From Nonlabens arenilitoris (GTDB lineage: Bacteria > Bacteroidota > Bacteroidia > Flavobacteriales > Flavobacteriaceae), in the NCBI RefSeq assembly GCF_002954765.1, contig NZ_MTPW01000001.1, positions 1,191,501 to 1,255,500 of the forward strand: a stretch of DNA of 64,000 bases, in the 5' to 3' direction. Position 1 is the first letter of the stretch; each line of letters begins with the position of its first letter. Below the pieces are notes generated by a model. It worked only from the letters and a program-made list of their open reading frames with translations. It was not told the DNA's origin and did no database searches. Made by a program: the position numbers and the translations under genes. Below are positions 1 through 64,000 of the stretch, piece after piece.

Positions 1-1
1 T

Positions 2-523
2 CAATATGACGGATTAGAACTGGTTATGGAAGGAGCAAATAGACCAGGTCACTTTGATGGAGTGGGAACTATTTTAGAATTCTTATTTCAAAAAGTACAA
101 CCAGATTATGCATATTTTGGTGAGAAAGACTTTCAGCAACTACAAATTGTTAAAAAATTAGTAGAGAAACTACACCTACCCGTTAAAATCATAGGGTGCC
201 CAATAAAGAGAGAAGCACATGGACTAGCCATGAGTTCTCGCAATGAAAGGTTAAGTCCACAAGCCAGAGAAGAAGCTGTTTTCATTATTCAATCTCTAGA
301 AAAAGCCAAAGCTTATTTTAAAAACCACAGTATTAATGACACTGTTGCTATGGTACAAAAGTTGTATGCTAAAAATAAAAATCTAGAATTAGAATATTTC
401 ACTATCGCAAGTGAAGAAACCTTAATTCCTGTAAAACGCAAATACAATAAACACACCTATAGAGCTTTTATAGTTGCGCATTTAGAAGGTGTAAGACTAA
501 TTGATAATATGCGTTTATCATAA
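2..523 (+). CDS. panC: Pantothenate synthetase, C-terminal part (cut by window start)
   Basis: Condenses pantoate and beta-alanine with ATP to make pantothenate, in the cytoplasm, on the route to coenzyme A. The frame is already open at base 2, so the start lies outside the window. Visible family signatures are [15 protein letters not shown] (substrate-binding region), the [11 protein letters not shown] stretch, and MSSRNERLS, the KMSKS-like ATP loop of this class I synthetase-like fold. About 174 residues are present of the usual 280 or so. The next gene is panD, which supplies beta-alanine, so the two form a pantothenate cluster. Confidence 0.95.
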
Positions 524-551
524 TAATGATTTTTTAAATAATTACAAATCG

Positions 552-559
552 TATCTTTG
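552..559 (+). promoter_or_regulatory. Bacteroidota -7 promoter element (TATCTTTG) for panD
   Basis: TATCTTTG matches the TAnnTTTG -7 element of the Bacteroidota primary sigma factor. The panD ATG follows only 4 nt later, so initiation at the usual distance would give a transcript with essentially no leader. No clear -33 TTG was identified. Confidence 0.5.
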
Positions 560-563
560 CAAC

Positions 564-914
564 ATGTTAATTACAGTAGTAAAATCTAAAATTCACCGAG
601 TTAAAGTAACCGGTGCGGACCTAAATTATATAGGCAGTATCACCATTGATGAAGATCTTATGGATGGTGCAAATATTGTTGAAGGTGAAAAAGTTCAAAT
701 CGTTAATAATAATAACGGTAACCGTTTAGAGACCTATGCCATTCCTGGACCGAGAGGTAGCGGAGAAATCACTCTTAATGGAGCAGCAGCAAGAAAAGTT
801 TCTCCTGGTGATGTTCTTATCCTTATCTGTTATGCTCAAATGACGATGGAAGAAGCTCGTGCTTTTAAACCAACACTACTTTTCCCTAATGAAGAGGATA
901 ACACCTTATCATAA
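564..914 (+). CDS. panD: Aspartate 1-decarboxylase
   Basis: Decarboxylates aspartate to beta-alanine for pantothenate synthesis. The ATG at 564 gives 116 residues, the normal length, and starts [15 protein letters not shown] as in the family. An in-frame extension to 501 would run back into panC and is unlikely. The self-cleavage site is visible as Gly24-Ser25 in YIGSITID; cleavage there makes the pyruvoyl cofactor. TAYAIPG-type and [12 protein letters not shown] segments are also typical. It follows panC by 40 bp but has its own promoter-like element. Confidence 0.95.
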
Positions 915-920
915 ATCAGC

Positions 921-1904
921 TTGAAAAAAGCATCCCTCAAAACATTAAAAATATTACTACCGCTCGCGTTAGGAATATTTTTAATTTACATCTCTTACAC
1001 ACAATTTACTGAAAATCAAATCAATGAGATAAAATCTTATTTGATTGATGCAAACTACAGCTGGATTGTTCTAGGAGTTATACTAGCATTTTTAAGTCAT
1101 CTTTCTAGAGCATGGCGATGGAACTATATGCTTAAAGCAATAGGACATCAACCAGCTTTTCTTACTAATGTCATGGCTATTGGCACAGGCTATGCTATGA
1201 ATTTAATAATACCTCGCAGTGGTGAAGTCGCTCGTGCTGTTGTTGTAAATCGAGTAAATAACGTACCAGTAGATAAAGCTATAGGTACCATAATAGCAGA
1301 GCGTGTTCTCGATTTTATTATTCTTTTAATCATCACAGCTACCGCATTGTTAGTGTCAGGCACTGTTATTATTGACTTCTTTAAAGAACGTTTAAACACC
1401 GCTTTCGCGAAAGCGGGTTCTTCAACAATTCTTATCTATGGAATAATTGCTTTAATCTTTACCATCATTGTAGTTGTATTATTTAGATACATAAAACCAT
1501 TTCAAAAACTAAAAAACTTTATCAGCGGTCTTAAAGATGGATTTAATACAATATGGACCATGCAGCAAAAATGGCTTTACCTGGCTCACACATTATTTAT
1601 ATGGACCATGTATTTATTAATGTTTTACGTTAGCATCTTTGCGCTTCCAGACACGGCTTCTATTCCAGTAAGTGGTATTTTAAGTGCATTTGTAGCAGGC
1701 AGTTTTGCTGTTGCCTTTACAAACGGTGGTTTTGGCGCTTATCCCTACTTTATAGCACAAGTCCTTCTGCTCTTTGGAGTAGCAGAAACCTTAGGAACGT
1801 CACTAGGCTGGATCCTGTGGACCTCACAAACAGCACTAGTTCTTATTTATGGCCTCGTTTCATTTGTAATGCTTTCTATAAAAAATAGTGTTTCGGCTAA
1901 ATAA
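921..1904 (+). CDS. Lysylphosphatidylglycerol synthase TM-domain (flippase-like) membrane protein
   Basis: Polytopic inner-membrane protein of 327 residues with about eight hydrophobic segments. It resembles the UPF0104 / LPG_synthase_TM group, the membrane part of MprF-like proteins, without any aminoacyl-transferase domain. Typical stretches are SHLSRAWRWNYML, NLIIPRSGEVARAVVVNR and AERVLDFIILL. The start is TTG at 921, 7 nt after the panD stop, so it is probably co-transcribed. A copy of the 16-bp palindrome at 1400 is read as AFAKA in a loop between membrane segments. Lipid or lipid-linked substrate movement is the family-level guess; the substrate is unknown. Confidence 0.8.
   Translation: MKKASLKTLKILLPLALGIFLIYISYTQFTENQINEIKSYLIDANYSWIVLGVILAFLSHLSRAWRWNYMLKAIGHQPAFLTNVMAIGTGYAMNLIIPRSGEVARAVVVNRVNNVPVDKAIGTIIAERVLDFIILLIITATALLVSGTVIIDFFKERLNTAFAKAGSSTILIYGIIALIFTIIVVVLFRYIKPFQKLKNFISGLKDGFNTIWTMQQKWLYLAHTLFIWTMYLLMFYVSIFALPDTASIPVSGILSAFVAGSFAVAFTNGGFGAYPYFIAQVLLLFGVAETLGTSLGWILWTSQTALVLIYGLVSFVMLSIKNSVSAK
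1400..1417. repeat. Iterated palindrome, copy 1
   Basis: CCGCTTTCGCGAAAGCGG is an extended form of the 16-bp palindrome found 13 times in the window. It lies in the flippase-like membrane gene and is read as Ala-Phe-Ala-Lys-Ala. Confidence 0.9.
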
Positions 1905-1934
1905 TTGTAAATTCCGTTCCAAAATTTTCTTACA

Positions 1935-3101
1935 ATGAAACATTTTATAGCTTTCATCATATTGCTATTTACCTGCAATACTCTATTCTCACAAGCTTTT
2001 TATAGAGCATATCCTAGCGAAGTGTTAGGTACAGAACGTAATATAAAAGTGCTCAAACCGCGCAATTATGCTGAGAATCCCGAAAAAACATATCCATTAA
2101 TAGTTGTTCTTGATGGCGATTATCTTTTTGAACCAGTAGCAGGTAATGTTGATTACCTTTCTTATTGGGATCAAATGCCTGAAAGTTTTGTCTTAGGAAT
2201 TAACCAGCGTAAAAGTCGATATGATGAAACCGCAATCAATCGTGAAAGCGGCTTGCCAGAATCACAAAGTACAGACTTTATGGACTTTATCATGGAGGTC
2301 GTGGCAACTATGAAAGAAGAATATCGTATCGCACCATTTACAGTAATTATAGGTAAAGATGTTACCGCAAATCTAGCTACCTATTTTTTAATGCGCAAAA
2401 AAGTTGCTTTTGACGCTTACCTCAATATAGACCCAGATTACTCAACATTAATAACAGATAATTTGGTGAGTAAAATTTCACAATTAGAAAGCTATAATTA
2501 CTACTATGTTGCCACACCAGAAAAGCTAAGCACAACTGATAATATGTTTACCACACAAGTGGACTCATTGCTAGAAAACCGTAAAAACGTGCATTTGCTA
2601 TATGAGAAAATAGAAGGCGTTGATAAATATGGACTAGGCGCACATGCCATACCACGAGGACTAAATTATATTTTTGAAGAGTATAAACTTATCGATGAAG
2701 ACGCCTTAGTAAATACAGCGGTAGCAGATAACATGGCTAAAGAAGGTAAAGAAACAAATGACGTCGCAAACGCAATAGAAACACTAATTAAAAAATACAA
2801 ATACATAAAAGAAGTTTATGGTATCGACATGAGAGTCAGACTAATAGATATCGTAACTGTAGCAGAGCATCTTATAGACAACAAGAAGTACGATGAACTA
2901 ATTGATGTTGCTGATCTTGCTATGAAAGAATACCCAGAAAAACTTTACGGCCGTTTTATTGAAGGAATAGGTTATGAAGGCATAGGTAGACCAGAGCGCG
3001 CTATAAAATCATATAATGCAGCATATGCATTAGAACCTGCCGTAGGAATTACAAAAGATGATGTGTTAGACAAAGTAGAAATGCTTCAGGAAAAAAAATA
3101 A
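1935..3101 (+). CDS. Secreted esterase-fold protein (alpha/beta hydrolase, probably catalytically inactive)
   Basis: 388 residues with a signal peptide (MKHFIAFIILLFTCNTLFSQ). The N-terminal two thirds match the putative esterase family (IroE/Fes-like): YPLIVVLDGDYLFEP and FVLGINQ are typical strands. At the nucleophile elbow, where GHSxGG is expected, the sequence reads FTVIIGKDVTANLA, so the serine is replaced by aspartate and the glycines are gone. The C-terminal ~100 residues are helical and TPR-like (YGRFIEGIGYEGIGRPERAIKS). It ends directly against radA: TAA is followed at once by ATG. A binding or scaffold role is more likely than ester hydrolysis, but this is inference. Confidence 0.65.
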   Translation: MKHFIAFIILLFTCNTLFSQAFYRAYPSEVLGTERNIKVLKPRNYAENPEKTYPLIVVLDGDYLFEPVAGNVDYLSYWDQMPESFVLGINQRKSRYDETAINRESGLPESQSTDFMDFIMEVVATMKEEYRIAPFTVIIGKDVTANLATYFLMRKKVAFDAYLNIDPDYSTLITDNLVSKISQLESYNYYYVATPEKLSTTDNMFTTQVDSLLENRKNVHLLYEKIEGVDKYGLGAHAIPRGLNYIFEEYKLIDEDALVNTAVADNMAKEGKETNDVANAIETLIKKYKYIKEVYGIDMRVRLIDIVTVAEHLIDNKKYDELIDVADLAMKEYPEKLYGRFIEGIGYEGIGRPERAIKSYNAAYALEPAVGITKDDVLDKVEMLQEKK

Positions 3102-4469
3102 ATGGCCAAAGTAAAAACAACATGGTTTTGTCAGAATTGTGGCGCTCAACACGCTCGCTGGCAAGGACAATGTACCACGTGTAAAGAATGGAACACACTG
3201 GTTGAAGAAGTAGTTCAAAAAGAAAAGAAACCTACTTGGGATGCTGCTAGTGGAGATACGCTTTCGCGAAAGCGTGCTCCACAACCACAACTTATTTCTC
3301 AAATAGATGTCACTGAAACGCCACGTTTAGACACAACAAATGCTGAATTTAATAGAGTATTAGGTGGTGGACTAGTGCCTGGATCTGTAACCTTATTAGG
3401 CGGTGAACCAGGAATAGGTAAATCAACTTTACTACTTCAAGTTTGCCTTAATTTACCTTATAAGACGCTGTATGTAAGTGGTGAAGAAAGTGCACAACAA
3501 ATCAAGATGAGAGCAGATCGTATTAAACAAAATGCGACCAATTGTTATATTCTTACAGAGACAAAGACTCAGAATATATTCCGTCAGATTACAGAGATGG
3601 AACCTGAGGTACTTATTATAGATTCTATACAGACTTTACAAACTGAAATTATAGAAAGCACCGCAGGTAGCGTTTCTCAAATAAGAGAATGTACGAGCGA
3701 GCTTATAAAATTTGCCAAAGAGACCAATACTCCAGTGCTACTCATAGGTCATATTACTAAAGATGGTAACATTGCTGGCCCTAAAATACTGGAACATATG
3801 GTAGATAGTGTTCTACAATTTGAAGGCGATCGCAATCATACGTATAGAATATTGAGAGCTTTAAAAAACCGTTTTGGTAGTACACATGAAATAGGTATTT
3901 ATGAAATGTTAGGCCATGGATTACGTGAAGTAATCAATCCTAGTGAAATATTAATCTCTCAACGCGGTACAAGTTTAAGTGGTACAGCAATCGCTGCTAC
4001 CATGGAAGGTATGCGTCCTTTAATGATAGAAGTTCAAGCATTAGTTAGTACCGCAGTATATGGAACACCTCAACGCAGTGCTACAGGATATAACTTAAAG
4101 CGTCTCAACATGATTCTAGCCGTATTAGAAAAAAGAGCTGGTTTTAAACTAGGTCAAAAAGACGTTTTCTTAAATATCACTGGTGGAATCACTGTTGATG
4201 ATCCAGCAATTGATCTAGCTGTAGTAGCCGCAATTCTTTCATCTAATTTTGATATTGAACTTTCTTCACAACATTGCTTCAGTGCAGAGGTAGGTCTAGG
4301 TGGCGAGATAAGACCGGTTTCACGAATGGAACAGCGTGTTAATGAAGCCTCAAAACTAGGCTTTGAAAAAGTTTTTATCGCTCCAGCAAAGCAAAAATTT
4401 AAAGATGTAGGCACTGATGTTCAAGCCTTTTCAAAAATTGAAGATTTAGTTAAATATTTATTTTCATAG
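3102..4469 (+). CDS. radA: DNA repair protein RadA
   Basis: RecA-like branch-migration ATPase used in recombinational repair and transformation. It has an N-terminal zinc finger (Cys10, Cys13, Cys24, Cys27), a Walker A motif GGEPGIGKST near residue 100, the RadA-specific KNRFG motif, and a C-terminal Lon-like domain (GGITVDDPAIDLAVVAA, FSAEVGLGGEIRPV). The length of 455 is normal. The palindrome at 3259 sits in the linker between zinc finger and ATPase and is read there as Leu-Ser-Arg-Lys-Arg. Confidence 0.96.
   Translation: MAKVKTTWFCQNCGAQHARWQGQCTTCKEWNTLVEEVVQKEKKPTWDAASGDTLSRKRAPQPQLISQIDVTETPRLDTTNAEFNRVLGGGLVPGSVTLLGGEPGIGKSTLLLQVCLNLPYKTLYVSGEESAQQIKMRADRIKQNATNCYILTETKTQNIFRQITEMEPEVLIIDSIQTLQTEIIESTAGSVSQIRECTSELIKFAKETNTPVLLIGHITKDGNIAGPKILEHMVDSVLQFEGDRNHTYRILRALKNRFGSTHEIGIYEMLGHGLREVINPSEILISQRGTSLSGTAIAATMEGMRPLMIEVQALVSTAVYGTPQRSATGYNLKRLNMILAVLEKRAGFKLGQKDVFLNITGGITVDDPAIDLAVVAAILSSNFDIELSSQHCFSAEVGLGGEIRPVSRMEQRVNEASKLGFEKVFIAPAKQKFKDVGTDVQAFSKIEDLVKYLFS
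3259..3274. repeat. Iterated palindrome, copy 2
   Basis: CGCTTTCGCGAAAGCG inside radA, in the linker between zinc finger and ATPase core. It is read in a different frame from most coding copies (Leu-Ser-Arg-Lys-Arg). Confidence 0.9.
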
Positions 4470-4483
4470 TTAATTATAAGTAT

Positions 4484-5017
4484 ATGTTTTTAAGAATATT
4501 ATGTTTAATCGCACTAGTCAGTTTTGCATCTTGTAAATCTGCCGATAAGGATGTTGAAACAGTAAAAACAACCGAGGTTGACAAAACTGATAACGATATT
4601 TTACATCTTGAGTCACCTGATGGTACTTACACTAACCTTGCAGCATTACTAAAAGAACATAAGGGAAAAGTAGTTTATGTAGACTATTGGGCTAGCTGGT
4701 GTAAACCATGTCGCGTCATGATGCCGGCATCTGCAAAATTAAAAGAGCGCTATAAAGGTAAAGATGTCGTATTTCTTTACATATCTATTGATACAAAAAG
4801 AAATGCCTGGGAAAAGGCAAATCTAGAAGAAGGATTTACTGAGCATAGTTACATTGCAACTAATTATCCTAAAGCAAAGATTTTTCAGCTTAGAAACGTA
4901 AGTAGTATTCCTAGATACATGTTATATGATAAGAACGGCCGCATGATTGATGATAATGCGATGCGACCAGTACAACCTGACCTTATAACCGCAATAGACG
5001 GTTTACTATCTTTATAG
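4484..5017 (+). CDS. TlpA/ResA-like thioredoxin-fold lipoprotein
   Basis: 177 residues. An N-terminal lipoprotein signal ends in FASC (Cys18), placing it in the periplasm or on a membrane. The thioredoxin fold shows YWASWCKPCRVMMP with the CxxC active site and a later cis-proline in VSSIPRYMLYD. Family members reduce or isomerise disulfides, or feed cytochrome c maturation; the partner is not evident here. It follows radA by 14 bp and is followed by an M23 peptidase after 1 bp, so it is probably in one transcript. Confidence 0.85.
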   Translation: MFLRILCLIALVSFASCKSADKDVETVKTTEVDKTDNDILHLESPDGTYTNLAALLKEHKGKVVYVDYWASWCKPCRVMMPASAKLKERYKGKDVVFLYISIDTKRNAWEKANLEEGFTEHSYIATNYPKAKIFQLRNVSSIPRYMLYDKNGRMIDDNAMRPVQPDLITAIDGLLSL

Positions 5018-5018
5018 A

Positions 5019-6137
5019 TTGCAGTTCATTAAAAAATACTGGCTTTCTACAAGTATCCTTATTACTATAATTGGTTTATTGATTACTTATGCAGTAAAAC
5101 CATCATTATTTGATTTTATACTTAAACCTTCACAACGTACTATTTACGAGCGCAATTTTAAAGACAGCCCAGAGAAACTATTGCGCTGGAATAATCTGTT
5201 ATCTAATGCCGTAAAAGATCAAGTCGTTGTAAATAATTCCATAGCAGAGCAAGTTGTAACTTCTAATGAGAAACCATTTACTGCAGGCTACCTAATTAAT
5301 CTAAAACTAGGTGAAGTATTAATGAGTACAGTCGACTTACAAGATTCATGGATACTTGAAGCTAGAAACCTAAGTGGCGATTTACTTCAAGATGCTCAGT
5401 TAAAAAACAATGCTCTAGTTTTAAATTATACTCCAAATAAGGATATCAAAATAAGAGTCATTCTTCAGGCTAAACTTGAAACAGAATCCCAGACTGAATT
5501 TAAAATTTATACTGCACCACAATATGATTTTCCAGTAGCAGGAAAAGGTAATAGTGCTATACAAAGTTTTTGGGGCGCTTCAAGAGGTGGAGGAAGTCGC
5601 AAACATGAAGGAAATGATGTGTTTGCACCTAAAGGTCATCCAGTAGTTGCTATAACTTATGGAACCGTTTCCAGTATAAGAAATCGCGGATTAGGTGGTA
5701 AACAGGTTTGGGTGAAAGATTATGATAATGGTTATTTACACTATTATGCTCACCTAGACGATTGGATAGTAAAAGAAGGCGACATGGTCTGGTCTGGCGA
5801 CACACTAGGATATGTAGGTAATACAGGAAATGCAAAAAACACACCACCACACCTACATTTTGGAATTTATAAAAATGGTAGTGCTGTAGATCCAAAACCT
5901 TTCATTTGGAGAACTCAAGTTCCAGAAAACACGATTACCTTACCTCAACTCATCAATCCACGTGCAAACGGTTTTGCAGCAAATCTACGTACTGAACCTT
6001 CAAGCTCTAGTGACATTCTTCAAGATGTAAAAACAGCACCTGTAACCATAATAGGTAATACTGGAAACTGGTATCATGTTAGAACCTCAGCCGGTTTGAG
6101 TGGCTATATGCATAAAAGTGTTTTAGTAGAAAAGTAA
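5019..6137 (+). CDS. M23 metallopeptidase with C-terminal SH3 domain
   Basis: Cell-wall endopeptidase candidate, 372 residues with an N-terminal membrane anchor (about residues 6-26). The LytM/M23 catalytic set is complete: HEGNDVF (His and Asp), the YYAHLD histidine, and HLHFG. The last ~60 residues look like a bacterial SH3 domain (NLRTEPSSSSDIL, GLSGYMHKSVL) that would bind peptidoglycan. The start is TTG at 5019, directly after the upstream stop. It converges on the next gene with no gap, so a terminator must lie inside coding sequence if there is one. Confidence 0.85.
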   Translation: MQFIKKYWLSTSILITIIGLLITYAVKPSLFDFILKPSQRTIYERNFKDSPEKLLRWNNLLSNAVKDQVVVNNSIAEQVVTSNEKPFTAGYLINLKLGEVLMSTVDLQDSWILEARNLSGDLLQDAQLKNNALVLNYTPNKDIKIRVILQAKLETESQTEFKIYTAPQYDFPVAGKGNSAIQSFWGASRGGGSRKHEGNDVFAPKGHPVVAITYGTVSSIRNRGLGGKQVWVKDYDNGYLHYYAHLDDWIVKEGDMVWSGDTLGYVGNTGNAKNTPPHLHFGIYKNGSAVDPKPFIWRTQVPENTITLPQLINPRANGFAANLRTEPSSSSDILQDVKTAPVTIIGNTGNWYHVRTSAGLSGYMHKSVLVEK

Positions 6138-7595
6138 CTACAGATTAGTCAACTCTAGTGTTACCTCATATAATGGTCTGGACTGCATCTTTGCCTTAAG
6201 CCATGCATAGAAACTCATAACAAAAATATCTTCTCTGTCTGCTCCTATCCAGTCAAATGATTTTTCAACCTTGTTATAGAAAGCTTCAGTGGTAACTTGA
6301 TGAGGTGCGTCGTAGTATAAACGCAATAATTTGAGATAAGAAAGCACTCGCACTTCATCTTTATCTTTTAAACGTTTGCGATAACGCTTATTAAAACTAT
6401 GAATCCTAGACTCAACTAGATCTGGTTGATTACGCTCTATTAATATTAGAATTTCAATAATATTGCGTTTAACAACCCAATTAAAACCTATACGTTTTTC
6501 ATAGTAATCATCACTATGTGATAAATCACGCATGATTTTACTGCACTGCTTATAATTCTTATTTTGAAAATGAGCCATTACCGATGTTAGTTCGCTTTCT
6601 ACAGTCGGGTAATTGATATGACTCAACGTTTTAATACCGTTCAATAGTTCACCTGTATAAATTTCTATTAATGCCTTTAAATGATGGTAGTCATCACCCA
6701 TTATTTTCATGTATTTCCCGTTCTCTAGATTTAACTGCGACCACATTAAACGTAAAAATTCTCGTGCTTTATCAAAGTTTTTGTTTCTAAAATAGGTCAT
6801 ACTCATCAACTTTAAAATAGCTATGTGATAATACAAATGACGAGTGGCAAGCTCTTTTTTAGTATTTACAATATGGTAGGCCTCTTCCATAAAGTGTGCT
6901 GCGCTGTAATAGTCATTTTTTATAGTAGCTGCCTCTACCGCAATAGTCATTAAAGTATATAAAGACTTAAACCCAAAAGCAGCATTTAGCTTAATTCCAT
7001 AGGTTTTTAAATGACGATCTATCACTTCTTCTACATCTTTATCACCAGTCTGTAAATCTTCTTTTATAAATGCATAGGCAGTCATTAAATCCGCCTCTGC
7101 GAGCTGGTTTTTCAAGTTGCTCTGGTACTCTTTTACCACTAGATCTAACTGGACTGATGGGTTCTTATGAGCATGTTGTAATAAGGTGTGATACATTTCA
7201 TTAAGTAACGCATACAACTCAAGTTTACGGGCCTTTTGAATTGCCTTTTTTAGAATTTTAAACCCTAATTTATGGAGACCTTTTTCAAAAAATATTCTTG
7301 AAGCTAGTAGATTTTTTAAAAGTTGCATCTCTTCATCGCTTTCTGTTTCTAAACCGTGCGACGCAGTAAAGTCAATCAGATTGTCACGCAATCTTTTAGT
7401 TAATGCATAGAGTGCGTTGTGATTCTCCTCACCATATAATCGGTTTGCCAGATCAGTAGTCACGCCATTTTCTATAAGCTGAAAAAGCTTGATGTTTTTA
7501 ACGTCAGACCTTTTGTTTCTCGCTTTCGCGAAAGCGTAGAAAGCCAACCTTTCTTCACCAGTCATATTATTAATTAGTAAAATAAGCTCTTTCAT
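6138..7595 (-). CDS. Helical-repeat protein of unknown function
   Basis: 485 residues, rich in Leu, Lys, Tyr and predicted helices, with the look of a TPR-like solenoid (for example FKILKKAIQKARKLELYALL). No signal peptide and no catalytic motif was recognised, so it is probably cytoplasmic. The palindrome at 7521 encodes Ala-Phe-Ala-Lys-Ala near residues 21-25. The gene is monocistronic: convergent with the M23 gene and divergent from the next. I do not recognise the family. Confidence 0.7.
   Translation of the reverse strand: MKELILLINNMTGEERLAFYAFAKARNKRSDVKNIKLFQLIENGVTTDLANRLYGEENHNALYALTKRLRDNLIDFTASHGLETESDEEMQLLKNLLASRIFFEKGLHKLGFKILKKAIQKARKLELYALLNEMYHTLLQHAHKNPSVQLDLVVKEYQSNLKNQLAEADLMTAYAFIKEDLQTGDKDVEEVIDRHLKTYGIKLNAAFGFKSLYTLMTIAVEAATIKNDYYSAAHFMEEAYHIVNTKKELATRHLYYHIAILKLMSMTYFRNKNFDKAREFLRLMWSQLNLENGKYMKIMGDDYHHLKALIEIYTGELLNGIKTLSHINYPTVESELTSVMAHFQNKNYKQCSKIMRDLSHSDDYYEKRIGFNWVVKRNIIEILILIERNQPDLVESRIHSFNKRYRKRLKDKDEVRVLSYLKLLRLYYDAPHQVTTEAFYNKVEKSFDWIGADREDIFVMSFYAWLKAKMQSRPLYEVTLELTNL
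7521..7536. repeat. Iterated palindrome, copy 3
   Basis: CGCTTTCGCGAAAGCG within the N-terminal coding part of the helical-repeat gene. It is read on the minus strand as Ala-Phe-Ala-Lys-Ala. Confidence 0.9.
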
Positions 7596-7689
7596 ATCAT
7601 AAGATTCTACCTGTTCAATATAGGTTTATTAAAGTAATCAATCAAAATTTATACATTCTTAATCATAAGAAATTTTAATATAAAGTCTC

Positions 7690-7718
7690 TTGTCATTTGA
7701 ATATGTGCCGCACATTTG
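7690..7718 (+). promoter_or_regulatory. Possible promoter for the yiaA-like gene
   Basis: TTG at 7690-7692, then 18 nt, then CACATTTG at 7711-7718. This is one base off the TAnnTTTG -7 consensus. It lies about 30 nt before the ATG at 7747. Confidence 0.3.
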
Positions 7719-7746
7719 TACCATCAAAACAAACAAAACAATTAAT

Positions 7747-8207
7747 ATGGAACATCAAACATTTAATCCAGTAAACGTAAAGACTGAAAAGAAAAAAAAG
7801 AAGCTTTTAATGGTAAACCTACACCAGCATTTATTGCTGCATCGTGGAGCGCACTGCTCATAGGAATGGTATCTTACTGTATAGGATTATGGAATGCTGA
7901 TATGCTACTTAATGAGAAAGGCTATTATTTTGTCATCTTACTCTTCGGTCTATTCTCTGTCATATCAGTGCAAAAGGCTGTTAGAGATAAGCAAGAAGGC
8001 GTGGCTGTAACAGATATGTATTATGGAATTGCATGGTTTGTAACCATAGCCTCGTTAGTATTGCTAGTCATAGGATTATGGAACGCTGACCTGCTTTTAA
8101 GCGAGAAAGGTTTTTACGGGATGTCATTTGCGCTTAGTTTATTTGCTGCCATTGCGGTACAAAAAAACACGAGAGATGTAAAGTTTATTGATGATCAGGA
8201 AAAATAG
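7747..8207 (+). CDS. yiaA: YiaA/YiaB-family inner membrane protein, with an apparent -1 frameshift in an A8 run
   Basis: The frame from ATG 7747 reads [15 protein letters not shown] and then ends early at a TAG (7859). After the A8 run at 7792-7799 the -1 frame continues [17 protein letters not shown] and stays open to 8207. Together they give a typical YiaA protein of about 153 residues: two repeats of a two-helix unit, each with IGLWNAD(M/L)LL(N/S)EKG and (S/A)VQK..RD. The shift site is A AAA AAG in the upstream frame, a classic -1 slippery heptamer. A one-base deletion in the run explains it equally well. Function of the family is unknown. A shorter start at the in-frame ATG 7866 would lose the first helix. 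Confidence 0.75.
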
Positions 8208-8212
8208 AAACT

Positions 8213-8530
8213 ATGAAATGGTTCGTTCACAGAAAAGGTTATTTAGTAGTGTTAGGATTACTAGCTATAAGTCCTATTATATTCTTAATCTTAAGTTCTT
8301 TAGTATGTAATTCTTGGAAGATATTAAATGTGGTAGATGACACTATAGCAATATCCATACTAATTGGTCAAATCATTATAGGAATTATATGCTTTGCTCT
8401 TTCCCTATTTGAGTTGAGGAAAAACAAGACAGAATACCTGACCAATAAAATAGTGGGAACTGTTTTAGGTGCATCAATATTGCTTCCGTATCTAACGATA
8501 TTTATATTAATAGCCACAATAATTAACTAG
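8213..8530 (+). CDS. Small membrane protein, unknown function
   Basis: 105 residues with three hydrophobic segments (about residues 10-32, 44-66 and 79-103). The ATG lies 5 nt after the stop of the yiaA-like gene, so the two are co-transcribed. No family recognised. A strong palindromic terminator follows immediately. Confidence 0.6.
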   Translation: MKWFVHRKGYLVVLGLLAISPIIFLILSSLVCNSWKILNVVDDTIAISILIGQIIIGIICFALSLFELRKNKTEYLTNKIVGTVLGASILLPYLTIFILIATIIN

Positions 8531-8566
8531 CAAAACAGGCTGTTACAATTGTAACAGCCTGTTTTG
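8531..8566. terminator. Bidirectional terminator, perfect 36-bp palindrome
   Basis: An 18-bp arm starting CAAAACAGGCTGTTACAA is followed at once by its exact complement. It lies between convergent genes, with A-rich and T-rich outer ends, so it can serve both strands. Confidence 0.85.
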
Positions 8567-8604
8567 ATGTTTGGGAAACGGCCTTTTGAAAAAGAGGTTG
8601 TTTT

Positions 8605-9051
8605 TTAATACATGTAATTTATGGTCGTTAATGAGGTACTAGAATTATTAAAATTCAACTGGACTTCGTTTCCTGAAACTTGTAAACTGGAAATATCAAA
8701 AGTAAAACTCTTCTCAAATACTGCGGCACACAGCTCTGTATTTGTAAATTCGAGAACTAGATTTCTTTCTGGTGGACTAGAAAAAGAGACCACATCAGAA
8801 TCTACAAGATCTAGTGTCCATGACGATCCATCACATCCACTACCACTAATTATTATGGTTAAACAATCACCTGAAAGTGATAATCCTGTAATAGACACAT
8901 TTTCATTAAGGTTACCGTATCTACTGGCATCTATAATCACGTCTGGTGCATTAATACAAACCTGCTGATTAGTATTAATATCTTCATCACCTACATCGCA
9001 TGACAACAAAGTCACACATAAAATTAAAAGTATTGTATTTATTGATTTCAT
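8605..9051 (-). CDS. Small secreted lipoprotein, unknown function
   Basis: The start at 9051 (MKSINTILLILCVTLLSC) gives a clean lipoprotein signal with lipid Cys18; an upstream in-frame Met at 9078 would spoil the signal. The mature part, about 131 residues, is beta-rich with several Cys (CINAPDV, GDCLTII, GSGCDGSSW, ELCAAVF) and looks like a small beta-sandwich. It resembles in style the lipoprotein at 58942, but no clear homology was established. Monocistronic, facing the 36-bp terminator. Confidence 0.6.
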   Translation of the reverse strand: MKSINTILLILCVTLLSCDVGDEDINTNQQVCINAPDVIIDASRYGNLNENVSITGLSLSGDCLTIIISGSGCDGSSWTLDLVDSDVVSFSSPPERNLVLEFTNTELCAAVFEKSFTFDISSLQVSGNEVQLNFNNSSTSLTTINYMY

Positions 9052-9115
9052 AATATTGCTTTTAAAGTAGATGCTCATTACTTTAAAAGGTTGCGTTTAT
9101 TACTTACAATCTATT

Positions 9116-9877
9116 TTAATCAATTTCCACCACAACAGGACAGTGATCACTATGCACCGCACTTTGTAGAATAACGGCTCTTTTTATGCGGTCCTTCATT
9201 TGCTCAGTAGCCATATGGTAATCTAATCGCCAGCCTTTATTGCGTGCTCTAGAACCACCACGATAACTCCACCAACTGTATTGATCAGGTTGATCGTTAA
9301 ACATTCTAAAAGTATCTATAAAACCACTAGCGACAAATCGGTCCATCCACTCACGTTCTTCTGGTAAGAAACCTGAGGTGTTTTTAAGTCCTTTGGGGTT
9401 ATGAATATCGATAGCTTTGTGACAGATATTATAATCGCCACAAACAATAAGGTTCGGTCGTTCTTTACGTAGTTCTTTAGAATATTCTAGAAACTCTTCC
9501 ATGTACTTGAACTTAAAACTTAGTCGATCATCATTTGTACCACTAGGTAAGTACATACTCATGATAGACACATCACCAAAATCTACTCGTAAATTTCTTC
9601 CTTCAAAGTCCATAGACTCTATACCAGTTCCATATTCTACATGATCTGGTTTTGTCTTAGAAATAATAGCTACACCACTATACCCTTTTTTTTGAGCACT
9701 ATAATAATATTGATATTCATATCCAGCTTCTTTAAAAGCCTCCGTATCTACTTGATCTTCTGTGGCCTTAATTTCTTGCAAGCATAACACGTCTGGATTT
9801 GCTGCTTTGAGCCAAGTGATAAAATCTTTTTTCATCGCCGCACGGATTCCGTTGACGTTATAGGATATGATTTTCAT
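9116..9877 (-). CDS. xth: Exodeoxyribonuclease III (AP endonuclease)
   Basis: Base-excision repair nuclease of the exonuclease III family, cytoplasmic, 253 residues. It begins MKIISYNVNGIRAA and shows the catalytic blocks LQEIKA (metal-binding Glu), GDYNICH (Asp and Asn), RLDYHM and SDHCPVV (Asp-His pair). Length and start are normal. Confidence 0.95.
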   Translation of the reverse strand: MKIISYNVNGIRAAMKKDFITWLKAANPDVLCLQEIKATEDQVDTEAFKEAGYEYQYYYSAQKKGYSGVAIISKTKPDHVEYGTGIESMDFEGRNLRVDFGDVSIMSMYLPSGTNDDRLSFKFKYMEEFLEYSKELRKERPNLIVCGDYNICHKAIDIHNPKGLKNTSGFLPEEREWMDRFVASGFIDTFRMFNDQPDQYSWWSYRGGSRARNKGWRLDYHMATEQMKDRIKRAVILQSAVHSDHCPVVVEID

Positions 9878-9962
9878 AGGTGAGTTTTAATTTTTACGAA
9901 GGTAATAATTGAATGGCATTTTGGTTGGGTTAATAGATTCCGCATCAAGTACGGAATCTCAC

Positions 9963-11041
9963 TTATTCCTTATACATTCCTACAATTAACTCATCCTTAT
10001 CATTCATAGTTGCTCGATACATTCCTGCGGTATTGAATTCCATGGATACGTTCCCTAGATGATCTAAGGCTACGATTCCGCCAGTGCCGCCTAAATCGAT
10101 AAGCTTTTTCTGGATCACAGCATCAGTTGCTTCTTTCAATGTCATGCCTTTATATTCCATCATGGCGCTGATGTCATAAGCGACTTGCGCACGTATAAAA
10201 AACTCACCATGTCCAGTGCTTGAGACTCCACAGGTAGCATTATTTGCATAAGTTCCACTACCAATAATGGGTGAATCACCTATGCGGCCATATTTCTTGT
10301 TGGTCATTCCGCCAGTACTAGTTCCGGCAGCAATATTGCCATTTTTATCTAGCGCTACACAACCTACGGTTCCGTATTTAGAATCTTTGATAAATGGATC
10401 TTCTAGTTCTAACTGAGCTACTTCTTTATCATTTTGCGCATCCTTTTCGGCCTCTCTTTTTAGAACACGTTGCAAGGACTGGTAACGGTTCTCGGTATAG
10501 AAATAACTGTTAGGTACTATCTCTATATTGGGATCTTGTAACGCTTTCGCGAAAGCGTCTCCACCACTACCACTTAGTAACACATGCTCAGAATCTGTCA
10601 TCACTTTACGGGCTAGCGAAATAGGGTTTTTAACCGTAGTAATACCTGCGACCGCACCAGCATTAAGTGTTTTCCCATCCATAAAACTAGCGTCAAGTGA
10701 GTTGATACCATCGTGTGTAAATACCGCTCCTTTTCCAGAGTTGAATAACGGCGAGTCCTCCATGATGCGTATGCTCGCCTCAACAGCATCCATAGCATCG
10801 CCTCCATTTTTAAGAATATCATGTCCTGCTTTTACAGCTTCTGTGAGTTTATCGTTATACTGTTTTTCCAGCTCTGGCGTCATGTTCTCTTTTTTAATCG
10901 TTCCTGCACCACCATGAATCACTATGGCAAATTCACTAGTTTGTTTTTGGGTTTCAGAAATTGCTAATTCTTTAGATTTTGTTGCTGTTTCTTGACAGGC
11001 AATTAGTACTATAGCTACTATTAAAAAAAGATTTTTTTCAT
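9963..11041 (-). CDS. Isoaspartyl peptidase/L-asparaginase (Ntn hydrolase), signal peptide broken by an apparent frameshift
   Basis: The continuous frame from GTG 10922 gives 319 residues starting VIHGGAG, with the Ntn-hydrolase nucleophile Thr in DSKYGTVGCVALD and the GTSTGG and SGTYANN motifs. The same frame stays open further upstream and reads LIVAIVLIACQETATKSKEL, a lipoprotein signal end, but reaches no start codon. An ATG at 11041 starts MKKIFF in the neighbouring frame and stops after six codons. One extra base in the A7 (11032-11038) or T7 (11023-11029) run would join them into a full lipoprotein precursor. Expected activity is hydrolysis of isoaspartyl dipeptides or asparagine after self-cleavage. 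The palindrome at 10542 encodes Ala-Phe-Ala-Lys-Ala. Confidence 0.85.
10542..10557. repeat. Iterated palindrome, copy 4
   Basis: CGCTTTCGCGAAAGCG inside the asparaginase-family gene, read as Ala-Phe-Ala-Lys-Ala in a probable surface loop. Confidence 0.9.
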
Positions 11042-11122
11042 GATTTGTTATTTGAGCTACAAGTTACTGAAAAAGCCGTGATAGAAGTAGTTAAGAATTT
11101 GTTGAATGTAGTCTAGTACTGA

Positions 11123-11153
11123 TTGTAAAGCCGACCTTAAAACTGTAACTTTA
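11123..11153 (+). promoter_or_regulatory. Promoter candidate for the 3-hydroxyanthranilate dioxygenase gene
   Basis: TTG at 11123-11125, 20 nt spacer, then TAACTTTA at 11146-11153, one base off the TAnnTTTG consensus. The ATG is 19 nt downstream. Confidence 0.4.
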
Positions 11154-11172
11154 TACTTTAAAATAAACTGAC

Positions 11173-11706
11173 ATGGCAATTGCAAAACCTTTTAACCTTA
11201 ACCAGTGGATTGAAGAAAATAGAGACTCTTTAAAACCACCTGTAGGAAATAAGAATTTATATAAAGATGCTGGTGATTATATCGTGATGATTGTTGCTGG
11301 ACCTAACGCACGTAAAGATTATCATTACAACGAGACTGAAGAACTTTTCTACCAGCTCGAAGGAAACATAGAAGTTCATATACAAGAAGATGGCGAGAAA
11401 AAAACTATGAAGTTAGGTCCAGGTGACATGTATCTTCATCCTGGGAAAGTACCGCATTCTCCTGTACGTCACGAGAATTCTATAGGACTAGTTATTGAAC
11501 GCAAACGCACTAGTAAAGATGATGTTGATGGATTACTATGGTTTTGTGATAACTGCAATAACAAGCTACATGAAACATACTTTAAACTAGATAACATAGA
11601 GAAGGACTTCTTGCCACGCTTTAAAGAGTTTTACACTAGTAAAGAGCTGCGCACTTGCGATAATTGTGGCACTACTATGGAAATGGATGAACGGTTTGTG
11701 GGGTAA
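11173..11706 (+). CDS. 3-hydroxyanthranilate 3,4-dioxygenase
   Basis: Cupin-fold iron dioxygenase that opens the ring of 3-hydroxyanthranilate in the kynurenine route to quinolinate and NAD or to tryptophan catabolism. 177 residues with family hallmarks PFNLNQWIEEN, DYHYNETEELFYQLEG (iron-ligand His and Glu) and HPGKVPHSPVR. The C-terminal rubredoxin-like zinc site has two CxxC pairs (FCDNCNN and TCDNCGT), the bacterial form. It stands alone between two unrelated genes; no other kynurenine-pathway gene is in the window. Usual symbols are nbaC or haaO. Confidence 0.93.
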   Translation: MAIAKPFNLNQWIEENRDSLKPPVGNKNLYKDAGDYIVMIVAGPNARKDYHYNETEELFYQLEGNIEVHIQEDGEKKTMKLGPGDMYLHPGKVPHSPVRHENSIGLVIERKRTSKDDVDGLLWFCDNCNNKLHETYFKLDNIEKDFLPRFKEFYTSKELRTCDNCGTTMEMDERFVG

Positions 11707-11732
11707 TCTATAGAAACAATATTTAAAACAAC

Positions 11733-11762
11733 AAAAACCCCAAGCTCGCACTTGGGGTTTTT
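11733..11762. terminator. Bidirectional rho-independent terminator
   Basis: 12-bp perfect arms AAAAACCCCAAG / CTTGGGGTTTTT around loop CTCGCA, between convergent genes. Confidence 0.9.
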
Positions 11763-11785
11763 TATTCTTAAAATGTAGTTAGGGA

Positions 11786-12367
11786 TTACATTTTAGGAAG
11801 TAGTACTGCGTCCACTACGTGGATTACTCCATTAGATTGGTTTACGTCTGCTATCGTTACGGTAGCCATTCCACCGTTTGCGTCTGTGATGACTACTTTA
11901 CCATCTTTAATGGTTAAAGTTAGATCAGCTCCAGCTACAGTTGTTACAACTGCTTTACCGTTATTCTTTTTGATTAAAGAGATTACATCTGCGGCGCTAA
12001 ATTTTCCAGCGATTACATGGTAAGTAAGCACGCCTGTTAATGCTTTTTTGTTTTCTGGCTTCAGTAACGTATCTACTGTTCCTGCTGGTAAAGCATCAAA
12101 TGCTGCGTTAGTAGGTGCAAAAACCGTGAAAGGTCCTTCACTAGATAATGTTTCTACAAGGTCTGCTGCTTTAACAGCTGCAACTAGAGTGGTGTGATCT
12201 TTTGAGTTTACTGCGTTCTCTACGATGTTTTTAGAAGGATACATCTCAGCTCCACCTACCATTACCGTTTTTTCCTTTTTCATCATTCCGTCTTGGGCAA
12301 CAGAGTTATGACCGATAAATAGGGCTACAGCTACGAGCGCAAGGCTCAAAAATTTTGACTTTTTCAT
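11786..12367 (-). CDS. Secreted fasciclin (FAS1) domain protein
   Basis: 193 residues with a signal peptide (MKKSKFLSLALVAVALFIGHNSVAQ) and one FAS1 domain: NAVNSKDHTTLVAAVKAA, the H1 motif GPFTVFAPTNAAFDALP, YHVIAGK, and the H2-like NGVIHVVDAVLLP. FAS1 proteins mediate adhesion or cell-surface interactions; the ligand is unknown. A dense set of inverted repeats lies just upstream and may be its control region. Confidence 0.9.
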   Translation of the reverse strand: MKKSKFLSLALVAVALFIGHNSVAQDGMMKKEKTVMVGGAEMYPSKNIVENAVNSKDHTTLVAAVKAADLVETLSSEGPFTVFAPTNAAFDALPAGTVDTLLKPENKKALTGVLTYHVIAGKFSAADVISLIKKNNGKAVVTTVAGADLTLTIKDGKVVITDANGGMATVTIADVNQSNGVIHVVDAVLLPKM

Positions 12368-12390
12368 AGTTTTTTTGTTTTAGTTAATGT

Positions 12391-12458
12391 GTTATACTGC
12401 TTGATATACTGCGTTAGTGTCGATTTGGTTTTTCAACTAACGCGTTTTAACGCAGTAT
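12391..12458 (-). promoter_or_regulatory. Nested inverted repeats upstream of the fasciclin gene
   Basis: ATACTGCGTTA at 12406-12416 is the exact inverse of TAACGCAGTAT at 12448-12458. A second inner pair is GCGTTAGT (12411-12418) with ACTAACGC (12436-12443), so the left arm can pair in two ways. TATACTGC is also repeated directly at 12393 and 12405. This looks like an operator or a switchable leader hairpin 25-90 nt before the start codon. Confidence 0.4.
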
Positions 12459-12501
12459 TAACCTAAAACAACTCTTTTTAAGAGAGTTTGGGAAAATGTA
12501 C

Positions 12502-12548
12502 ACTCATTAAAATGAGTATCAATCAATAACAGCTCATCAATTAATGAG
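12502..12548. repeat. Two short palindromes with CTCAT/ATGAG arms
   Basis: ACTCATTAAAATGAGT at 12502-12517 has perfect 7-bp arms, and CTCAT...ATGAG at 12533-12548 repeats the same half-sites. It lies in the 278-bp gap between the fasciclin gene and the next minus-strand gene, where nothing else was seen. Could be a pair of regulator half-sites. Confidence 0.3.
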
Positions 12549-12645
12549 AGCCAAAATATAAATACTAGAAAAAGATTACATTATATATGTTATCAGCTTA
12601 TAGTCATATTGTTTACATCTAAAAATTAAGATATATAGATGTTTT

Positions 12646-13044
12646 TTATTTTAAGAGTATACCTGCCTGACCCATTACTGGGACATCTGTAAAATTATCC
12701 TCTTTAATACTATATGGAGATGCTGTAAAGGTTTTATCATAGAGCTTATTCTCCTTAAAGTAGGTCAGTATAAATTCATTAGTAAAAGAAAAGACTTCTT
12801 CCATAATAAGTTCTACTTTAATGGCGCTTTTTGCCGCAACAACTGGAAACGCCTGTCTAAAAGTAGTCGTCTTGCGCCCATCACTATGTTTACCGCGACT
12901 CATGACCATTACAGATTCTATAGCTTCTCTTCCATTATTAATGAGATAAATATTCCAATCGTTTGAAGAGAAATCTTCATTCCATTCTTTCATTATCGCT
13001 ATGTGAACGTCTTTTACTTCTGGTATAATGATATCTTTTTTCAT
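12646..13044 (-). CDS. Conserved hypothetical protein downstream of pheS
   Basis: 132 residues starting MKKDIIIPEVKDVHIAIMKEW, with no signal peptide and a predominantly beta character. It follows the 13047 gene by 2 nt in the pheS transcript. Homologues next to pheS are, from memory, sometimes mislabelled as PheRS subunits, but there is no synthetase motif here. Function unknown. Confidence 0.65.
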   Translation of the reverse strand: MKKDIIIPEVKDVHIAIMKEWNEDFSSNDWNIYLINNGREAIESVMVMSRGKHSDGRKTTTFRQAFPVVAAKSAIKVELIMEEVFSFTNEFILTYFKENKLYDKTFTASPYSIKEDNFTDVPVMGQAGILLK

Positions 13045-13046
13045 GA

Positions 13047-13463
13047 CTATTTTAATCGTATTTCTATCGCTGTTATAAGTTGATCAATGGTTTCTTGGTC
13101 ATTCAAAACTGCTGTACTTAGAAATATATCCAATCCAGAGTTTGTGCCAAATCCATCATTGTAATCTTGCACAACATCACTCATGCTTAAAACAATAGGG
13201 AATTTATACTTAGGCAACCATTTAGACCAATACTGCTTAGTAAACTCGTCTTTATGTAGAAATTCTAATTGTAAATTGGGGTTCGTGTCAAGCAAGTTTT
13301 TGCGGAAGCGTGACCATTTTTCATTTTCTTTAAAAACGCCATAAGTGAGATCGCACAGTTTGCAATCATAGGTGTCTGGACTCACTATCTTATGTGCACT
13401 ATCTAACAACGAGTTGATTTTACCCGAGTTTGCGTTGTACACAAAAATAAGTTTTGTAATCAC
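13047..13463 (-). CDS. Hypothetical protein with a CxxC motif, pheS operon
   Basis: 138 residues read from a GTG at 13463, which lies 3 nt after the pheS stop and suggests coupling. The start reads (M)ITKLIFVYNANSGKINS and a CKLC pair occurs near residue 34, in a short alpha/beta, possibly thioredoxin-like, protein. No certain family. Together with the 12646 gene it forms the tail of the pheS transcript. Confidence 0.6.
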   Translation of the reverse strand: MITKLIFVYNANSGKINSLLDSAHKIVSPDTYDCKLCDLTYGVFKENEKWSRFRKNLLDTNPNLQLEFLHKDEFTKQYWSKWLPKYKFPIVLSMSDVVQDYNDGFGTNSGLDIFLSTAVLNDQETIDQLITAIEIRLK

Positions 13464-13466
13464 CTC

Positions 13467-14486
13467 TTAAATGGCGCTAGAAAATTGTTTTAAGAAACGC
13501 ACATCGTTTTCAAAAAACATGCGGATATCACCTATACCGTATAACAACATCGCAATACGTTCCACACCCATTCCAAAGGCAAAACCACTGTATTCCTCTG
13601 GATCAATTCCACAGTTAGTAAGCACCGCAGGATCTACCATACCACATCCACCTATCTCTAGCCATCCAGTACCTTTAGTAATTCTATAATCCGTCTCGTT
13701 TTCAAGACCCCAATAAATGTCAATCTCTGCACTAGGCTCTGTAAACGGGAAATATGATGGTCGCAATCTGATTTTAGACTTACCAAACATCTCTTGAGTA
13801 AAATGTAAAAGCGTTTGTTTCATGTCTGCAAAACTCACATCCTTATCAATATAAAGACCTTCTACTTGATGAAAAATACAGTGTGCGCGAGCACTTATCG
13901 CCTCATTACGGAAAACGCGACCTGGTGATATCGTTCTAATCGGCGGTTTATTATTTTCCATATAACGCACTTGCACACTAGACGTATGCGTTCTCAATAA
14001 CACATCTGGATTAGTCTGTATAAAGAACGTGTCTTGCATGTCGCGTGCTGGATGATGCTCTGGCAGGTTTAATGCGGTGAAATTGTGCCAGTCATCTTCA
14101 ATTTCTGGACCTTCACTCACATTAAAGCCTATACGAGAAAACACCTCTATAATTTGATTCTTAACCAGTGATATAGGATGGCGAGCACCTATTTCCATAG
14201 GGTAACCGGTGCGTGTTAAATCTCCATAGATGCCAGCTTCTTCTTGCTTGGACTCTATAGACTCCTTTAGGGCATTTACCTTATCCGTCGCTTTTTGCTT
14301 GAGCTCATTAATCGCCTGGCCAAAATCTTTCTTTTGCTCATTAGGCACTTCTCTAAATGCAGCAAAAAAGTCATTCAACAAACCTTTTTTACCTAGATAT
14401 TCAATTCTAAAAGCCTCAATGGCTTCTTTAGAATCTGCCTTAAAACTTTTTACTTTCTCAATATGTTCCTTAACTCGGTCCAGCAT
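13467..14486 (-). CDS. pheS: Phenylalanine--tRNA ligase, alpha subunit
   Basis: Class II synthetase catalytic subunit, which works as an alpha2beta2 tetramer with PheT (not in this window). 339 residues: an N-terminal coiled coil (IEKVKSFKADSKEAIEAF), then ARHPISLVKNQI, motif 2 region RVFRNEAISARAHCIFHQVE, and motif 3 GFAFGMGVERIAMLLYGI. Start and length are normal. Two small hypothetical genes follow within 3 nt each. Confidence 0.96.
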   Translation of the reverse strand: MLDRVKEHIEKVKSFKADSKEAIEAFRIEYLGKKGLLNDFFAAFREVPNEQKKDFGQAINELKQKATDKVNALKESIESKQEEAGIYGDLTRTGYPMEIGARHPISLVKNQIIEVFSRIGFNVSEGPEIEDDWHNFTALNLPEHHPARDMQDTFFIQTNPDVLLRTHTSSVQVRYMENNKPPIRTISPGRVFRNEAISARAHCIFHQVEGLYIDKDVSFADMKQTLLHFTQEMFGKSKIRLRPSYFPFTEPSAEIDIYWGLENETDYRITKGTGWLEIGGCGMVDPAVLTNCGIDPEEYSGFAFGMGVERIAMLLYGIGDIRMFFENDVRFLKQFSSAI

Positions 14487-14505
14487 GGTGTATATTATAT
14501 GATTG

Positions 14506-14513
14506 CAAATTTA
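14506..14513 (-). promoter_or_regulatory. Possible -7 element (TAAATTTG) for pheS
   Basis: The minus strand reads TAAATTTG, matching TAnnTTTG, about 20 nt upstream of the pheS ATG. No clear -33 TTG at the expected spacing. Confidence 0.35.
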
Positions 14514-14589
14514 GTTATTTTAGTACGGAAACTAACCAGTAGAAACAGCAATATAGCTGTTAACAGATTTGTAATGATTTTAAATAACA

Positions 14590-14605
14590 CGCTTTCGCGA
14601 AAGCG
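14590..14605. repeat. Iterated palindrome, copy 5 (intergenic)
   Basis: CGCTTTCGCGAAAGCG in the divergent intergenic region between pheS and the HU/SPOR gene. Confidence 0.9.
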
Positions 14606-14673
14606 TAATTCCTCAAAATTATACACTTAGCCATCAGCGATTCATTTTCTTAATAACTAGTTGCTGGTAGCGC

Positions 14674-14703
14674 TTGATGGTTTTGATTATTTTTTTAGGT
14701 TTG
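14674..14703 (+). promoter_or_regulatory. Promoter of the HU/SPOR gene
   Basis: TTG at 14674-14676, 19 nt spacer, TAGGTTTG at 14696-14703: a full match to the Bacteroidota promoter. The ATG is only 4 nt further, so the mRNA is probably leaderless. Confidence 0.6.
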
Positions 14704-14707
14704 TCAT

Positions 14708-15691
14708 ATGCAAATCGCTACTTACATATCAGACTTATTATATCGCCACGAGTGTGTGGTGCTACCAGGTTATGGTGCGTTTATATCGCGCCGTGTACCG
14801 GCCCAACATTTTGCGAGCAGTCATACCATCTATCCTCCTAAAAAAGGACTGAGCTTTAATGCTCAAATCCAGCAAAACGATGGATTATTAGTAAATTATG
14901 TAGCGACTGTAGAATCTATTCCATATCAACAAGCGGTACAAGAAGTGCGCAATTATGTGCGATTTTTAGATCACGAACTAGATACTAATGGAGTAGTAAC
15001 GATCCATAAAATAGGCCGTTTTACACGTAATGAAGAACAATCATTACAGTTTACACCTATGTATTTAGTGAATTATCTTCCAGAGGCTTTTGGGCTTACT
15101 GCGCATGAAACCTATGCAGTGGATAGAACACCTGTAGAAACTAAGATTCCAGTTCCTGCAGCTGCAACTATAGAATTACCACCAGTTCAAAAAGAAGAAA
15201 TTGAAGAAACTCCAGTAGTTCCTTTACACGTTCCTGCAGCAAGTAAAACACCATGGTTGCGTTATGCAGCGATAGGAGCAGTATTAATAGGATTGAGCTA
15301 TGTAGGTTTTAATACCTATACCACTCAAGAAGCTCAAAACGACATTGCAGTTCAAGAAATGGCAGATGAAGAATTTACTCGCGAAATTCAAGAAGCTACT
15401 TTTATGATAAGCAATCCGTTGCCTAGTATAGAGTTAGAAGTAGCACCTGTTGTTAAAAATTACCATATTGTTGCTGGCGCTTTTAGAGATCCTGCAAATG
15501 CTGATAAAAAAGTAGCACAGCTTAAACGCAATGGCTATGATTCACAACGTATAGGTGTGAACAAGTATGGGTTACATAATGTGGCTTTCTCTAGCCATGC
15601 AGATCGCAATGACGCGATTAACGAATTGTACCGTTTAAGAAAGCAAGGCTTTACAGGTGCCTGGTTACTTACTGGTTCTCTTTCTAAATAA
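14708..15691 (+). CDS. HU-like domain / transmembrane / SPOR domain fusion protein
   Basis: 327 residues. The N-terminal ~130 residues resemble the tandem HU-like (CCDC81-type) domains of Bacteroidota: IATYISDLLYRHECVVLPGYGAFI and VTIHKIGRFTRNEEQSLQF. A proline-rich linker and one membrane segment (LRYAAIGAVLIGLSYVGF, about residues 190-207) follow, then a C-terminal SPOR domain (YHIVAGAFRDPANADKKVAQL) that should bind denuded septal peptidoglycan. The layout, cytoplasmic HU part, one crossing and a periplasmic SPOR part, suggests a link between nucleoid or cytoplasm and the division septum. That role is inference. Confidence 0.85.
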   Translation: MQIATYISDLLYRHECVVLPGYGAFISRRVPAQHFASSHTIYPPKKGLSFNAQIQQNDGLLVNYVATVESIPYQQAVQEVRNYVRFLDHELDTNGVVTIHKIGRFTRNEEQSLQFTPMYLVNYLPEAFGLTAHETYAVDRTPVETKIPVPAAATIELPPVQKEEIEETPVVPLHVPAASKTPWLRYAAIGAVLIGLSYVGFNTYTTQEAQNDIAVQEMADEEFTREIQEATFMISNPLPSIELEVAPVVKNYHIVAGAFRDPANADKKVAQLKRNGYDSQRIGVNKYGLHNVAFSSHADRNDAINELYRLRKQGFTGAWLLTGSLSK

Positions 15692-15842
15692 GATTTCATT
15701 TTATAAGGTTTGACTTTAAAATCTTAGATGGTTTTAAATAGTACACAGATTGATATCTAATCACTTTATCTAGCATTAAAGGCTTATCCTTTGAACTAAG
15801 ATGAAAACAGATTTTTAAGGCTATTTTCATTAACTTCATCTC

Positions 15843-16406
15843 ATGAAGTACATTCCTGTAAATCTAGAAACAGACCGATTGAGATTTCGCTTGATCGCAA
15901 AAAGCGATTTTGAGGCATGGTTACCCTTTTTCAGTCCTGATTTGAACCGGCATTTTCTTTTTCTAGATGCAGATAAAACAGCACTTGAATTATGTGAGTT
16001 TTGGTTTGAAAAATGCTTGTTGCGCTATAAAGAAAATCGTGGCGGACTTAATGCGCTTATTGATAAAACAACAGGTAAAATGATAGGTCAGTGCGGCATT
16101 CTTGTACAACACATAGATGGTGAACCACGTCTAGAAGTAGGTTATTCGATACTGCCAGGTCACCGCAACAAAGGATATGCTACTGAGGCTGCTGTTGCTG
16201 CAAAAAATTATGCCTTTGAACATAAAATGGACCTAGACTTTAACCATACTGTTGTTTCCATGCTTCATATAGATAATCACGGATCGGAAAAAGTAGCTAC
16301 AGCAAACGGAATGACATTAGAAAAAACTTTTACTGATTTTGGCGATAACCGTTTTCATATATATAGCCAGTCTCGGGATGAATGGTTAAAAAAGAATGGC
16401 AACTGA
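15843..16406 (+). CDS. GNAT-family N-acetyltransferase (RimJ/RimL-like)
   Basis: 187 residues. It starts with the RimL-type ETDRLRFRLI strand and carries the acetyl-CoA loop LEVGYSILPGHRNKGYATEAA (Q/RxxGxG/A-like RNKGYA). The acceptor is not predictable. The TGA stop overlaps the ATG of the next, homologous gene, so the two arose by tandem duplication and are translationally coupled. Confidence 0.85.
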   Translation: MKYIPVNLETDRLRFRLIAKSDFEAWLPFFSPDLNRHFLFLDADKTALELCEFWFEKCLLRYKENRGGLNALIDKTTGKMIGQCGILVQHIDGEPRLEVGYSILPGHRNKGYATEAAVAAKNYAFEHKMDLDFNHTVVSMLHIDNHGSEKVATANGMTLEKTFTDFGDNRFHIYSQSRDEWLKKNGN

Positions 16407-16977
16407 TGAAATACCACTTACCCAACTTACAAACCGAGCGGTTAACCTTTAGATTACTGCAAGAAAATGACTTTGAGGAATGGTTGCCACTTTTTGCTTT
16501 TCCAGAAGTAGGCACTTATTTCTCTATGGATGAGAATTTCAACCAGCAGCAACGCTGTGAAAAATGGTTTGATAAAGCACTCACTCGTTATGAAGAGCAA
16601 TCCGGTGGCATGAATGTGTTGATTCATAAAGAAACGGGCAAAATGATAGGTCAGGCTGGACTGCTTGTTCAAGATGTTGACAATACAAACAACTCGAAGT
16701 AGGCTACTCCATTTTACCCGAATACTGGCAGCAAGGATATACCAGTGAAGCAGCTCAATTTATTAAGAATATAGGATTTGAAAAGGGTTATGATAAGGAT
16801 TTTGGTAATGCGCTTATCTCAGTTATTCATAAAGATAATATAGGTTCTCAAAAAGTAGCTTTGAATAATCAAATGACCGTTTATGGTTCTTATCCTGCAG
16901 AGAAGGATTTTATCATTTATAAGCAGACTCGTGAGGAATGGGAACAAAAAAAGCAGCTATTAATTTTCAAAAACTAA
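16406..16977 (+). pseudogene. Second GNAT acetyltransferase, interrupted by a one-base frameshift
   Basis: Paralogue of the preceding gene (NLQTERLTFRLLQENDFEEW at the start). The first frame reads to ...LLVQDVDNT and then stops at a TAG (16700). The -1 frame continues KQLEVGYSILPEYWQQGYTSEAA to 16977. Adding one A to AAA at 16687-16689 gives DVDNTKQLEVGYS, exactly the length of HIDGEPRLEVGYS in the paralogue. It is therefore a recent frameshift or a base-calling error; the rest of the gene is intact. Confidence 0.8.
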
Positions 16978-17043
16978 ACCTATTAGAGTAATTTAGCGAG
17001 GCCTAAGGCAATCTAAGACCGGTTTCAAAAATATTATAAACAC

Positions 17044-17074
17044 AAAATCCTCATCTTAAAGATGAGGATTTTTT
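17044..17074. terminator. Rho-independent terminator between convergent genes
   Basis: 13-bp perfect arms AAATCCTCATCTT / AAGATGAGGATTT with a single-base centre, A-run on the left and T-run on the right. Suits both strands. Confidence 0.85.
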
Positions 17075-17096
17075 AATATCAACTTATTGATTTTAC

Positions 17097-18644
17097 TTAG
17101 AATTTCATCTTTACAAACTGCTTGGAATCCCATTCTCCAGTAGCTACGATTACCTCTCCTTTTTCATTTAAATAGGCTTTTTCAAAAGCCAAAGGATTAT
17201 CATAGGTCTTTTCAATTGCTTCATATTCCAAACCTTTAGCACCTAATTTAAAAATATATGCTTGAGATTTAATATTTTTTAATACAGCACCTATACCTTT
17301 TTTATCTCTTATCTTTTGACTTGCGCTATCTAAGTAATTAGCTGTGAAATTATTCTTATCAATCTCATTGAAATCTCCACTATTGAATAACACATATAAT
17401 TCATTATTTTTCTCAAATGAAAACACACCAGTGCTAAATCTCGATCCAGCACCTTTAATTTTTTGGATCACCTCATTTTTCATTTTTCTATCTAGGTAGT
17501 AAAAGTTAGATTTATTATTAGTTATTTCACCTATTAGAACATCGCCATGGCCTGCATAACTCAAATTATCATAAATCGCGTCATTCATAAAGTTACCTAG
17601 ATTAACATTTTCACCAACAAACCTAATTGCACCCGAATCATCAATAGTTACAGTTTTAATCAAATTGATATAAAACTCATCAGTACTTTTAGCTAATTCG
17701 TATTCATTTGTCTCAACGACCTTTTTTGAAGAAAAAGAAATCTTATCTACTTGAATAAAAGATTTATCAGAAACTCCTTCTTCAAAAGAAAACTCTTCAG
17801 TAACAGAAACAACATATAAATGATCTTTATCAGACACATAATTTGAACTAACAATGGCTCTTGAATCGCTTCCTAAATAAAGAGTTTCTGATGCCTTATC
17901 ACTATTAGGTGGAAAAAAATAGAATTTTATTTCCCTAGGAAGGTTTTTTTGGACACTTCTATTTTTACGGGATGCCTTACCTTCTTTTTTCTTTACCCAA
18001 TGTGGAAGAGTTTGCATTATTACAGTTCCATCATCTAAGATTCCAGGAGAAGATATATGAAAATAAAAATCTTCATATAGCATTTGAGGAAGTTCTCCAG
18101 TATGAGTTTTTGTTTCTAGAACATTTCCATCTTTATCACCAATAATAAAAGTTCTTTTGTCCTTTCCTGTCTTATTATATTTTCCCTGTCTATTTGTTTT
18201 TAGTAAAATGCTTTTATTTGGAGAGTAATCGGTCTTATACGGATTTACTTTTATTTTATAAGTTTTGAATTTAGGCATATCAAACTCATTTTTTGCAGTA
18301 TTAAAAGAAGCCGTTTCAAAACTTTCACCAGTATCCACAATTGCCACAAGATTACCATCATCAACTTTAATTGAACTAATTGCATTCTCTTTTCTGCTTG
18401 CTTTAATAGCGTCAGCTTTAATGACATTCATGTTCTCATCAAGCCTTGCCATAAATTGAACTCCACCTTCAAAGTTATTCATCAATACTATGGTATTCCC
18501 TTGATCATCTTCTGTGCCGTAAGCAATTTGATTGGTGGACTTTTTGACTTCCACAGGTTTACTCACAATAAGCTCTGGAGCAATTTGTGAAAAGGCCATT
18601 AATGAACATAAAGACATGGTTAAAATTGTAATTGTTTTTTTCAT
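17097..18644 (-). CDS. Secreted beta-propeller-like protein, unknown function
   Basis: 515 residues with a signal peptide (MKKTITILTMSLCSLMAFSQ). The mature part is beta-rich, with repeated strands of the type NTIVLMNNFEG, GNLVAIVDTGE, GAIRFVGENVN, NELYVLFNSGD and GEVIVATGEWD, spaced as in a propeller. No enzyme motif was seen. The outer-membrane-type gene at 18646 lies 1 nt upstream, so both are co-transcribed. Confidence 0.6.
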   Translation of the reverse strand: MKKTITILTMSLCSLMAFSQIAPELIVSKPVEVKKSTNQIAYGTEDDQGNTIVLMNNFEGGVQFMARLDENMNVIKADAIKASRKENAISSIKVDDGNLVAIVDTGESFETASFNTAKNEFDMPKFKTYKIKVNPYKTDYSPNKSILLKTNRQGKYNKTGKDKRTFIIGDKDGNVLETKTHTGELPQMLYEDFYFHISSPGILDDGTVIMQTLPHWVKKKEGKASRKNRSVQKNLPREIKFYFFPPNSDKASETLYLGSDSRAIVSSNYVSDKDHLYVVSVTEEFSFEEGVSDKSFIQVDKISFSSKKVVETNEYELAKSTDEFYINLIKTVTIDDSGAIRFVGENVNLGNFMNDAIYDNLSYAGHGDVLIGEITNNKSNFYYLDRKMKNEVIQKIKGAGSRFSTGVFSFEKNNELYVLFNSGDFNEIDKNNFTANYLDSASQKIRDKKGIGAVLKNIKSQAYIFKLGAKGLEYEAIEKTYDNPLAFEKAYLNEKGEVIVATGEWDSKQFVKMKF

Positions 18645-18645
18645 T

Positions 18646-19122
18646 TTAGAAAAATTTAAATGAGATGCCAGCTTCTATACTATCTAGGTTAGCGTCGTTA
18701 AAGAAAAGTTTGCGATAGCCTACAAACACGTTTGTACTATTAAATGAATATCCTATCGTAGGATTTGCAAATCCTGCTACTGTAAAGAAACCTTCGGGAC
18801 CATTATAACTTATTCCTCCATTTACTTGAGCGTAAACAAATTCTAAAAAATAATATTTATAAGATGCTCCAAAATCTGCAAGCGGCAACTCTGCTCCACC
18901 TGCATCTTCTGATTGAAGAACGATATAATTTAATCCTAGATAACCACCTAAGTAACTATCTTCTGAGAGTTCCCACATAGGATTTATAAAGATTCCAAAA
19001 TTGTATTGAGATACCTCATTATCTAATGGGTAGCCTATATGCAGTCCTATTGACGATTCATTTTCCTGCCCGACACAAAAACTACCTAAAAGCAATAAAA
19101 ATATAATTGTCAGTTTTTTCAC
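18646..19122 (-). CDS. Small outer-membrane beta-barrel-like protein
   Basis: 158 residues with a signal peptide (MKKLTIIFLLLLGSFCVG) and alternating aromatic beta strands (SIGLHIGYPL, YLGGYLGLNY, SFNSTNVFVGYRKLFF), ending in ISFKFF with the terminal Phe typical of outer-membrane barrels. Probably a small 8-strand barrel. First gene of a two-gene transcript with the 17097 gene. The 257-bp region upstream (19123-19379) is AT-rich and holds only the divergent thioesterase promoter. Confidence 0.6.
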   Translation of the reverse strand: MKKLTIIFLLLLGSFCVGQENESSIGLHIGYPLDNEVSQYNFGIFINPMWELSEDSYLGGYLGLNYIVLQSEDAGGAELPLADFGASYKYYFLEFVYAQVNGGISYNGPEGFFTVAGFANPTIGYSFNSTNVFVGYRKLFFNDANLDSIEAGISFKFF

Positions 19123-19356
19123 TTTAAAAATTTTGCAAAATTTAAGCCTAAAGTTTTAAAGTTTTAAAGAAAAAATTATTGAAATTTATTTAAAAAATAT
19201 GTAAAAAGCTTTTAATCAAATAGTTGTGACGAGTCTTATTTTTTATAATTTTAAAACGCTCTTGACAATCACTCAAACTGACTTACAAAAATTAGGTTTT
19301 TGATTATACTAAAAATAAATATGAAATTTTTAAATTATTTAGAATATGTACAACCT

Positions 19357-19364
19357 TACCTTTG
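19357..19364 (+). promoter_or_regulatory. -7 element (TACCTTTG) for the thioesterase gene
   Basis: TACCTTTG matches TAnnTTTG and lies 15 nt before the ATG at 19380. An in-frame TTG at 19362 is part of this element and is rejected as a start. Confidence 0.55.
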
Positions 19365-19379
19365 CAAAAAATTATTAAA

Positions 19380-19889
19380 ATGGAAGCCAAAACGCCTTCA
19401 CAATCTTTTACCACTGTTACAGATATGGTCTTGCCTAGTGAGACCAACCCATTGAATAATCTATTTGGTGGTGAGTTACTAGCACGTATGGACCGTGCAG
19501 CCAGTATTGCCGCTAGAAGACACTCTAGACGTATCGTTGTAACAGCATCTGTAAATCACGTCGCGTTTAATAGAATGGTACCATTAGGAAGTGTTGTAAC
19601 AATAGAGGCTAAGGTTTCAAGAGCTTTTACATCATCTATGGAAGTTCATATGAACGTATGGATAGAAGATCGTGAGAGTGGTGAAAAAACCCAAGCAAAC
19701 GAGGCTATATACACCTTTGTTGCTGTGGATGAAACAGGTCGTCCAGTACAAGTACCTGCTATTTTACCAGAAACCGAAGATGAGAGATCAAAATACGATG
19801 CAGCATTGCGTCGCAAGCAATTGAGTCTAGTTCTAGCAGGTAAAATGAAAGCAAAAGACGCTACAGAATTGAAAGCATTGTTTGAGTAG
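19380..19889 (+). CDS. Hotdog-fold acyl-CoA thioesterase (YciA/ACOT-like)
   Basis: 169 residues from ATG 19380 (MEAKTPSQSF). Family features are LPSETNPLNNLFGGELLARMD with the catalytic region of acyl-CoA thioesterases, ASIAARRHS, VNHVAFNRMVPLGSVV, and a C-terminal helical tail. It releases CoA from acyl-CoA in the cytoplasm; chain-length preference is unknown. Confidence 0.88.
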   Translation: MEAKTPSQSFTTVTDMVLPSETNPLNNLFGGELLARMDRAASIAARRHSRRIVVTASVNHVAFNRMVPLGSVVTIEAKVSRAFTSSMEVHMNVWIEDRESGEKTQANEAIYTFVAVDETGRPVQVPAILPETEDERSKYDAALRRKQLSLVLAGKMKAKDATELKALFE

Positions 19890-19901
19890 TAAATCAGATT
19901 A

Positions 19902-21107
19902 TTAAAACCTCAATAACCATCCTGCAGGATCAACTGTGTGGCTATCTTCCATAAGTACGAAACGCAGCTCTGTTACACCAGAATTGTCTGTAAAAACAGT
20001 TCCTATAATGTCTTGCGTTTTAATTTGATCACCTTTTTGTACGACAACACTTTTTAAGTTACCATAGACAGATGTGTAATTACCATGTCTTACATAAACT
20101 GATAAGATACCGTTTGCTGCCTTTTGCACTCTTACCACTTCACCAGTAAAAATTGCTTTTGCTGGTGAGTTAGATGGCGCTTGAAACCTTAATCCATTGG
20201 AAGCAATCTTAATTCCGGCTAGTACAGGATGTGGTTGATCACCATACTTTCTTGAGATGATAAATTCATCTACTGGATAGGGTAATTTTCCTTTATTGGA
20301 CTTAAAGTTATTAGCGAGTACTTTTGCCTCAGGTGATAAGTAAAACTTCCCTTTAACAGCACCTGTTTTACCCTTATTAGATGCAGCAATATCTGCCTCT
20401 ATAAGCTTTTGAATTTGTCTATCTATTATAGCTCGTTCCTTACTAGCTTCTCTTATTTCCTTAGAATATTTCTTCTCGTCTTGTTTTACAACAGCTAGTA
20501 AATTTTCTTGCTCTTGCTTATCTTTTTGTAATGCAATACGTTGTTGCTTATTTACCTTTAAGATCTCTTGTTTCTGCTTTTTCTCTTCTTGGAGATCTTT
20601 ATTGATTTGTTCTAATCGCATCGATTTAGCAGTGATTTCATCTGCCTGCTTTTTACGATAATCTGCATATGACTTTAAGTACTGTACTCTTTTGTAAGCC
20701 TGTAAAAAATCTTCAGATGATAGTAAGAACATTAATCTACTTTGCTCATTTTTTGACTTATATGCTTTGACAATCATGCGAGCATATTCATCTTTTTGAG
20801 TTTTTATTTCTTGTTTGAGCTTATTGTTCTCGTCTGTATTTTTCTTGATACTGCGCGTGATTAAATTAGCCTGTTTATTTGTGATGTTAATCAACTCTTG
20901 TGTACTTGCTATTTTTTTATCGATGGTCTCCACGAGCAATACCATTGTTTTACTTTCTTTTTTAACATTAGAAAGTAACCTTGAGAACTGATTGATTTCG
21001 GCCTGTATCCTTGCCTTTTTTGCCTCTAACTGTGCTTTTTCTGACTGCGCTTTCGCGAAAGCGAAACTCAAAAATAAAATCGTAAATAACAGACCTTTTT
21101 TTCCCAT
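19902..21107 (-). CDS. EnvC-like murein hydrolase activator (degenerate LytM domain)
   Basis: 401 residues: signal peptide (MGKKGLLFTILFLSFAFAKA|Q), a long coiled coil (about residues 20-240), and a C-terminal M23/LytM fold. The catalytic set is lost: the first His-Asp region reads GIKIASNG, the H-x-H region reads TELRFVL and the YAHL equivalent is YGNLKS. As in E. coli EnvC this predicts a non-enzymatic activator of amidases at the division site. The palindrome at 21048 encodes the signal-peptidase site itself. Last gene of the 26.2-19.9 kb operon; it overlaps the preceding gene by one base. Confidence 0.85.
   Translation of the reverse strand: MGKKGLLFTILFLSFAFAKAQSEKAQLEAKKARIQAEINQFSRLLSNVKKESKTMVLLVETIDKKIASTQELINITNKQANLITRSIKKNTDENNKLKQEIKTQKDEYARMIVKAYKSKNEQSRLMFLLSSEDFLQAYKRVQYLKSYADYRKKQADEITAKSMRLEQINKDLQEEKKQKQEILKVNKQQRIALQKDKQEQENLLAVVKQDEKKYSKEIREASKERAIIDRQIQKLIEADIAASNKGKTGAVKGKFYLSPEAKVLANNFKSNKGKLPYPVDEFIISRKYGDQPHPVLAGIKIASNGLRFQAPSNSPAKAIFTGEVVRVQKAANGILSVYVRHGNYTSVYGNLKSVVVQKGDQIKTQDIIGTVFTDNSGVTELRFVLMEDSHTVDPAGWLLRF
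21048..21063. repeat. Iterated palindrome, copy 6
   Basis: CGCTTTCGCGAAAGCG in the signal-peptide coding part of the EnvC-like gene, encoding the Ala-Phe-Ala-Lys-Ala cleavage region. Confidence 0.9.
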
Positions 21108-21862
21108 TACAGATTCATGGGTTTGCTGTTAGACGGAATTGAAAATGGAAATGATAGGTTCTGATTGAACTCTATATTTTTAAATTCTAATATGACCTGA
21201 GAAAGACGTTTACCACGTTTTGCATCGACTTTTACCTCTAGCGGAATAATGCGCTTGTCCACTACCTGATAGTCTGGATAAGTGATGACAAGAAAACTGT
21301 CATCTGCAGGTTTTCTTATAGATTGCTGGCTTAATTTAAAGTCTGATGGACGTAATTTAAACAGCTTTTCAATAAGCTGCCCTTGTTTAAACTGATACTG
21401 ATTATCAACGATAGAGAAATCATGAGGCTGTAATGATTCAACTGCCTGGCCTAATAATAAATCTTCTAATTGTTGATATTCTAGTGGCTCACCTAAGAAG
21501 TCACTTATTAGCGAAAAGTCACCATCAAAAGAACGCTTATTTAATTTTTCATAAAACTGTACGCGATCTGGTGTGATATAAATTTTGGCTGCTGTAAAGC
21601 CTAGAAATTTTGCACTCATCCAGATTTGTTTTCCTTTTTCAATACGTAAATCTACAGTCACATTACGCGATTGCTTCTCATCTTTATAACTTACAGAAAG
21701 TCTAGACTGCATGGTCTTAAAGTCTGTACGAGCTGCGGTATGAGCTTTTACAACACTTCCCTTTTTTGCGGTGGCGCTAGCATTATTTGCAGCTTTTTGA
21801 ACACTACCACAGCTAGCCACAACTAGGGCAAGAAAGATGTATATAATTCGGTATACTTTCAT
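21107..21862 (-). CDS. DUF4292-like outer-envelope lipoprotein
   Basis: 251 residues with lipobox VVASC (Cys19). The body resembles the DUF4292 family, with an LolB/LolA-like half-barrel character: MQSRLSVSYKDEKQSRNVTVDLRIEKG, IWMSAKFLGFTAAKIYITPDRVQFYEK and LLLGQAVESL. It sits between a TPR protein and the EnvC-like gene with 0-1 nt spacing, the usual flavobacterial order from memory. A role in lipid or lipoprotein handling is plausible but unproven. Confidence 0.8.
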   Translation of the reverse strand: MKVYRIIYIFLALVVASCGSVQKAANNASATAKKGSVVKAHTAARTDFKTMQSRLSVSYKDEKQSRNVTVDLRIEKGKQIWMSAKFLGFTAAKIYITPDRVQFYEKLNKRSFDGDFSLISDFLGEPLEYQQLEDLLLGQAVESLQPHDFSIVDNQYQFKQGQLIEKLFKLRPSDFKLSQQSIRKPADDSFLVITYPDYQVVDKRIIPLEVKVDAKRGKRLSQVILEFKNIEFNQNLSFPFSIPSNSKPMNL

Positions 21863-23242
21863 TTATAATTTTTTAGAAAGTTCTTGAGCCTTGGTTCTCA
21901 TTATAGAGGCACGAGTTGTGTCTCCTTTTTTATCATATGAAATTGCAAGTTGCTGGTACATATCTTGCTCTAATTTTACTTCATCGAGTAAATAGCTTTG
22001 TCCCAATTCTATAATTTCGATGGCCTTATCTGGAGCATTTAAACTATTATGAGCGACACCATTTAATAAATAAAACAATGGTTGAGCAGGAAATTTATCA
22101 ATAGCTGAATTTGTTATAAGTATTGTTTTATTATAATCTTTTATATCAATGCTTAATAGGGCTATACTTTTAATAATATCGATGTTATTATTATCTAATT
22201 CTAGTCCTTTTTCATAGAACGCAACGGCTTGTGTAGGGTCTTTTTTCTTAAGGTAAAAATCACCCATAGCACGATAAGCGTTAGGATCTTCAACATCATC
22301 AGACAGCCAGTCTATTGCTTCTGCAACGGCGTTCTCTAGTTCTATGCGCCCATCTGACATACTTATGAAGTCTTGTAAGACCTTCATTTTAGTTTCTCGA
22401 TCAATTTTATCTGAGGTTAGTATTTTTTCTAGACTTGCAACACCGTCTTCGATACGGTCGTTTTCAATAAAGATTTTGTACAACGCAAGATGTGCGGCAT
22501 CACTATTAGGAACATTACGTTCAAAATCTTGTGCGACCTCAAAAACGGCTTCTTTATCACCATTGCGACCATGCATGTAAATCAAATTGATATATGCCTG
22601 TTCGTTATTAGGATTTCTTGCAATTTCTGCCTCTAATGACTCTATATTGTTTTCATTGCGTACCTCTTGTTGCTGTCTATTAACTAGACTGCGACGCAGG
22701 GCATTCCTGCGAGGATCTCCATTACCTTGCCTAGCATCTATGTCGTCAAGAGATTTTAAAGCCTTATCATACTGACCAGTGCGGTAATACAGTGTCGGTA
22801 AAAACTCTTCATAATTATTATTAATTTTTACAAGTTGTTCCATGACCAGAACGGCCTTATGGTAATCTTTTTGTTCATCATAGATATCAAAAAGCATATC
22901 TAGCATCCACTCATTATTACCAGATAGTTCTATCGCTTTTTTAATGGACTGTTCTGCCTTATTAAAATCCTTATTTGCAAAATGATTTTTTGCTAGTTCA
23001 AATTGTACCGCTCCAGAAGTAGGTTCATTTTTTGCACAGTTTTGTAGCAATACTATGGCTCGATCATGATTCCCTTTGGCTTTCTCAGCAAGAGCATTGA
23101 AAAAAGTGTCCTTAAAACTATTAGAAACGTCACCTAAATCGTCTTGATTCACTTCTACTGCTTCTACTTCTTCTTGTGCATATGTAGTTGTGCTCCATGA
23201 AAGAGCAGTAGCCATCAAAATAATTATTAAGTGTTTTTTCAT
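21863..23242 (-). CDS. Secreted TPR-repeat protein
   Basis: 459 residues with a signal peptide (MKKHLIIILMATALSWSTTTYAQ) and at least eight TPR units across residues 45-450, for example AVQFELAKNHFANKDFNKAE, AYRAMGDFYLKKKDPTQAV and PLFYLLNGVAHNSLNAPDKA. Probably a periplasmic scaffold in the same envelope operon as the DUF4292-like and EnvC-like proteins. Confidence 0.85.
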   Translation of the reverse strand: MKKHLIIILMATALSWSTTTYAQEEVEAVEVNQDDLGDVSNSFKDTFFNALAEKAKGNHDRAIVLLQNCAKNEPTSGAVQFELAKNHFANKDFNKAEQSIKKAIELSGNNEWMLDMLFDIYDEQKDYHKAVLVMEQLVKINNNYEEFLPTLYYRTGQYDKALKSLDDIDARQGNGDPRRNALRRSLVNRQQQEVRNENNIESLEAEIARNPNNEQAYINLIYMHGRNGDKEAVFEVAQDFERNVPNSDAAHLALYKIFIENDRIEDGVASLEKILTSDKIDRETKMKVLQDFISMSDGRIELENAVAEAIDWLSDDVEDPNAYRAMGDFYLKKKDPTQAVAFYEKGLELDNNNIDIIKSIALLSIDIKDYNKTILITNSAIDKFPAQPLFYLLNGVAHNSLNAPDKAIEIIELGQSYLLDEVKLEQDMYQQLAISYDKKGDTTRASIMRTKAQELSKKL

Positions 23243-23262
23243 TATGTTTTTAAGTTCAATAA

Positions 23263-24279
23263 TTATTCCATTACTGTATAATCACCGATGCTCACTTTTT
23301 CATAGTTTGCATCATATTTCACATGATTTCCTATCATAGCTTCATCTAAAGTAGCATTCTTAATTACAGAATGACATTGTATTAATGAATTTTTAATAGT
23401 TGAATTTTCTATAACAGTTCCTGCTCCTATAGAAACGTGTGGTCCTACTGTAGAGTTTTTAATAACTACTGATGGGTCTATAACGCAAGGTTCTATAATT
23501 TTAGCATTTTCTAGGGTAGGATTTGTGTTGATTTCATCACTTTCATCCTTTTTCATAAACTCGATGATGCGTGTGTTAGTTTCTACTGTAACCACTTTAT
23601 TACCACAGTCCATCCACTCATCTACGGTTCCTGTTTTAAAAACTTTCCCATTTTGCATCATGCGTTTGATACCATCATTAATTTGGTATTCTCCACCATT
23701 GATGATATTATTTTCTAATACAAATTGTAACTCATTTTTAAGGTCTGCAACTTCTTTGAAGTAATAGATTCCTATTACAGCTTGATCAGACACAAAAGTT
23801 TCTGGCTTTTCGACGAGCTCAACAATTTCTTCTTTATCGTTAAGTTTTACCACACCATAAGCTTCTGGTTGATCAACTTGCTTTGTCCATATAACAGCGT
23901 CTGCTGCAGGATCTAGTTTAAAGTCTGCTCTTATCAACGTGTCTGCATAAGCAACTACTGCAGGTCCTGAAAGTGAGTCTGCTGCACTCATAATAGCGTG
24001 TCCTGTCCCTAATGGTTCACCTTGGCGGTATATACTAGCTTTTGCTCCTAGACTGGTAGCTAACTCTTCTAAACTGCTTACTACATCATCGCCAAAAAAT
24101 GCCGGATCGCCCAATATAAAAGCCACCTCAGTAACTGGCTCTTCTAATATGCGAGCAATATCTGTCACTAGTCTGTGAACGATAGGTTTATTTGCAATAG
24201 GAATTAACGGCTTAGGAACTGTTAATGTATGTGGTCTTAATCTAGAACCACGTCCAGCCATAGGTACGATTATTTTCAT
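23263..24279 (-). CDS. Sugar nucleotidyltransferase with left-handed beta-helix tail
   Basis: 338 residues. The N-terminal nucleotidyltransferase carries the signature MAGRGSRLRPHTLTVPKPLIPIANKP and AYADTLIRADF (metal-binding Asp). The C-terminal ~80 residues have hexapeptide repeats (VIKNSTVGPHVSIGAGTVIE, NSLIQCHSVIKNATL). It resembles glucose-1-phosphate thymidylyl- or GlmU-type uridylyltransferases; the sugar cannot be told from sequence alone. Placement after the flippase and dut suggests surface-polysaccharide precursor synthesis. Confidence 0.85.
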   Translation of the reverse strand: MKIIVPMAGRGSRLRPHTLTVPKPLIPIANKPIVHRLVTDIARILEEPVTEVAFILGDPAFFGDDVVSSLEELATSLGAKASIYRQGEPLGTGHAIMSAADSLSGPAVVAYADTLIRADFKLDPAADAVIWTKQVDQPEAYGVVKLNDKEEIVELVEKPETFVSDQAVIGIYYFKEVADLKNELQFVLENNIINGGEYQINDGIKRMMQNGKVFKTGTVDEWMDCGNKVVTVETNTRIIEFMKKDESDEINTNPTLENAKIIEPCVIDPSVVIKNSTVGPHVSIGAGTVIENSTIKNSLIQCHSVIKNATLDEAMIGNHVKYDANYEKVSIGDYTVME

Positions 24280-24329
24280 AGTATGTGATACGTTATTAGA
24301 CTGCTTATGCAGTTAATGATATGTTTGAT

Positions 24330-24764
24330 TTATTTTACTCCAGTACTTCCAAAACCGCCTGCGCCGCGATCTGTACTGCTTAATTCTTCTACTTTTTGCC
24401 ATTGTGCACGCTCATGCTTTGCAATGACAAGTTGTGCAATACGCTCACCATTTTCAATAGTAAACGTTTCATTTGATAAATTTACAAGAATCACGCCTAT
24501 TTCACCACGATAATCTGCATCGACTGTTCCTGGTGCGTTTAAAACTGTAATTCCTTTTTTTGCAGCGAGACCACTTCTAGGTCTTACTTGCGCTTCATAA
24601 CCTATAGGTAGTTCTATAAATAGACCTGTTTTAATAATGGCACGTTCCATAGGTTCCAGAATCACTGGTGTTTCTAGATTTGCTCTTAAATCCATTCCTG
24701 CACTAGCCTCAGTCTCATAATGAGGTAATGCATGTGCCGATTTATTGATGATTTTTATGGTCAT
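24330..24764 (-). CDS. dut: Deoxyuridine 5'-triphosphate nucleotidohydrolase
   Basis: Trimeric dUTPase that hydrolyses dUTP to dUMP, keeping uracil out of DNA and feeding dTMP synthesis. 144 residues with all five motifs: [44 protein letters not shown] and the C-terminal [11 protein letters not shown]. The ATG overlaps the stop of the flippase gene by one base. Confidence 0.96.
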
Positions 24765-26218
24765 TATTTTTTAATCAAATTTTTAATAAATGTTTTCTCT
24801 CGTATCCAGATTAATCCGGCTAGAACAGCCGTCATAAGTATTCCCACAAGATAAAGACTCCAACTGCCTATACCCAACTCTTCTCTGAAAAAATAAAAGA
24901 ATATCACGGAAAAACTAATCGAAACGATTAAATACAATAAGATATTTTTAAGGTCATATGGTATTGCAAAATGCTTTCTACTGAGTACATAAGAAGTTAC
25001 CATCATTAACCCATAAGCTGCACATGTGGTTATAGCGCTGGCTATATATCCTATTTGAGGAATTAATAAAACGTTCAATCCTATAGTTAACGCAGCTCCG
25101 AGAACTGAAATGTAAGCTCCATATTTAGTCTTATCAGTCACTTTATACCAAACAGATATGGATTGATATATCCCAAAAAATAAATAAGCAATCAATACCA
25201 GCGGGACGATGTCCATAGCATCATAATATTTTTCATTGATTAATAATGCTTTAATCAGATCTACTAATACTATATAAGCAAGCAATGCTATCGAGCCTAA
25301 GATTACAAACATCTTTGTAATTTGAGCATAGAGCTGTGGTGCTTTTTCATTTTTTGCCTCACTAAAAAAGAAAGGTTCGACTCCTAATTTAAAGGCTGTT
25401 GAAAATAAAGTCATCCCTACAGCAAGTCTATAACATGCCGTATAGATTCCTACTTGATCAGTAGCATTATCAATCAACAACCATTCTAATAATATTTTAT
25501 CAAAGGTTTCATTAATAGCAAATGCTAATCCAGCTATTAAAATAGGAAAGCCATAGCGCAGCATTCTTTTCCATAACAAGACATCAAATTTCCACTTACT
25601 GAAGTACGGTTTACAAATCACCAAAAACGTGAGTGCACTTGCCCCAAAAAATGCAATGAAATACAATTCAATCTTATCACTAGGTAACCAATCTCGTAAA
25701 CCTGGAATATCTTGCAGCCATATCAAGAAAAGCGCACTGCAACCTACCGAAATGATTACGTTAATCATTTTAATTACTGCATACTTTACCGCTTTGCCTT
25801 GTGCTCTCATATATGCAAATGGCACTACTGCTAGAGTATCAAAAGCCAGTACACCTATCACCCATCTCCAGTAATTTGCAGATTTATCAGTCCATGAAGC
25901 GATATGGTCTAAACTTAAGTAAGAAACGATCACAAATAATAACGTAGTACCTAACAAAGTTCCTATAGCCGTTCCTAGAACCTTAGATTTATCATCAGTC
26001 TCTGTAAAATATCTAAAAAACGCCGTCTCTGTACCATAAGTTAACAAGACATTAAAGATGATGATCCAAGAAAATATGATGGATACTTCCCCAAAATCTT
26101 CTGGATTAGGTAAATAATTAGTTAATAATGGCGTCAGTAATACGGTTAATAATCGAGGTAGTACGGTCGCTAGACCATAGACAAATGTGTGCTTAAAAAG
26201 ACGATTAATTGCGCTCAA
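24764..26218 (-). CDS. Oligosaccharide flippase (Wzx/MOP superfamily)
   Basis: Multi-pass membrane protein of about 485 residues with 12-14 hydrophobic segments; it starts (M)[34 protein letters not shown], characteristic of polysaccharide exporters. It moves lipid-linked sugars across the inner membrane. The frame stays open to a TTG at 26245, but that codon is part of a TACCTTTG promoter element, so the TTG at 26218 is preferred. First gene of a six-gene envelope operon that includes dut. Confidence 0.88.
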
Positions 26219-26242
26219 AAAAACCTTGTAATTATTACCGCT

Positions 26243-26273
26243 CAAAGGTAGTTATAATCACAAGGTTCTACAA
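26243..26273 (-). promoter_or_regulatory. Promoter of the flippase-dut envelope operon
   Basis: On the minus strand, TTG (26273-26271), 20 nt spacer, TACCTTTG (26250-26243). Both elements and spacing fit the Bacteroidota consensus. It lies 24 nt before the TTG start at 26218. Confidence 0.6.
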
Positions 26274-26278
26274 TGCAA

Positions 26279-26294
26279 CGCTTTCGCGAAAGCG
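26279..26294. repeat. Iterated palindrome, copy 7 (intergenic)
   Basis: CGCTTTCGCGAAAGCG between the flippase promoter and the 3' end of the vWA gene. Confidence 0.9.
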
Positions 26295-26323
26295 TATTTA
26301 AATTAATTACTTATTCCTATAAT

Positions 26324-27151
26324 TTATTCATGAACATGACACGCCATATCGTGACTATGGTGATGATTGCAAACGGTTACATGATGTGTAGTGCATTGCA
26401 CCTGACTGTAGTCTGTATAACCACCTGGCCATGTAATACTGCCGCCAGTGGTACGGGCAAGCGTGATGTAATCTGGTGATACATGATCACAAAGAATTAC
26501 ATGAACAGGTCGCTTAATTTGATATACTAGAGAAATATCTCTGATACGTGTAGCATCTGCTATAAGGACAAAGTCATTACCAGACTGATCATGTGCTTGT
26601 GCTGCTATAATGGCCTCAACATCATTTTCTGGTCCATCGCCGCCGCCGCCATTATCTACTGCTGTTGCTACTGTCTGTAAAAAATTGTCAATTTCTAAAT
26701 GGTCAGGGAAATAAATACCACCTGTACTACCTATGTTTTTAGGTCCAGATTGTCTTATTCTATCATCTCCATCATTAAAAAGCACCATGCTATTCATCAA
26801 TTGCTTGTCTTTATTGACATGATGCCATCGCACTACCTGACCTACATAACTGTACATGCTACCTGTCCAGTCTACGACTACATTCATGTTTTGCCATTCT
26901 GGATGAGCATTAAAGGCGTCAAATACGACTGTATTTGTAGAAGTATTCTGTCCGCCTATATGATGTGCCGTGGTCGTTGCAGCGCTGCGCACATAGTGTG
27001 TTTTACCTGCTTTATCTTTTACTTCTATCATCTCGTCACTGGTCTCTGCGTTCATGTAGTTTCTGATTTCTCTAGCAATTTCTGCTCCTTGAGCATTTGC
27101 AAGGCCAGAAAATGTCAAAGCGATAATTGTTATTCTCAATAGATTTTTCAT
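26324..27151 (-). CDS. Secreted von Willebrand factor A-like protein with His/Cys-rich tail
   Basis: 275 residues with a signal peptide (MKNLLRITIIALTFSGLANAQ). The middle looks like a vWA domain: VVVDWTGSMYSY (MIDAS D-x-T-x-S-like), SMVLFNDGDD, and GGGGDGPENDVEAI with the MIDAS Asp. The last ~25 residues (from TTHHVTVCNHHH to the end) contain eight His and three Cys, suggesting metal binding. It stands alone with its own promoter-like element. The role is unknown; metal-dependent adhesion or metal sensing are guesses. Confidence 0.65.
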   Translation of the reverse strand: MKNLLRITIIALTFSGLANAQGAEIAREIRNYMNAETSDEMIEVKDKAGKTHYVRSAATTTAHHIGGQNTSTNTVVFDAFNAHPEWQNMNVVVDWTGSMYSYVGQVVRWHHVNKDKQLMNSMVLFNDGDDRIRQSGPKNIGSTGGIYFPDHLEIDNFLQTVATAVDNGGGGDGPENDVEAIIAAQAHDQSGNDFVLIADATRIRDISLVYQIKRPVHVILCDHVSPDYITLARTTGGSITWPGGYTDYSQVQCTTHHVTVCNHHHSHDMACHVHE

Positions 27152-27170
27152 AGTTGTAAATTTTATGAGT

Positions 27171-27178
27171 CAAACTTA
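27171..27178 (-). promoter_or_regulatory. Possible -7 element (TAAGTTTG) for the vWA gene
   Basis: The minus strand reads TAAGTTTG, a match to TAnnTTTG, 20 nt before the ATG at 27151. No clear -33 TTG. Confidence 0.35.
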
Positions 27179-27186
27179 AGCGCATA

Positions 27187-27217
27187 AAAAAGGCGCTCAT
27201 AGCTATAATGAGCGCCT
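27187..27217 (-). terminator. Terminator of the 27243 lipoprotein gene
   Basis: Perfect 10-bp arms AGGCGCTCAT / ATGAGCGCCT with a 7-nt loop. The flanking A-run on the left becomes a T-run on the minus-strand transcript. Confidence 0.8.
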
Positions 27218-27242
27218 ACTATATTTGAATGAGTGAAATGAC

Positions 27243-27737
27243 CTATTGAGGCATAGAAGGCATATCTAATTGCGAGCGTTCTTGAATATCAAGCAGCTTT
27301 ACATAGCTTATGGAATCACTATTTATTTCTTTTAAAGCAATAACGGCTTCATTATCTTTCAACTCAAACGGGAATTTCTCAATATTGGGCGCTTCATTTT
27401 GCGCCTCTTTTTTAGAATCCAGATCCATGATCAGATCCTGACGATTATTAAAATCTGTGCGGAATCGTGACACCATCATCATGCGGTCATCTGCCGTGTA
27501 GTTTACTGTTTTATTAACGCTATTGCGAAAGTAGATCGCAACAACCTCTTTACCACTAGTAAGCTTTGTAGGAAAATATAAAGTGATACCACTACCAGAT
27601 CCAGGTGCTCCACCATTCCATGCTTGTGCATATGCTTGTTGAGAGACCGGAAAGTCTGCAGTTGTATAGGTTTCTGACATTTTTTGGGCTCCACAAGAGC
27701 TAATCGTCAAGGCTAGTAAAATATAGATTGCTTTCAT
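27243..27737 (-). CDS. Small lipoprotein, unknown function
   Basis: 164 residues with a lipoprotein signal ending in ISSCGAQ (Cys15). The mature part has a Gly-rich stretch (NGGAPGSGSGITLYFP) and otherwise beta strands (KEVVAIYFRNS, RMMMVSRFRTDF). No family recognised. It is monocistronic with a strong terminator. Confidence 0.6.
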   Translation of the reverse strand: MKAIYILLALTISSCGAQKMSETYTTADFPVSQQAYAQAWNGGAPGSGSGITLYFPTKLTSGKEVVAIYFRNSVNKTVNYTADDRMMMVSRFRTDFNNRQDLIMDLDSKKEAQNEAPNIEKFPFELKDNEAVIALKEINSDSISYVKLLDIQERSQLDMPSMPQ

Positions 27738-27797
27738 AGGTGTAATTTACGGATTGTTGTTCAAATGTGGTGCCAATAGAAAATTACGCATATAAAT

Positions 27798-28346
27798 TTA
27801 TTGTTGTAATAGCTTTAAAAAACGTGTTTCTTTGATAATCTGATTTATAATTATAGCGCCTACAACGATTAGAGAAATCACTGCTGAGGCGATTAGATAG
27901 AGGTAAAATCCATTAGAAAACTCATTCTTAAAATAGGGAAATAATAAATACAATCCATAGCAGTAAACAGCAAAACATACTGGTGTGAGAATGTAATTGA
28001 TTTTCATACGCCACTTATAATATCTTTTTAGGTATAGCTTATAAGTTTTGGCATCCATTGAAGCAAGTTTTGAAGCCTTTTTAAGTTTTGAATACATCTC
28101 GATGATGATTCTCACTAGCATAGAAGCAACCATTAAAGTAAGTCCCAGGCTAAAGCTATTAAATGAATTAGGCAAGTAGAGTGTAGCATAAGCAATCAAA
28201 ATTAAAACGGTAATTCCCATTACAATTAAGCCTATATTCTGTTTACGTCGCTGTTGATTTGCCTTAGCTATAATAGAACTAGGTTCAGGAATCGTATGAG
28301 ATGATTTATTTTCATTCCATACTTTATTTAAAATATCGTTATCCAT
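27798..28346 (-). CDS. Membrane protein paired with an ECF sigma factor (possible anti-sigma)
   Basis: 182 residues: a ~38-residue charged N-terminus (NDILNKVWNENKSSHTIPEP) and four hydrophobic segments. It overlaps the sigma gene by 8 nt, so translation is coupled. Position and topology suggest an anti-sigma or sensor partner, but it lacks a recognisable zinc anti-sigma motif. This role is inference. Confidence 0.6.
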   Translation of the reverse strand: MDNDILNKVWNENKSSHTIPEPSSIIAKANQQRRKQNIGLIVMGITVLILIAYATLYLPNSFNSFSLGLTLMVASMLVRIIIEMYSKLKKASKLASMDAKTYKLYLKRYYKWRMKINYILTPVCFAVYCYGLYLLFPYFKNEFSNGFYLYLIASAVISLIVVGAIIINQIIKETRFLKLLQQ

Positions 28347-28830
28347 TTTTTATACATTTTAAAAGTGATTTTCTAATACGACTTAATCTGGTTCTAAGAG
28401 TTCCATGCTCTAAACCTGCCGTATTTGCAATGGTAGATTGAGGGATTTCCTCTAACTCCATTAAAATAAGTGTTTTATTTTGTGATGTTAATTGATTGAT
28501 GCAGTGATACATCTTTTGAATCATGCCTGTGCGATCTTCAGTTATCTCATTAGAATCTGTTTGATCACTGACTAGTCTTTCTGTTGTAACTTTTCTTTTA
28601 GGAGTTCTTAAATCACTGAGACAGGTGTTTACCGCTATTCTATAAATCCATGTACTGATGGAAGAATCACCCTTAAATGATTTTCTGTGATTCCAGACTT
28701 TAATAAACGTCTCTTGATGCCAGTCTTTTGCTAGGTCTACATCACCAGCAGCATAACCTATACAAAGTCGATACACTTTATCTGAGTGCTTATTGTAAAT
28801 TTCTTTAAAATCTGTTTCTATGTGAATCAT
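28339..28830 (-). CDS. ECF-type RNA polymerase sigma factor
   Basis: 163 residues. Region 2 is VYRLCIGYAAGDVDLAKDWHQETFIKVW with ISTWIYRIAVNTCLSDLR; region 4 is MELEEIPQSTIANTAGLEHGTLRTRLSRIRKSL. It sits between a hydrolase lipoprotein gene (shared base at 28830) and a membrane protein gene (8-nt overlap), making a tight three-gene unit. Targets are unknown. Confidence 0.92.
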   Translation of the reverse strand: MIHIETDFKEIYNKHSDKVYRLCIGYAAGDVDLAKDWHQETFIKVWNHRKSFKGDSSISTWIYRIAVNTCLSDLRTPKRKVTTERLVSDQTDSNEITEDRTGMIQKMYHCINQLTSQNKTLILMELEEIPQSTIANTAGLEHGTLRTRLSRIRKSLLKCIKNG

Positions 28831-29675
28831 TACTCAGCCAGTACTTGTAAAATTTGACTCGTAAACCAATCAGGTTGATCTAACATAATAAAGTGAGCGG
28901 AATCTTTAGATATTATTAAATGATATTCTTTAAGATTTTTATATTGAGTTTCATAGGTATTTCTGGACATGTCTTCCCCATAAGGTAGTGCAGCTGCAAG
29001 TATTGTAACAGGCACATTAATTTTATTAAGATCTTCTCTCATGTCTAATTTAAGATAATCGGTATATCCATAGACATAGGTTTTACGGTCTGCGGCAAGT
29101 ATCCAGTTTTTGATTTGCGTTTGTGCTTCAGAATTAGTGCTCATTCCCATAGACATTCCTATTGCCATTTGCTCAAAGTTTTCTTGACTCATCTCTAGTT
29201 GTTGTTTATTAAAAGCACTGTCATAAGATAAATTATCTGGATTAAAATCTGGAAACATGAGAGCACCAGCTGCAGGCAACGCATCTACTAGTATTAATTG
29301 ACTTATTTTAGAATTTTCTCTGCTAGCAAGCCAGGTAGCGATAGTACCACCTAAACTATGACCTATAATAATGACATCTTCTAACTTATTATCAATAATA
29401 TAGTTTTCTAGAGATTCATTTACTTTAGGTAACCACGGGAACTCTATAGGCTCCATAGAACCAAATCCGGCCAAAGTCACTACATGACATTGATACTTAT
29501 TTTTTAATTGATCTACCGTTGGATTCCAAATCTCACCAGGCACAGTAAAACCAGGAAGAAATAATATAGGCTGGCCAGATCCAGATACTTCTACCTGAAT
29601 TGCCTTTTGATCATCACAAGCAAATACCAACACAGAAAGACAAAGTGCAACAAATAGGGAAATAATTTTTTTCAT
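28830..29675 (-). CDS. Alpha/beta hydrolase lipoprotein
   Basis: 281 residues with signal MKKIISLFVALCLSVLVFAC (lipid Cys20). It has a full alpha/beta-hydrolase layout: oxyanion strand PILFLPGFTVPGEIW, nucleophile elbow VIIGHSLGGT and a C-terminal acid/His region (SKDSAHFIMLDQPDWF). Substrate unknown. First gene of the sigma-factor unit, so it may act in the same stress or surface response. Confidence 0.85.
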   Translation of the reverse strand: MKKIISLFVALCLSVLVFACDDQKAIQVEVSGSGQPILFLPGFTVPGEIWNPTVDQLKNKYQCHVVTLAGFGSMEPIEFPWLPKVNESLENYIIDNKLEDVIIIGHSLGGTIATWLASRENSKISQLILVDALPAAGALMFPDFNPDNLSYDSAFNKQQLEMSQENFEQMAIGMSMGMSTNSEAQTQIKNWILAADRKTYVYGYTDYLKLDMREDLNKINVPVTILAAALPYGEDMSRNTYETQYKNLKEYHLIISKDSAHFIMLDQPDWFTSQILQVLAE

Positions 29676-29757
29676 GATTTCGAATTTAAAGTTTCCCTTT
29701 AGATGCAGAAGTCAAAAAATGTTACATGTATATTCAAAAAAAGTTTGAGTATCAAAA

Positions 29758-29781
29758 AAGCCTTTCATTTCTGAAAGGCTT
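29758..29781 (-). terminator. Terminator after the ATP synthase operon
   Basis: Perfect 9-bp arms AGCCTTTCA / TGAAAGGCT around TTTC, followed by TTTTTT on the minus-strand transcript. It lies 60 nt past the atpG stop. A second 8-bp hairpin (ATGCTGAA / TTCAGCAT, 29801-29821) precedes it. Confidence 0.8.
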
Positions 29782-29840
29782 CTTGATATTATAAAATGAG
29801 ATGCTGAAATAAATTCAGCATGACCGCTTTGAATAGTATT

Positions 29841-30716
29841 TTAATTATTCAACGCTTCTGCTCCACCTACGATTTCAAGGATCTCGTTAGTAATCGCAGC
29901 CTGACGCGCTTTATTATAAGTTAACTTCAACTGATCTCTAAGTTCTGTTGCATTATCTGTTGCTTTATGCATTGCAGTCATACGTGCACCGTGCTCACTA
30001 GCCCAAGAATCACGTACTCCTTTGTACAATTGCATTTTTAAAGACTTAGGTATTAACTCTTCAATGATTTCTTCCTTAGAAGGCTCAAAAATGTAATCTA
30101 GCTCTTTTTGAGTTTCGATAGCTGCTTCATCCTTTGCCACAGGTTTAAGTGGCAAGAAATCTTCAGTCATTATAATTTGAGTAGCAGCATTTTTAAAACT
30201 GTTATATACTAAAACAATTTTATCAAATTCACCTGTTACAAACAGCTCCATCAACTCTTCAGCAATTAGAGCAACGTTATCAAAAGATATGTCATCAAAA
30301 AGATCACTCTTGTTTGAGATAATATTATCGGTCTTCTTTGCAAAATCGTTTGCCTTCTTACCTATGGTCATGTAAGAAACAGCGACACCATTTAAGTCTT
30401 CTTGATTCAAACGAATCAATTCTTTAATAATATTAGAGTTAAAAGCACCTGCCAGCCCACGATTAGAAGTAATAGCGACAACTAAGGCTTTTTTTACTTC
30501 ACGTTGCTCTGCAAATTTGCTTCCAGCTTCACCTTCCATGGTAGAGCTTAGACTCTGTAAAATCTCAGTAAGCTTATCAGAATAAGGACGCATTGCTGTA
30601 ATAGCATCTTGTGCTTTTTTAAGCTTTGCTGCACTCACCATCTTCATAGCAGATGTAATCTGCATGGTAGAAGATACTGATGAAATTCTGTTTCTTATTT
30701 CTTTAAGATTCGCCAT
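29841..30716 (-). CDS. atpG: ATP synthase F1 subunit gamma
   Basis: Central rotor shaft of F1, 291 residues. Typical N-terminus MANLKEIRNRISSVSSTMQITSAMKMVSAAKLKKA, the TSNRGLAGAFN segment and a C-terminal MTAMHKATDNATELRDQLKLTYNKARQAAIT. It follows atpA after 71 bp that hold a large hairpin. It is the last ATP synthase gene of this cluster; atpD and atpC are not in the window. Confidence 0.97.
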   Translation of the reverse strand: MANLKEIRNRISSVSSTMQITSAMKMVSAAKLKKAQDAITAMRPYSDKLTEILQSLSSTMEGEAGSKFAEQREVKKALVVAITSNRGLAGAFNSNIIKELIRLNQEDLNGVAVSYMTIGKKANDFAKKTDNIISNKSDLFDDISFDNVALIAEELMELFVTGEFDKIVLVYNSFKNAATQIIMTEDFLPLKPVAKDEAAIETQKELDYIFEPSKEEIIEELIPKSLKMQLYKGVRDSWASEHGARMTAMHKATDNATELRDQLKLTYNKARQAAITNEILEIVGGAEALNN

Positions 30717-30745
30717 AATTTGTTAGAAGTTAGAGGTTAGAAGTC

Positions 30746-30774
30746 AGAGATGAGAAACACGATTTCTCATCTCT
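30746..30774 (-). repeat. Perfect 12-bp hairpin between atpA and atpG
   Basis: AGAGATGAGAAA and TTTCTCATCTCT around a 5-nt loop, with imperfect outward extension (TAGAGGTT / AATCTCTA). The left flank repeats TTAGAAG/TTAGAGG units. It is not followed by a T-run on the transcript, so an mRNA stability or processing element is more likely than a terminator. Confidence 0.6.
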
Positions 30775-30787
30775 AATCTCTAAGTTC

Positions 30788-32362
30788 TTAGTATCTACTA
30801 GAAAGATCTTTTGCTACTGCTGTAAGTGTATCAATCACTTCATCAGTAAGTTTTCCAGCTTTAAGAGTATCTAGAGTTCCTCTATGCTTTGCATTAAGTA
30901 ATTCTATAAAGTCTCTTTCAAATTCTTTTACTTTTTCAACAGGAACGTTTTTCAATAAGTTCTTAGAACCTGCATAGATAATTGCAATCTGATCTTCAAC
31001 AGTGTAAGGATCATTTTCTGCTTGCTTTAATATCTCAACGTTTCTCTTTCCTTTTTCAATAACACCTAAAGTAGTTGCATCAAGGTCAGAACCGAACTTT
31101 GCAAACGCTTCAAGTTCACGGAAAGCTGCCTGGTCTAATTTTAAAGTACCAGATACTTTTTTCATAGACTTGATCTGTGCAGATCCACCAACACGCGATA
31201 CAGAGATACCTACATTAATCGCAGGACGTACACCAGAGTTGAATAAATCACCATCTAGGAAAATCTGTCCATCTGTAATCGAGATTACGTTAGTAGGGAT
31301 ATAAGCAGATACGTCACCAGCTTGTGTTTCAATAATAGGAAGTGCAGTAAGAGATCCACCACCTTTAACGATAGGTTTTAAACTATCTGGTAGGTCGTTC
31401 ATGTTTTTTGCGATTTCATCATCTGCAATAACCTTTGCTGCACGCTCCAATAATCTTGAGTGAAGGAAGAATACATCTCCAGGATATGCCTCACGTCCTG
31501 GTGGACGACGTAAAAGTAGAGAGATCTCACGATAAGCAACTGCTTGCTTAGATAAATCATCATAAATGATAAGTGCTGGACGACCAGTATCACGGAAGTA
31601 CTCACCTATCGATGCTCCAGCAAATGGTGCATAAACCTGCATTGCTGCTGGGTCAGATGCATTTGCAGCAACAATTGTAGTATAAGCAAGAGCACCTTTT
31701 TCTTCAAGCACTTTTGCAATGTTTGCAACTGTAGAGGCTTTTTGTCCTATAGCTACATATATACAGTATACTGGCTCACCAGCATCGTAAAATTCTTTTT
31801 GGTTAAGAATCGTGTCAATACAAACTGTAGTTTTACCAGTCTGACGGTCACCAATTACAAGCTCACGTTGTCCACGACCTACAGGAATCATTGCATCAAT
31901 AGACTTAATACCTGTTTGTAATGGTTCCGTTACCGGTTGACGGAAAACAACTCCAGGAGCTTTGCGCTCTAGAGGCATTTCATATAAGTCACCTTCAATA
32001 GCACCTTTACCATCGATAGGCTCACCTAATGTGTTGACAACACGACCTACAATACCTTCACCTACTTTAAGAGATGCGATACGTTGTGTGCGTTTCACAG
32101 TGTCACCTTCAGCGATACCAGTTGACGGGCCTAAAAGTACCACACCTACATTATCTTCTTCTAGGTTAAGAACGATACCTTCAATCCCAGATGTAAACGC
32201 AACTAGTTCACCATATTGGGCGTTAGAAAGACCGTAAACACGTGCGATACCATCACCTACTGTAAGTACGGTTCCCACTTCATCAAGTGATGCAGTTGCA
32301 TCAAAACCTGATAATTGTTGCTTAAGTATTGCAGATACTTCTGCTGGATTTACTTCTGCCAT
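30788..32362 (-). CDS. atpA: ATP synthase F1 subunit alpha
   Basis: Nucleotide-binding non-catalytic subunit of F1, 524 residues. Walker [13 protein letters not shown] synthase signature [17 protein letters not shown], and N-terminal [16 protein letters not shown] are present. Length normal. Between atpH and this gene is a 93-bp gap carrying a palindrome copy. Confidence 0.98.
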
Positions 32363-32420
32363 GTTCTTGTTTTTATTCTTATCAAATAGGTCGTAATGAC
32401 CATTTATTCTTAATTAAATA

Positions 32421-32436
32421 CGCTTTCGCGAAAGCG
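32421..32436. repeat. Iterated palindrome, copy 8 (intergenic, atpH-atpA)
   Basis: CGCTTTCGCGAAAGCG inside the ATP synthase operon, between atpH and atpA. It would form an 8-bp GC-rich stem in the transcript. Confidence 0.9.
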
Positions 32437-32455
32437 GAAATTTAAAATACATTTA

Positions 32456-32992
32456 CTATCTCGCAGCAAATGTTCTTTTTAATTGTCCTAATTTGTTTGC
32501 TACACTAGCATTGATTTCTTGATCACCTACTCTAAGTATAAATCCACCTAAGATAGACTCATCAATCTTCTTCTCTAATGTAATGTCTTTACCAGCAAGC
32601 TCTTTTGCTTTTGCTAGCACTTTTTGTTCTAAATCAGCAGAAATTTCAACGGCAGTTGTTACCGTAGCAATCTCGCGCTTATTCATTTCTTCAAAAAGTA
32701 AAATATACTTTGTAGCGACATCCATTAATATATCTGCACGCTTATTATCTACTAATAGGTCAAAAGATCCCATTGTGATCGCACCTGCATCTTTAAAAAC
32801 CTGACGCAATGCGCCACGTTTCTGTTCTGATTTGATTAACGGACTGCTCATGAAGTCACGTAATTCTTTATTACCATTAAGGGTAACTAGAATGGTCTTC
32901 ATTTCCTCATTAACAGCGACAGCTTCACTCTTATCTATTGCTAGACTAAGAATAGCATTTGCGTATCGGGATGCAGCTCTAGATAATTTCAT
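32456..32992 (-). CDS. atpH: ATP synthase F1 subunit delta
   Basis: OSCP/delta stator subunit linking F1 to the b subunits, 178 residues. RYANAILSLAIDKSEAV at the N-terminus and the C-terminal ILGGFILRVGDQEINASVANKLGQLKR are diagnostic. The gene follows atpF by 4 nt. Confidence 0.96.
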   Translation of the reverse strand: MKLSRAASRYANAILSLAIDKSEAVAVNEEMKTILVTLNGNKELRDFMSSPLIKSEQKRGALRQVFKDAGAITMGSFDLLVDNKRADILMDVATKYILLFEEMNKREIATVTTAVEISADLEQKVLAKAKELAGKDITLEKKIDESILGGFILRVGDQEINASVANKLGQLKRTFAAR

Positions 32993-32996
32993 GTTC

Positions 32997-33494
32997 TTAG
33001 ATATTTGCTTCGGCTAGTAATTGCTCGATAAGTGCATGTTGTGCATCTTTATGAGAAAGCTCTTTACGTGTCACTTTTTCTGCAATGTCTACAGAAAGAT
33101 TTGCTACTTGAGATTTAATGTCTGCAAGTGCTGCTTTCTTCTCTGCTTCAATTGCTTCTTGAGCTTGAGCTATAATTTTATCTGCTTTTTCTTGAGCTTG
33201 ACCTGCAGCATCTGCAATCATCTTCTCTTTAATCTCACGTGCATCTTTAAGCATCTCGTCTCTTTGAGCACGAGCCTCTTGTGCGGCAGCTTGATTAGAA
33301 GCTTCAAGATTAGCCATTTCTATTTTTGCATTTTCTGCAGCAGCTAGTGCTTCAGCAATTCCTTCTTCTCTTTCAGAAAGAGCATTAAGAATAGGTTTCC
33401 ATGCAAATTTTCTCATCAATACAATTAAGATGATAAGAATAAGTGCTTGCATGAAAAACAAGCCTGGCGAAAAATCATTAATTAAATCTAACAT
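32997..33494 (-). CDS. atpF: ATP synthase F0 subunit b
   Basis: Peripheral stalk, 165 residues: one N-terminal membrane helix (LFFMQALILIILIVLMRKFAW) followed by a long charged coiled coil (residues 40-150, Ala/Glu/Lys-rich). KPILNALSEREEGI matches the family. It lies between atpE and atpH. Confidence 0.96.
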   Translation of the reverse strand: MLDLINDFSPGLFFMQALILIILIVLMRKFAWKPILNALSEREEGIAEALAAAENAKIEMANLEASNQAAAQEARAQRDEMLKDAREIKEKMIADAAGQAQEKADKIIAQAQEAIEAEKKAALADIKSQVANLSVDIAEKVTRKELSHKDAQHALIEQLLAEANI

Positions 33495-33528
33495 AATAAA
33501 ATGTTGTTGTGTTTAAAATTTAATAGTT

Positions 33529-33565
33529 AAACAGTTCTTACAACCAACCGTTGCAAGAACTGTTT
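33529..33565 (-). repeat. Perfect 11-bp hairpin downstream of atpE
   Basis: AAACAGTTCTT and AAGAACTGTTT arms with a 15-nt loop, 17 nt after the atpE stop and before atpF. On the transcript it is not followed by a clear T-run. Its position suits a partial terminator or 3' stabiliser that raises c-subunit output over the rest of the operon. Confidence 0.6.
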
Positions 33566-33581
33566 GTTTTTTGAACTCTTA

Positions 33582-33800
<219 letters not shown>

Positions 33801-33814
33801 TTAAACAAAAAAAA

Positions 33815-35014
33815 TTAAATAAAACGTTCTCTTACCTCATCAATGTCATCTTCTTCAGCGCCAGCATGCTCGTGGTGATCATGCTCTGCAACTGCCATCC
33901 CTATAAATAGAGCAGATAACATAGTAAAGATAAATGCCTGTAAAAAGGCTACTAATAATTCTATAACTGATAAGAACAAGGTAAGGAAAATAGAAAGTCC
34001 TGTCGAACCTACTACACCGAACTGTGCTTTAAGTGTAATCATTAAGGCAATAAGACCCATAACTACCACGTGACCAGCTGTAATGTTTGCAAATAAACGT
34101 ACAAGAAGTGAGAATGGCTTTGTAAGAAGACCTATTAACTCAATAGGTATTAAAGCTATTTTCATTAATACTGGAACGCCTGGCATCCAGAAGATGTGCA
34201 TCCAGTAATCTTTATTACCACTAAATTGTACTATAATAAATGTAAATAAAGCAAGACATACTGTTACCGCAATCTGCCCTGTAATGTTAAATCCAAATGG
34301 AGTTAATCCTAAAAGGTTACTGATCCAGATTAAGAAAAACACGGTTAATAAATACCCCATGAATTTTCTATACTTAGTCTCACCTATATTAGGACGCGCA
34401 ATCTCATCTCTTACATATAATACTAACGGCTCTAATACACGACCAAATCCAGTTGGGATTTTTTTAGTTTTATATTGTTTTGCTAATGCACCGAAAACTA
34501 ATAACATCAACAATCCTATTAATAGAAGTCCAAAAACAGACTTTGTAATAGACATATCAAACACTCTATGAGCGTTAGTAGGGTGATGATCTGCGTCAAA
34601 GTTAATAGCAGTAGCACCTTTATCTAACTCATATATTTTACTATGTAACTTTGTAAAAGTTGCATCGCCAGCATTTACAAGCACTTTCCCATCATCATCG
34701 TGGTGGAACTTTGAAGACATAAAGAATTTTAAACCTTCACTAGACCACACAATAACAGGCAGTGAAAAACCAACATGCTTTCTTACACCAGCATCATTAG
34801 AATATGAAAATAAATGAAAGTCGTGTGAATCTTTTAAGTGATGATCGATATAGGAATCGATTTCTTCTTTTGTATTCACTTTACCGCCATCTGATTCTAT
34901 TTCATCATCAAAGGCATAATCACCATTGTGTTCTTGAGCTTGTGCTGTCGCAAAAGCTGTAAAGATCAAAGCAAAAAAAGCTATTTTAAAGTACGCTCTA
35001 TACATGTAAATCAC
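33815..35014 (-). CDS. atpB: ATP synthase F0 subunit a, with N-terminal extension
   Basis: Membrane stator subunit forming the ion channel against the c-ring. 399 residues, far longer than the ~270 of E. coli. The first ~160 residues are a signal-like segment (FKIAFFALIFTAFATAQAQ) plus a hydrophilic, His/Asp-rich periplasmic part, as in other Bacteroidota. The essential Arg is in SLLVRLFANITAGH. An alternative ATG three codons later (35005) would serve equally. The C-terminus is acidic and His-rich (EHDHHEHAGAEEDD). Confidence 0.95.
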   Translation of the reverse strand: MIYMYRAYFKIAFFALIFTAFATAQAQEHNGDYAFDDEIESDGGKVNTKEEIDSYIDHHLKDSHDFHLFSYSNDAGVRKHVGFSLPVIVWSSEGLKFFMSSKFHHDDDGKVLVNAGDATFTKLHSKIYELDKGATAINFDADHHPTNAHRVFDMSITKSVFGLLLIGLLMLLVFGALAKQYKTKKIPTGFGRVLEPLVLYVRDEIARPNIGETKYRKFMGYLLTVFFLIWISNLLGLTPFGFNITGQIAVTVCLALFTFIIVQFSGNKDYWMHIFWMPGVPVLMKIALIPIELIGLLTKPFSLLVRLFANITAGHVVVMGLIALMITLKAQFGVVGSTGLSIFLTLFLSVIELLVAFLQAFIFTMLSALFIGMAVAEHDHHEHAGAEEDDIDEVRERFI

Positions 35015-35044
35015 CTTAAAAAGTTAGGTCTCTTAATTCGGGTG

Positions 35045-35052
35045 CAAATGTA
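35045..35052 (-). promoter_or_regulatory. Possible -7 element (TACATTTG) for atpB-E-F-H-A-G
   Basis: The minus strand reads TACATTTG, a match to TAnnTTTG, about 30 nt before the atpB start and after the AtpI-like gene. No good -33 element seen. Confidence 0.4.
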
Positions 35053-35129
35053 TGACAAAAAAACGTGTAAAAAGCGAGCTTTTCAAAGTTAATTTTTTAC
35101 TGCTTTTCAAAGTTTTTTTTAGCAGCCAA

Positions 35130-35492
35130 TTAATTCTTATTAAGCCACTTAATAACTATCGCCGCTTCTAAAAACAAAAAGATAAAATAAGGAATTAGAA
35201 AGCCCAATACCTCAACTTTTGATAAGCTAGGTCCAGTTATCAATTCTGGAAACATAATTAAGACAATTCCAAACTTTATAAAAACCAGTGCTAAAAAAGC
35301 AAATCCTAGCTTATCTGGTACTAATCCGAAGACGTATTTTAATGCGCTAACTGTAATAAAAGCTGCAACACCAAGAAAACTATAAGTTTTCCATAACGGA
35401 ATAGTAGGATGATCTACTATTAAATAATGTATTCCAAAAATAGAAAGTGACAATAATAACAGCAACAAAAAGGTCTTGAGATAAAAATTCAT
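35130..35492 (-). CDS. AtpI-like small membrane protein upstream of atpB
   Basis: 120 residues with four hydrophobic segments. Position directly before atpB and size suggest an accessory protein of the ATP synthase cluster similar to AtpI, but the sequence is not diagnostic. It is separated from atpB by 115 bp containing a promoter-like element. Confidence 0.55.
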   Translation of the reverse strand: MNFYLKTFLLLLLLSLSIFGIHYLIVDHPTIPLWKTYSFLGVAAFITVSALKYVFGLVPDKLGFAFLALVFIKFGIVLIMFPELITGPSLSKVEVLGFLIPYFIFLFLEAAIVIKWLNKN

Positions 35493-35523
35493 GTAGAATA
35501 AGATGTGTGACTATAATGTAAGT

Positions 35524-35931
35524 CTAGGCCGTTTTACCTTTTTTATTGCTATCGCTCAAGTTTTTCACTCCAGTATTCATAGAACAGGTTGCATTAAATG
35601 TAGCACCAGGCTCCACAGCTAATTTTGAAATAACTACTTCGCCATCGATAACTGCGCTTGATTTTAAAGTTAACAAACCAGTAACAGATAGTTTTCCTTT
35701 AAAATTTCCTTCAATATCTGCATTACCACATTCTAAAGAACCATTAATAGATCCATCTTTACCTATAACAACCTTTGCAGGTGTTTGCAACGTTCCATTA
35801 ATTGTTCCATCTATTCTAAAACCACCTTGACTGGTTATGTCTCCTTCTATCACTGTGCCGTGACTGATTCTATTTTGCGATTTCCCTGCTTCCATTTGTC
35901 CTTTTTTTGAACCTTTCTTATCGTTAAACAT
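35524..35931 (-). CDS. Bactofilin (polymer-forming cytoskeletal protein)
   Basis: 135 residues with the bactofilin beta-helix: GTVIEGDITSQGGFRIDGTI, GTLQTPAKVVIGKDGSINGS, ADIEGNFKGKLSVTG and AVIDGEVVISKLAVEPGA. Short charged ends flank the core, as usual. Bactofilins self-assemble into membrane-associated filaments that organise envelope growth or other complexes. It lies between sprE/36152 and the ATP synthase genes. Confidence 0.93.
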   Translation of the reverse strand: MFNDKKGSKKGQMEAGKSQNRISHGTVIEGDITSQGGFRIDGTINGTLQTPAKVVIGKDGSINGSLECGNADIEGNFKGKLSVTGLLTLKSSAVIDGEVVISKLAVEPGATFNATCSMNTGVKNLSDSNKKGKTA

Positions 35932-35942
35932 ATTAAATGTGT

Positions 35943-36152
35943 TTAAAGCATTTCTTTTTCATAATCATCTAAGCTTTTATAAACTTGAATGATTTTATAA
36001 TTCTCTGTTGCAATAGGTATTGCTTTAGTAGTTACGTTGAATCCATTGCTAGGATTTGCCATAAAGTCTCCTAATCCACGACTTCCTAGTTTTGAAGTTA
36101 ATCCATGAACTACAATTAAATTCTCTTGTGGATTATAAACATCTACAGACAC
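35943..36152 (-). CDS. Small conserved protein with unclear start, overlapping the end of sprE
   Basis: The canonical reading from GTG 36152 gives 69 residues (SVDVYNPQENLIVVHGLTS, GSRGLGDFMANPSNGF). The frame is open upstream to 36249 and encodes NYQKLEQLKNQLVKAIEQE..., which looks like a real N-terminus, but it contains no ATG, GTG or TTG. A non-standard ATT (36248) or ATA (36242) start inside the sprE 3' end is possible. Function unknown. Confidence 0.5.
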   Translation of the reverse strand: MSVDVYNPQENLIVVHGLTSKLGSRGLGDFMANPSNGFNVTTKAIPIATENYKIIQVYKSLDDYEKEML

Positions 36153-36208
36153 TGTAAATCCATATTTCTCTTGCTCAATAGCTTTTACTAATTGATTTTT
36201 AAGTTGTT

Positions 36209-38557
36209 CTAATTTTTGATAATTAGTTTTTCTATGCGATATATTAATTTAAAATCAGAGAGACCTTGCTCTGGCATAAAAGCTTCAGCTATTTTTAGTT
36301 TCTCAGCTTCAAGAACTAATTTTTGAGCACTTTTACCTACTTCAGTATTAGGGAAATTGAGAGCGACAAAATCGATTCCTCTTTTATACTCTTTGAAACC
36401 ATATAATCTTCCTGCCGCAAATGCTTTCAATAACTCTAATCTAGGTACAATAGGATCTCCATTAAAAAGGGTTACGTATCGCTCCACATTTGTGACTACA
36501 ATTTCATAATTTCCTTTTTCATATTCTTTATAGAGTCTTTTATAAACTGCACTAGGACTAGCGTTATCTTCTATTTTTGCATCTGGATTCAACAAAATTT
36601 GTGCATATCTAGTATCTGGGAATTCATTAATGATACGGCTTTTGTATATATCCGCTTTCGCGAAAGCGCCACTCTCATTATATATAAGGTATAAATTATA
36701 CAGACCTGGCAGTAACAGCTTCTCGGCTGGATTAAAAGTGATTAAGTTTTCTAGACGACTTATTGCTAAATCATTTCGTTTGAATTTCTCTTTATAGATT
36801 ACACCTAACTGGTAATATGCAAAGTTGCGCGCTTTGGCTATGCTATCTAACACACTCATGCCTTGCGGTAATTGATCGATATAAAACTCTGGTGTAAACT
36901 CAGGTCTTATTTCTTCTTCTACAAGTACTTCATCTTCTTCAATAACAATCTCGCCACCGCCATCATCTTTTTTATTCTTACGTCTCCAGTTATTTTCTAA
37001 TTTACGTTTTCCCCATTTTCTACGGAAATCTTGCTTACCACGTGCAACCGTTTGTGGATTGTAAAAGTAAAATGTAGGAGTACCTGAAAGTGTAGGTGTC
37101 GAAGGTGCACCGCCTATAGGGCCGAATGCTGGTCCTGCGTTACCTCGCTTAGTCGTCTTATTATTTTGTATGGTTTGAAAAGCATTTTGATTTTGAGCTT
37201 CTTTTAATGCTTCAACTTCAGCTAGTTTTGCTAGTCGTTCTTCCTCTGCTTTTAATTTTGCAATGTACTCGTTATAATAAGCAATTTGCTGATCAGCAGA
37301 CATGTCTAACACGTTAAAAATACTGTCTGCACTACGACGTCTTTCTTCATACAGGATAACGTCTTCAAGATTCTCTCTTTTCTTTTTTACTAATCGATGT
37401 TCTGGACTACGCTCTACATAATTAATCATAGCGCTGTCATAGTACTTACCTGCTGCGGCGTACTGGTTTTGATCAAAACTTATTTTACCTAGTGCATTGT
37501 AATTATTACCACGCAAGTACCTATCTGTCCCACCTTTTGCTCTTAAAGAAAGATTGTAATAGGTAATTGCATCCTTAAGAGAGTCTCTATCTTCAAAGTA
37601 TATCGCTTTACGAGAGTAAATATGATCTAGCCATGGGCGGTTTTCACGGTTTTCTTCTAAATCGTTGAGTGTTTCTAAAAGTTCTGTTTCATCATCTGTA
37701 TTAAGATCAAACTGCTTTATCTTTTCAATAAATGAGTGAATGTAATAACGGCGTGGCACCTTGCGATGCATTTCAATTATTTGATCAAATTTCACAAAAG
37801 CACTGTCTCGCTGTCCTGCTTTTGCAAAAAGCTGTCCTGCTATAAATTTATAGCGAGCGATGGTTTCTTTATTTTTAGTAAGATTTGCTGCACGATTCAT
37901 ATAAATCAATGCGCTATCTATTTGCTCTAAGTTTAAAAAGGCTTGAGAAAGTGTCGCATTTGCATTTGCTAGATCTTCATTTTCTATAATCTCACTTTCT
38001 TCTTTAAGAAGTTTAGTAAGATTTATTATTGCGGTCTCGTTATTATCTAAGCGCATATTAGTGCGCTCTCGCCATATTTTTGCCTGATTAAGTTGATCAC
38101 TATCTGGCATGAATTGTAAGATGTAATTAAACGCCTCGAGCGCTGGCACAAATCGCTGATCATAGTATCGCGCTTTACCTAACAACAAATAAGCATCATC
38201 AACCTGTGGATTGAATTCTTCTTCATTAACAAAAATGGAATGTTTTTGTACCGCTTTTACAGCCTTTTCTTCGGCTCTTTCAAAGTTAGGATTTGTCGGT
38301 TTCTGCCCTGGTAAGAACACCTCTTGTTTAACCTGCATGCGTTCTACAGGTAGAACGTCCCAGTAATTCTCGTTATAGGTCGCTTCTAGTTCATCTAGTC
38401 CAGCTTGCAAGGCGAGATCACCATTGTAAAGCACATTATACTCAGTTCCCACTGCATGTAAGTTGCGGCTTATAAATGAGTTTTTTTTACGACTACAACT
38501 AGTAACTGCTACTAATAGAAGTAAAAACGTTAAAATGTTAATAAGTGTGGTTCTCAA
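36209..38557 (-). CDS. sprE: SprE/PorW-like gliding and type IX secretion lipoprotein
   Basis: 782 residues with lipobox VAVTSC (Cys21) and the family-typical following segment SFISRNLHAVGTEYNVLYNG. Many TPR-like repeats cover residues 70-420 and 560-770; a low-complexity acidic/basic linker (KKDDGGGEIVIEEDEVLVEEE) separates them. SprE/PorW is needed for type IX secretion and gliding in flavobacteria, and a T9SS cargo gene lies at the right end of this window. The palindrome at 36653 encodes Ala-Phe-Ala-Lys-Ala in a TPR loop. Length and start are consistent. Confidence 0.8.
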   Translation of the reverse strand: MRTTLINILTFLLLLVAVTSCSRKKNSFISRNLHAVGTEYNVLYNGDLALQAGLDELEATYNENYWDVLPVERMQVKQEVFLPGQKPTNPNFERAEEKAVKAVQKHSIFVNEEEFNPQVDDAYLLLGKARYYDQRFVPALEAFNYILQFMPDSDQLNQAKIWRERTNMRLDNNETAIINLTKLLKEESEIIENEDLANANATLSQAFLNLEQIDSALIYMNRAANLTKNKETIARYKFIAGQLFAKAGQRDSAFVKFDQIIEMHRKVPRRYYIHSFIEKIKQFDLNTDDETELLETLNDLEENRENRPWLDHIYSRKAIYFEDRDSLKDAITYYNLSLRAKGGTDRYLRGNNYNALGKISFDQNQYAAAGKYYDSAMINYVERSPEHRLVKKKRENLEDVILYEERRRSADSIFNVLDMSADQQIAYYNEYIAKLKAEEERLAKLAEVEALKEAQNQNAFQTIQNNKTTKRGNAGPAFGPIGGAPSTPTLSGTPTFYFYNPQTVARGKQDFRRKWGKRKLENNWRRKNKKDDGGGEIVIEEDEVLVEEEIRPEFTPEFYIDQLPQGMSVLDSIAKARNFAYYQLGVIYKEKFKRNDLAISRLENLITFNPAEKLLLPGLYNLYLIYNESGAFAKADIYKSRIINEFPDTRYAQILLNPDAKIEDNASPSAVYKRLYKEYEKGNYEIVVTNVERYVTLFNGDPIVPRLELLKAFAAGRLYGFKEYKRGIDFVALNFPNTEVGKSAQKLVLEAEKLKIAEAFMPEQGLSDFKLIYRIEKLIIKN
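36653..36668. repeat. Iterated palindrome, copy 9
   Basis: CGCTTTCGCGAAAGCG within the 3' half of sprE, read as Ala-Phe-Ala-Lys-Ala. Confidence 0.9.
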
Positions 38558-38694
38558 AAGCTCCTTTTTTATCTAGCTATCATAACTGCTTAAACAGCAT
38601 AGATATTGTGAAAGGTCGTAAAAATAAGGATTTTTTATCCCTAAACTAAGAAAATGATTAAATGGCAGTTATCAACCAATGTATAAGAGTATAA

Positions 38695-38931
38695 TTAATC
38701 TTTAAACCAGTAGATTTTTTTTGAGAATAGACTCTTTAATCCATACTGTCTTCCTGACTGTGTTTCTACAACATGTGGTTTAGGAGATAGAATAATTGAA
38801 GCTACTATAGGTGTTAATTTGCGCATGGTGCTATCTGGCTCAAACATATACCCAGATAAAACCCATAACCCTAGAAATAATGCTAAAAACACAACACCAT
38901 AGACTAGATACATTTTCATTTTGGCACTCAT
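38695..38931 (-). CDS. Small membrane protein, paralogue of the next gene
   Basis: 78 residues, two hydrophobic segments (about 8-30 and 38-50), C-terminus PKPHVVETQSGRQYGLKSLFS. The same C-terminal pattern (PKPHV-E--QSG-QYGL---FS-KI) occurs in the neighbouring 38957 gene, so this is a tandem duplication. Function unknown. Confidence 0.6.
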   Translation of the reverse strand: MSAKMKMYLVYGVVFLALFLGLWVLSGYMFEPDSTMRKLTPIVASIILSPKPHVVETQSGRQYGLKSLFSKKIYWFKD

Positions 38932-38947
38932 GACTTCAATTTTAATG

Positions 38948-38955
38948 CAAAGATA
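38948..38955 (-). promoter_or_regulatory. Possible -7 element (TATCTTTG) for the 38695 gene
   Basis: The minus strand reads TATCTTTG in the short gap between the two small paralogues, 16 nt before the start at 38931. This suggests separate transcription of the second copy. Confidence 0.4.
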
Positions 38956-38956
38956 A

Positions 38957-39187
38957 CTACAACTTGATAATCTTATTTGAAAACACGATTCTTAAACCAT
39001 ATTGCTTACCAGATTGATGTTCTTCTACATGAGGCTTTGGTGCAAGTAACCAACCACATGCTACAGGTATTACTGTAGTCCAGAAAGTTGGATCCACTAC
39101 ATACTGTGATATGATGTATCGTGCTATAAAGAAAATAGCTATAAAAATTACTACATGAATCACGTACATTTTTATCATTGCATTCAT
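38957..39187 (-). CDS. Small membrane protein, tandem paralogue
   Basis: 76 residues with two hydrophobic segments and C-terminus PKPHVEEHQSGKQYGLRIVFS. It starts 2 nt after the ABC ATPase stop, so it may belong to the ABC transporter transcript. Function unknown. Confidence 0.6.
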   Translation of the reverse strand: MNAMIKMYVIHVVIFIAIFFIARYIISQYVVDPTFWTTVIPVACGWLLAPKPHVEEHQSGKQYGLRIVFSNKIIKL

Positions 39188-39189
39188 AA

Positions 39190-39933
39190 TTATTCTTCTT
39201 CAGTTAACACAGTAGCAACTGGCGCATGAATTTCTGATATACCAATAAAATAGTCTTCCAGTTCTTTAAAAGTAGCACTGCTTTTCTCAATATCTTTTAC
39301 GACTCTTCCTTTCTCTAGTAACACCACTCTTTGTGCGACCTCTGTGACATGTATTAAATCATGACTAGACACTAAAACCGTTACTTCTGGATCATTTGCA
39401 AGATCTTTAATAATCTTCTTTAACCTGATTTGTGTAGATGGATCTAGATTTGCAAATGGCTCATCTAATATTACGACCTGTGGTTTTCCTATTAAAGCTG
39501 CGACGATACCTACTTTTTTCTGGTTACCTTTTGATAGGTCACGCAAATATTTTTTTTGACCTACCGCTTCACCGTTAAAGAAATCACTGTAGCTAGCGAT
39601 GAGCGCATCGATATCTGCTTTGTTCTGTCCACGCAACTCACCGATGAAATAAAAATACTCTTCTGGAGTAAGGTAACCTATCAAAAAGCTCTCATCTATA
39701 AAAGCACTAGTAAATGGTTTCCAGTCCTCACTTTGATCAATTCTCACATCATTAGAAACAATATGACCACTAGATGGTTGAATTAAATCCAGTAATAATG
39801 AAAACAAGGTGGTTTTACCAGCACCGTTATTTCCAACTAGACCTATAGCCTGTCCCTTAGGAATTTCAAGGCTTTCAATGTCTAGAACTTTAGTACCGTT
39901 ATATTGTTTTGAAAGGTTATTTATAGTAATCAT
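39190..39933 (-). CDS. ABC transporter ATP-binding protein
   Basis: 247 residues from ATG 39933 (MITINNLSKQYNG); an upstream in-frame ATG at 39963 would add ten residues and is less family-like. Walker A GNNGAGKTT, signature region LRDLSKGNQKKVGI, Walker B VVILDEPFANLD, H-loop SSHDL. It pairs with the DUF5687-like permease upstream, 74 bp away with a palindrome copy between. Probably an ABC-2-type exporter; substrate unknown. Confidence 0.93.
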   Translation of the reverse strand: MITINNLSKQYNGTKVLDIESLEIPKGQAIGLVGNNGAGKTTLFSLLLDLIQPSSGHIVSNDVRIDQSEDWKPFTSAFIDESFLIGYLTPEEYFYFIGELRGQNKADIDALIASYSDFFNGEAVGQKKYLRDLSKGNQKKVGIVAALIGKPQVVILDEPFANLDPSTQIRLKKIIKDLANDPEVTVLVSSHDLIHVTEVAQRVVLLEKGRVVKDIEKSSATFKELEDYFIGISEIHAPVATVLTEEE

Positions 39934-39965
39934 AATAGTTGTGTTCTTAATGGTTGTAATCATAA

Positions 39966-39981
39966 CGCTTTCGCGAAAGCG
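39966..39981. repeat. Iterated palindrome, copy 10 (intergenic)
   Basis: CGCTTTCGCGAAAGCG between the permease and ATPase genes of the ABC pair. Confidence 0.9.
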
Positions 39982-40007
39982 TATTGTATATAATTAATAC
40001 TCTACTC

Positions 40008-41492
40008 TTAGTTTTTCTGAGAATAAGCGGCTATCGTGTCGTACTTCTCGTTTTTATAAATATCTTCAATCATATCAAAAATCTTATTTCTGAAAAGCAA
40101 CCCTAAAACTCCAGTCGCAGCAATCGCTATAAATCCAGCAGACTCATTTATGGTTAACGCAAATGCGTAGTAAATCACCACTGGTAGTACTAGCTTGGGA
40201 ATTATTAATAAGATTGTCTTTGCGTTAAACGCCTTAGAATCACCAAAAGCTTTTTTAGTTGTCATTAGATCTATAGGAGTTTTCACAAATGCGCCACCCC
40301 ATAAAACTACTGAACTATTAAAGCCAATGTTATAAACAGCACCTGCGAGCATCCCAAACCACCAGTCTAGACCAAAGTATAAGTAGAACGTACACAACAA
40401 CGTGCTTACCGCAGTCGCTGCGACCATAAGCCACCATTTACTAAGCAAAAACTCTCTGTAGGGAATATTTTGCGACATCATTAATTTATAATAACTACTA
40501 TCCCAGCTAGGCACTAATCCACCAAAGCTGAATAAAAATCCACCGGTACAAAAAAGTCCTGCAAAAACCTTCATACCATTAATACTAGAATATAAATCAT
40601 TCATAAAAAACAATCCATAAAGGACAAAGAAGAAGCCCATGATAAAGGTCATTTTTGCACGCTTGTTTCTTTTTATAAGTTTAATGTCGTTCTTTAGATA
40701 AGTAGATAGTTTACCGAAGCGGTCTAAGAAACTTAAATCCTCTGTGGTAGCTTCTTTTGCTACGGCCTTTAACCCTTCATCTAGGTATAATTGTTTGATA
40801 AAGTAGTGATATGCATAATATGCAGTCGCAATACACAACAATAATGGAATGATAAATGCCCAAGCGTTTTCATAAAAGAACATAAACATAGGACCTGTGT
40901 ATGCCGTGATATCAAAAAGACCGTAATACTGGGACAATCCTAAACCTGCTATCACCGCTAGTGCTGGATAAAATACTCTATCCATATTATTCATAAACAC
41001 ATTAAGAAAATTAACGGCTAGCGTAATAAATAACATCGCTAGATGCCAGCCTATAACACCTGTAACACTATAACCTTGTGCAATTAAAACAATACTAAAA
41101 GGAATAAAAAAGAACGCTGGTAGAAGATTGAAAAAAGAAACAATCGTTTTACCTAGTGCATAATTAACAATCTTACCTTTTTTAAAAGGCAAGTATAGCA
41201 TAGGCTTAATATTTGCCACTGGCATTTTCTGAAGTACATATCGATAACCTATGTCTGCAAAAAACCAGTAAATTAAAAAGCCATTCACGACTTGAAAAGG
41301 ATTATCTGCAATAATTTTACCTTTTTCAATAGATTTTTGGATGAGAAAATAGCTGCCTACTCCTAGTCCTACAAAAGCAGAAATCATATATAAAGCACCA
41401 AAAGCCATTAAAATCTTGATGGCAAGATTCTGTTTAAATGCGGCACTTCTAAAGAAGCTTTTCCATTCTAGGTTGATAAAATGTTTGGTCAT
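40008..41492 (-). CDS. ABC transporter permease (DUF5687-like)
   Basis: Polytopic membrane protein of 494 residues from ATG 41492 (MTKHFINLEWKSFFRS); the frame is open to 41546 but the extra 18 residues look non-native. About 12 hydrophobic segments. The body resembles the DUF5687 permeases of Bacteroidota that partner ABC ATPases. Substrate unknown. It is divergent from the PaaE-like gene. Confidence 0.8.
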   Translation of the reverse strand: MTKHFINLEWKSFFRSAAFKQNLAIKILMAFGALYMISAFVGLGVGSYFLIQKSIEKGKIIADNPFQVVNGFLIYWFFADIGYRYVLQKMPVANIKPMLYLPFKKGKIVNYALGKTIVSFFNLLPAFFFIPFSIVLIAQGYSVTGVIGWHLAMLFITLAVNFLNVFMNNMDRVFYPALAVIAGLGLSQYYGLFDITAYTGPMFMFFYENAWAFIIPLLLCIATAYYAYHYFIKQLYLDEGLKAVAKEATTEDLSFLDRFGKLSTYLKNDIKLIKRNKRAKMTFIMGFFFVLYGLFFMNDLYSSINGMKVFAGLFCTGGFLFSFGGLVPSWDSSYYKLMMSQNIPYREFLLSKWWLMVAATAVSTLLCTFYLYFGLDWWFGMLAGAVYNIGFNSSVVLWGGAFVKTPIDLMTTKKAFGDSKAFNAKTILLIIPKLVLPVVIYYAFALTINESAGFIAIAATGVLGLLFRNKIFDMIEDIYKNEKYDTIAAYSQKN

Positions 41493-41557
41493 GGTCAGTG
41501 AATTTGAAGTATTAGTTACAAAAGTTGTAAAAATGTTACAGGTCAATTTTCCTTTCT

Positions 41558-41565
41558 TATTTTTG
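41558..41565 (+). promoter_or_regulatory. -7 element (TATTTTTG) for the PaaE-like gene
   Basis: TATTTTTG fits TAnnTTTG, 20 nt before the ATG at 41586. No -33 element at standard spacing. Confidence 0.45.
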
Positions 41566-41585
41566 CAGCCGCTAAAAGTACCCTA

Positions 41586-42629
41586 ATGGATTTTCATAAA
41601 CTCACTATACAACAAGTAACTAAGGTCACACCACAGGCTGTAGAAATTAGATTTGATATACCACAAGAACTGGTTTCAGATTTTAATTATCAATCTGGTC
41701 AGTATTTAACCTTAAAAGCAACTATAGATGGTAATGAAGTACGACGTGCTTATTCACTTTCTAGTGCACCACATGAGAATCACTGGAGTGTCGTTGTTAA
41801 AGCAGTAGAAAATGGTGTGTTCTCTAACTATGCCATGACGTTGCGTGCAGGAGATCAACTAGATGTTGCCGCTCCAGAAGGGCTTTTTGTTCATGAAAAG
41901 TCTACTATTGCTCAAACTTATTTAGGTGTCGCTGCTGGTAGTGGTATCACACCTATTATCTCTATTATAAAAACGGTACTGGAAACAGAACCGGATAGTA
42001 AGTTTGCTCTTATTTATGGGAATCAAAGTATTTCTCAAACTATTTATTTTGAACAAATTAATGATCTTCAAGATCAATATGGTGACCGTTTTATAGTACG
42101 TTATAGTTTCTCTAGAGAAGAACGTGATGGCGAACTTTTTGGTCGCGTCACAAAAGGAAATTTGAACTTTTTCTTGAAGCAGGATTGTACAGATTATGCT
42201 TTTGCAAAAGCTTATTTATGTGGCCCAGAAGACATGATCACCATGACGACTGAAAATCTTGTAGAAAAAGAGATTATAGTTAAAGAAAACATACACTTTG
42301 AGCTTTTTTCTACTAAAGAGAATAAAATAGAAATCACAGAAGATTCACATCTAACTGAGGTTATCGTAATCCTAGATGATGAAGAGCACACGTTCACAAT
42401 GAAGCGTAGTGATAACATGCTAGATATCATGCTTAAAAATGATATCGATGCTCCATACAGCTGTCAGGGCGGAATTTGTAGTTCTTGTATTTGTCAAATA
42501 GAAGAAGGCAGCGCTCAAATGGCCAAAAATGCCATCCTTACAGACAGTGAGATTGCAGAAGGACTTTCTCTAGCATGTCAAGCTTATCCGACCAGTGCTA
42601 AGGTGAAAGTTAATTTTGATGAGGTGTAG
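41586..42629 (+). CDS. PaaE-like ferredoxin-NAD(P)H reductase (FAD and 2Fe-2S)
   Basis: 347 residues in three parts: FAD-binding barrel (RRAYSLSSAP), NAD(P)H-binding domain (GVAAGSGITPIIS, LCGPEDMI) and a C-terminal plant-type 2Fe-2S ferredoxin (CQGGICSSCICQ plus a later Cys in SLACQAYP). The order matches PaaE of phenylacetyl-CoA epoxidase and related reductases. No other paa gene is nearby, so it may serve a different oxygenase or desaturase. A terminator follows. Confidence 0.88.
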   Translation: MDFHKLTIQQVTKVTPQAVEIRFDIPQELVSDFNYQSGQYLTLKATIDGNEVRRAYSLSSAPHENHWSVVVKAVENGVFSNYAMTLRAGDQLDVAAPEGLFVHEKSTIAQTYLGVAAGSGITPIISIIKTVLETEPDSKFALIYGNQSISQTIYFEQINDLQDQYGDRFIVRYSFSREERDGELFGRVTKGNLNFFLKQDCTDYAFAKAYLCGPEDMITMTTENLVEKEIIVKENIHFELFSTKENKIEITEDSHLTEVIVILDDEEHTFTMKRSDNMLDIMLKNDIDAPYSCQGGICSSCICQIEEGSAQMAKNAILTDSEIAEGLSLACQAYPTSAKVKVNFDEV

Positions 42630-42645
42630 ATTTAAAATAGCATAT

Positions 42646-42679
42646 AAAAAAGGGCAAACTCACGTTTGCCCTTTTTTTT
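42646..42679. terminator. Bidirectional rho-independent terminator
   Basis: Perfect 14-bp arms AAAAAAGGGCAAAC / GTTTGCCCTTTTTT with loop TCAC, between convergent paaE-like and scoB genes. Confidence 0.9.
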
Positions 42680-42697
42680 ATTGTATGAAATAATCAA

Positions 42698-43351
42698 TTA
42701 TATCACCATCTCAGGAATATCGCCATTAACGATTAAGTTTCCTTCAGTAGCAGTTTTTATATCTTCAACACTTACACCAGGTGCTCGTTCTAGGAGCACA
42801 AATCCTTTATCTGTGACATCAAGTACAGCCATGTTAGTGACTACTTTAGTAATACAATTAACTCCTGTAAGTGGTAGCGAACATCTTTTCAACAATTTTG
42901 AAGCTCCAGCACGATTGGTATGCATCATCGCAACGATGATATTCTCGGCACTTGCAACGAGATCCATAGCGCCGCCCATACCTTTTACCATTTTACCTGG
43001 TATTTTCCAGTTGGCTATATCACCATTTTCAGCAACTTCCATGGCACCTAATATAGTTAGATCTACATGCTGACCACGGATCATCCCAAAACTCATAGAA
43101 CTATCAAAAAAGCTCGCTCCTGGTAATGTGGTGATGGTTTGTTTACCTGCATTAATAACATCGGCATCTTCTTCTCCATCAAAAGGGAAAGGTCCCATTC
43201 CTAATACTCCATTCTCTGATTGAAATTCTACGTCTATTCCCTGCGGCACATAGTTTGCGACTAGAGTAGGGATTCCTATTCCTAGGTTTACGTAATATCC
43301 GTCTTTTACTTCTTTTGCGATTCTTTGTGCAATTTGTTCTTTAGTCAACAT
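42698..43351 (-). CDS. scoB: 3-oxoacid CoA-transferase, subunit B
   Basis: 217 residues. Catalytic glutamate in QSENGVLGMGPFP; YVNLGIGIPTLVANYVP and MVKGMGGAMDLV are family-typical. With subunit A it moves CoA between succinyl-CoA and acetoacetate. It follows scoA by 3 nt. Confidence 0.95.
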   Translation of the reverse strand: MLTKEQIAQRIAKEVKDGYYVNLGIGIPTLVANYVPQGIDVEFQSENGVLGMGPFPFDGEEDADVINAGKQTITTLPGASFFDSSMSFGMIRGQHVDLTILGAMEVAENGDIANWKIPGKMVKGMGGAMDLVASAENIIVAMMHTNRAGASKLLKRCSLPLTGVNCITKVVTNMAVLDVTDKGFVLLERAPGVSVEDIKTATEGNLIVNGDIPEMVI

Positions 43352-43354
43352 GTC

Positions 43355-44056
43355 TTAAGCTTTTTGTCTAACAGTTCTCTGTTCAATTCTCTTCTCATAC
43401 TTTTCGCCTTGGAAAATACGTTTAACAAAGATTCCTGGAATGTGGATTTGGTTAGGATCTAGAGTTCCTGCAGGAACTAGTTCTTCAACCTCAGCAACTG
43501 TGATTGTTGCCGCGCCTGCCATTACCGGATTAAAATTGCGAGCGGTTCCTTTAAAAATAAGGTTACCAGCCTCATCACCTTTCCATGCTTTTACAAAAGC
43601 GAAATCTGCTTGAAATGCATGTTCTAGAATATGCGGTTTACCGTTAAAATCTCTTACTTCTTTTCCTTCGGCTACTTCAGTACCGTAACCAGCTGGTGTA
43701 AAGAACGCAGGGATTCCAGCTTGTGCTGCTCTACAGCGCTCTGCCAGTGTTCCTTGTGGTATCAGATCTACTTCAAGTTCACCGCTCAACATTTGTCTTT
43801 CAAACTCGTCGTTCTCTCCTACATAAGAGGATATCATTTTTTTGATTTGTTTCCCTTGTAATAGTAAACCTAATCCAAAATCATCTACTCCAGCATTATT
43901 AGAAATACACGTTAAATCAGTAATACCTGTTTTTACCAGTTGGGCAATACTGTTTTCTGGGATTCCTGATAGGCCAAAACCGCCTACCATAAAGGTCATA
44001 CCACTCTTAACGCCTTCCAGTGCTTCTTCTACACTACTTACCGTTCTATTAATCAT
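43355..44056 (-). CDS. scoA: 3-oxoacid CoA-transferase, subunit A
   Basis: 233 residues from ATG 44056 ([16 protein letters not shown]); the frame extends to 44104, overlapping the divergent region, but the extra 16 residues are not family-like. The coenzyme A loop [13 protein letters not shown] and [23 protein letters not shown] are diagnostic. Cytoplasmic, used in ketone-body or branched-chain degradation. Confidence 0.95.
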
Positions 44057-44178
44057 GTAACTTTTATTTGCCTTAAAAATACAGTAATAATTCATTGTTA
44101 TCAATAGTAATTCCTACTCAAAATAAGCTGTCGTGTTTTCTGATCATTTCCATAAATTGCAGTAAAATTCTGTGCAGT

Positions 44179-44820
44179 ATGAGCATTAAAAGACATCTTA
44201 TTGATCCATCGGTAGGTAGCAAAGGCTATTTCCCTATTAATTTATCTGTTGTGAATTCATTTTGGGATAAAAATGATGTAAGTGATATCTCAGTGTTTGA
44301 AAAATATCTAGCAGAAAAACGAGATGAACATCAATCTTATGTTGCTCATGGTGGTTATCTAGAACAACGCGCCTTATATCGCAAAAACGCACGTTTTCAA
44401 ACAGGCATCACTCGAGATGTACATATGGGAATAGATTTATGGGCTCCAGCTGGCACTAGTGTTCATGCCGTAATGGATGGTGTTATTCACTCTTTTGCAC
44501 ATAATGATGATGCTGGCAATTACGGTCCTACCATAATTTTAGAACATGACTGGAATGGCCAGAAAATCTACAGTCTATATGGACACTTATCCCTTAGTGA
44601 TATGGCAGGTTGGGAAGTTGGATTCCGCTTTCGCGAAAGCGAGAAAATAGCAACTCTGGGAACTCCACATGAAAATGGTGGTTACTCGCCACATCTACAC
44701 TTTCAGGTAATGACAGATATGAGAGATTATCGTGGCGATTTCCCTGGTGTTGCTGCACAAGAAGAGTTAGCGAGTTATGAAAATATGATTCTAGATCCTA
44801 ATCCGTTTATTTTTAACTAA
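44179..44820 (+). CDS. M23-family peptidase
   Basis: 213 residues from ATG 44179 (MSIKRHLIDPSVGSKGY); the open frame reaches 44095 without a plausible signal. The catalytic set is complete: DVHMGIDLWAP (His, Asp), YGHLSLSD and HLHFQV. No signal peptide is visible, which is odd for a wall hydrolase; a cytosolic substrate or an unrecognised export route is possible. The palindrome at 44626 is read Arg-Phe-Arg-Glu-Ser. It lies 20 bp before dprA. Confidence 0.8.
   Translation: MSIKRHLIDPSVGSKGYFPINLSVVNSFWDKNDVSDISVFEKYLAEKRDEHQSYVAHGGYLEQRALYRKNARFQTGITRDVHMGIDLWAPAGTSVHAVMDGVIHSFAHNDDAGNYGPTIILEHDWNGQKIYSLYGHLSLSDMAGWEVGFRFRESEKIATLGTPHENGGYSPHLHFQVMTDMRDYRGDFPGVAAQEELASYENMILDPNPFIFN
44626..44641. 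repeat. Iterated palindrome, copy 11
   Basis: CGCTTTCGCGAAAGCG in the M23 gene, read as Arg-Phe-Arg-Glu-Ser. It is the last copy before the 11.9-kb gap over the accessory island. Confidence 0.9.
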
Positions 44821-44840
44821 CGGTTTTATATATTTATAGA

Positions 44841-45935
44841 ATGGATCACCAAGAATTACGTTCTATTCTCGCGCTTAAAAAAGCACCTCTTATAGGTGAT
44901 ATCATGGCCAAAAAGTTGATCAGAACCTTTGGTAGTGCGACGGCGGTTTTTGAACAATCGATACGAGAAATAGCCGCAATTGAAGGAATAGGCGATAAGA
45001 AAGCACAGTTTATAAAGGCTACAGATTTATTTACCAAGGCCGATAAAGAACTGGAATACGTCCATAAAGAAGGAATCACCACCAGAATATACTATGAAGA
45101 CAATTATCCTGAACGCCTACAATACTGCGTGGATGGGCCGATTGTTTATTTTGAAAAAGGAAATATAGACTGGAACAATCCCTATACCTTAAGTATAGTA
45201 GGAACACGTCAGATCACCTCAACTGGTGCGGCTTTTCTTGAGAAATTCATAGAAGAAATTGCTCCGTTAAAACCTCTTATTATTAGTGGTTATGCTTATG
45301 GTGTTGATATTCTTGCACATCAACTGGCTATTAAATATGGTTTACAAACTGTGGCAGTAGTCGCCCATGGACTGAATCAAACTTACCCGAGAAACCACGA
45401 AGCTTATAATGAGCAAATGATAGCAAACGGTGGTTTTGTAACGGACTTTTGGCACACAGCTACCTTTGACAGAAAAAATTTTCTGGGTCGTAATCGCATT
45501 ATCGCTGGATTGAGTGAGGCAACGGTTGTTATAGAAAGTGCTGCAAAAGGTGGCTCACTGGTTACCGCAGATCTCGCTGCTGGTTATAATCGTGAAGTTT
45601 TTGCTGTACCAGGTCGTGTAAATGATAAGTATTCTATAGGTTGTAATGAGCTCATCAAACAGTCCAAAGCTCATTTACTCACCAAAGCGGCTGATATCCC
45701 ATACATTCTAGGCTGGAAAGAGCGTAATACCGGTGTGCAAAAACAGCTTTTTGTAGAACTCAATGAGGACGAAAAATTGATTTACCGCTACTTAAAAAAG
45801 AACGAAAAAGAACTCTTAGATATCATTGCCATAAACATTAATAAGCCAGTTCATCAAGTAGCTTCTTTATTAATGAGTATGGAACTTAAAGGTGTGATAA
45901 AACCACTGCCTGGGAAGATGTTTATGTTGGTGTGA
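44841..45935 (+). CDS. dprA: DNA processing protein DprA
   Basis: Loads RecA on incoming single-stranded DNA during natural transformation. 364 residues: N-terminal HhH-like region (FEQSIREIAAIEGIGDKKAQF), Rossmann core (SIVGTRQIT, SGYAYGVDILAH, GLNQTYPRNH, FLGRNRIIAG, ESAAKGGSLVTADLAAGYNREVFAVPG), and a C-terminal winged helix. Its last ~34 codons occur again, diverged but in frame, at 46591-46691, so the 3' end marks the left edge of an accessory island. Confidence 0.96.
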   Translation: MDHQELRSILALKKAPLIGDIMAKKLIRTFGSATAVFEQSIREIAAIEGIGDKKAQFIKATDLFTKADKELEYVHKEGITTRIYYEDNYPERLQYCVDGPIVYFEKGNIDWNNPYTLSIVGTRQITSTGAAFLEKFIEEIAPLKPLIISGYAYGVDILAHQLAIKYGLQTVAVVAHGLNQTYPRNHEAYNEQMIANGGFVTDFWHTATFDRKNFLGRNRIIAGLSEATVVIESAAKGGSLVTADLAAGYNREVFAVPGRVNDKYSIGCNELIKQSKAHLLTKAADIPYILGWKERNTGVQKQLFVELNEDEKLIYRYLKKNEKELLDIIAININKPVHQVASLLMSMELKGVIKPLPGKMFMLV

Positions 45936-45938
45936 TAT

Positions 45939-46544
45939 TTAAACTTTATTGAGAATAAGCATTGCTCCGTTGGGCAAATAATCAGCTGTAGAAGTACATT
46001 GAGAATTATTAGGCAATGGGTCGCTTGTAATTCCCTGTGGTGAACCTTGAGTTATTATAACCTGCAATTCTGTTTTAGATGCGCCAACAACACTCCAATT
46101 TTGTTGAGGCACCTCAGGTTTTACATAAATCTTTCGAGTATTACCGCATGCATCGTGTAGGTTCAAGCCGAAATATCCATCTAAATGGTATAAAATACCA
46201 TGAAACTCAGACAAACCAGATTGAGCTGAGCTCACCACTATATTACCATTAGAATCTTTAATGTCATATTTGATGTTTATAAAATCTTCTTCGATATTAC
46301 TGTAAGAATTATAAACTCTCGCTTTATAAATTCGAAAAACTATTGTGTTTCCATTATAGATACCAGTCCAATTTCCGACAAAAGAATCTAACGTATTATT
46401 CAAATCATGTATTTTAGTAACCTCTTGAGGTAAGTCTAACTTATTGTCCGAATAATAAGCGGCTTGTTCCAAAGAGAGAATGTCTTGAGCATTTGACAAT
46501 ATTGAGACAAAAAGGAATGCTATTGTTATTTTAAACTTCATCAT
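45939..46544 (-). CDS. Small secreted protein of a DUF6705-like family (island)
   Basis: 201 residues with a signal peptide (MMKFKITIAFLFVSILSNAQ). The core NNTLDSFVGNWTGIYNGNTIVFRIYK matches NNRLDPFVGTFTGIYAGKIYTF in the 49542 protein and NNELDSFEGTWLF in the 50169 protein, so all three are one family (the name DUF6705 is from memory). It lies between dprA and the displaced dprA 3' end, so it probably came in with the newest dprA end. Partner or immunity role is inferred from the other family members. Confidence 0.65.
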   Translation of the reverse strand: MMKFKITIAFLFVSILSNAQDILSLEQAAYYSDNKLDLPQEVTKIHDLNNTLDSFVGNWTGIYNGNTIVFRIYKARVYNSYSNIEEDFINIKYDIKDSNGNIVVSSAQSGLSEFHGILYHLDGYFGLNLHDACGNTRKIYVKPEVPQQNWSVVGASKTELQVIITQGSPQGITSDPLPNNSQCTSTADYLPNGAMLILNKV

Positions 46545-46590
46545 GGCATTTATTAAAAGAGAATGAAAAAGTACTAATTAGATATAGTTC

Positions 46591-46691
46591 ACATTAACAA
46601 ACCAGTCCATTTAGTTGCTTCTTTATTAATGAGTATGGAATTTAAAGGTGTGATTAAATCATTGCCTGGGAAATTGTTTATGCTGGCATGA
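46591..46691 (+). pseudogene. Displaced 3' end of dprA
   Basis: About 85% identical at DNA level to the last 101 bases of dprA (45835-45935). It still reads as the DprA C-terminus (NKPVHLVASLLMSMEFKGVI...FMLA, stop) with mostly synonymous or conservative changes. It is a relic of a different dprA allele, not a random repeat. Confidence 0.9.
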
Positions 46692-46692
46692 T

Positions 46693-47208
46693 TTAGTTAT
46701 AATATTCGTACTCAATTAATGAAACTTCGTTATTAATTTCACTAAAACTAATTCTAATAACTTCTGAACCCAACTTGTATACTATTCTTTTAGTGCCATC
46801 ACTATAAGTTAATATACTTGGATTTCCTAGCAAGGATATATTATCACCGACTTTTATATAAATACCATTAATGAAAAGACTTTTGGAATTATCAAATAAT
46901 TTAATATTTGTTAATTGATAATCTTGAATGTTATTAGGAGTAAGAAATTGTTCTCCATCTTGAAATAATAAATAAATTGAATTAGATTCATACTCTTTCC
47001 AATGCCCTGGATCTTCTCCTGAATTAATGTTAAATGAAACAGGAATTAGCGATTGAATGGTCGTAGTGTTCCCTTTTGAATTTATTATGTCAGTTAGCAA
47101 AACATTATCAAACCTTATAGTGTTATAAACTGATTCAGGTAAATCATTGGTTTGACAACTTACTGAAGTTGTGTAAATAGAAATTAATATTAGAACTAAA
47201 TTTTTCAT
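46693..47208 (-). CDS. Small secreted protein behind the M23-type modular lipoprotein (candidate partner/immunity)
   Basis: 171 residues with signal MKNLVLILISIYTTSVSCQ (possible lipid Cys18). The mature part is beta-rich (LTNIKLFDNSKSLFINGIYIKVG, RIVYKLGSEVIRISFSEI). No known family. It starts 9 nt after the stop of the modular lipoprotein whose C-terminal domain is an M23 peptidase, and its export puts it where that enzyme would act. The immunity role is inference from position. Confidence 0.6.
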   Translation of the reverse strand: MKNLVLILISIYTTSVSCQTNDLPESVYNTIRFDNVLLTDIINSKGNTTTIQSLIPVSFNINSGEDPGHWKEYESNSIYLLFQDGEQFLTPNNIQDYQLTNIKLFDNSKSLFINGIYIKVGDNISLLGNPSILTYSDGTKRIVYKLGSEVIRISFSEINNEVSLIEYEYYN

Positions 47209-47217
47209 GTTTAAGTA

Positions 47218-48921
47218 TTAATCACAACCAGAAGTAGTTACCTCTCCTGTCGTGTTGTTAAAAATTGTTTTGAAATAATTTAATGGGTCGACAGCACTAT
47301 AACTTGATGTGCCATTTTGTTTTAATTTGACTTTAATATGAACATGAGACTCCGTAGTTCCTTCATCTATTCCATTTTGTAAATTACCTGAATTACTTTG
47401 ATATCCAATAATATCTCCAGCTTTCACATCTCCAGTAACCCTTGTGTTTTCAGCTAAGTGGAAGTACATTGTTTTGATCTTGTCGTCACCATAGTCTGAA
47501 GTTATAATAACATAATAACCAGCGCCCGAAGTTTGTGTTGCTAAACTTGCAGTACCATCGAACATCGCGTACACGGCATTTCCTTGTGCATTTGCAATAT
47601 CCATTCCTCCATGTTTTTGTGTATTACAAGAAGGGACTCCTCTAGTTTTACCATACATGCCACCTTTTTTACCGCAAACTGTTAATTGTTCCTGTATTTC
47701 TGGGTTTAACACAGGATCTCCATGGTCACAATCACTACAAGGTTTAGTTGAATCGTAGTCTTTATTGGTTGGACTATTTCCTTTAGGACAATCCAAATAT
47801 TCAATTGGGTAATAAAAAGCCAATGCTGTTGTACCATCATTTTTAACATAACTACGTTCCTCTTTTTCACCGCTAACATTAACTTCACTATCACTATCTA
47901 TCTTACCGGTATCACAATTGGTCTCATCAATAATTTCTCCATTTTCATTTCTAAAGTTATCTTGACTTGAGGTTGTGTTGTCACCAATTGTCGCAGTACT
48001 ATTTGTAAAAGCACTCTCGTGAAGATATCCAGTTTTATACTCACAGTCTTCAGGAATGCACTCACATTTTTCTGGATCTAACTTCTCATTATTCTGACAC
48101 ACCAAATAGCAATCGTCATCATCAACAGGATCCAGCGCATCACCATCATTAGGAGTGGTTCCTATTTCATCGGGTTCTCCTGAATCATTTCGGTCTGTAG
48201 GACCACTACCGCCAGGATTATCATCGGTACCAAATGGGTCATGACTCGTTCTACCACCACTTTGACATCTGGTAACCCAGCCACCGGTGCAGGTTCTCGT
48301 TGCTCCATTTGAAGTTCCCCACCATCTAGTACATGTGGCTCCTTGAGAAACAGTATGCTTATCCCTACCTTTACAAGTAGTCTCTACACATGTTTCCTGC
48401 CAGCTGGTAACTGCAATCTCATTCCAACCACATCCATTTACATCATTTTTATAGAGTCTATTACCTGCATAATTTCTAGCCATGGCGTTATTAATATCAT
48501 AAATACCGTCTTGTAGGACTGGATAATCAATCGTAAACTGATATAATGTACTATCGTTATAGACGGTCAACACATAATTTTTCAGCACTTGTTGTCTTTC
48601 TAAACTGTCCTGAACTACTTGAAAAGTATAAGATTTATAAAAATCACTTTCTAGCAGTTGTATTCTACTCGTATCAATTTGAATGCCATAGCCCGTTGAA
48701 TCCGCACTCTTATTTTGGTACCCTAATATATCTTGAGTGTTTTGAGCAATAAGAGAAGATTGTTTCAAAGTCTCATAAGAAACAATATTCATTTTTAAAT
48801 TATGACCAACTGTCTTCTGAAGAATAGGTAAATCTTCATCCTTCTCACAAGAAGTAACAGCAATCAATGAAAACAAAAGCAAACCAATAATGGTAAAAAT
48901 TGAAGAATTCTTCCTGAACAT
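47218..48921 (-). CDS. Modular surface lipoprotein with C-terminal M23 peptidase domain (protein A)
   Basis: 567 residues. Lipobox LIAVTSC (Cys25) is followed by EKDED, close to the K-(D/E)2 surface-export signal of flavobacterial lipoproteins. Residues 1-264 are nearly identical to protein B (52808-54346): a beta-rich part (YKSYTFQVVQDSLERQQVL), a Cys-rich part (CVETTCKG, CTRWWG, RTCTGGWVTRC), and the linker DPFGTDDNPGGSGPTDRNDS. After the GALD-like junction (here GDALD) the proteins differ. Here residues 265-567 include a further Cys-rich stretch and an M23 domain with all ligands (KHGGMD, YFHLAE, HVHIKV). It ends VTTSGCD. Probably a contact-dependent cell-wall toxin or surface hydrolase. 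Confidence 0.7.
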   Translation of the reverse strand: MFRKNSSIFTIIGLLLFSLIAVTSCEKDEDLPILQKTVGHNLKMNIVSYETLKQSSLIAQNTQDILGYQNKSADSTGYGIQIDTSRIQLLESDFYKSYTFQVVQDSLERQQVLKNYVLTVYNDSTLYQFTIDYPVLQDGIYDINNAMARNYAGNRLYKNDVNGCGWNEIAVTSWQETCVETTCKGRDKHTVSQGATCTRWWGTSNGATRTCTGGWVTRCQSGGRTSHDPFGTDDNPGGSGPTDRNDSGEPDEIGTTPNDGDALDPVDDDDCYLVCQNNEKLDPEKCECIPEDCEYKTGYLHESAFTNSTATIGDNTTSSQDNFRNENGEIIDETNCDTGKIDSDSEVNVSGEKEERSYVKNDGTTALAFYYPIEYLDCPKGNSPTNKDYDSTKPCSDCDHGDPVLNPEIQEQLTVCGKKGGMYGKTRGVPSCNTQKHGGMDIANAQGNAVYAMFDGTASLATQTSGAGYYVIITSDYGDDKIKTMYFHLAENTRVTGDVKAGDIIGYQSNSGNLQNGIDEGTTESHVHIKVKLKQNGTSSYSAVDPLNYFKTIFNNTTGEVTTSGCD

Positions 48922-49345
48922 ACATAATAAATTTAATCATTAAATAGTCATCAAGGATTTGATACCATTTAACTGTTCTACTATGTATTCATCATGGGGA
49001 ACTCAAATCTAGTTCAAATTATGTAAGAAAAAAAAGCTAGTTAACATTGTTTTGACTTTTATACCATATAACAAATGTTCCTTACCTGTTTAAAATTAGT
49101 CGAATTACAAAAACAATATCGCCAAATGTTATCGCTTTATAAAGAGAAATTCCTGAAAAGTAAATTGCCTCACTTTGCCAATAATGACAGTATTTAATCA
49201 GTTGGTTTGTTTATTAAAATCCCAACTTCTCCCTAACACGTTTCAATGTAGCATTTGCGATTAAGGTAGCTTTTACAGCACCTGCTTCTAGAGCAGCATC
49301 AATCTCGTACTTGTTTTCCATAACGTGGTTGTAGCGTTCTCTAAT
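48131..49345 (-). repeat. Long direct repeat, copy 1 (partner 53556-54766)
   Basis: Covers the 5' 790 bases of the protein A gene, about 290 bp of upstream region, and a trpS 3' fragment. The second copy lies 5.42 kb to the right in the same orientation. The gene part is nearly identical; the upstream region and trpS part are more diverged. Nothing else, and no other gene, is seen in 48922-49213. Confidence 0.9.
49214..49345 (-). pseudogene. Displaced 3' end of trpS
   Basis: In-frame copy of the last ~43 codons of trpS plus stop (IRERYNHVMENKYEIDAALE...REKLGF), compared with REKLGY in the intact gene. Changes are mainly synonymous or conservative, so this is an old allele's end. It is fused at about 49345 to a fragment of a JAMM-like cassette. 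Confidence 0.9.
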
Positions 49346-49500
49346 ATTAATTATAAGTGCATATACGGAACCATCATCATTAACAATCATTTAAAAAACA
49401 CCTTCTTGAAAATCTTCATTGGTCTCCTGATAATAATTTCTTAATATTCTTAAAACATTCCAAGAGAACATAGGGTAAATTCGTACTGGATGTGTGTTAC
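49345..49500 (-). pseudogene. Degraded fragment of a JAMM-like C-terminal cassette
   Basis: Similar to 51052-51205 of the orphan cassette (reads NTHPVRIYPMFSWNVLRI where the orphan has HTHPAGTYPMFSWNDMRV). The first His and the Asp of the metal motif are lost and the frame is closed by stops. It abuts the trpS fragment with only 1-3 bases of shared sequence at the joint. Confidence 0.8.
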
Positions 49501-49541
49501 AATATATTAAAGTGTAAACAATAAGCTGAATATTACTCCAA

Positions 49542-50144
49542 TTAAATTCTAGTAAGAACAAAATGTTCATTTGTGGGGAAAATATGTGGGCTTGCTCCAT
49601 TAGGACATTCATCGTTAGTTAACAATTCTCTAGCTGGATCCAGATAAACGGTAAGTTGGTTAGGTGTTATAGTAGGTAGATTAGTAGTATCAGAAAGCAC
49701 CATAGAAAAAGTACCTGCTTGTGCACATCCATCGAAGCCAACATAGGTTGCTGTATAAAAACCTTCAGATGTGAATCGTTGTCCAGTGATATCATAAGAC
49801 TTATCTGGTATATTCAATGTTTGAGCTAAACTGACCCCATTGGAGTCTTCTATTTTATATTTAATATTTAATACATCTATTGCGACTCCATCAGAAGGGT
49901 CTTTATATTTTGAAATAACAAAAGTATAAATTTTGCCAGCATAGATTCCTGTAAAAGTACCGACGAAAGGGTCTAATCTGTTATTAACGTCTTTAATGTA
50001 AGTGATATCATCTGGAATGCTAGATCCATCATCATCAGCATAAATAGTGAACGTATCTAAGCTCATAATTACATCTTGAGCCTTCAATGGATTTGTATAA
50101 ATAGTCAAAATTAATATGAGTATTGAAATAATTTTAATTTTCAT
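49542..50144 (-). CDS. Small secreted protein, DUF6705-like (island)
   Basis: 200 residues with a signal peptide (MKIKIISILILILTIYTNPLKAQ). Core NNRLDPFVGTFTGIYAGKIYTF as in the 45939 gene. It follows the 50169 gene by 24 nt, forming a pair behind the orphan JAMM cassette. Function unknown; candidate immunity or partner protein by position. Confidence 0.65.
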   Translation of the reverse strand: MKIKIISILILILTIYTNPLKAQDVIMSLDTFTIYADDDGSSIPDDITYIKDVNNRLDPFVGTFTGIYAGKIYTFVISKYKDPSDGVAIDVLNIKYKIEDSNGVSLAQTLNIPDKSYDITGQRFTSEGFYTATYVGFDGCAQAGTFSMVLSDTTNLPTITPNQLTVYLDPARELLTNDECPNGASPHIFPTNEHFVLTRI

Positions 50145-50168
50145 AAAATAAAACTTAGCACAACTGAT

Positions 50169-50780
50169 TTACTGTTTAAACATAACATACTCACCTTGCC
50201 ATGGTAAATCAGGATCACTAATTACGCGGTCCGCAGGACCACTAGGGTTAGTAAGGCCGAACCCGATATATGCTTTAAGTGCATCTTGTCCGTTAATGAC
50301 TCGATGTTTTAATATCATTTCCCCATAATGTTCGTTAGAATTAGGATCCATAAAACTAACTCTTAATCTTAACTCACCTGTATTACAATCATTTAAAGGA
50401 ATATAAAAACAATCCCTTAAAATGGAATTTCCATAAATCTCATGTCTTGAAAACGATGGTTGTAGTATAGTGTCATTTAGCCTTATCAAAGTATTAACTA
50501 TTTCTACACCGTTTTTAATATATTGATATTCACCTCTTATACGATCTTCATAATAACTACCATTATAATACATAACCTCTTTTTCTAATACTATTTTTAA
50601 GGAATTGTTACCATCTGTAAAAAGCCAAGTGCCTTCGAAACTATCTAACTCATTATTATTATCTTTATAATAAGCATTATCTATATTTCTAAAACCTTGA
50701 TCTTGTAGTGTTAAAACGGGTTGTTGTGCGTAATTATAAAAGTGTACGAGCGTTATTAAAAGAGTTATTATGTATTTCAT
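50169..50780 (-). CDS. Small secreted protein, DUF6705-like, directly behind orphan cassette (candidate immunity)
   Basis: 203 residues with a signal peptide (MKYIITLLITLVHFYNYAQ). NNELDSFEGTWLFTDGNNSLKIVL marks it as the same family as 45939 and 49542, though more diverged. It begins 10 nt after the stop of the orphan cassette, the same layout as the small gene behind protein A. Immunity role inferred. Confidence 0.65.
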   Translation of the reverse strand: MKYIITLLITLVHFYNYAQQPVLTLQDQGFRNIDNAYYKDNNNELDSFEGTWLFTDGNNSLKIVLEKEVMYYNGSYYEDRIRGEYQYIKNGVEIVNTLIRLNDTILQPSFSRHEIYGNSILRDCFYIPLNDCNTGELRLRVSFMDPNSNEHYGEMILKHRVINGQDALKAYIGFGLTNPSGPADRVISDPDLPWQGEYVMFKQ

Positions 50781-50790
50781 AATGATTAAT

Positions 50791-51615
50791 TTACTTACAA
50801 GTAGTAGACACTACTTGATCTTTATTATTATTTAATTCTAACAGATTCCAATTCGATAAATTTTGATCGGCAGCCTCATAAAGTGTTGCCCCATAAGATT
50901 CAAAGAATTTTAAAAAGGTTAATTCTAGATTACTATTTTGAGCATAATCTTTTCTTAAATTTTCATTTAAAAAATCTATTTTTTCTTGAGTTGTAGATCC
51001 TTTTGCGTTGCTAAGATCATATTCAATAGCAACATTTAAAGTTTGTGAATCATTAATCTTAAGCGCATATACTGTACCATCATTATTAACAATCATTAAA
51101 AAGACATCTTCTTGAAAATCTTCGTTAGCATCTTCAAAATAATTTCTTAAAACTCTCATATCATTCCAAGAGAACATAGGGTAAGTTCCAGCTGGATGTG
51201 TGTGTGCTTGTCCAAACCACCTATTACCTGTGGTAGCATAAGAACTAGTAAGCTTGGTACCTTCTCTAATTCCTAATGGATCTAATTTATTATAAATATT
51301 GCCAAATATCTTTTCTTTAACAAAACTGGCAGAGTATTCTTTATCTAAGCCTGTTTTTAATCTTAAACTATCTATTATTGGTTTTATGTTTAAACTTAGA
51401 GTATCTGTTTTAGTTAGCTTGTTTAGAGTTCGACAATTTTTCTTGTCAATATCTTCTTTAACTTGTTCCAGCGCACCACCATCATTAGGAGTGGTTCCTA
51501 TTTCATCGGGTTCTCCTGAATCATTTGGGTCTGTAGGACCACTACCGCCAGGATTATCATCGGTACCAAATGGGTCGCTAGATGTTCTGCCTCCACCGCT
51601 GCTGAACTTAGTTAC
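50791..51615 (-). pseudogene. Orphan C-terminal cassette: linker plus JAMM-like domain, lacking the lipoprotein N-terminus
   Basis: A 275-codon frame that begins after a TAG at 51616-51618 and contains the shared linker (SSDPFGTDDNPGGSGPTDPN), the junction GALE, then a domain with AHTHPAGTYPMFSWNDM. This fits the JAMM/MPN+ pattern H-x-H-(8)-S-x-x-D, followed by VFLMIVNNDGTVYALKI as in that fold. It ends VVSTTCK. Upstream, to about 51662, are only scraps of the Cys-rich N-terminal region, with the Trp of CTGGW replaced by stop. A shorter protein could start at Met 51177, which would remove the HxH. Probably a stored, silent module. Confidence 0.75.
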
Positions 51616-51702
51616 CTAACGACCTGTACAAGTTCCATTAGCGTCATTCATAATTATTGAACAACAATTACATCTATTGCCTGTAGAGATTCAATAGTTG
51701 AA

Positions 51703-52242
51703 TTAATTGATCTTATCCAGTACTAAATCTGTAGGGAATAAAGTGCCTTGCTTATCTACAAACGATTTTAAACTCGTAATCTTAAAATGCATTTTATAGC
51801 CACAACTAAGGCAGTCTTTGTAAATACGTAATTCTAAACTTCTAGGATCCCATAAACGTCTATTATCCACATCACCTCGAGTTACACCAAAATCTCTGAA
51901 CCTTCCATAAGAAGTCCTACCTTCAATCATATCTTGCGGCTCAGACATTCCTATAACTATTGCTGGAGAAAAAGGCCCATTAGGAATACTATAAAGACTG
52001 GAGTCATAAATCAGCTGATCTATATTTCCTGCAGCATCTTTAGTATATTTTTTAAAACCACCTCTTCCGTATCCTAATTCTAGACTGTCTATAGTGATGG
52101 AAATATATTCATTTGTGCCTACCTGTGTTTCCCAAGTGCCTAATAAATTAGTGTCTAAGACTCTTTTTGATTCAAAAGATTGTGCCTGCACAATCGTGGT
52201 GTTTAAAAAGATTAAGCAGAAAATGTAATGTATTAATCGCAT
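51703..52242 (-). CDS. Small secreted protein, tandem copy 2 (candidate immunity)
   Basis: 179 residues with a signal peptide (MRLIHYIFCLIFLNTTIVQAQ); the core LLGTWETQVGTNEYISITIDSL is lipocalin-like or DUF-type in flavour. It is a near-identical tandem copy of the 52278 gene with a 575-bp period. Its upstream bases retain the last codons of protein B, showing that the unit duplicated was the toxin end plus partner gene. The differences (for example ELGYGRGGF against VVGHGTGSF) suggest diversification of specificity. Confidence 0.7.
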   Translation of the reverse strand: MRLIHYIFCLIFLNTTIVQAQSFESKRVLDTNLLGTWETQVGTNEYISITIDSLELGYGRGGFKKYTKDAAGNIDQLIYDSSLYSIPNGPFSPAIVIGMSEPQDMIEGRTSYGRFRDFGVTRGDVDNRRLWDPRSLELRIYKDCLSCGYKMHFKITSLKSFVDKQGTLFPTDLVLDKIN

Positions 52243-52259
52243 GATGTTTCAGTTATTTT
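52233..52259 (-). pseudogene. Relic of the protein B C-terminus
   Basis: Reads KITETSCD and stop, the same ending as protein B (52808). It is left upstream of the second small-gene copy by the tandem duplication. Confidence 0.8.
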
Positions 52260-52277
52260 CTCATATTCTAAACACCA

Positions 52278-52817
52278 TTAATTGATCTTATCCAGTACTA
52301 AATCTGTAGGGAATAATGTACCTAAATCATCTACAAATAGTTTTAACGATGTAATCTTAAAATGCATTTTATAGCCACAACTAAAGCAGTCTTTGTAAAT
52401 ACGTAGTTCGCTAAATCTAGAATCCCATAAACGTCTATTATCCACATCACCTCGAGTTACACCATAATCTCTGATCTCACCATAAGAAGTCCTACCTTCA
52501 ATCATATCTTGCGGCTCAGACATCGCTATAGCTATAGCTGTAGGGAAAGGCCCGTTAGGAATACTGTAAAGACTGGAGTCATAAATCACCTGATCTATAT
52601 TTCCTACAGCATCTTTAGTGTATTTTTTAAAACTACCTGTCCCATGACCTACTACGAGACTGTCTATAGTGATGGAAATATATTCATTTGTGCCTACTTG
52701 TGTTTCCCAAGTGCCTAATAAATTAGTATCTAAGACTCTTTTTGATTCAAAAGATTGTGCCTGCACAATCGTGGTGTTTAAAAAGATTAAGCAGAAAATG
52801 TAATGTATTAATCGCAT
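52278..52817 (-). CDS. Small secreted protein coupled to protein B (candidate immunity)
   Basis: 179 residues with the same signal peptide as its tandem copy. Its ATG lies inside the end of the protein B gene: the last codons TGC GAT TAA of B overlap ATG CGA TTA of this gene in another frame, a 10-nt overlap. Such coupling is typical of toxin-immunity pairs. Contains a Cys pair in KDCFSCGYKMHF. Family unknown. Confidence 0.7.
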   Translation of the reverse strand: MRLIHYIFCLIFLNTTIVQAQSFESKRVLDTNLLGTWETQVGTNEYISITIDSLVVGHGTGSFKKYTKDAVGNIDQVIYDSSLYSIPNGPFPTAIAIAMSEPQDMIEGRTSYGEIRDYGVTRGDVDNRRLWDSRFSELRIYKDCFSCGYKMHFKITSLKLFVDDLGTLFPTDLVLDKIN

Positions 52818-54346
52818 GATGTTTCAGTTATATTGTTAGAGGTTGCGTTGTAAGTTAATTTTTTAAAGTTATTGAAATTTTTATCGGTCTTGAAAAGCGT
52901 AATTCCCATATCAGTTTCATTTAAAAATTTCATAAATTGTTTTAACTGCACTTTTGGGTCAGTTTCTGTATGGGTAATTAACGCATCAGTTCCTGCCCAA
53001 TATTTGTAAGTTGTGAATAAATAAGTGGTACTATAACTATTTATAAGTGTATTATGTGCCGTTGTTTGAGCAGTAGTAGATCCAGTAGGTAAATTATAAG
53101 GGAATTTAGTATTAAAATAAGCTCTAAATTTATTTAGATCATCAATGGTGAGAGCAAAATGCTGTCCATCATCTCCATGGTGTGTCGATAAAAAAGCCGT
53201 AAAACTTCCTGAATCTATTTTATCGTTTGATAGTTGTTTGGCAAATGCACTTAAATCGTCAAAAGAAAATACCGCTAGTGTCCCTATAGAATCGTTATTA
53301 TGCACATGAGCATAAGAGGTATAATTACTTGACGGGTTTGCATTCATGCTGTTACTGGCTGTTCCTGCTGCGCCACCACGTCGTTCTAAATTCATATCAT
53401 CTTTAAACATCCCATAAGATATCTCGCCTGTATATATTTTAACAGAATCTGCCATTTGTCTTAATTTATTTTTGAACTTTGCAGTGGTAGAAGTAGAATC
53501 TGTTGCTTTTAAGTTGTTTGCGATTTTTTTACATTCCGGATCTGTTTCCACAACATCCAGCGCACCACCATCATTAGGTGTAGTACCTATTTCATCGGGT
53601 TCTCCTGAATCATTTCGGTCTGTAGGACCACTACCGCCAGGATTATCATCGGTACCAAATGGGTCATGACTCGTTCCACCACCGCTTTGACATCTAGTAA
53701 CCCAGCCACCAGTGCAGGTTCTCGTTGCTCCATTTGAAGTTCCCCACCATCTAGTACATGTGGCTCCTTGAGAAACAGTATGCTTCCCCATACCTTTACA
53801 AGTAGTCTCTACACATGTTTCTCGCCAGCTGGTAACTGCAATCTCATTCCAACCACATCCATTTACATCATTTTTATAGAGTCTATTACCTGCATAATTT
53901 CTAGCCATGGCGTTATTAATATCATAAATACCATCTTGTAGGACTGGATAATCAATCGTAAACTGATATAATGTACTATCGTTATAGACGGTCAACACAT
54001 AATTTTTCAGCACTTGTTGTCTTTCTAAACTGTCCTGAACTACTTGAAAAGTATAAGATTTATAAAAATCACTTTCTAGCACTTGAATTCTACTCGTATC
54101 AATTTGAATGCCATAGCCCGTTGAATCCGCACTCTTATTTCTGTACCCGAATAGGCCTTGAGTGTTTTGAGTAATAAGAGAAGATTGTTTCAAAGTCTCA
54201 TAAGAAACAATATTCATTTTTAAATTATGACCAACTGTCTTCTGAAGAATACGTAAATCATCATCCTTCTCACAAGAAGTAACAGCAATCAATGAAAACA
54301 AAAGCAAACCAATAATGGTAAAAATTGAAGAATTCTTCCTGAACAT
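52808..54346 (-). CDS. Modular surface lipoprotein with C-terminal JAMM-like domain (protein B)
   Basis: 512 residues. Residues 1-264 are nearly identical to protein A (lipid Cys25 followed by EKDDD, YKSYTFQVVQDS, Cys-rich block, linker DPFGTDDNPGGSGPTDRNDS). After GALD the domain is different: TSYAHVHNNDSIGTLAVFSFDDLSAF fits an H-x-H-(n)-S-x-x-D JAMM-like motif, followed by FTAFLSTHHGDDGQHFALTI, parallel to the orphan cassette. It ends ITETSCD. Two tandem small secreted genes follow, the first overlapping its stop. Likely a secreted or surface effector with exchangeable C-terminus; the target is unknown. Confidence 0.7.
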   Translation of the reverse strand: MFRKNSSIFTIIGLLLFSLIAVTSCEKDDDLRILQKTVGHNLKMNIVSYETLKQSSLITQNTQGLFGYRNKSADSTGYGIQIDTSRIQVLESDFYKSYTFQVVQDSLERQQVLKNYVLTVYNDSTLYQFTIDYPVLQDGIYDINNAMARNYAGNRLYKNDVNGCGWNEIAVTSWRETCVETTCKGMGKHTVSQGATCTRWWGTSNGATRTCTGGWVTRCQSGGGTSHDPFGTDDNPGGSGPTDRNDSGEPDEIGTTPNDGGALDVVETDPECKKIANNLKATDSTSTTAKFKNKLRQMADSVKIYTGEISYGMFKDDMNLERRGGAAGTASNSMNANPSSNYTSYAHVHNNDSIGTLAVFSFDDLSAFAKQLSNDKIDSGSFTAFLSTHHGDDGQHFALTIDDLNKFRAYFNTKFPYNLPTGSTTAQTTAHNTLINSYSTTYLFTTYKYWAGTDALITHTETDPKVQLKQFMKFLNETDMGITLFKTDKNFNNFKKLTYNATSNNITETSCD

Positions 54347-54766
54347 ACATAATAAATTTAATCATTAAATAGTAATCAAGAATTTGATACCATTTAACTG
54401 TTCTACTATGTATTAATCATGGGGAACTTAAATCTAGTTCAAATTATGTAAGAAAAAAACTAGTTACCATTATTTTAACTTTTATACCATAATAAATGCT
54501 CTTTACCTGTTTAAAATTAGTCGAATTACAAGAACAATATCGCCAAATGTTATCGCTATGTAAAGAGAAATTCCTGAAAAGTAAATTGCCTCACTTAGCT
54601 AATAATGACAGTATTTAATCAGTTGATTTGTTTATTAATATCCCAACTTCTCCCTAACACGTTTCAATGTAGCATTTGCGATTAAGGTAGCTTTTGCAGC
54701 ACCAGCTTCTAAAGCAGCATCAATCTCGTGCTTATTCTCCATAAAGTGATTGTAGCGTTCTCTAAT
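53556..54766 (-). repeat. Long direct repeat, copy 2 (partner 48131-49345)
   Basis: Covers the 5' part of the protein B gene, its 288-bp upstream region (no other gene seen there) and the 3' end of intact trpS. Same orientation as copy 1, 5.42 kb apart. The sharp left edge is at TCCAGCGC (GCGCTGGA in coding sense). Confidence 0.9.
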
Positions 54767-55603
54767 AGGTCCAAATTTTTCTAAAATAGCCTCAAATAGA
54801 GCTTGCTTTGCATGACCATAACCATAATTGCCTGCCGCATAGTTTGCTCTCATTGCTGCAACTTTATCTTCTGTAGCGATTATTTTATACAGTGCAAATA
54901 CATTACAAGTCTCAGTATCCTTAGGTTCTTCTAGTGGCGTACTGTCTGTTTCTATAGACATGACTTGTTTGCGCAACTTCTTATCTGCTAGGAAAATATT
55001 GATATAATTCCCTTTGGACTTACTCATTTTATCACCATCTGTACCAGGTACGAGCATCGTGCTTTCTTGAATTTTACCTTCAGGTTCTATGAGAGTTTCT
55101 CCCATTGCATTATTGAATTTACCAGCTACTTCTCTAGTAATCTCTATATGTTGCAATTGGTCTTTCCCTACAGGTACTACCTGTGCATCATATAATAAAA
55201 TGTCTGCCGCCATAAGCATAGGATAGGTAAATAATCCAGCGTTTACATCCTGTAAGCGGTCTGCTTTATCCTTAAAACTATGCGCTAGAGTTAATCGCTG
55301 ATAAGGAAAGAAACAGTTTAAATACCAGTTCAACTCAGTTACCTGCGGTACATCACTTTGTCTATAAAAAGTAGTCTCATTTATGTCTAGACCACAAGCT
55401 AACCATGCTGCAGCTGTAGAATAAGTGTTTTCTCTTAAAGTCTCGCCGTCTTTAATTTGAGTAAGTGAATGCAAGTCTGCTATAAAAAGAAAAGCATCAT
55501 TTTCTTTTTGTGCAGACATTTCTACAGCTGGTAATATGGCTCCTAATAAGTTTCCTAAATGTGGAGTTCCTGTAGATTGTACACCGGTAAGTATTCTAGT
55601 CAT
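54635..55603 (-). CDS. trpS: Tryptophan--tRNA ligase
   Basis: Class I synthetase, 322 residues from ATG 55603 (MTRILTGVQSTG); the frame is open to 55651 but the promoter lies there. HIGH-type motif is GTPHLGNLLG, KMSKS motif is DKMSKSKGN, with the DILLYDAQVVPVGKDQLQH segment. A second copy of its last 43 codons lies 5.4 kb away at 49214. Its 3' end forms the right edge of the accessory island. Confidence 0.97.
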   Translation of the reverse strand: MTRILTGVQSTGTPHLGNLLGAILPAVEMSAQKENDAFLFIADLHSLTQIKDGETLRENTYSTAAAWLACGLDINETTFYRQSDVPQVTELNWYLNCFFPYQRLTLAHSFKDKADRLQDVNAGLFTYPMLMAADILLYDAQVVPVGKDQLQHIEITREVAGKFNNAMGETLIEPEGKIQESTMLVPGTDGDKMSKSKGNYINIFLADKKLRKQVMSIETDSTPLEEPKDTETCNVFALYKIIATEDKVAAMRANYAAGNYGYGHAKQALFEAILEKFGPIRERYNHFMENKHEIDAALEAGAAKATLIANATLKRVREKLGY

Positions 55604-55621
55604 GGTAAATGTATTGAAATG

Positions 55622-55654
55622 CAAAGGTAAATTACTATCACTATTATGCACAAA
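55622..55654 (-). promoter_or_regulatory. Promoter of trpS
   Basis: On the minus strand TTTG (55654-55651), 21-nt spacer, TACCTTTG (55629-55622), 18 nt before the trpS ATG. A complete Bacteroidota-type promoter. Confidence 0.6.
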
Positions 55655-55872
55655 GTATTAAGTACAATCTATTGTTTAAATAGAGCTTTTTCAAGTATTA
55701 ATAATAGGAATGATTTAAAGTTCAAGACCACATCTGGATAAGCCTAATAGACTGTTTATGTTTTAGACGCCATAAATGGAACTTGTTAAGAGGTATTATA
55801 TCTAATTCGATAAGCTCTTTATAACACTCTAGATTAAACGCTAGGAATCGATTGTTACCTCATAATTTCTTC

Positions 55873-55880
55873 TATTTTTG
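55873..55880 (+). promoter_or_regulatory. -7 element (TATTTTTG) for plsC
   Basis: TATTTTTG matches TAnnTTTG and lies 5 nt before the TTG start at 55886, again suggesting a nearly leaderless mRNA. Confidence 0.45.
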
Positions 55881-55885
55881 GTGGC

Positions 55886-56629
55886 TTGAAATGGTTGCGC
55901 TACATATTGATGCCTTTATACCGTATATGGTTCTATATACTGATGGGAGTTCCTATCATTATACTATTCCCTATACTGGTTGTGTTTACTATTTCAGAAA
56001 AAACTTATCATATCTTTTTTGCTATCGCTCGATTTTGGGCAGCTATAATTATTTACGGTATGGGTTTCTGGCCCAATATTAAACGTGAAGAGCCTATGCA
56101 AAAAGGGCAAAGTTATATGCTGGTAGCAAATCACACCAGCATGACAGATATTATGATCATGTTACTGGTTTCTAAAAACCCGTTTGTTTTTGTAGGTAAA
56201 GCTGAACTGGCCAAGATTCCTATTTTCGGTTTCTTTTATAAGCGCACCTGTATCCTAGTAGATCGCAATAATCCCAGAAGTCGTAAAGCTGTTTTTGATA
56301 GAGCACGCGCTAGACTTTCTACTGGTGTCGGTATTTGTATTTTTCCAGAAGGTGGCGTACCTGATGATATGAGTATTACATTAGACTCATTTAAAGATGG
56401 CGCTTTCAGACTTGCTATCGAGCATGAGATTCCTGTATTACCAGTTACTTTATTTGATAATAAGCAGCGCTTTCCTTTCCATTTCTTCTATGGCGGACCG
56501 GGAAAAATGCGTGCTCTTACTCATAAAGCTATTGATACTGCTGGTATGAACTTAAAGGAAGATAAAATACGCTTTCGCGAAAGCGTGAGAACGATTATCT
56601 TATCATCTCTAGAAAATGATCTTAAATAG
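55886..56629 (+). CDS. plsC: 1-acyl-sn-glycerol-3-phosphate acyltransferase
   Basis: Converts lysophosphatidic acid to phosphatidic acid at the inner membrane. 247 residues, two N-terminal hydrophobic segments, then the acyltransferase motifs VANHTSMTDI (HX4D) and IFPEGGVPDD. The start is TTG at 55886. The palindrome at 56570 is read Arg-Phe-Arg-Glu-Ser close to the C-terminus. Confidence 0.92.
   Translation: MKWLRYILMPLYRIWFYILMGVPIIILFPILVVFTISEKTYHIFFAIARFWAAIIIYGMGFWPNIKREEPMQKGQSYMLVANHTSMTDIMIMLLVSKNPFVFVGKAELAKIPIFGFFYKRTCILVDRNNPRSRKAVFDRARARLSTGVGICIFPEGGVPDDMSITLDSFKDGAFRLAIEHEIPVLPVTLFDNKQRFPFHFFYGGPGKMRALTHKAIDTAGMNLKEDKIRFRESVRTIILSSLENDLK
56570..56585. repeat. Iterated palindrome, copy 12
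   Basis: CGCTTTCGCGAAAGCG near the 3' end of plsC, read as Arg-Phe-Arg-Glu-Ser. Confidence 0.9.
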
Positions 56630-56631
56630 AA

Positions 56632-56657
56632 AACCGCTCCATGGCACTGGAACGGTT
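56632..56657. terminator. Weak terminator-like hairpin after plsC
   Basis: AACCGCTCC / GGAACGGTT arms (one mismatch) with an 8-nt loop just after the plsC stop. No T-run follows, so function is uncertain. Confidence 0.3.
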
Positions 56658-56756
56658 CTCATCATCATTGCAAAATAATTGAGTTTAACTTAACCAACCT
56701 CAATATTCTTCTTTTTCAACTTAACTATTTGCGACCTGCAATGACCGGTCTATGGT

Positions 56757-58376
56757 TTAAAATCTGTAAGTGATACCACTATAGATACCTACATTAAATG
56801 GTTTAAAATCTGCTGTGTTTTCTTTTAATGCATTGAGCTGATATTTAAACATAGGCTCAACAGTGATACCTAGTTGATCTGTAAATAGGTAATCTATCCC
56901 TAACCCAAAGTTTGCACTGTGATTAAAGGAGTTAAAATTATCATCTTCACCTAATTCTAATTTTGAAGTATTATTAGTAACGGCGATACTATTATCTGTA
57001 AGGAATAAAGCACTTAATCCACCCATGACGTTAACGCTCAACTTGCGGTCTAACAACTTATACTTTAATTCTAGTGGTACTTCTAGATAGCCTAATCGTT
57101 GAGATATTTCTCCTTGAAAACCTGTAAAGGTATTGTCTGATAAAAATTCTTGAGAAAAAGAACTACCTAAATCTGCTGTTGAGACAGCACCTGGATTAGA
57201 CACTGCATTTCTATCATAAGAGTTTACAGATAGTAATTGCACATCACCTGGTTGTACGGTAACACCATAGACAATATCGTTAGTCGTATAGCTTAAATTA
57301 ACTTTATGCACACCTGTGCGCACAGATAAACGTGGTGATAGATTGTAGCCTACACTCACACCATAACTAAGGTTTAATCCTGCTGCTTTATTATTATCTG
57401 CAAATTCTTGATCAATGGATGATCCACCCATCGTACTAGAGTAAATAGGTGCAATAACACTAGAAGCATTCCACTTCTTAAATGGAATTGCGTCTGCATC
57501 TTCCTCATTTTCATCTTCTTCTTGCTGGGCGACAGCATCTTCTAAAGATTTACTTGTTAAGGTAGAGTCTTGAGGTATGGTAGTCGCTGCAATGTCTGTA
57601 TTTGATGGCAACGCTATCTTAACCTGACCATCTTTATTCTCAGATTGTGCAGTGTTACTCGCGGGATTCTGACTAGGTGTGTTTGAATTAGTAGCATTGA
57701 TTGCTATATAAGGTCGTTTAGTAGATTGATTGATTGCAAATCTAGTTTCATCAGCATTTTTAATTGCTTTATTCTTAACACGGTTTATGTTATCACTGGA
57801 TGGTTGATTACCAGATGTGGTTGTGTATGATGTCTTTTGATTAACTGAACTGCTATTATTAATAGTAGCTTTTTGAGATGCATCTTTACCTATGATTGCT
57901 TTATCACTATTTAAAGCAGTTGTGCCCGAATGGGCAACATTAGTTTTATCAGCTTCATCAAGTAATTTATCATCACTAGTTACTAAATCAGTATTTGATA
58001 CTGTGTTTGAACTTGGATTATCTAAAACAAGATTATCATCAGCATTGTTTTTATGAAATAAATTGTCCTTGTTAACCGCACCATCTAGCGTCTCTTCATC
58101 TGAAGAGTTGCTATTTACGTCATTAATTTCTGTAACAATTTGCTGGTCTACCTCTGTATTGTTTTTTAAGCTGGAATAACCAGTATATGCTAGTGTAGTT
58201 AATAGAGCTATTCCGGCAGCAATCCCTATCCATTTAATCCATAGAGGAAATACCGCGACTGGTTTTTTACCATCGAGTTGTTTCTCAATATTATCCCAAG
58301 CAGCCATAGGCGGCGCTGCTTCAAAATCTTTGAAGCGTTCTTGAAATAAACGATCTATGTTCTTTTTATCACTCAT
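56757..58376 (-). CDS. Outer-membrane beta-barrel-domain protein encoded with an ECF sigma factor
   Basis: 539 residues: cytoplasmic N-terminus typical of genes next to ECF sigma factors (LFQERFKDFEAAPPMAAWDNIEKQL), one membrane segment (WIKWIGIAAGIALLTTLAYTGY, about 47-68), a long Ser/Asn/Thr-rich linker, and a C-terminal beta-barrel-like region (YGVSVGYNLSPRLSVRTGV to IYSGITYRF). The N-terminal part may act as an anti-sigma tether and the C-terminal part as an envelope sensor. It follows the sigma gene by 5 nt. Confidence 0.75.
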   Translation of the reverse strand: MSDKKNIDRLFQERFKDFEAAPPMAAWDNIEKQLDGKKPVAVFPLWIKWIGIAAGIALLTTLAYTGYSSLKNNTEVDQQIVTEINDVNSNSSDEETLDGAVNKDNLFHKNNADDNLVLDNPSSNTVSNTDLVTSDDKLLDEADKTNVAHSGTTALNSDKAIIGKDASQKATINNSSSVNQKTSYTTTSGNQPSSDNINRVKNKAIKNADETRFAINQSTKRPYIAINATNSNTPSQNPASNTAQSENKDGQVKIALPSNTDIAATTIPQDSTLTSKSLEDAVAQQEEDENEEDADAIPFKKWNASSVIAPIYSSTMGGSSIDQEFADNNKAAGLNLSYGVSVGYNLSPRLSVRTGVHKVNLSYTTNDIVYGVTVQPGDVQLLSVNSYDRNAVSNPGAVSTADLGSSFSQEFLSDNTFTGFQGEISQRLGYLEVPLELKYKLLDRKLSVNVMGGLSALFLTDNSIAVTNNTSKLELGEDDNFNSFNHSANFGLGIDYLFTDQLGITVEPMFKYQLNALKENTADFKPFNVGIYSGITYRF

Positions 58377-58381
58377 TCTAT

Positions 58382-58927
58382 TCAGCTAGCGTTGCAATTA
58401 TTATTAAAACGCCACGTATTAATCATTTCTTTTAAATGCTGCCTAGCTCTTGCGAGGTTAGACTTTGATGTTCCTTCTGTTATTTCCATCATGCTGGCTA
58501 TTTCTTTATGAGAATAACCATCAAGCACGTACATTGAAAAAACCATTCTATATCTATCTGGTAATTGTTGTACCATATTCAATAGACTATTAAGGTCTAT
58601 ATCTTCTATTTCTTCAATATCATCCTGAACATCTTTAATCTGGTCTTCATTCACCAGATTAAATACCTTTTTTTTACGGTATCGTTGTAATGCGGTATTT
58701 ACAGCGATTCTTCTACACCAGCCTTCAAAAGATCCGTCGTCTTTAAATTGATCCATCTTATTGAAAATAGTTATGAAAGAATCTTGTAATATATCTTGTG
58801 CTTCTTCATAACTAGGTGCATATTTCAAACAGCTCGCAAAAAGATTTCCAGAAAATCTATCATAGATTTCTCTTTGTGCTTTGCGATTGTTCTTCCTACA
58901 CTCATTTATAAGTTCTTTTAGAACCAC
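58382..58927 (-). CDS. ECF-type RNA polymerase sigma factor
   Basis: 181 residues. Region 2 SCLKYAPSYEEAQDILQDSFITIFNKMDQF and SFEGWCRRIAVNTALQRYRKKK; region 4 LPDRYRMVFSMYVLDGYSHKEIASMMEITEGTSKSNLARARQHL. Co-transcribed with the barrel protein that probably controls it. Confidence 0.94.
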   Translation of the reverse strand: MVLKELINECRKNNRKAQREIYDRFSGNLFASCLKYAPSYEEAQDILQDSFITIFNKMDQFKDDGSFEGWCRRIAVNTALQRYRKKKVFNLVNEDQIKDVQDDIEEIEDIDLNSLLNMVQQLPDRYRMVFSMYVLDGYSHKEIASMMEITEGTSKSNLARARQHLKEMINTWRFNNNCNAS

Positions 58928-58941
58928 ATGATACTATTAAA

Positions 58942-59367
58942 TTATTCTAATACAAATACTGTATATTCTAAATAGGTTTCTTCATTATTAGGTCCTAAAC
59001 CATTAAAAAACCTAAAAACATAACTACCATTACTAGCTGCTGTAAATCTTAAAGTTTGTTCTTCAACAATTGTTGCATTACCAGTTGCACAATTACCAGA
59101 ATCTAGTTGAGCCAGTACTGTTGAGATATTGCGCACGTTAAGATCTGCAGTTACACTAAATCCATCAAATACATGACAGTCACTAGGTTTTGTATAAAAA
59201 ACAGGTATATCATAAGTCTCACCAAAATCAAATGTTGAAGGCATTTGCACACTATCAACTGCCACAATACTATATGAGACCTTAAGACCATCATCTGATA
59301 TCTCACAGCTACTTAAGGAAAGTAATCCCAAAATGGTAAGTATTATAAAAAAATATTTCATATTCAT
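58942..59367 (-). CDS. Small lipoprotein, unknown function
   Basis: About 141 residues from ATG 59367 (MNMKYFFIILTILGLLSLSSC); Met at 59361 is equally possible, and an open extension to 59394 is unlikely. The mature part is beta-rich with three further Cys. It sits 14 nt upstream of the ECF sigma gene in the same direction and may belong to that transcript. No family recognised. Confidence 0.6.
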   Translation of the reverse strand: MNMKYFFIILTILGLLSLSSCEISDDGLKVSYSIVAVDSVQMPSTFDFGETYDIPVFYTKPSDCHVFDGFSVTADLNVRNISTVLAQLDSGNCATGNATIVEEQTLRFTAASNGSYVFRFFNGLGPNNEETYLEYTVFVLE

Positions 59368-59423
59368 CTTCTTTGTTCTACTGCATAGATGCATTCTTTA
59401 TAGAAAGGTTGCGTTCATCACAT

Positions 59424-59468
59424 AAAAAAATCGCTTACTATACCCTTGATAGGTTAAAAGTAAGCGAT
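59424..59468 (-). terminator. Terminator of recA
   Basis: 9-bp arms ATCGCTTAC / GTAAGCGAT with a 21-nt loop, then seven T on the minus-strand transcript. Lies 23 nt after the recA stop. Confidence 0.8.
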
Positions 59469-59490
59469 AGATTATAATTGATGTGAGTTT

Positions 59491-60513
59491 TTAACTGTTA
59501 ACCAGCCTTATAGCCTCCATTATTTTTGCTTGCAGCTCATCTGCTAGATCTGGATTATCTTTAAGTATGTTTTTTACAGCATCTCTTCCTTGACCTAGTT
59601 TAGTATCTTCATAAGAGAACCACGATCCTGCTTTATTGATGATCTCATATTCTACACCTAGGTCAATGATTTCACCTAATATAGAAACACCTTCTCCATA
59701 CATGATATCAAACTCTGCAGTACGGAATGGTGGTGCTACTTTATTCTTTACCACCTTTACACGGGTTTTATTACCTAATACACTACCTGAAGTGTCTTTA
59801 ATTTGTGTAGATCTTCTAATGTCTAATCGCACCGAAGCATAAAATTTCAATGCATTACCACCGGTAGTAGTCTCTGGATTACCGAACATTACACCAATTT
59901 TCTCTCTTAATTGGTTAATAAATATAACCGTACAATTCGTTTTAGAAATAGTACCGGTCATTTTACGTAGAGCTTGAGACATAAGACGTGCATGAAGTCC
60001 CATTTTACTATCACCCATTTCACCTTCAATCTCACTTTTAGGAGTAAGAGCTGCAACAGAGTCAATTACTATAATGTCTATAGCACCAGATCTTATTAGA
60101 TTTTCAGCAATTTCTAATGCTTGCTCACCATGATCTGGTTGCGAGATAATCAAATTATCAATATCAACTCCTAACTTCTCTGCATAGAAACGATCAAATG
60201 CGTGTTCAGCGTCTATGAAAGCTGCTATTCCACCAGCTTTTTGTGCCTCAGCAATGGCATGTAAAGTAAGTGTTGTTTTACCAGAGGATTCTGGTCCATA
60301 AATTTCTACTACTCTACCTCTAGGATAACCACCTACTCCTAGGGCCGAATTCAATGCAAGTGATCCAGTAGGTATACTTTCTACCTCAACAACTTGCTTA
60401 TCACCCATTTTCATAACGGCACCTTTACCGTATGCTTTATCTAATTTATCTAGTGTTAGTTTTAGCGCTTTTAATTTTGCTTCCTTCTCTTTATCTTCTT
60501 TCTTATCTGCCAT
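59491..60513 (-). CDS. recA: Recombinase RecA
   Basis: 340 residues from ATG 60513 ([17 protein letters not shown]); the frame extends to 60546 but that part holds promoter sequence. Walker [32 protein letters not shown], and the DNA-binding loop [21 protein letters not shown] are diagnostic. Works with RadA and DprA, both encoded in this window, in recombination and transformation. Confidence 0.98.
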
Positions 60514-60530
60514 TTTAATTCTATTTGCTG

Positions 60531-60561
60531 TAAAAATACAACCCATTATTTATTAGAACAA
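60531..60561 (-). promoter_or_regulatory. Promoter candidate for recA
   Basis: On the minus strand TTG (60561-60559), 20-nt spacer, TATTTTTA (60538-60531), one base off TAnnTTTG, 18 nt before the recA ATG. No LexA-type box recognised. Confidence 0.4.
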
Positions 60562-60599
60562 TGAAAGTTGATTTGGGTTATTAACTTTATGAAAATTCT

Positions 60600-60613
60600 G
60601 CTTTCGCGAAAGC
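60600..60613. repeat. Iterated palindrome, copy 13 (14-bp core)
   Basis: GCTTTCGCGAAAGC with T and G outside instead of C and G, the only copy limited to the 14-bp core. Intergenic between recA and the T9SS cargo gene. Confidence 0.85.
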
Positions 60614-60622
60614 GAATAAAAC

Positions 60623-60654
60623 AAAAAAAGGAACTCAAATTGAGCTCCTTTTTT
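60623..60654 (-). terminator. Terminator of the T9SS cargo gene
   Basis: AAAAAAAGGAACTCAA / ATTGAGCTCCTTTTTT arms with one mismatched pair and T-run on the minus strand, 21 nt after the stop at 60675. Confidence 0.8.
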
Positions 60655-60674
60655 ATAATATTCTTATGTGAAAT

Positions 60675-63600
60675 TTACTCTTTGATGAAACGGCGAGTAG
60701 TCTTCGCGTCTTCACTAGAGATATTCATAATATACACTCCATTATTTAATTTAGATAAATTACCTATCTCAATAACTCCATTTGATATGTTATCATAAGT
60801 ATGAGACATTATTTGTTGTCCTAGTGTATTATATATTTCAATTTGCGCTTTTTCAATGTTTATATCACTCATATTAATGGTGAGAACGTCACCTTTAACG
60901 GGATTAGGATATATGGATAAATTAGACCCAAAACTCAAATCTTCATTACTTAAAGTTACTACTTGGAAAACTAATTCAAAACGCAGTGCATCCAGGCTTT
61001 GAGCATTATTCATATCTAAAGTAAAATCTACAGCGGTAGACGTTCCCTGAACTAACTCTGTCATGGTACCCGTAAAATTATCTTTAAGATATGCTGTAAG
61101 GCCTGGTAATACATCAACCGTAGCATTAATAGTATATGCATTAGTTAGATAGTTAGTGATATTTAATCCCAAAGACTCATTTGTAGTAGGAAGTGTTCTT
61201 CTTTCTACAGTAAGTAATTCCCCTGAAGGTTTTGTAATTGCCATATTAACATTAAGACCATTAAGTTTTACGGCGTCATTAGCATCAACATTAATATTAT
61301 GAGCAGCGTTAAAATCTAAATAAAGACCATCACTTTCAGTTTGACCATTATTAAAACGGCTTGTTTGATAAATTTTAAGCCTTAACGCTTGTTGTAGTGG
61401 CGCAACATTAAACACGCCACCATTTGTAGTACCGTCTACTTTGTTGGACTCTGCAATCGTAACAGAGGCAGAACCACTATTGTCAACAAAAAACACCGCT
61501 TGTCCAGCGTCTAAAACATTAGTCGCTACTCCTGCAGATCCAGTAGTACCAGAAGCACTAGCATATGGAATCGCAGAGTAACCGCCGAATTCTCCTAGTG
61601 CTGGATCCCAATAATACATATCTGCACCTACTCCAGAAGCTACAATATTTTCTGTAGACAATTTAGATTGATACGGATTTGCAAAAGCAAAGAATTCACC
61701 TGATGCAATACCTGGTGTCACAGTCATAGAACCTGTCTTTAATGAACCTGAAGCTCTTAATGTAGTTTCTGTATGTGCTGGAGCAGTTGCTGCAGCAAGA
61801 TCAGTCATTCTATCACCTCTTACAAATAAGCGGTAATAATCACCTGCATTTAATATTTCAGTTTTTGTATTTGTAACGGTAGTCCATGATTGATTTGATG
61901 CATCCCATTTAAACATACTGGCATTTCCGGTAGTAGTTTCATCATGTCCAGTTGTTGCGTTAACAGTCCCTGCTGTTCCTGCTGTACCAGTTATCTGTAC
62001 CCCAAAACCTGTTGCATTAACACCTGCCTCTTGCCAGCTATCATAAACACTAGGTCCTGAAACTGTAGATCCTATAAATCTAAAGGCTCTATTACCAGCA
62101 GGAATATATCGTTCTACATTTACATTACCTGTAATAGCTCCAGCATCTACCACATCAACTCTAGCCGTACCCATTGCATTTGATACTAAAGTAATATTTC
62201 CATTTGCATCTAGTTGTCCTCCAGAAACAACGTCTAACTGTTCAGAAATAGATTGCATACCGTTCATGGTTACATCTCCTGTTGCATCTACAGTTAGATT
62301 AGTCATACTTCCTGCTCCTGTAACACTTGCTGCAGCACCACTTAAAATTACTTGGTTAACTCCTGTAATAGAACCGTTGTTTTCTAGGTTGCCAGTAACT
62401 GTAATATCTCCATTATCTACTTCAAGAGAAGCTCCTGCTTCTAGAGTCAGATTACCGACACTTATTGCACTTGTTAAAGACGGCATTGTTCCCGCTTGAA
62501 CAATCATGTTATCGTTTTCTGTAATATTTCCTTCTGGAGTATTGTTCCAAGATGCTCCATTCCAAATGTAGTCTTGTGATCCAGTATTAACTTCAAAATT
62601 ATCAATAAATAAATCCCAATCTGATGCACTTGAAGAACTAGCTTTTGCAATAAAACCAACTTTAACCAGTCCTGAATAAGCAGATAAATCTATTGAAATG
62701 GCATCACCTGCTACACTAGGAGTTGTACCTTGTGTCCATGTTTGCAATACATTTGTAGTACTCCATGTAGCTCCGTTATCAGTTGATATAACAACATTTA
62801 CAATATCATCTATCCCAAAAGAAGCAGCAACCGTAGAACTTGCAAAATCTGTTGCAGAAATATCAAATTTTAATTGATTACTATTACCAATACCTAAATC
62901 AACCGTAGGACTAATCAACCATTGACCAGTGGTCGTAGTGTACATATTATACCTTGCAGCTCCAGTAGTTCCGTTATTTGCAAAACCATCAGAGGCCCAA
63001 CTTGAAGAACCAATATTAAGTGAAGCATCTAGTTCACCAGTTGCTTCCTCCCAACAATCAGGGACGTATGAATTAAAGTTCTCTACATAACCTGGAACCT
63101 TTGATTCACAAGAAGTTTCAAAACTATAAGGACCTGCCCATTCACTAAAATCACCACCACCACAATTTGCTCGTACGTAATAATCGTAGGCTGTGACCGC
63201 GGTTAAGCTATTTAAAGAGTAAGGATTAGTAGCTGGAGTAATTACAGTTCCTGATCCTTGAGTAAAGCCATCTACACCATATTCTATTTCCCAAGACGCC
63301 TCACCACTACCTCCAGATGTCCAACTTAAGTCGGCAGAAGATGAAGTAATATTTGAAGAGCTTAACATCGAAGGAACTAGACAAGATGCTGGTGTTGTAA
63401 AGCTAAAAGGTCCTACCCATTCACTAAATTCTCCACCACTACAATTTGCTCTTACGTAGTAATCATAGTCTGCAGATTCTAAAAGGCTTGAAAGGCTATA
63501 AGGATTTGAAGTAGCCGAAACTATAGTTCCATCTGTGGTTCCCTGAGTAAATCCATCAATCCCGAATTCAATTTCCCAAGAGGACTCTCCACTACCTCCA

Positions 63601-63998
63601 GAGATCCAAGTTAAATCTGCTGAAGTTGCTGTAATTCCAGTTACGTTTAATGATGTCGGTTTTACACAATTAGGTAACTCAACAAAACTAAAATCATCTA
63701 AATAATAAGAATCAAAAGTACTAGTCTGACCATGTCTAACTGCAAAATAAGAATCAGTACTAGTTGGGATATTTATTTCTATGTCTTCAAAGGATGAAGA
63801 CGTCAAAGTAGTCGTTGCTAAAACTGTAAAGGTTGAAGCATCATTTGGATCTGTAATTGTACCTAGTTCTAGTTCTTGTCCATTAGCTCCTTTAGCACTG
63901 AACTGTACTTGTACGCCGTCAGTCGTTAACTCAGCTATTTCAGGAGAAATAAGCATATAGTCTCCAGAAGAATCAAATCCATTGTAGAAACGATAAGA
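60675..63998 (-). CDS. Large secreted T9SS cargo protein (adhesin-like), N-terminus cut by window end
   Basis: At least 1,107 residues; the frame is still open at the window edge (YRFYNGFDSSGDYM precedes the first Met at 63956). In order: a jelly-roll/MAM-like region with YYLDDFSF, two fibronectin type III repeats (CVKPTSLNVTGITATSADLTW; CLVPSMLSSSNITSSSADLSW), a second jelly-roll region (TGQWLISPTVDLGIGN), a beta-repeat stretch (NITLEAG-like turns), a ~300-residue region, and a C-terminal type A sorting domain (NLSIYPNPVKGDVL, NNGVYIMNISSEDAKTTRRFIKE). It would pass through the T9SS and be anchored or released at the surface. Confidence 0.9.
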   Translation of the reverse strand, partial: SYRFYNGFDSSGDYMLISPEIAELTTDGVQVQFSAKGANGQELELGTITDPNDASTFTVLATTTLTSSSFEDIEINIPTSTDSYFAVRHGQTSTFDSYYLDDFSFVELPNCVKPTSLNVTGITATSADLTWISGGSGESSWEIEFGIDGFTQGTTDGTIVSATSNPYSLSSLLESADYDYYVRANCSGGEFSEWVGPFSFTTPASCLVPSMLSSSNITSSSADLSWTSGGSGEASWEIEYGVDGFTQGSGTVITPATNPYSLNSLTAVTAYDYYVRANCGGGDFSEWAGPYSFETSCESKVPGYVENFNSYVPDCWEEATGELDASLNIGSSSWASDGFANNGTTGAARYNMYTTTTGQWLISPTVDLGIGNSNQLKFDISATDFASSTVAASFGIDDIVNVVISTDNGATWSTTNVLQTWTQGTTPSVAGDAISIDLSAYSGLVKVGFIAKASSSSASDWDLFIDNFEVNTGSQDYIWNGASWNNTPEGNITENDNMIVQAGTMPSLTSAISVGNLTLEAGASLEVDNGDITVTGNLENNGSITGVNQVILSGAAASVTGAGSMTNLTVDATGDVTMNGMQSISEQLDVVSGGQLDANGNITLVSNAMGTARVDVVDAGAITGNVNVERYIPAGNRAFRFIGSTVSGPSVYDSWQEAGVNATGFGVQITGTAGTAGTVNATTGHDETTTGNASMFKWDASNQSWTTVTNTKTEILNAGDYYRLFVRGDRMTDLAAATAPAHTETTLRASGSLKTGSMTVTPGIASGEFFAFANPYQSKLSTENIVASGVGADMYYWDPALGEFGGYSAIPYASASGTTGSAGVATNVLDAGQAVFFVDNSGSASVTIAESNKVDGTTNGGVFNVAPLQQALRLKIYQTSRFNNGQTESDGLYLDFNAAHNINVDANDAVKLNGLNVNMAITKPSGELLTVERRTLPTTNESLGLNITNYLTNAYTINATVDVLPGLTAYLKDNFTGTMTELVQGTSTAVDFTLDMNNAQSLDALRFELVFQVVTLSNEDLSFGSNLSIYPNPVKGDVLTINMSDINIEKAQIEIYNTLGQQIMSHTYDNISNGVIEIGNLSKLNNGVYIMNISSEDAKTTRRFIKE

Positions 63999-64000
63999 TT

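Follow-up and report, generated by a model that had tools for sequence, protein, structure and literature searches.

A probable polymorphic toxin-immunity array on a predicted surface lipoprotein carrier between dprA and trpS of Nonlabens arenilitoris

Between dprA and trpS, Nonlabens arenilitoris (Flavobacteriaceae) carries two lipoprotein genes that share a front and differ in their ends, a third, displaced end and several small genes. Is this island a polymorphic toxin-immunity system, as the original prediction from the sequence had it, and if so, what carries the toxins? The window analysed here is a stretch of 64,000 nt (GCF_002954765.1, NZ_MTPW01000001.1, positions 1,191,501 to 1,255,500), in which the locus is laid out as follows.

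54635..55651, minus strand: trpS, an ORF and flanking gene; its 3' end is copied within the island
54347..54634, minus strand: upstream region of carrier 1, inside the 95.3% repeat; recurs upstream of carrier 2
52808..54346, minus strand: carrier 1, with anchor (about residues 1-31), ectodomain (about 32-214), linker and C-terminal domain A
52811..53560, minus strand: C-terminal domain A, predicted toxin with a predicted JAMM/MPN-like fold
52278..52817, minus strand: immA, likely immunity gene of carrier 1, with signal peptide; 10-nt overlap with carrier 1
51703..52242, minus strand: immA', tandem duplicate of immA
50791..51615, minus strand: C-terminal module B, displaced; a carrier linker joined to a second JAMM-like domain, lacking the carrier front
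50169..50780, minus strand: immB, DUF6705, likely immunity gene of module B
49542..50144, minus strand: immB', second DUF6705 gene
49347..49497, minus strand: broken second copy of module B, 84% identical to 51203-51052, frames broken
49214..49346, minus strand: trpS 3' end, copied; scar on the left of the inserted unit; repeat with 54767-54635
48922..49213, minus strand: copied upstream region of carrier 2, from the repeat alignment
47218..48921, minus strand: carrier 2, with anchor, ectodomain and linker as in carrier 1, then an M23 peptidase domain
47218..48156, minus strand: C-terminal domain C, predicted peptidoglycan-cleaving toxin; one block with immC in G019 too
46693..47208, minus strand: immC, likely immunity lipoprotein against the M23 domain, no export signal
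46553..46692, minus strand: dprA 3' end, copied; scar on the right of the inserted unit; 80% identical to 45936-45792
45939..46544, minus strand: immB'', stand-alone DUF6705-like gene, likely orphan immunity
44841..45935, plus strand: dprA, an ORF and flanking gene

Both flanking genes have a single match per genome in 23/23 genomes of the genus (trpS at E 1e-60, dprA at E 1e-40). Both carrier ORFs proved real and have a common front. The near-exact match once placed at residues 1-264 ends at about residue 260, with 248/260 positions identical (95%), and no significant alignment was found beyond residue 260, in agreement with the predicted unrelated C-termini. The DNA repeat extends further than this protein match: 54767-53547 aligns with 49346-48122 over 1,225 columns at 95.3% identity, and the copied block thereby includes the trpS 3' end and the upstream region. 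Identity of 95% across 1.2 kb is far beyond chance. The broken copy of module B (49497-49346) runs into the copied trpS tail (49346-49214). Tails like that of dprA also lie between modules in G007, G019 and G020. The five dprA-tail copies are 81-94% identical to one another (87-94% in 9/10 pairs) and 74-85% identical to the best six of 23 dprA genes, and comparison with these 23 genes did not trace their donor. Since the copies are closer to each other than to the dprA genes, we infer that an old captured tail was multiplied together with the modules.

Module B, expected to lack the N-terminal half, is indeed open from stop to stop with only a fragment of carrier: 110 nt (51576-51467) match the linkers of carriers 1 and 2 at 98.2% and 96.4%, and a short carrier remnant with a terminal TAG lies just upstream. 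Each module is followed by a small gene with a signal peptide, at -10 nt (immA), +9 nt (immC) and +10 nt (immB). The duplicates immA and immA' are 91% identical over 560 nucleotide columns and 88% in amino acids, and immA shows 26-28% identity to the genes that follow two carriers whose C-termini are related. The DUF6705 profile (PF20448, cut-off 24.4 bits) matched immB at E 1.1e-30 (107.3 bits) and immB' at 26 bits, while immB'' fell just under the cut-off (23.7 bits); it did not match immA or immC.

The ends of the carriers resemble enzymes. The C-terminus of carrier 2 is an M23 peptidase (PF01551, E 6.6e-14, 52.3 bits against a cut-off of 28.7). Domain A contains a JAMM-like HxH...SxxD motif in which H, H and D are invariant and S nearly so in 14 aligned relatives. 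Its structural model (pLDDT 76, pTM 0.79) found JAMM proteins as its best, but weak, matches, and a JAMM/MPN-like fold is predicted. By reading, a domain like module B occurs on an intact carrier in P0003. Other carriers end in a Tae4 amidase (E 1.2e-23 and 4.4e-17) or in an AHH nuclease (E 2.6e-6) followed by Imm11 (2.3e-13); an Imm49 match beside a carrier (1.1e-5) lay just below the cut-off. The families further found on or beside the carrier are M23, GH19, C39 and DUF6973.

How far does this architecture reach beyond the window? The carrier front was recovered in 89 distinct frames, all from the Flavobacteriales, and the intact carriers are mostly lipoproteins of 450-710 aa. Carriers at E below 1e-8 occurred in at least 16/395 genomes of the phylum, all of the same order, and in at least 35/395 genomes of the order; seven candidates per genome were scored as a rule, and these counts may therefore be lower bounds. 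Weaker genome hits (E above 1e-8, mostly to the signal peptide region) were left out. Not all strong places were fetched (for example G888, G880, G1045, G1046 and the second places of G202 and G772), and the 89 do not include L076 and L083, which had no passing carrier frame, or L226, L229 and L223, which held pieces only. A contig scan gave six loci, of which only L005 and L006 match most of the query; the other four reach over residues 1-61 of the query at most, close to the signal peptide, and were set aside. Searching the protein database with the N-terminal alignment profile, where candidate length was tied to query length, returned only two short proteins, and a region search with the full carrier returned seven.

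The original prediction would have been undermined if the front always bore the same end elsewhere, or if the small genes were unlinked to particular modules. Grouped by their last 120 aa (E 1e-3), 82/89 carriers fell into 31 C-terminal groups, with Tae4, AHH, M23 and GH19 among them; the other seven were too short for grouping. The last 120 aa were used because, with the last 260 aa, common middle parts linked unlike domains into chains and put Tae4 carriers in the JAMM group; an initial clustering on 35 carriers was superseded. Among carrier pairs whose N-termini are at least 75% identical, 26/31 belong to different C-terminal groups, and a single genome (G874) holds seven carriers from six groups. 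A downstream ORF on the same strand follows 83/89 carriers, four of the six misses lying at contig ends. A short signal-like ORF follows 60/89 carriers (83 with a downstream ORF), compared with 30/259 control genes (136 with a downstream ORF). The downstream family was shared by 332/387 pairs from the same C-terminal group and by 110/2616 other pairs, a difference reached in 0/2000 permutations. With the largest group left out, the figures were 7/36 and 6/1239 (0/5000 permutations). A stricter cut-off gave 41 groups with agreement in 63/86 same-group and 378/2917 other pairs, figures that follow from the splitting of the JAMM group. Downstream genes thus track the C-terminal type, and the polymorphic toxin/immunity reading is strongly supported. 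Judged from sequence, a constant carrier with many unrelated C-terminal domains places the island in the general polymorphic toxin class, and a specific immunity gene directly downstream is indicated by position and similarity.

The same data bear on whether these proteins are weapons at all. Housekeeping enzymes, too, can contain M23, GH19 and C39 domains, and tandemly duplicated surface or periplasmic hydrolases of cell wall or chitin, serving nutrition or self-remodelling, could look similar. We regard this as very improbable, given that the same carrier bears Tae4, AHH with Imm11 and a neighbour resembling Imm49, that the downstream gene is linked to the C-terminal type, that two genomes have a C-terminus and its neighbour gene in common as one block, and that small genes persist where the enzymes are absent. 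A system acting inside the cell, for defence (for example against phage) or addiction (toxin-antitoxin), is likewise very improbable: defence islands also have the layout of toxin plus antidote and the hot-spot location, but the carriers have signal peptides, 60/83 downstream ORFs have signal-like starts, and the domains are of cell-wall type.

The small genes that persist without toxins deserve a closer look. The immB'' gene is 94% conserved in G007, whose dprA-trpS locus has no carrier, and immunity-type genes without a toxin occur at that locus in G007 and at two loci in G006. The immC gene group follows all three M23 carriers among the 89. DUF6705 accounts for 30/83 carrier-downstream ORFs, 28 of these 30 behind ends with the JAMM motif, and by count 17/28 DUF6705 places in the genus are at carrier loci. 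The motif occurred without DUF6705 in eight rows: in four the motif is matched by tails of M23 or another peptidase-like type, in one the toxin of the carrier runs on into the following frame, two are JAMM-like pairs with another partner family, and one is carrier 1 of the window. DUF6705 is a family of unknown function for which an open-licence library gave no paper, and its profile found no solved relative. On this distribution, it looks like an immunity family.

We then asked how the toxins would be displayed. Surface lipoproteins of Bacteroidetes follow an export rule (LES) described in part of PMC5080379 as C-x-K-(D/E)2 or an acidic region at +2 to +6. The window carriers read CEKDD and CEKDE. 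Among carriers with a recognised lipobox, 24/68 have the exact C-x-K-(D/E)2 signal, against 0/67 other lipoproteins and 0/31 immunity-type lipoproteins; at least two acidic residues follow the lipobox in 50/68, 17/67 and 0/31, respectively. The lipobox pattern recognised 68/89 carriers and lost 21, several through an apparently wrong start or an unusual lipobox, and the background lipoproteins (44 in the first set, 67 in the final) were drawn from the fetched loci only. Many carriers thus bear the LES signal, and surface display, proposed at the outset as probable, is predicted from it. The front itself gave no Pfam match over the cut-off in 50 carriers (2 from the window and 48 further), no convincing structural match for its fold and no solved relative (best E 0.044).

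These features separate the carrier from several known systems. As originally suggested, it is other than Rhs, CdiA or T6SS parts: RHS repeats, filamentous haemagglutinin and VgrG/PAAR had no Pfam match in the 50 carriers. TANFOR proteins, in the part of PMC7073777 available here, resemble it in several ways: they too come from Bacteroidetes, have a signal peptide and join an N-terminal carrier domain to polymorphic toxins at the C-terminus, accompanied by immunity genes. They are large, contain the TIGR02542 domain and often Fn3, and are proposed type IX secretion (T9SS) substrates, and the word lipoprotein is absent from that part of the text. Carriers of this kind, released by T9SS rather than anchored, are an improbable alternative: many carriers have a lipobox and export-type residues, the C-terminus is taken up by the variable domain, and the matches listed for the 2 window and 10 other carriers included neither TANFOR nor a T9SS tail. 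TIGR02542 was likewise not among the NCBIfam matches of these 12, the presence of this model in the library being unconfirmed.

In the portion of PMC3482391 seen, MafB, Microscilla-N and Amoebophilus APD1/APD2 combine a lineage-specific conserved N-terminus with very polymorphic C-termini and proposed surface anchoring, the APD1/2 C-termini also following a lipobox. There, a separate lipoprotein, MafA, is thought to serve MafB, and the APD proteins are presented as effectors aimed at the host and deployed in parallel. In contrast, the present carrier is itself anchored and lies next to immunity-type genes; MAFB-N / DUF1020 had no Pfam match over the cut-off in the N-terminal part of the 50 carriers, which does not place them with MafB. 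The same portion describes Tox-JAB-1, a Bacteroidetes toxin domain with conserved E, HxH, S and D, whose immunity protein Imm65 is a secreted lipoprotein. Tox-JAB-1 is described there on RHS proteins, whereas the JAMM-like domains here sit on a lipoprotein carrier with DUF6705 as usual partner.

Another likeness is to SitA/SitI. According to the part of PMC8546572 consulted, SitA toxins are lipoproteins whose N-terminal domains are conserved and form several families, whereas their C-termini vary. The immunity gene belongs to the toxin's operon, a genome has many alleles, and the system serves kin discrimination; in myxobacteria they need TraA/TraB outer membrane exchange, and their C-termini are described as nucleases. 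The carriers here differ, by description, in host order, in the mostly cell-wall type enzymes among their recognisable C-termini, in secreted partners and in the export signal. The likeness raises the possibility that the toxin is polymorphic but the whole lipoprotein moves between outer membranes, by contact or vesicle fusion. The lipobox cysteine kept in most carriers, and the N-terminal escort domains of SitA (same source), fit such transfer. We consider it rather unlikely, as the signal for surface export speaks for display on the outside and the diversity of the ectodomain fits recognition. By analogy, the island is predicted to work like SitA, MafB or TANFOR toxins; an open-licence library yielded no description of this carrier type, as the original prediction had anticipated.

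Exchange between genomes separates the parts of the carrier. Domain C and immC differ from those of the close relative G019 by 4 mismatches in 1,385 aligned nt. Between the same G019 protein and carrier 2, the anchor is identical at 30/31 residues and the ectodomain at 46/177 (26%). A near-identical cassette and anchor around a divergent ectodomain points to three separately inherited modules. At the same locus, G019 and G020 have N-termini that are 97% identical and C-termini without a match. Stand-alone cassettes and replacement of the C-terminus by recombination, both features of the class, are supported by module B with its linker, by the block in common with G019 next to another ectodomain and by the stand-alone immunity-type genes.

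Taken together, the island is, with high probability, a polymorphic toxin-immunity array in which a lipoprotein carrier bears interchangeable C-terminal enzyme domains, each with a likely immunity gene directly downstream. The carrier is predicted to flip to the outer face of the outer membrane and would present these domains to neighbouring cells. Its ectodomain may recognise or dock to the target cell, whose outer membrane the C-terminal domain would cross. In this island the toxin would attack peptidoglycan (M23) or another periplasmic bond (JAMM-like), and the secreted immunity proteins would remain in the periplasm and block it in kin. Elsewhere, some carriers have nuclease ends (AHH with Imm11) and some downstream genes lack a signal peptide, so such toxins would need to reach the cytoplasm. 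New cassettes probably arrive as DNA from relatives and would recombine at the linker, the anchor region, or the trpS and dprA tails, with older modules left behind as orphans. A bolder proposal, which we hold tentatively and at somewhat below even confidence, is a surface weapon of three parts. Its lipid anchor with the export signal would be constant, whereas both the ectodomain, which would select the victim, and the toxin-immunity cassette could be exchanged. Recombination at a single locus would then let a strain of the Flavobacteriales alter target and warhead separately, and non-producers would retain the antidotes alone.

If true, this would be a new carrier class for polymorphic toxins, with display perhaps needing only lipoprotein export to the surface, and would give DUF6705 a candidate role as an immunity family. 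It also raises the question of how a lipid-anchored toxin crosses the outer membrane of a neighbour. Carrier, toxin and orphan immunity vary at a single locus among the genomes G007, G019, G020 and that of N. arenilitoris, which would offer a ready system for the study of kin discrimination in marine flavobacteria.

The island lies between dprA and trpS and is built of lipoprotein carriers, each with a front (anchor, ectodomain and linker) and a variable C-terminal domain that is a predicted toxin, together with small genes that probably encode immunity proteins (imm). All island genes are on the minus strand, between the following flanks:

44841-45935, plus strand, dprA, one flank of the island
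54635-55651, minus strand, trpS, the other flank of the island

In transcription order from trpS, the island comprises carrier 1 (52808-54346) with its JAMM-like domain A, immA and a tandem copy of immA, followed by the displaced module B (50791-51615), which has a carrier linker and a second JAMM-like domain, and by immB and immB' (both DUF6705, PF20448). A broken second module B running into a copied trpS 3' end comes next, then carrier 2 (47218-48921) with an M23 domain, immC, a copied dprA 3' end, immB'' and dprA itself. The shared fronts of the two carriers are identical at 248 of 260 residues, with a dN/dS of 0.34. The repeated DNA (95.3% over 1,225 columns) takes in the end of trpS, the upstream region and the front of the carrier. 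Segment 49346-46553 thus has the appearance of a complete trpS-to-dprA interval that was inserted in one piece, flanked by a tail on either side.

The window's own genome holds at least seven carrier matches, three of them of the close type, and the third close-type copy is broken by a TAG (L056:5918-5920, in a stretch from this genome). In both this copy and the carrier remnant of module B (TAG at 51616-51618), the same tryptophan of a conserved CTGxW stretch has become TAG, which may be a coincidence or the outcome of common descent or of gene conversion. In four closely related genomes (window 46553-46692; L135, L136 and L137), copies of the dprA 3' end separate immunity modules. These are 81-94% identical among themselves and 74-85% identical to the nearest dprA genes, and are perhaps one old captured tail that multiplied together with the modules. 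A palindromic word, GCTTTCGCGAAAGC, occurs with similar flanks on either side of the island (44613-44647 and 56557-56591) and may be a dispersed genomic repeat.

The content of the same interval varies among relatives in the genus. Genome G019 has a single carrier, ending in M23, together with immC and one DUF6705-like gene; the G020 carrier has a front nearly equal to that of G019 and ends in a JAMM-like domain, and is accompanied by two DUF6705-like genes; G007 has kept a DUF6705-like gene without a carrier. The trpS-side sequence is 96-98% identical among these three and the window. The two flanking genes nearly touch or overlap in G005, G002 and G006, and are about 100 nt apart in G013, as judged from match coordinates alone. 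Other genes occupy the interval in G001, G008, G011, G012, G014 and G015, and dprA and trpS are not adjacent in the remaining nine genus genomes.

Other flanks also recur with varying content; we take the genes concerned, from their sequences, to be fabD, folA, hemB and a CorC-like gene. The fabD-folA interval contains a carrier in G005 (L063); in G015 (L223) it has DUF6705-type genes and an orphan C-terminus. A carrier lies beside fabD in G012 (L062). Beside hemB or the CorC-like gene that adjoins it, carriers were found in G000 (L221) and G001 (L071) and a shortened carrier in G015 (L224). In G006, both the fabD-folA interval (L227) and the hemB/CorC-like locus (L228) have a DUF6705 gene with a similar gene next to it and no carrier, and the N-terminal search of 23 genus genomes gave no carrier match in this genome. 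G006 thus appears to be an immunity-only genotype, with DUF6705-type genes at two loci where relatives have carriers.

N-terminal searches matched 14 of the 23 genus genomes and, at E 1e-3, 24 of 397 family genomes, some of them weakly. With a wider profile (E below 1e-8), 35 of 395 order genomes and 16 of 395 phylum genomes were matched, every one of the latter in the order; these counts may be lower bounds. The 93 fetched stretches and the window yielded 89 different carrier frames, of which some are truncated at a contig end or a stop. A same-strand ORF begins at -80 to +200 nt after 83 of the 89, and four of the six lacking one are at contig ends. Downstream of 60 of the 89 carriers lies a short ORF with a signal-like start; among control genes the count was 30 of 259.

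The last 120 aa of the 82 carriers with enough C-terminus fell into 31 groups at E 1e-3 and 41 at E 1e-5. A downstream family was common to 332 of 387 same-group pairs versus 110 of 2616 other pairs (0 of 2000 permutations), genome relatedness being uncorrected, and 325 of the 332 came from the JAMM-DUF6705 group. With that group removed, 7 of 36 pairs agreed versus 6 of 1239 (0 of 5000 permutations), again uncorrected for relatedness. A JAMM-type motif and a DUF6705-group neighbour occurred together in 28 carriers, the motif only in 8, the neighbour only in 2 and neither in 45. N-termini were 75% identical or more in 31 pairs of carriers; 26 of these pairs were split between C-terminal groups, several of them with a common middle part, and 5 fell within one group.

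Single loci give further views of this arrangement. Two carriers within 10 kb in L251 (G146) have N-termini 93% identical and a long common middle part; their last 120 aa differ, as do their downstream genes. Since the latter have no evident signal peptide, the predicted toxins may act in the cytoplasm. In L059, tandem carriers (5955-6818 and 8690-9553) with near-identical 287-aa fronts each stop just before a separate toxin-like frame, with gaps of 6 and 30 nt, which gives the impression of a common split point between front and end. At L234:2260-4397 (G002), a DUF6705 gene lies behind a lipoprotein of 505 aa with a front that is absent from the carrier set; this protein may represent a diverged, second type of carrier.

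A C-terminal Pfam match exceeded the cut-off in 9 of 50 carriers scanned. The nine ends were M23 (two), Tae4 (two), GH19, DUF6973, C39-like peptidase, AHH and DUF4056; in addition, three zincin-like ends gave weak SprT-like matches. The AHH carrier is followed by Imm11, and an Imm49 match downstream of another carrier was just under the cut-off. In 14 aligned relatives of domain A, HxH and D are invariant and S nearly so; its structure model (pLDDT 76) had JAMM proteins as top matches, with weak scores.

In Capnocytophaga, the best signal for lipoprotein export is C-X-K-(D/E)2-X (PMC5080379). Among the 68 carriers whose lipobox was recognised, 24 have its core, C-x-K-(D/E)2, and 50 have at least two acidic residues at +2 to +6. 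The corresponding counts were 0 and 17 for 67 other lipoproteins at the same loci, and 0 and 0 for 31 downstream ORFs with a lipobox. These counts predict an outward-facing carrier and a partner that remains periplasmic.

Between carrier 2 and the carrier of G019, 30 of 31 anchor residues agree and 46 of 177 in the ectodomain; BLAST gives 37% for the N-terminal part as a whole. Over their C-terminus and immC together, 4 of 1,385 aligned bases differ. The G019 ectodomain matches that of a G012 carrier at another locus at 136 of 187 residues, with only 8 of 31 in the anchors. Anchor, ectodomain and toxin-immunity cassette have thus had different histories. We infer that the ectodomain selects targets.

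Judged from sequence, the design is that of polymorphic toxins, with a constant front, a variable end, a downstream partner and displaced cassettes. SitA, being a lipoprotein, is the nearest working analogue, and TANFOR is the nearest system described in Bacteroidetes. Lipobox-bearing N-terminal domains with polymorphic ends have already been noted in Amoebophilus (PMC3482391). No paper describing the carrier was found in searches of an open-licence library, outside which most subscription papers fall. We rate the carrier, with its predicted toxin role, as a putative new class within a known kind, the polymorphic toxins.
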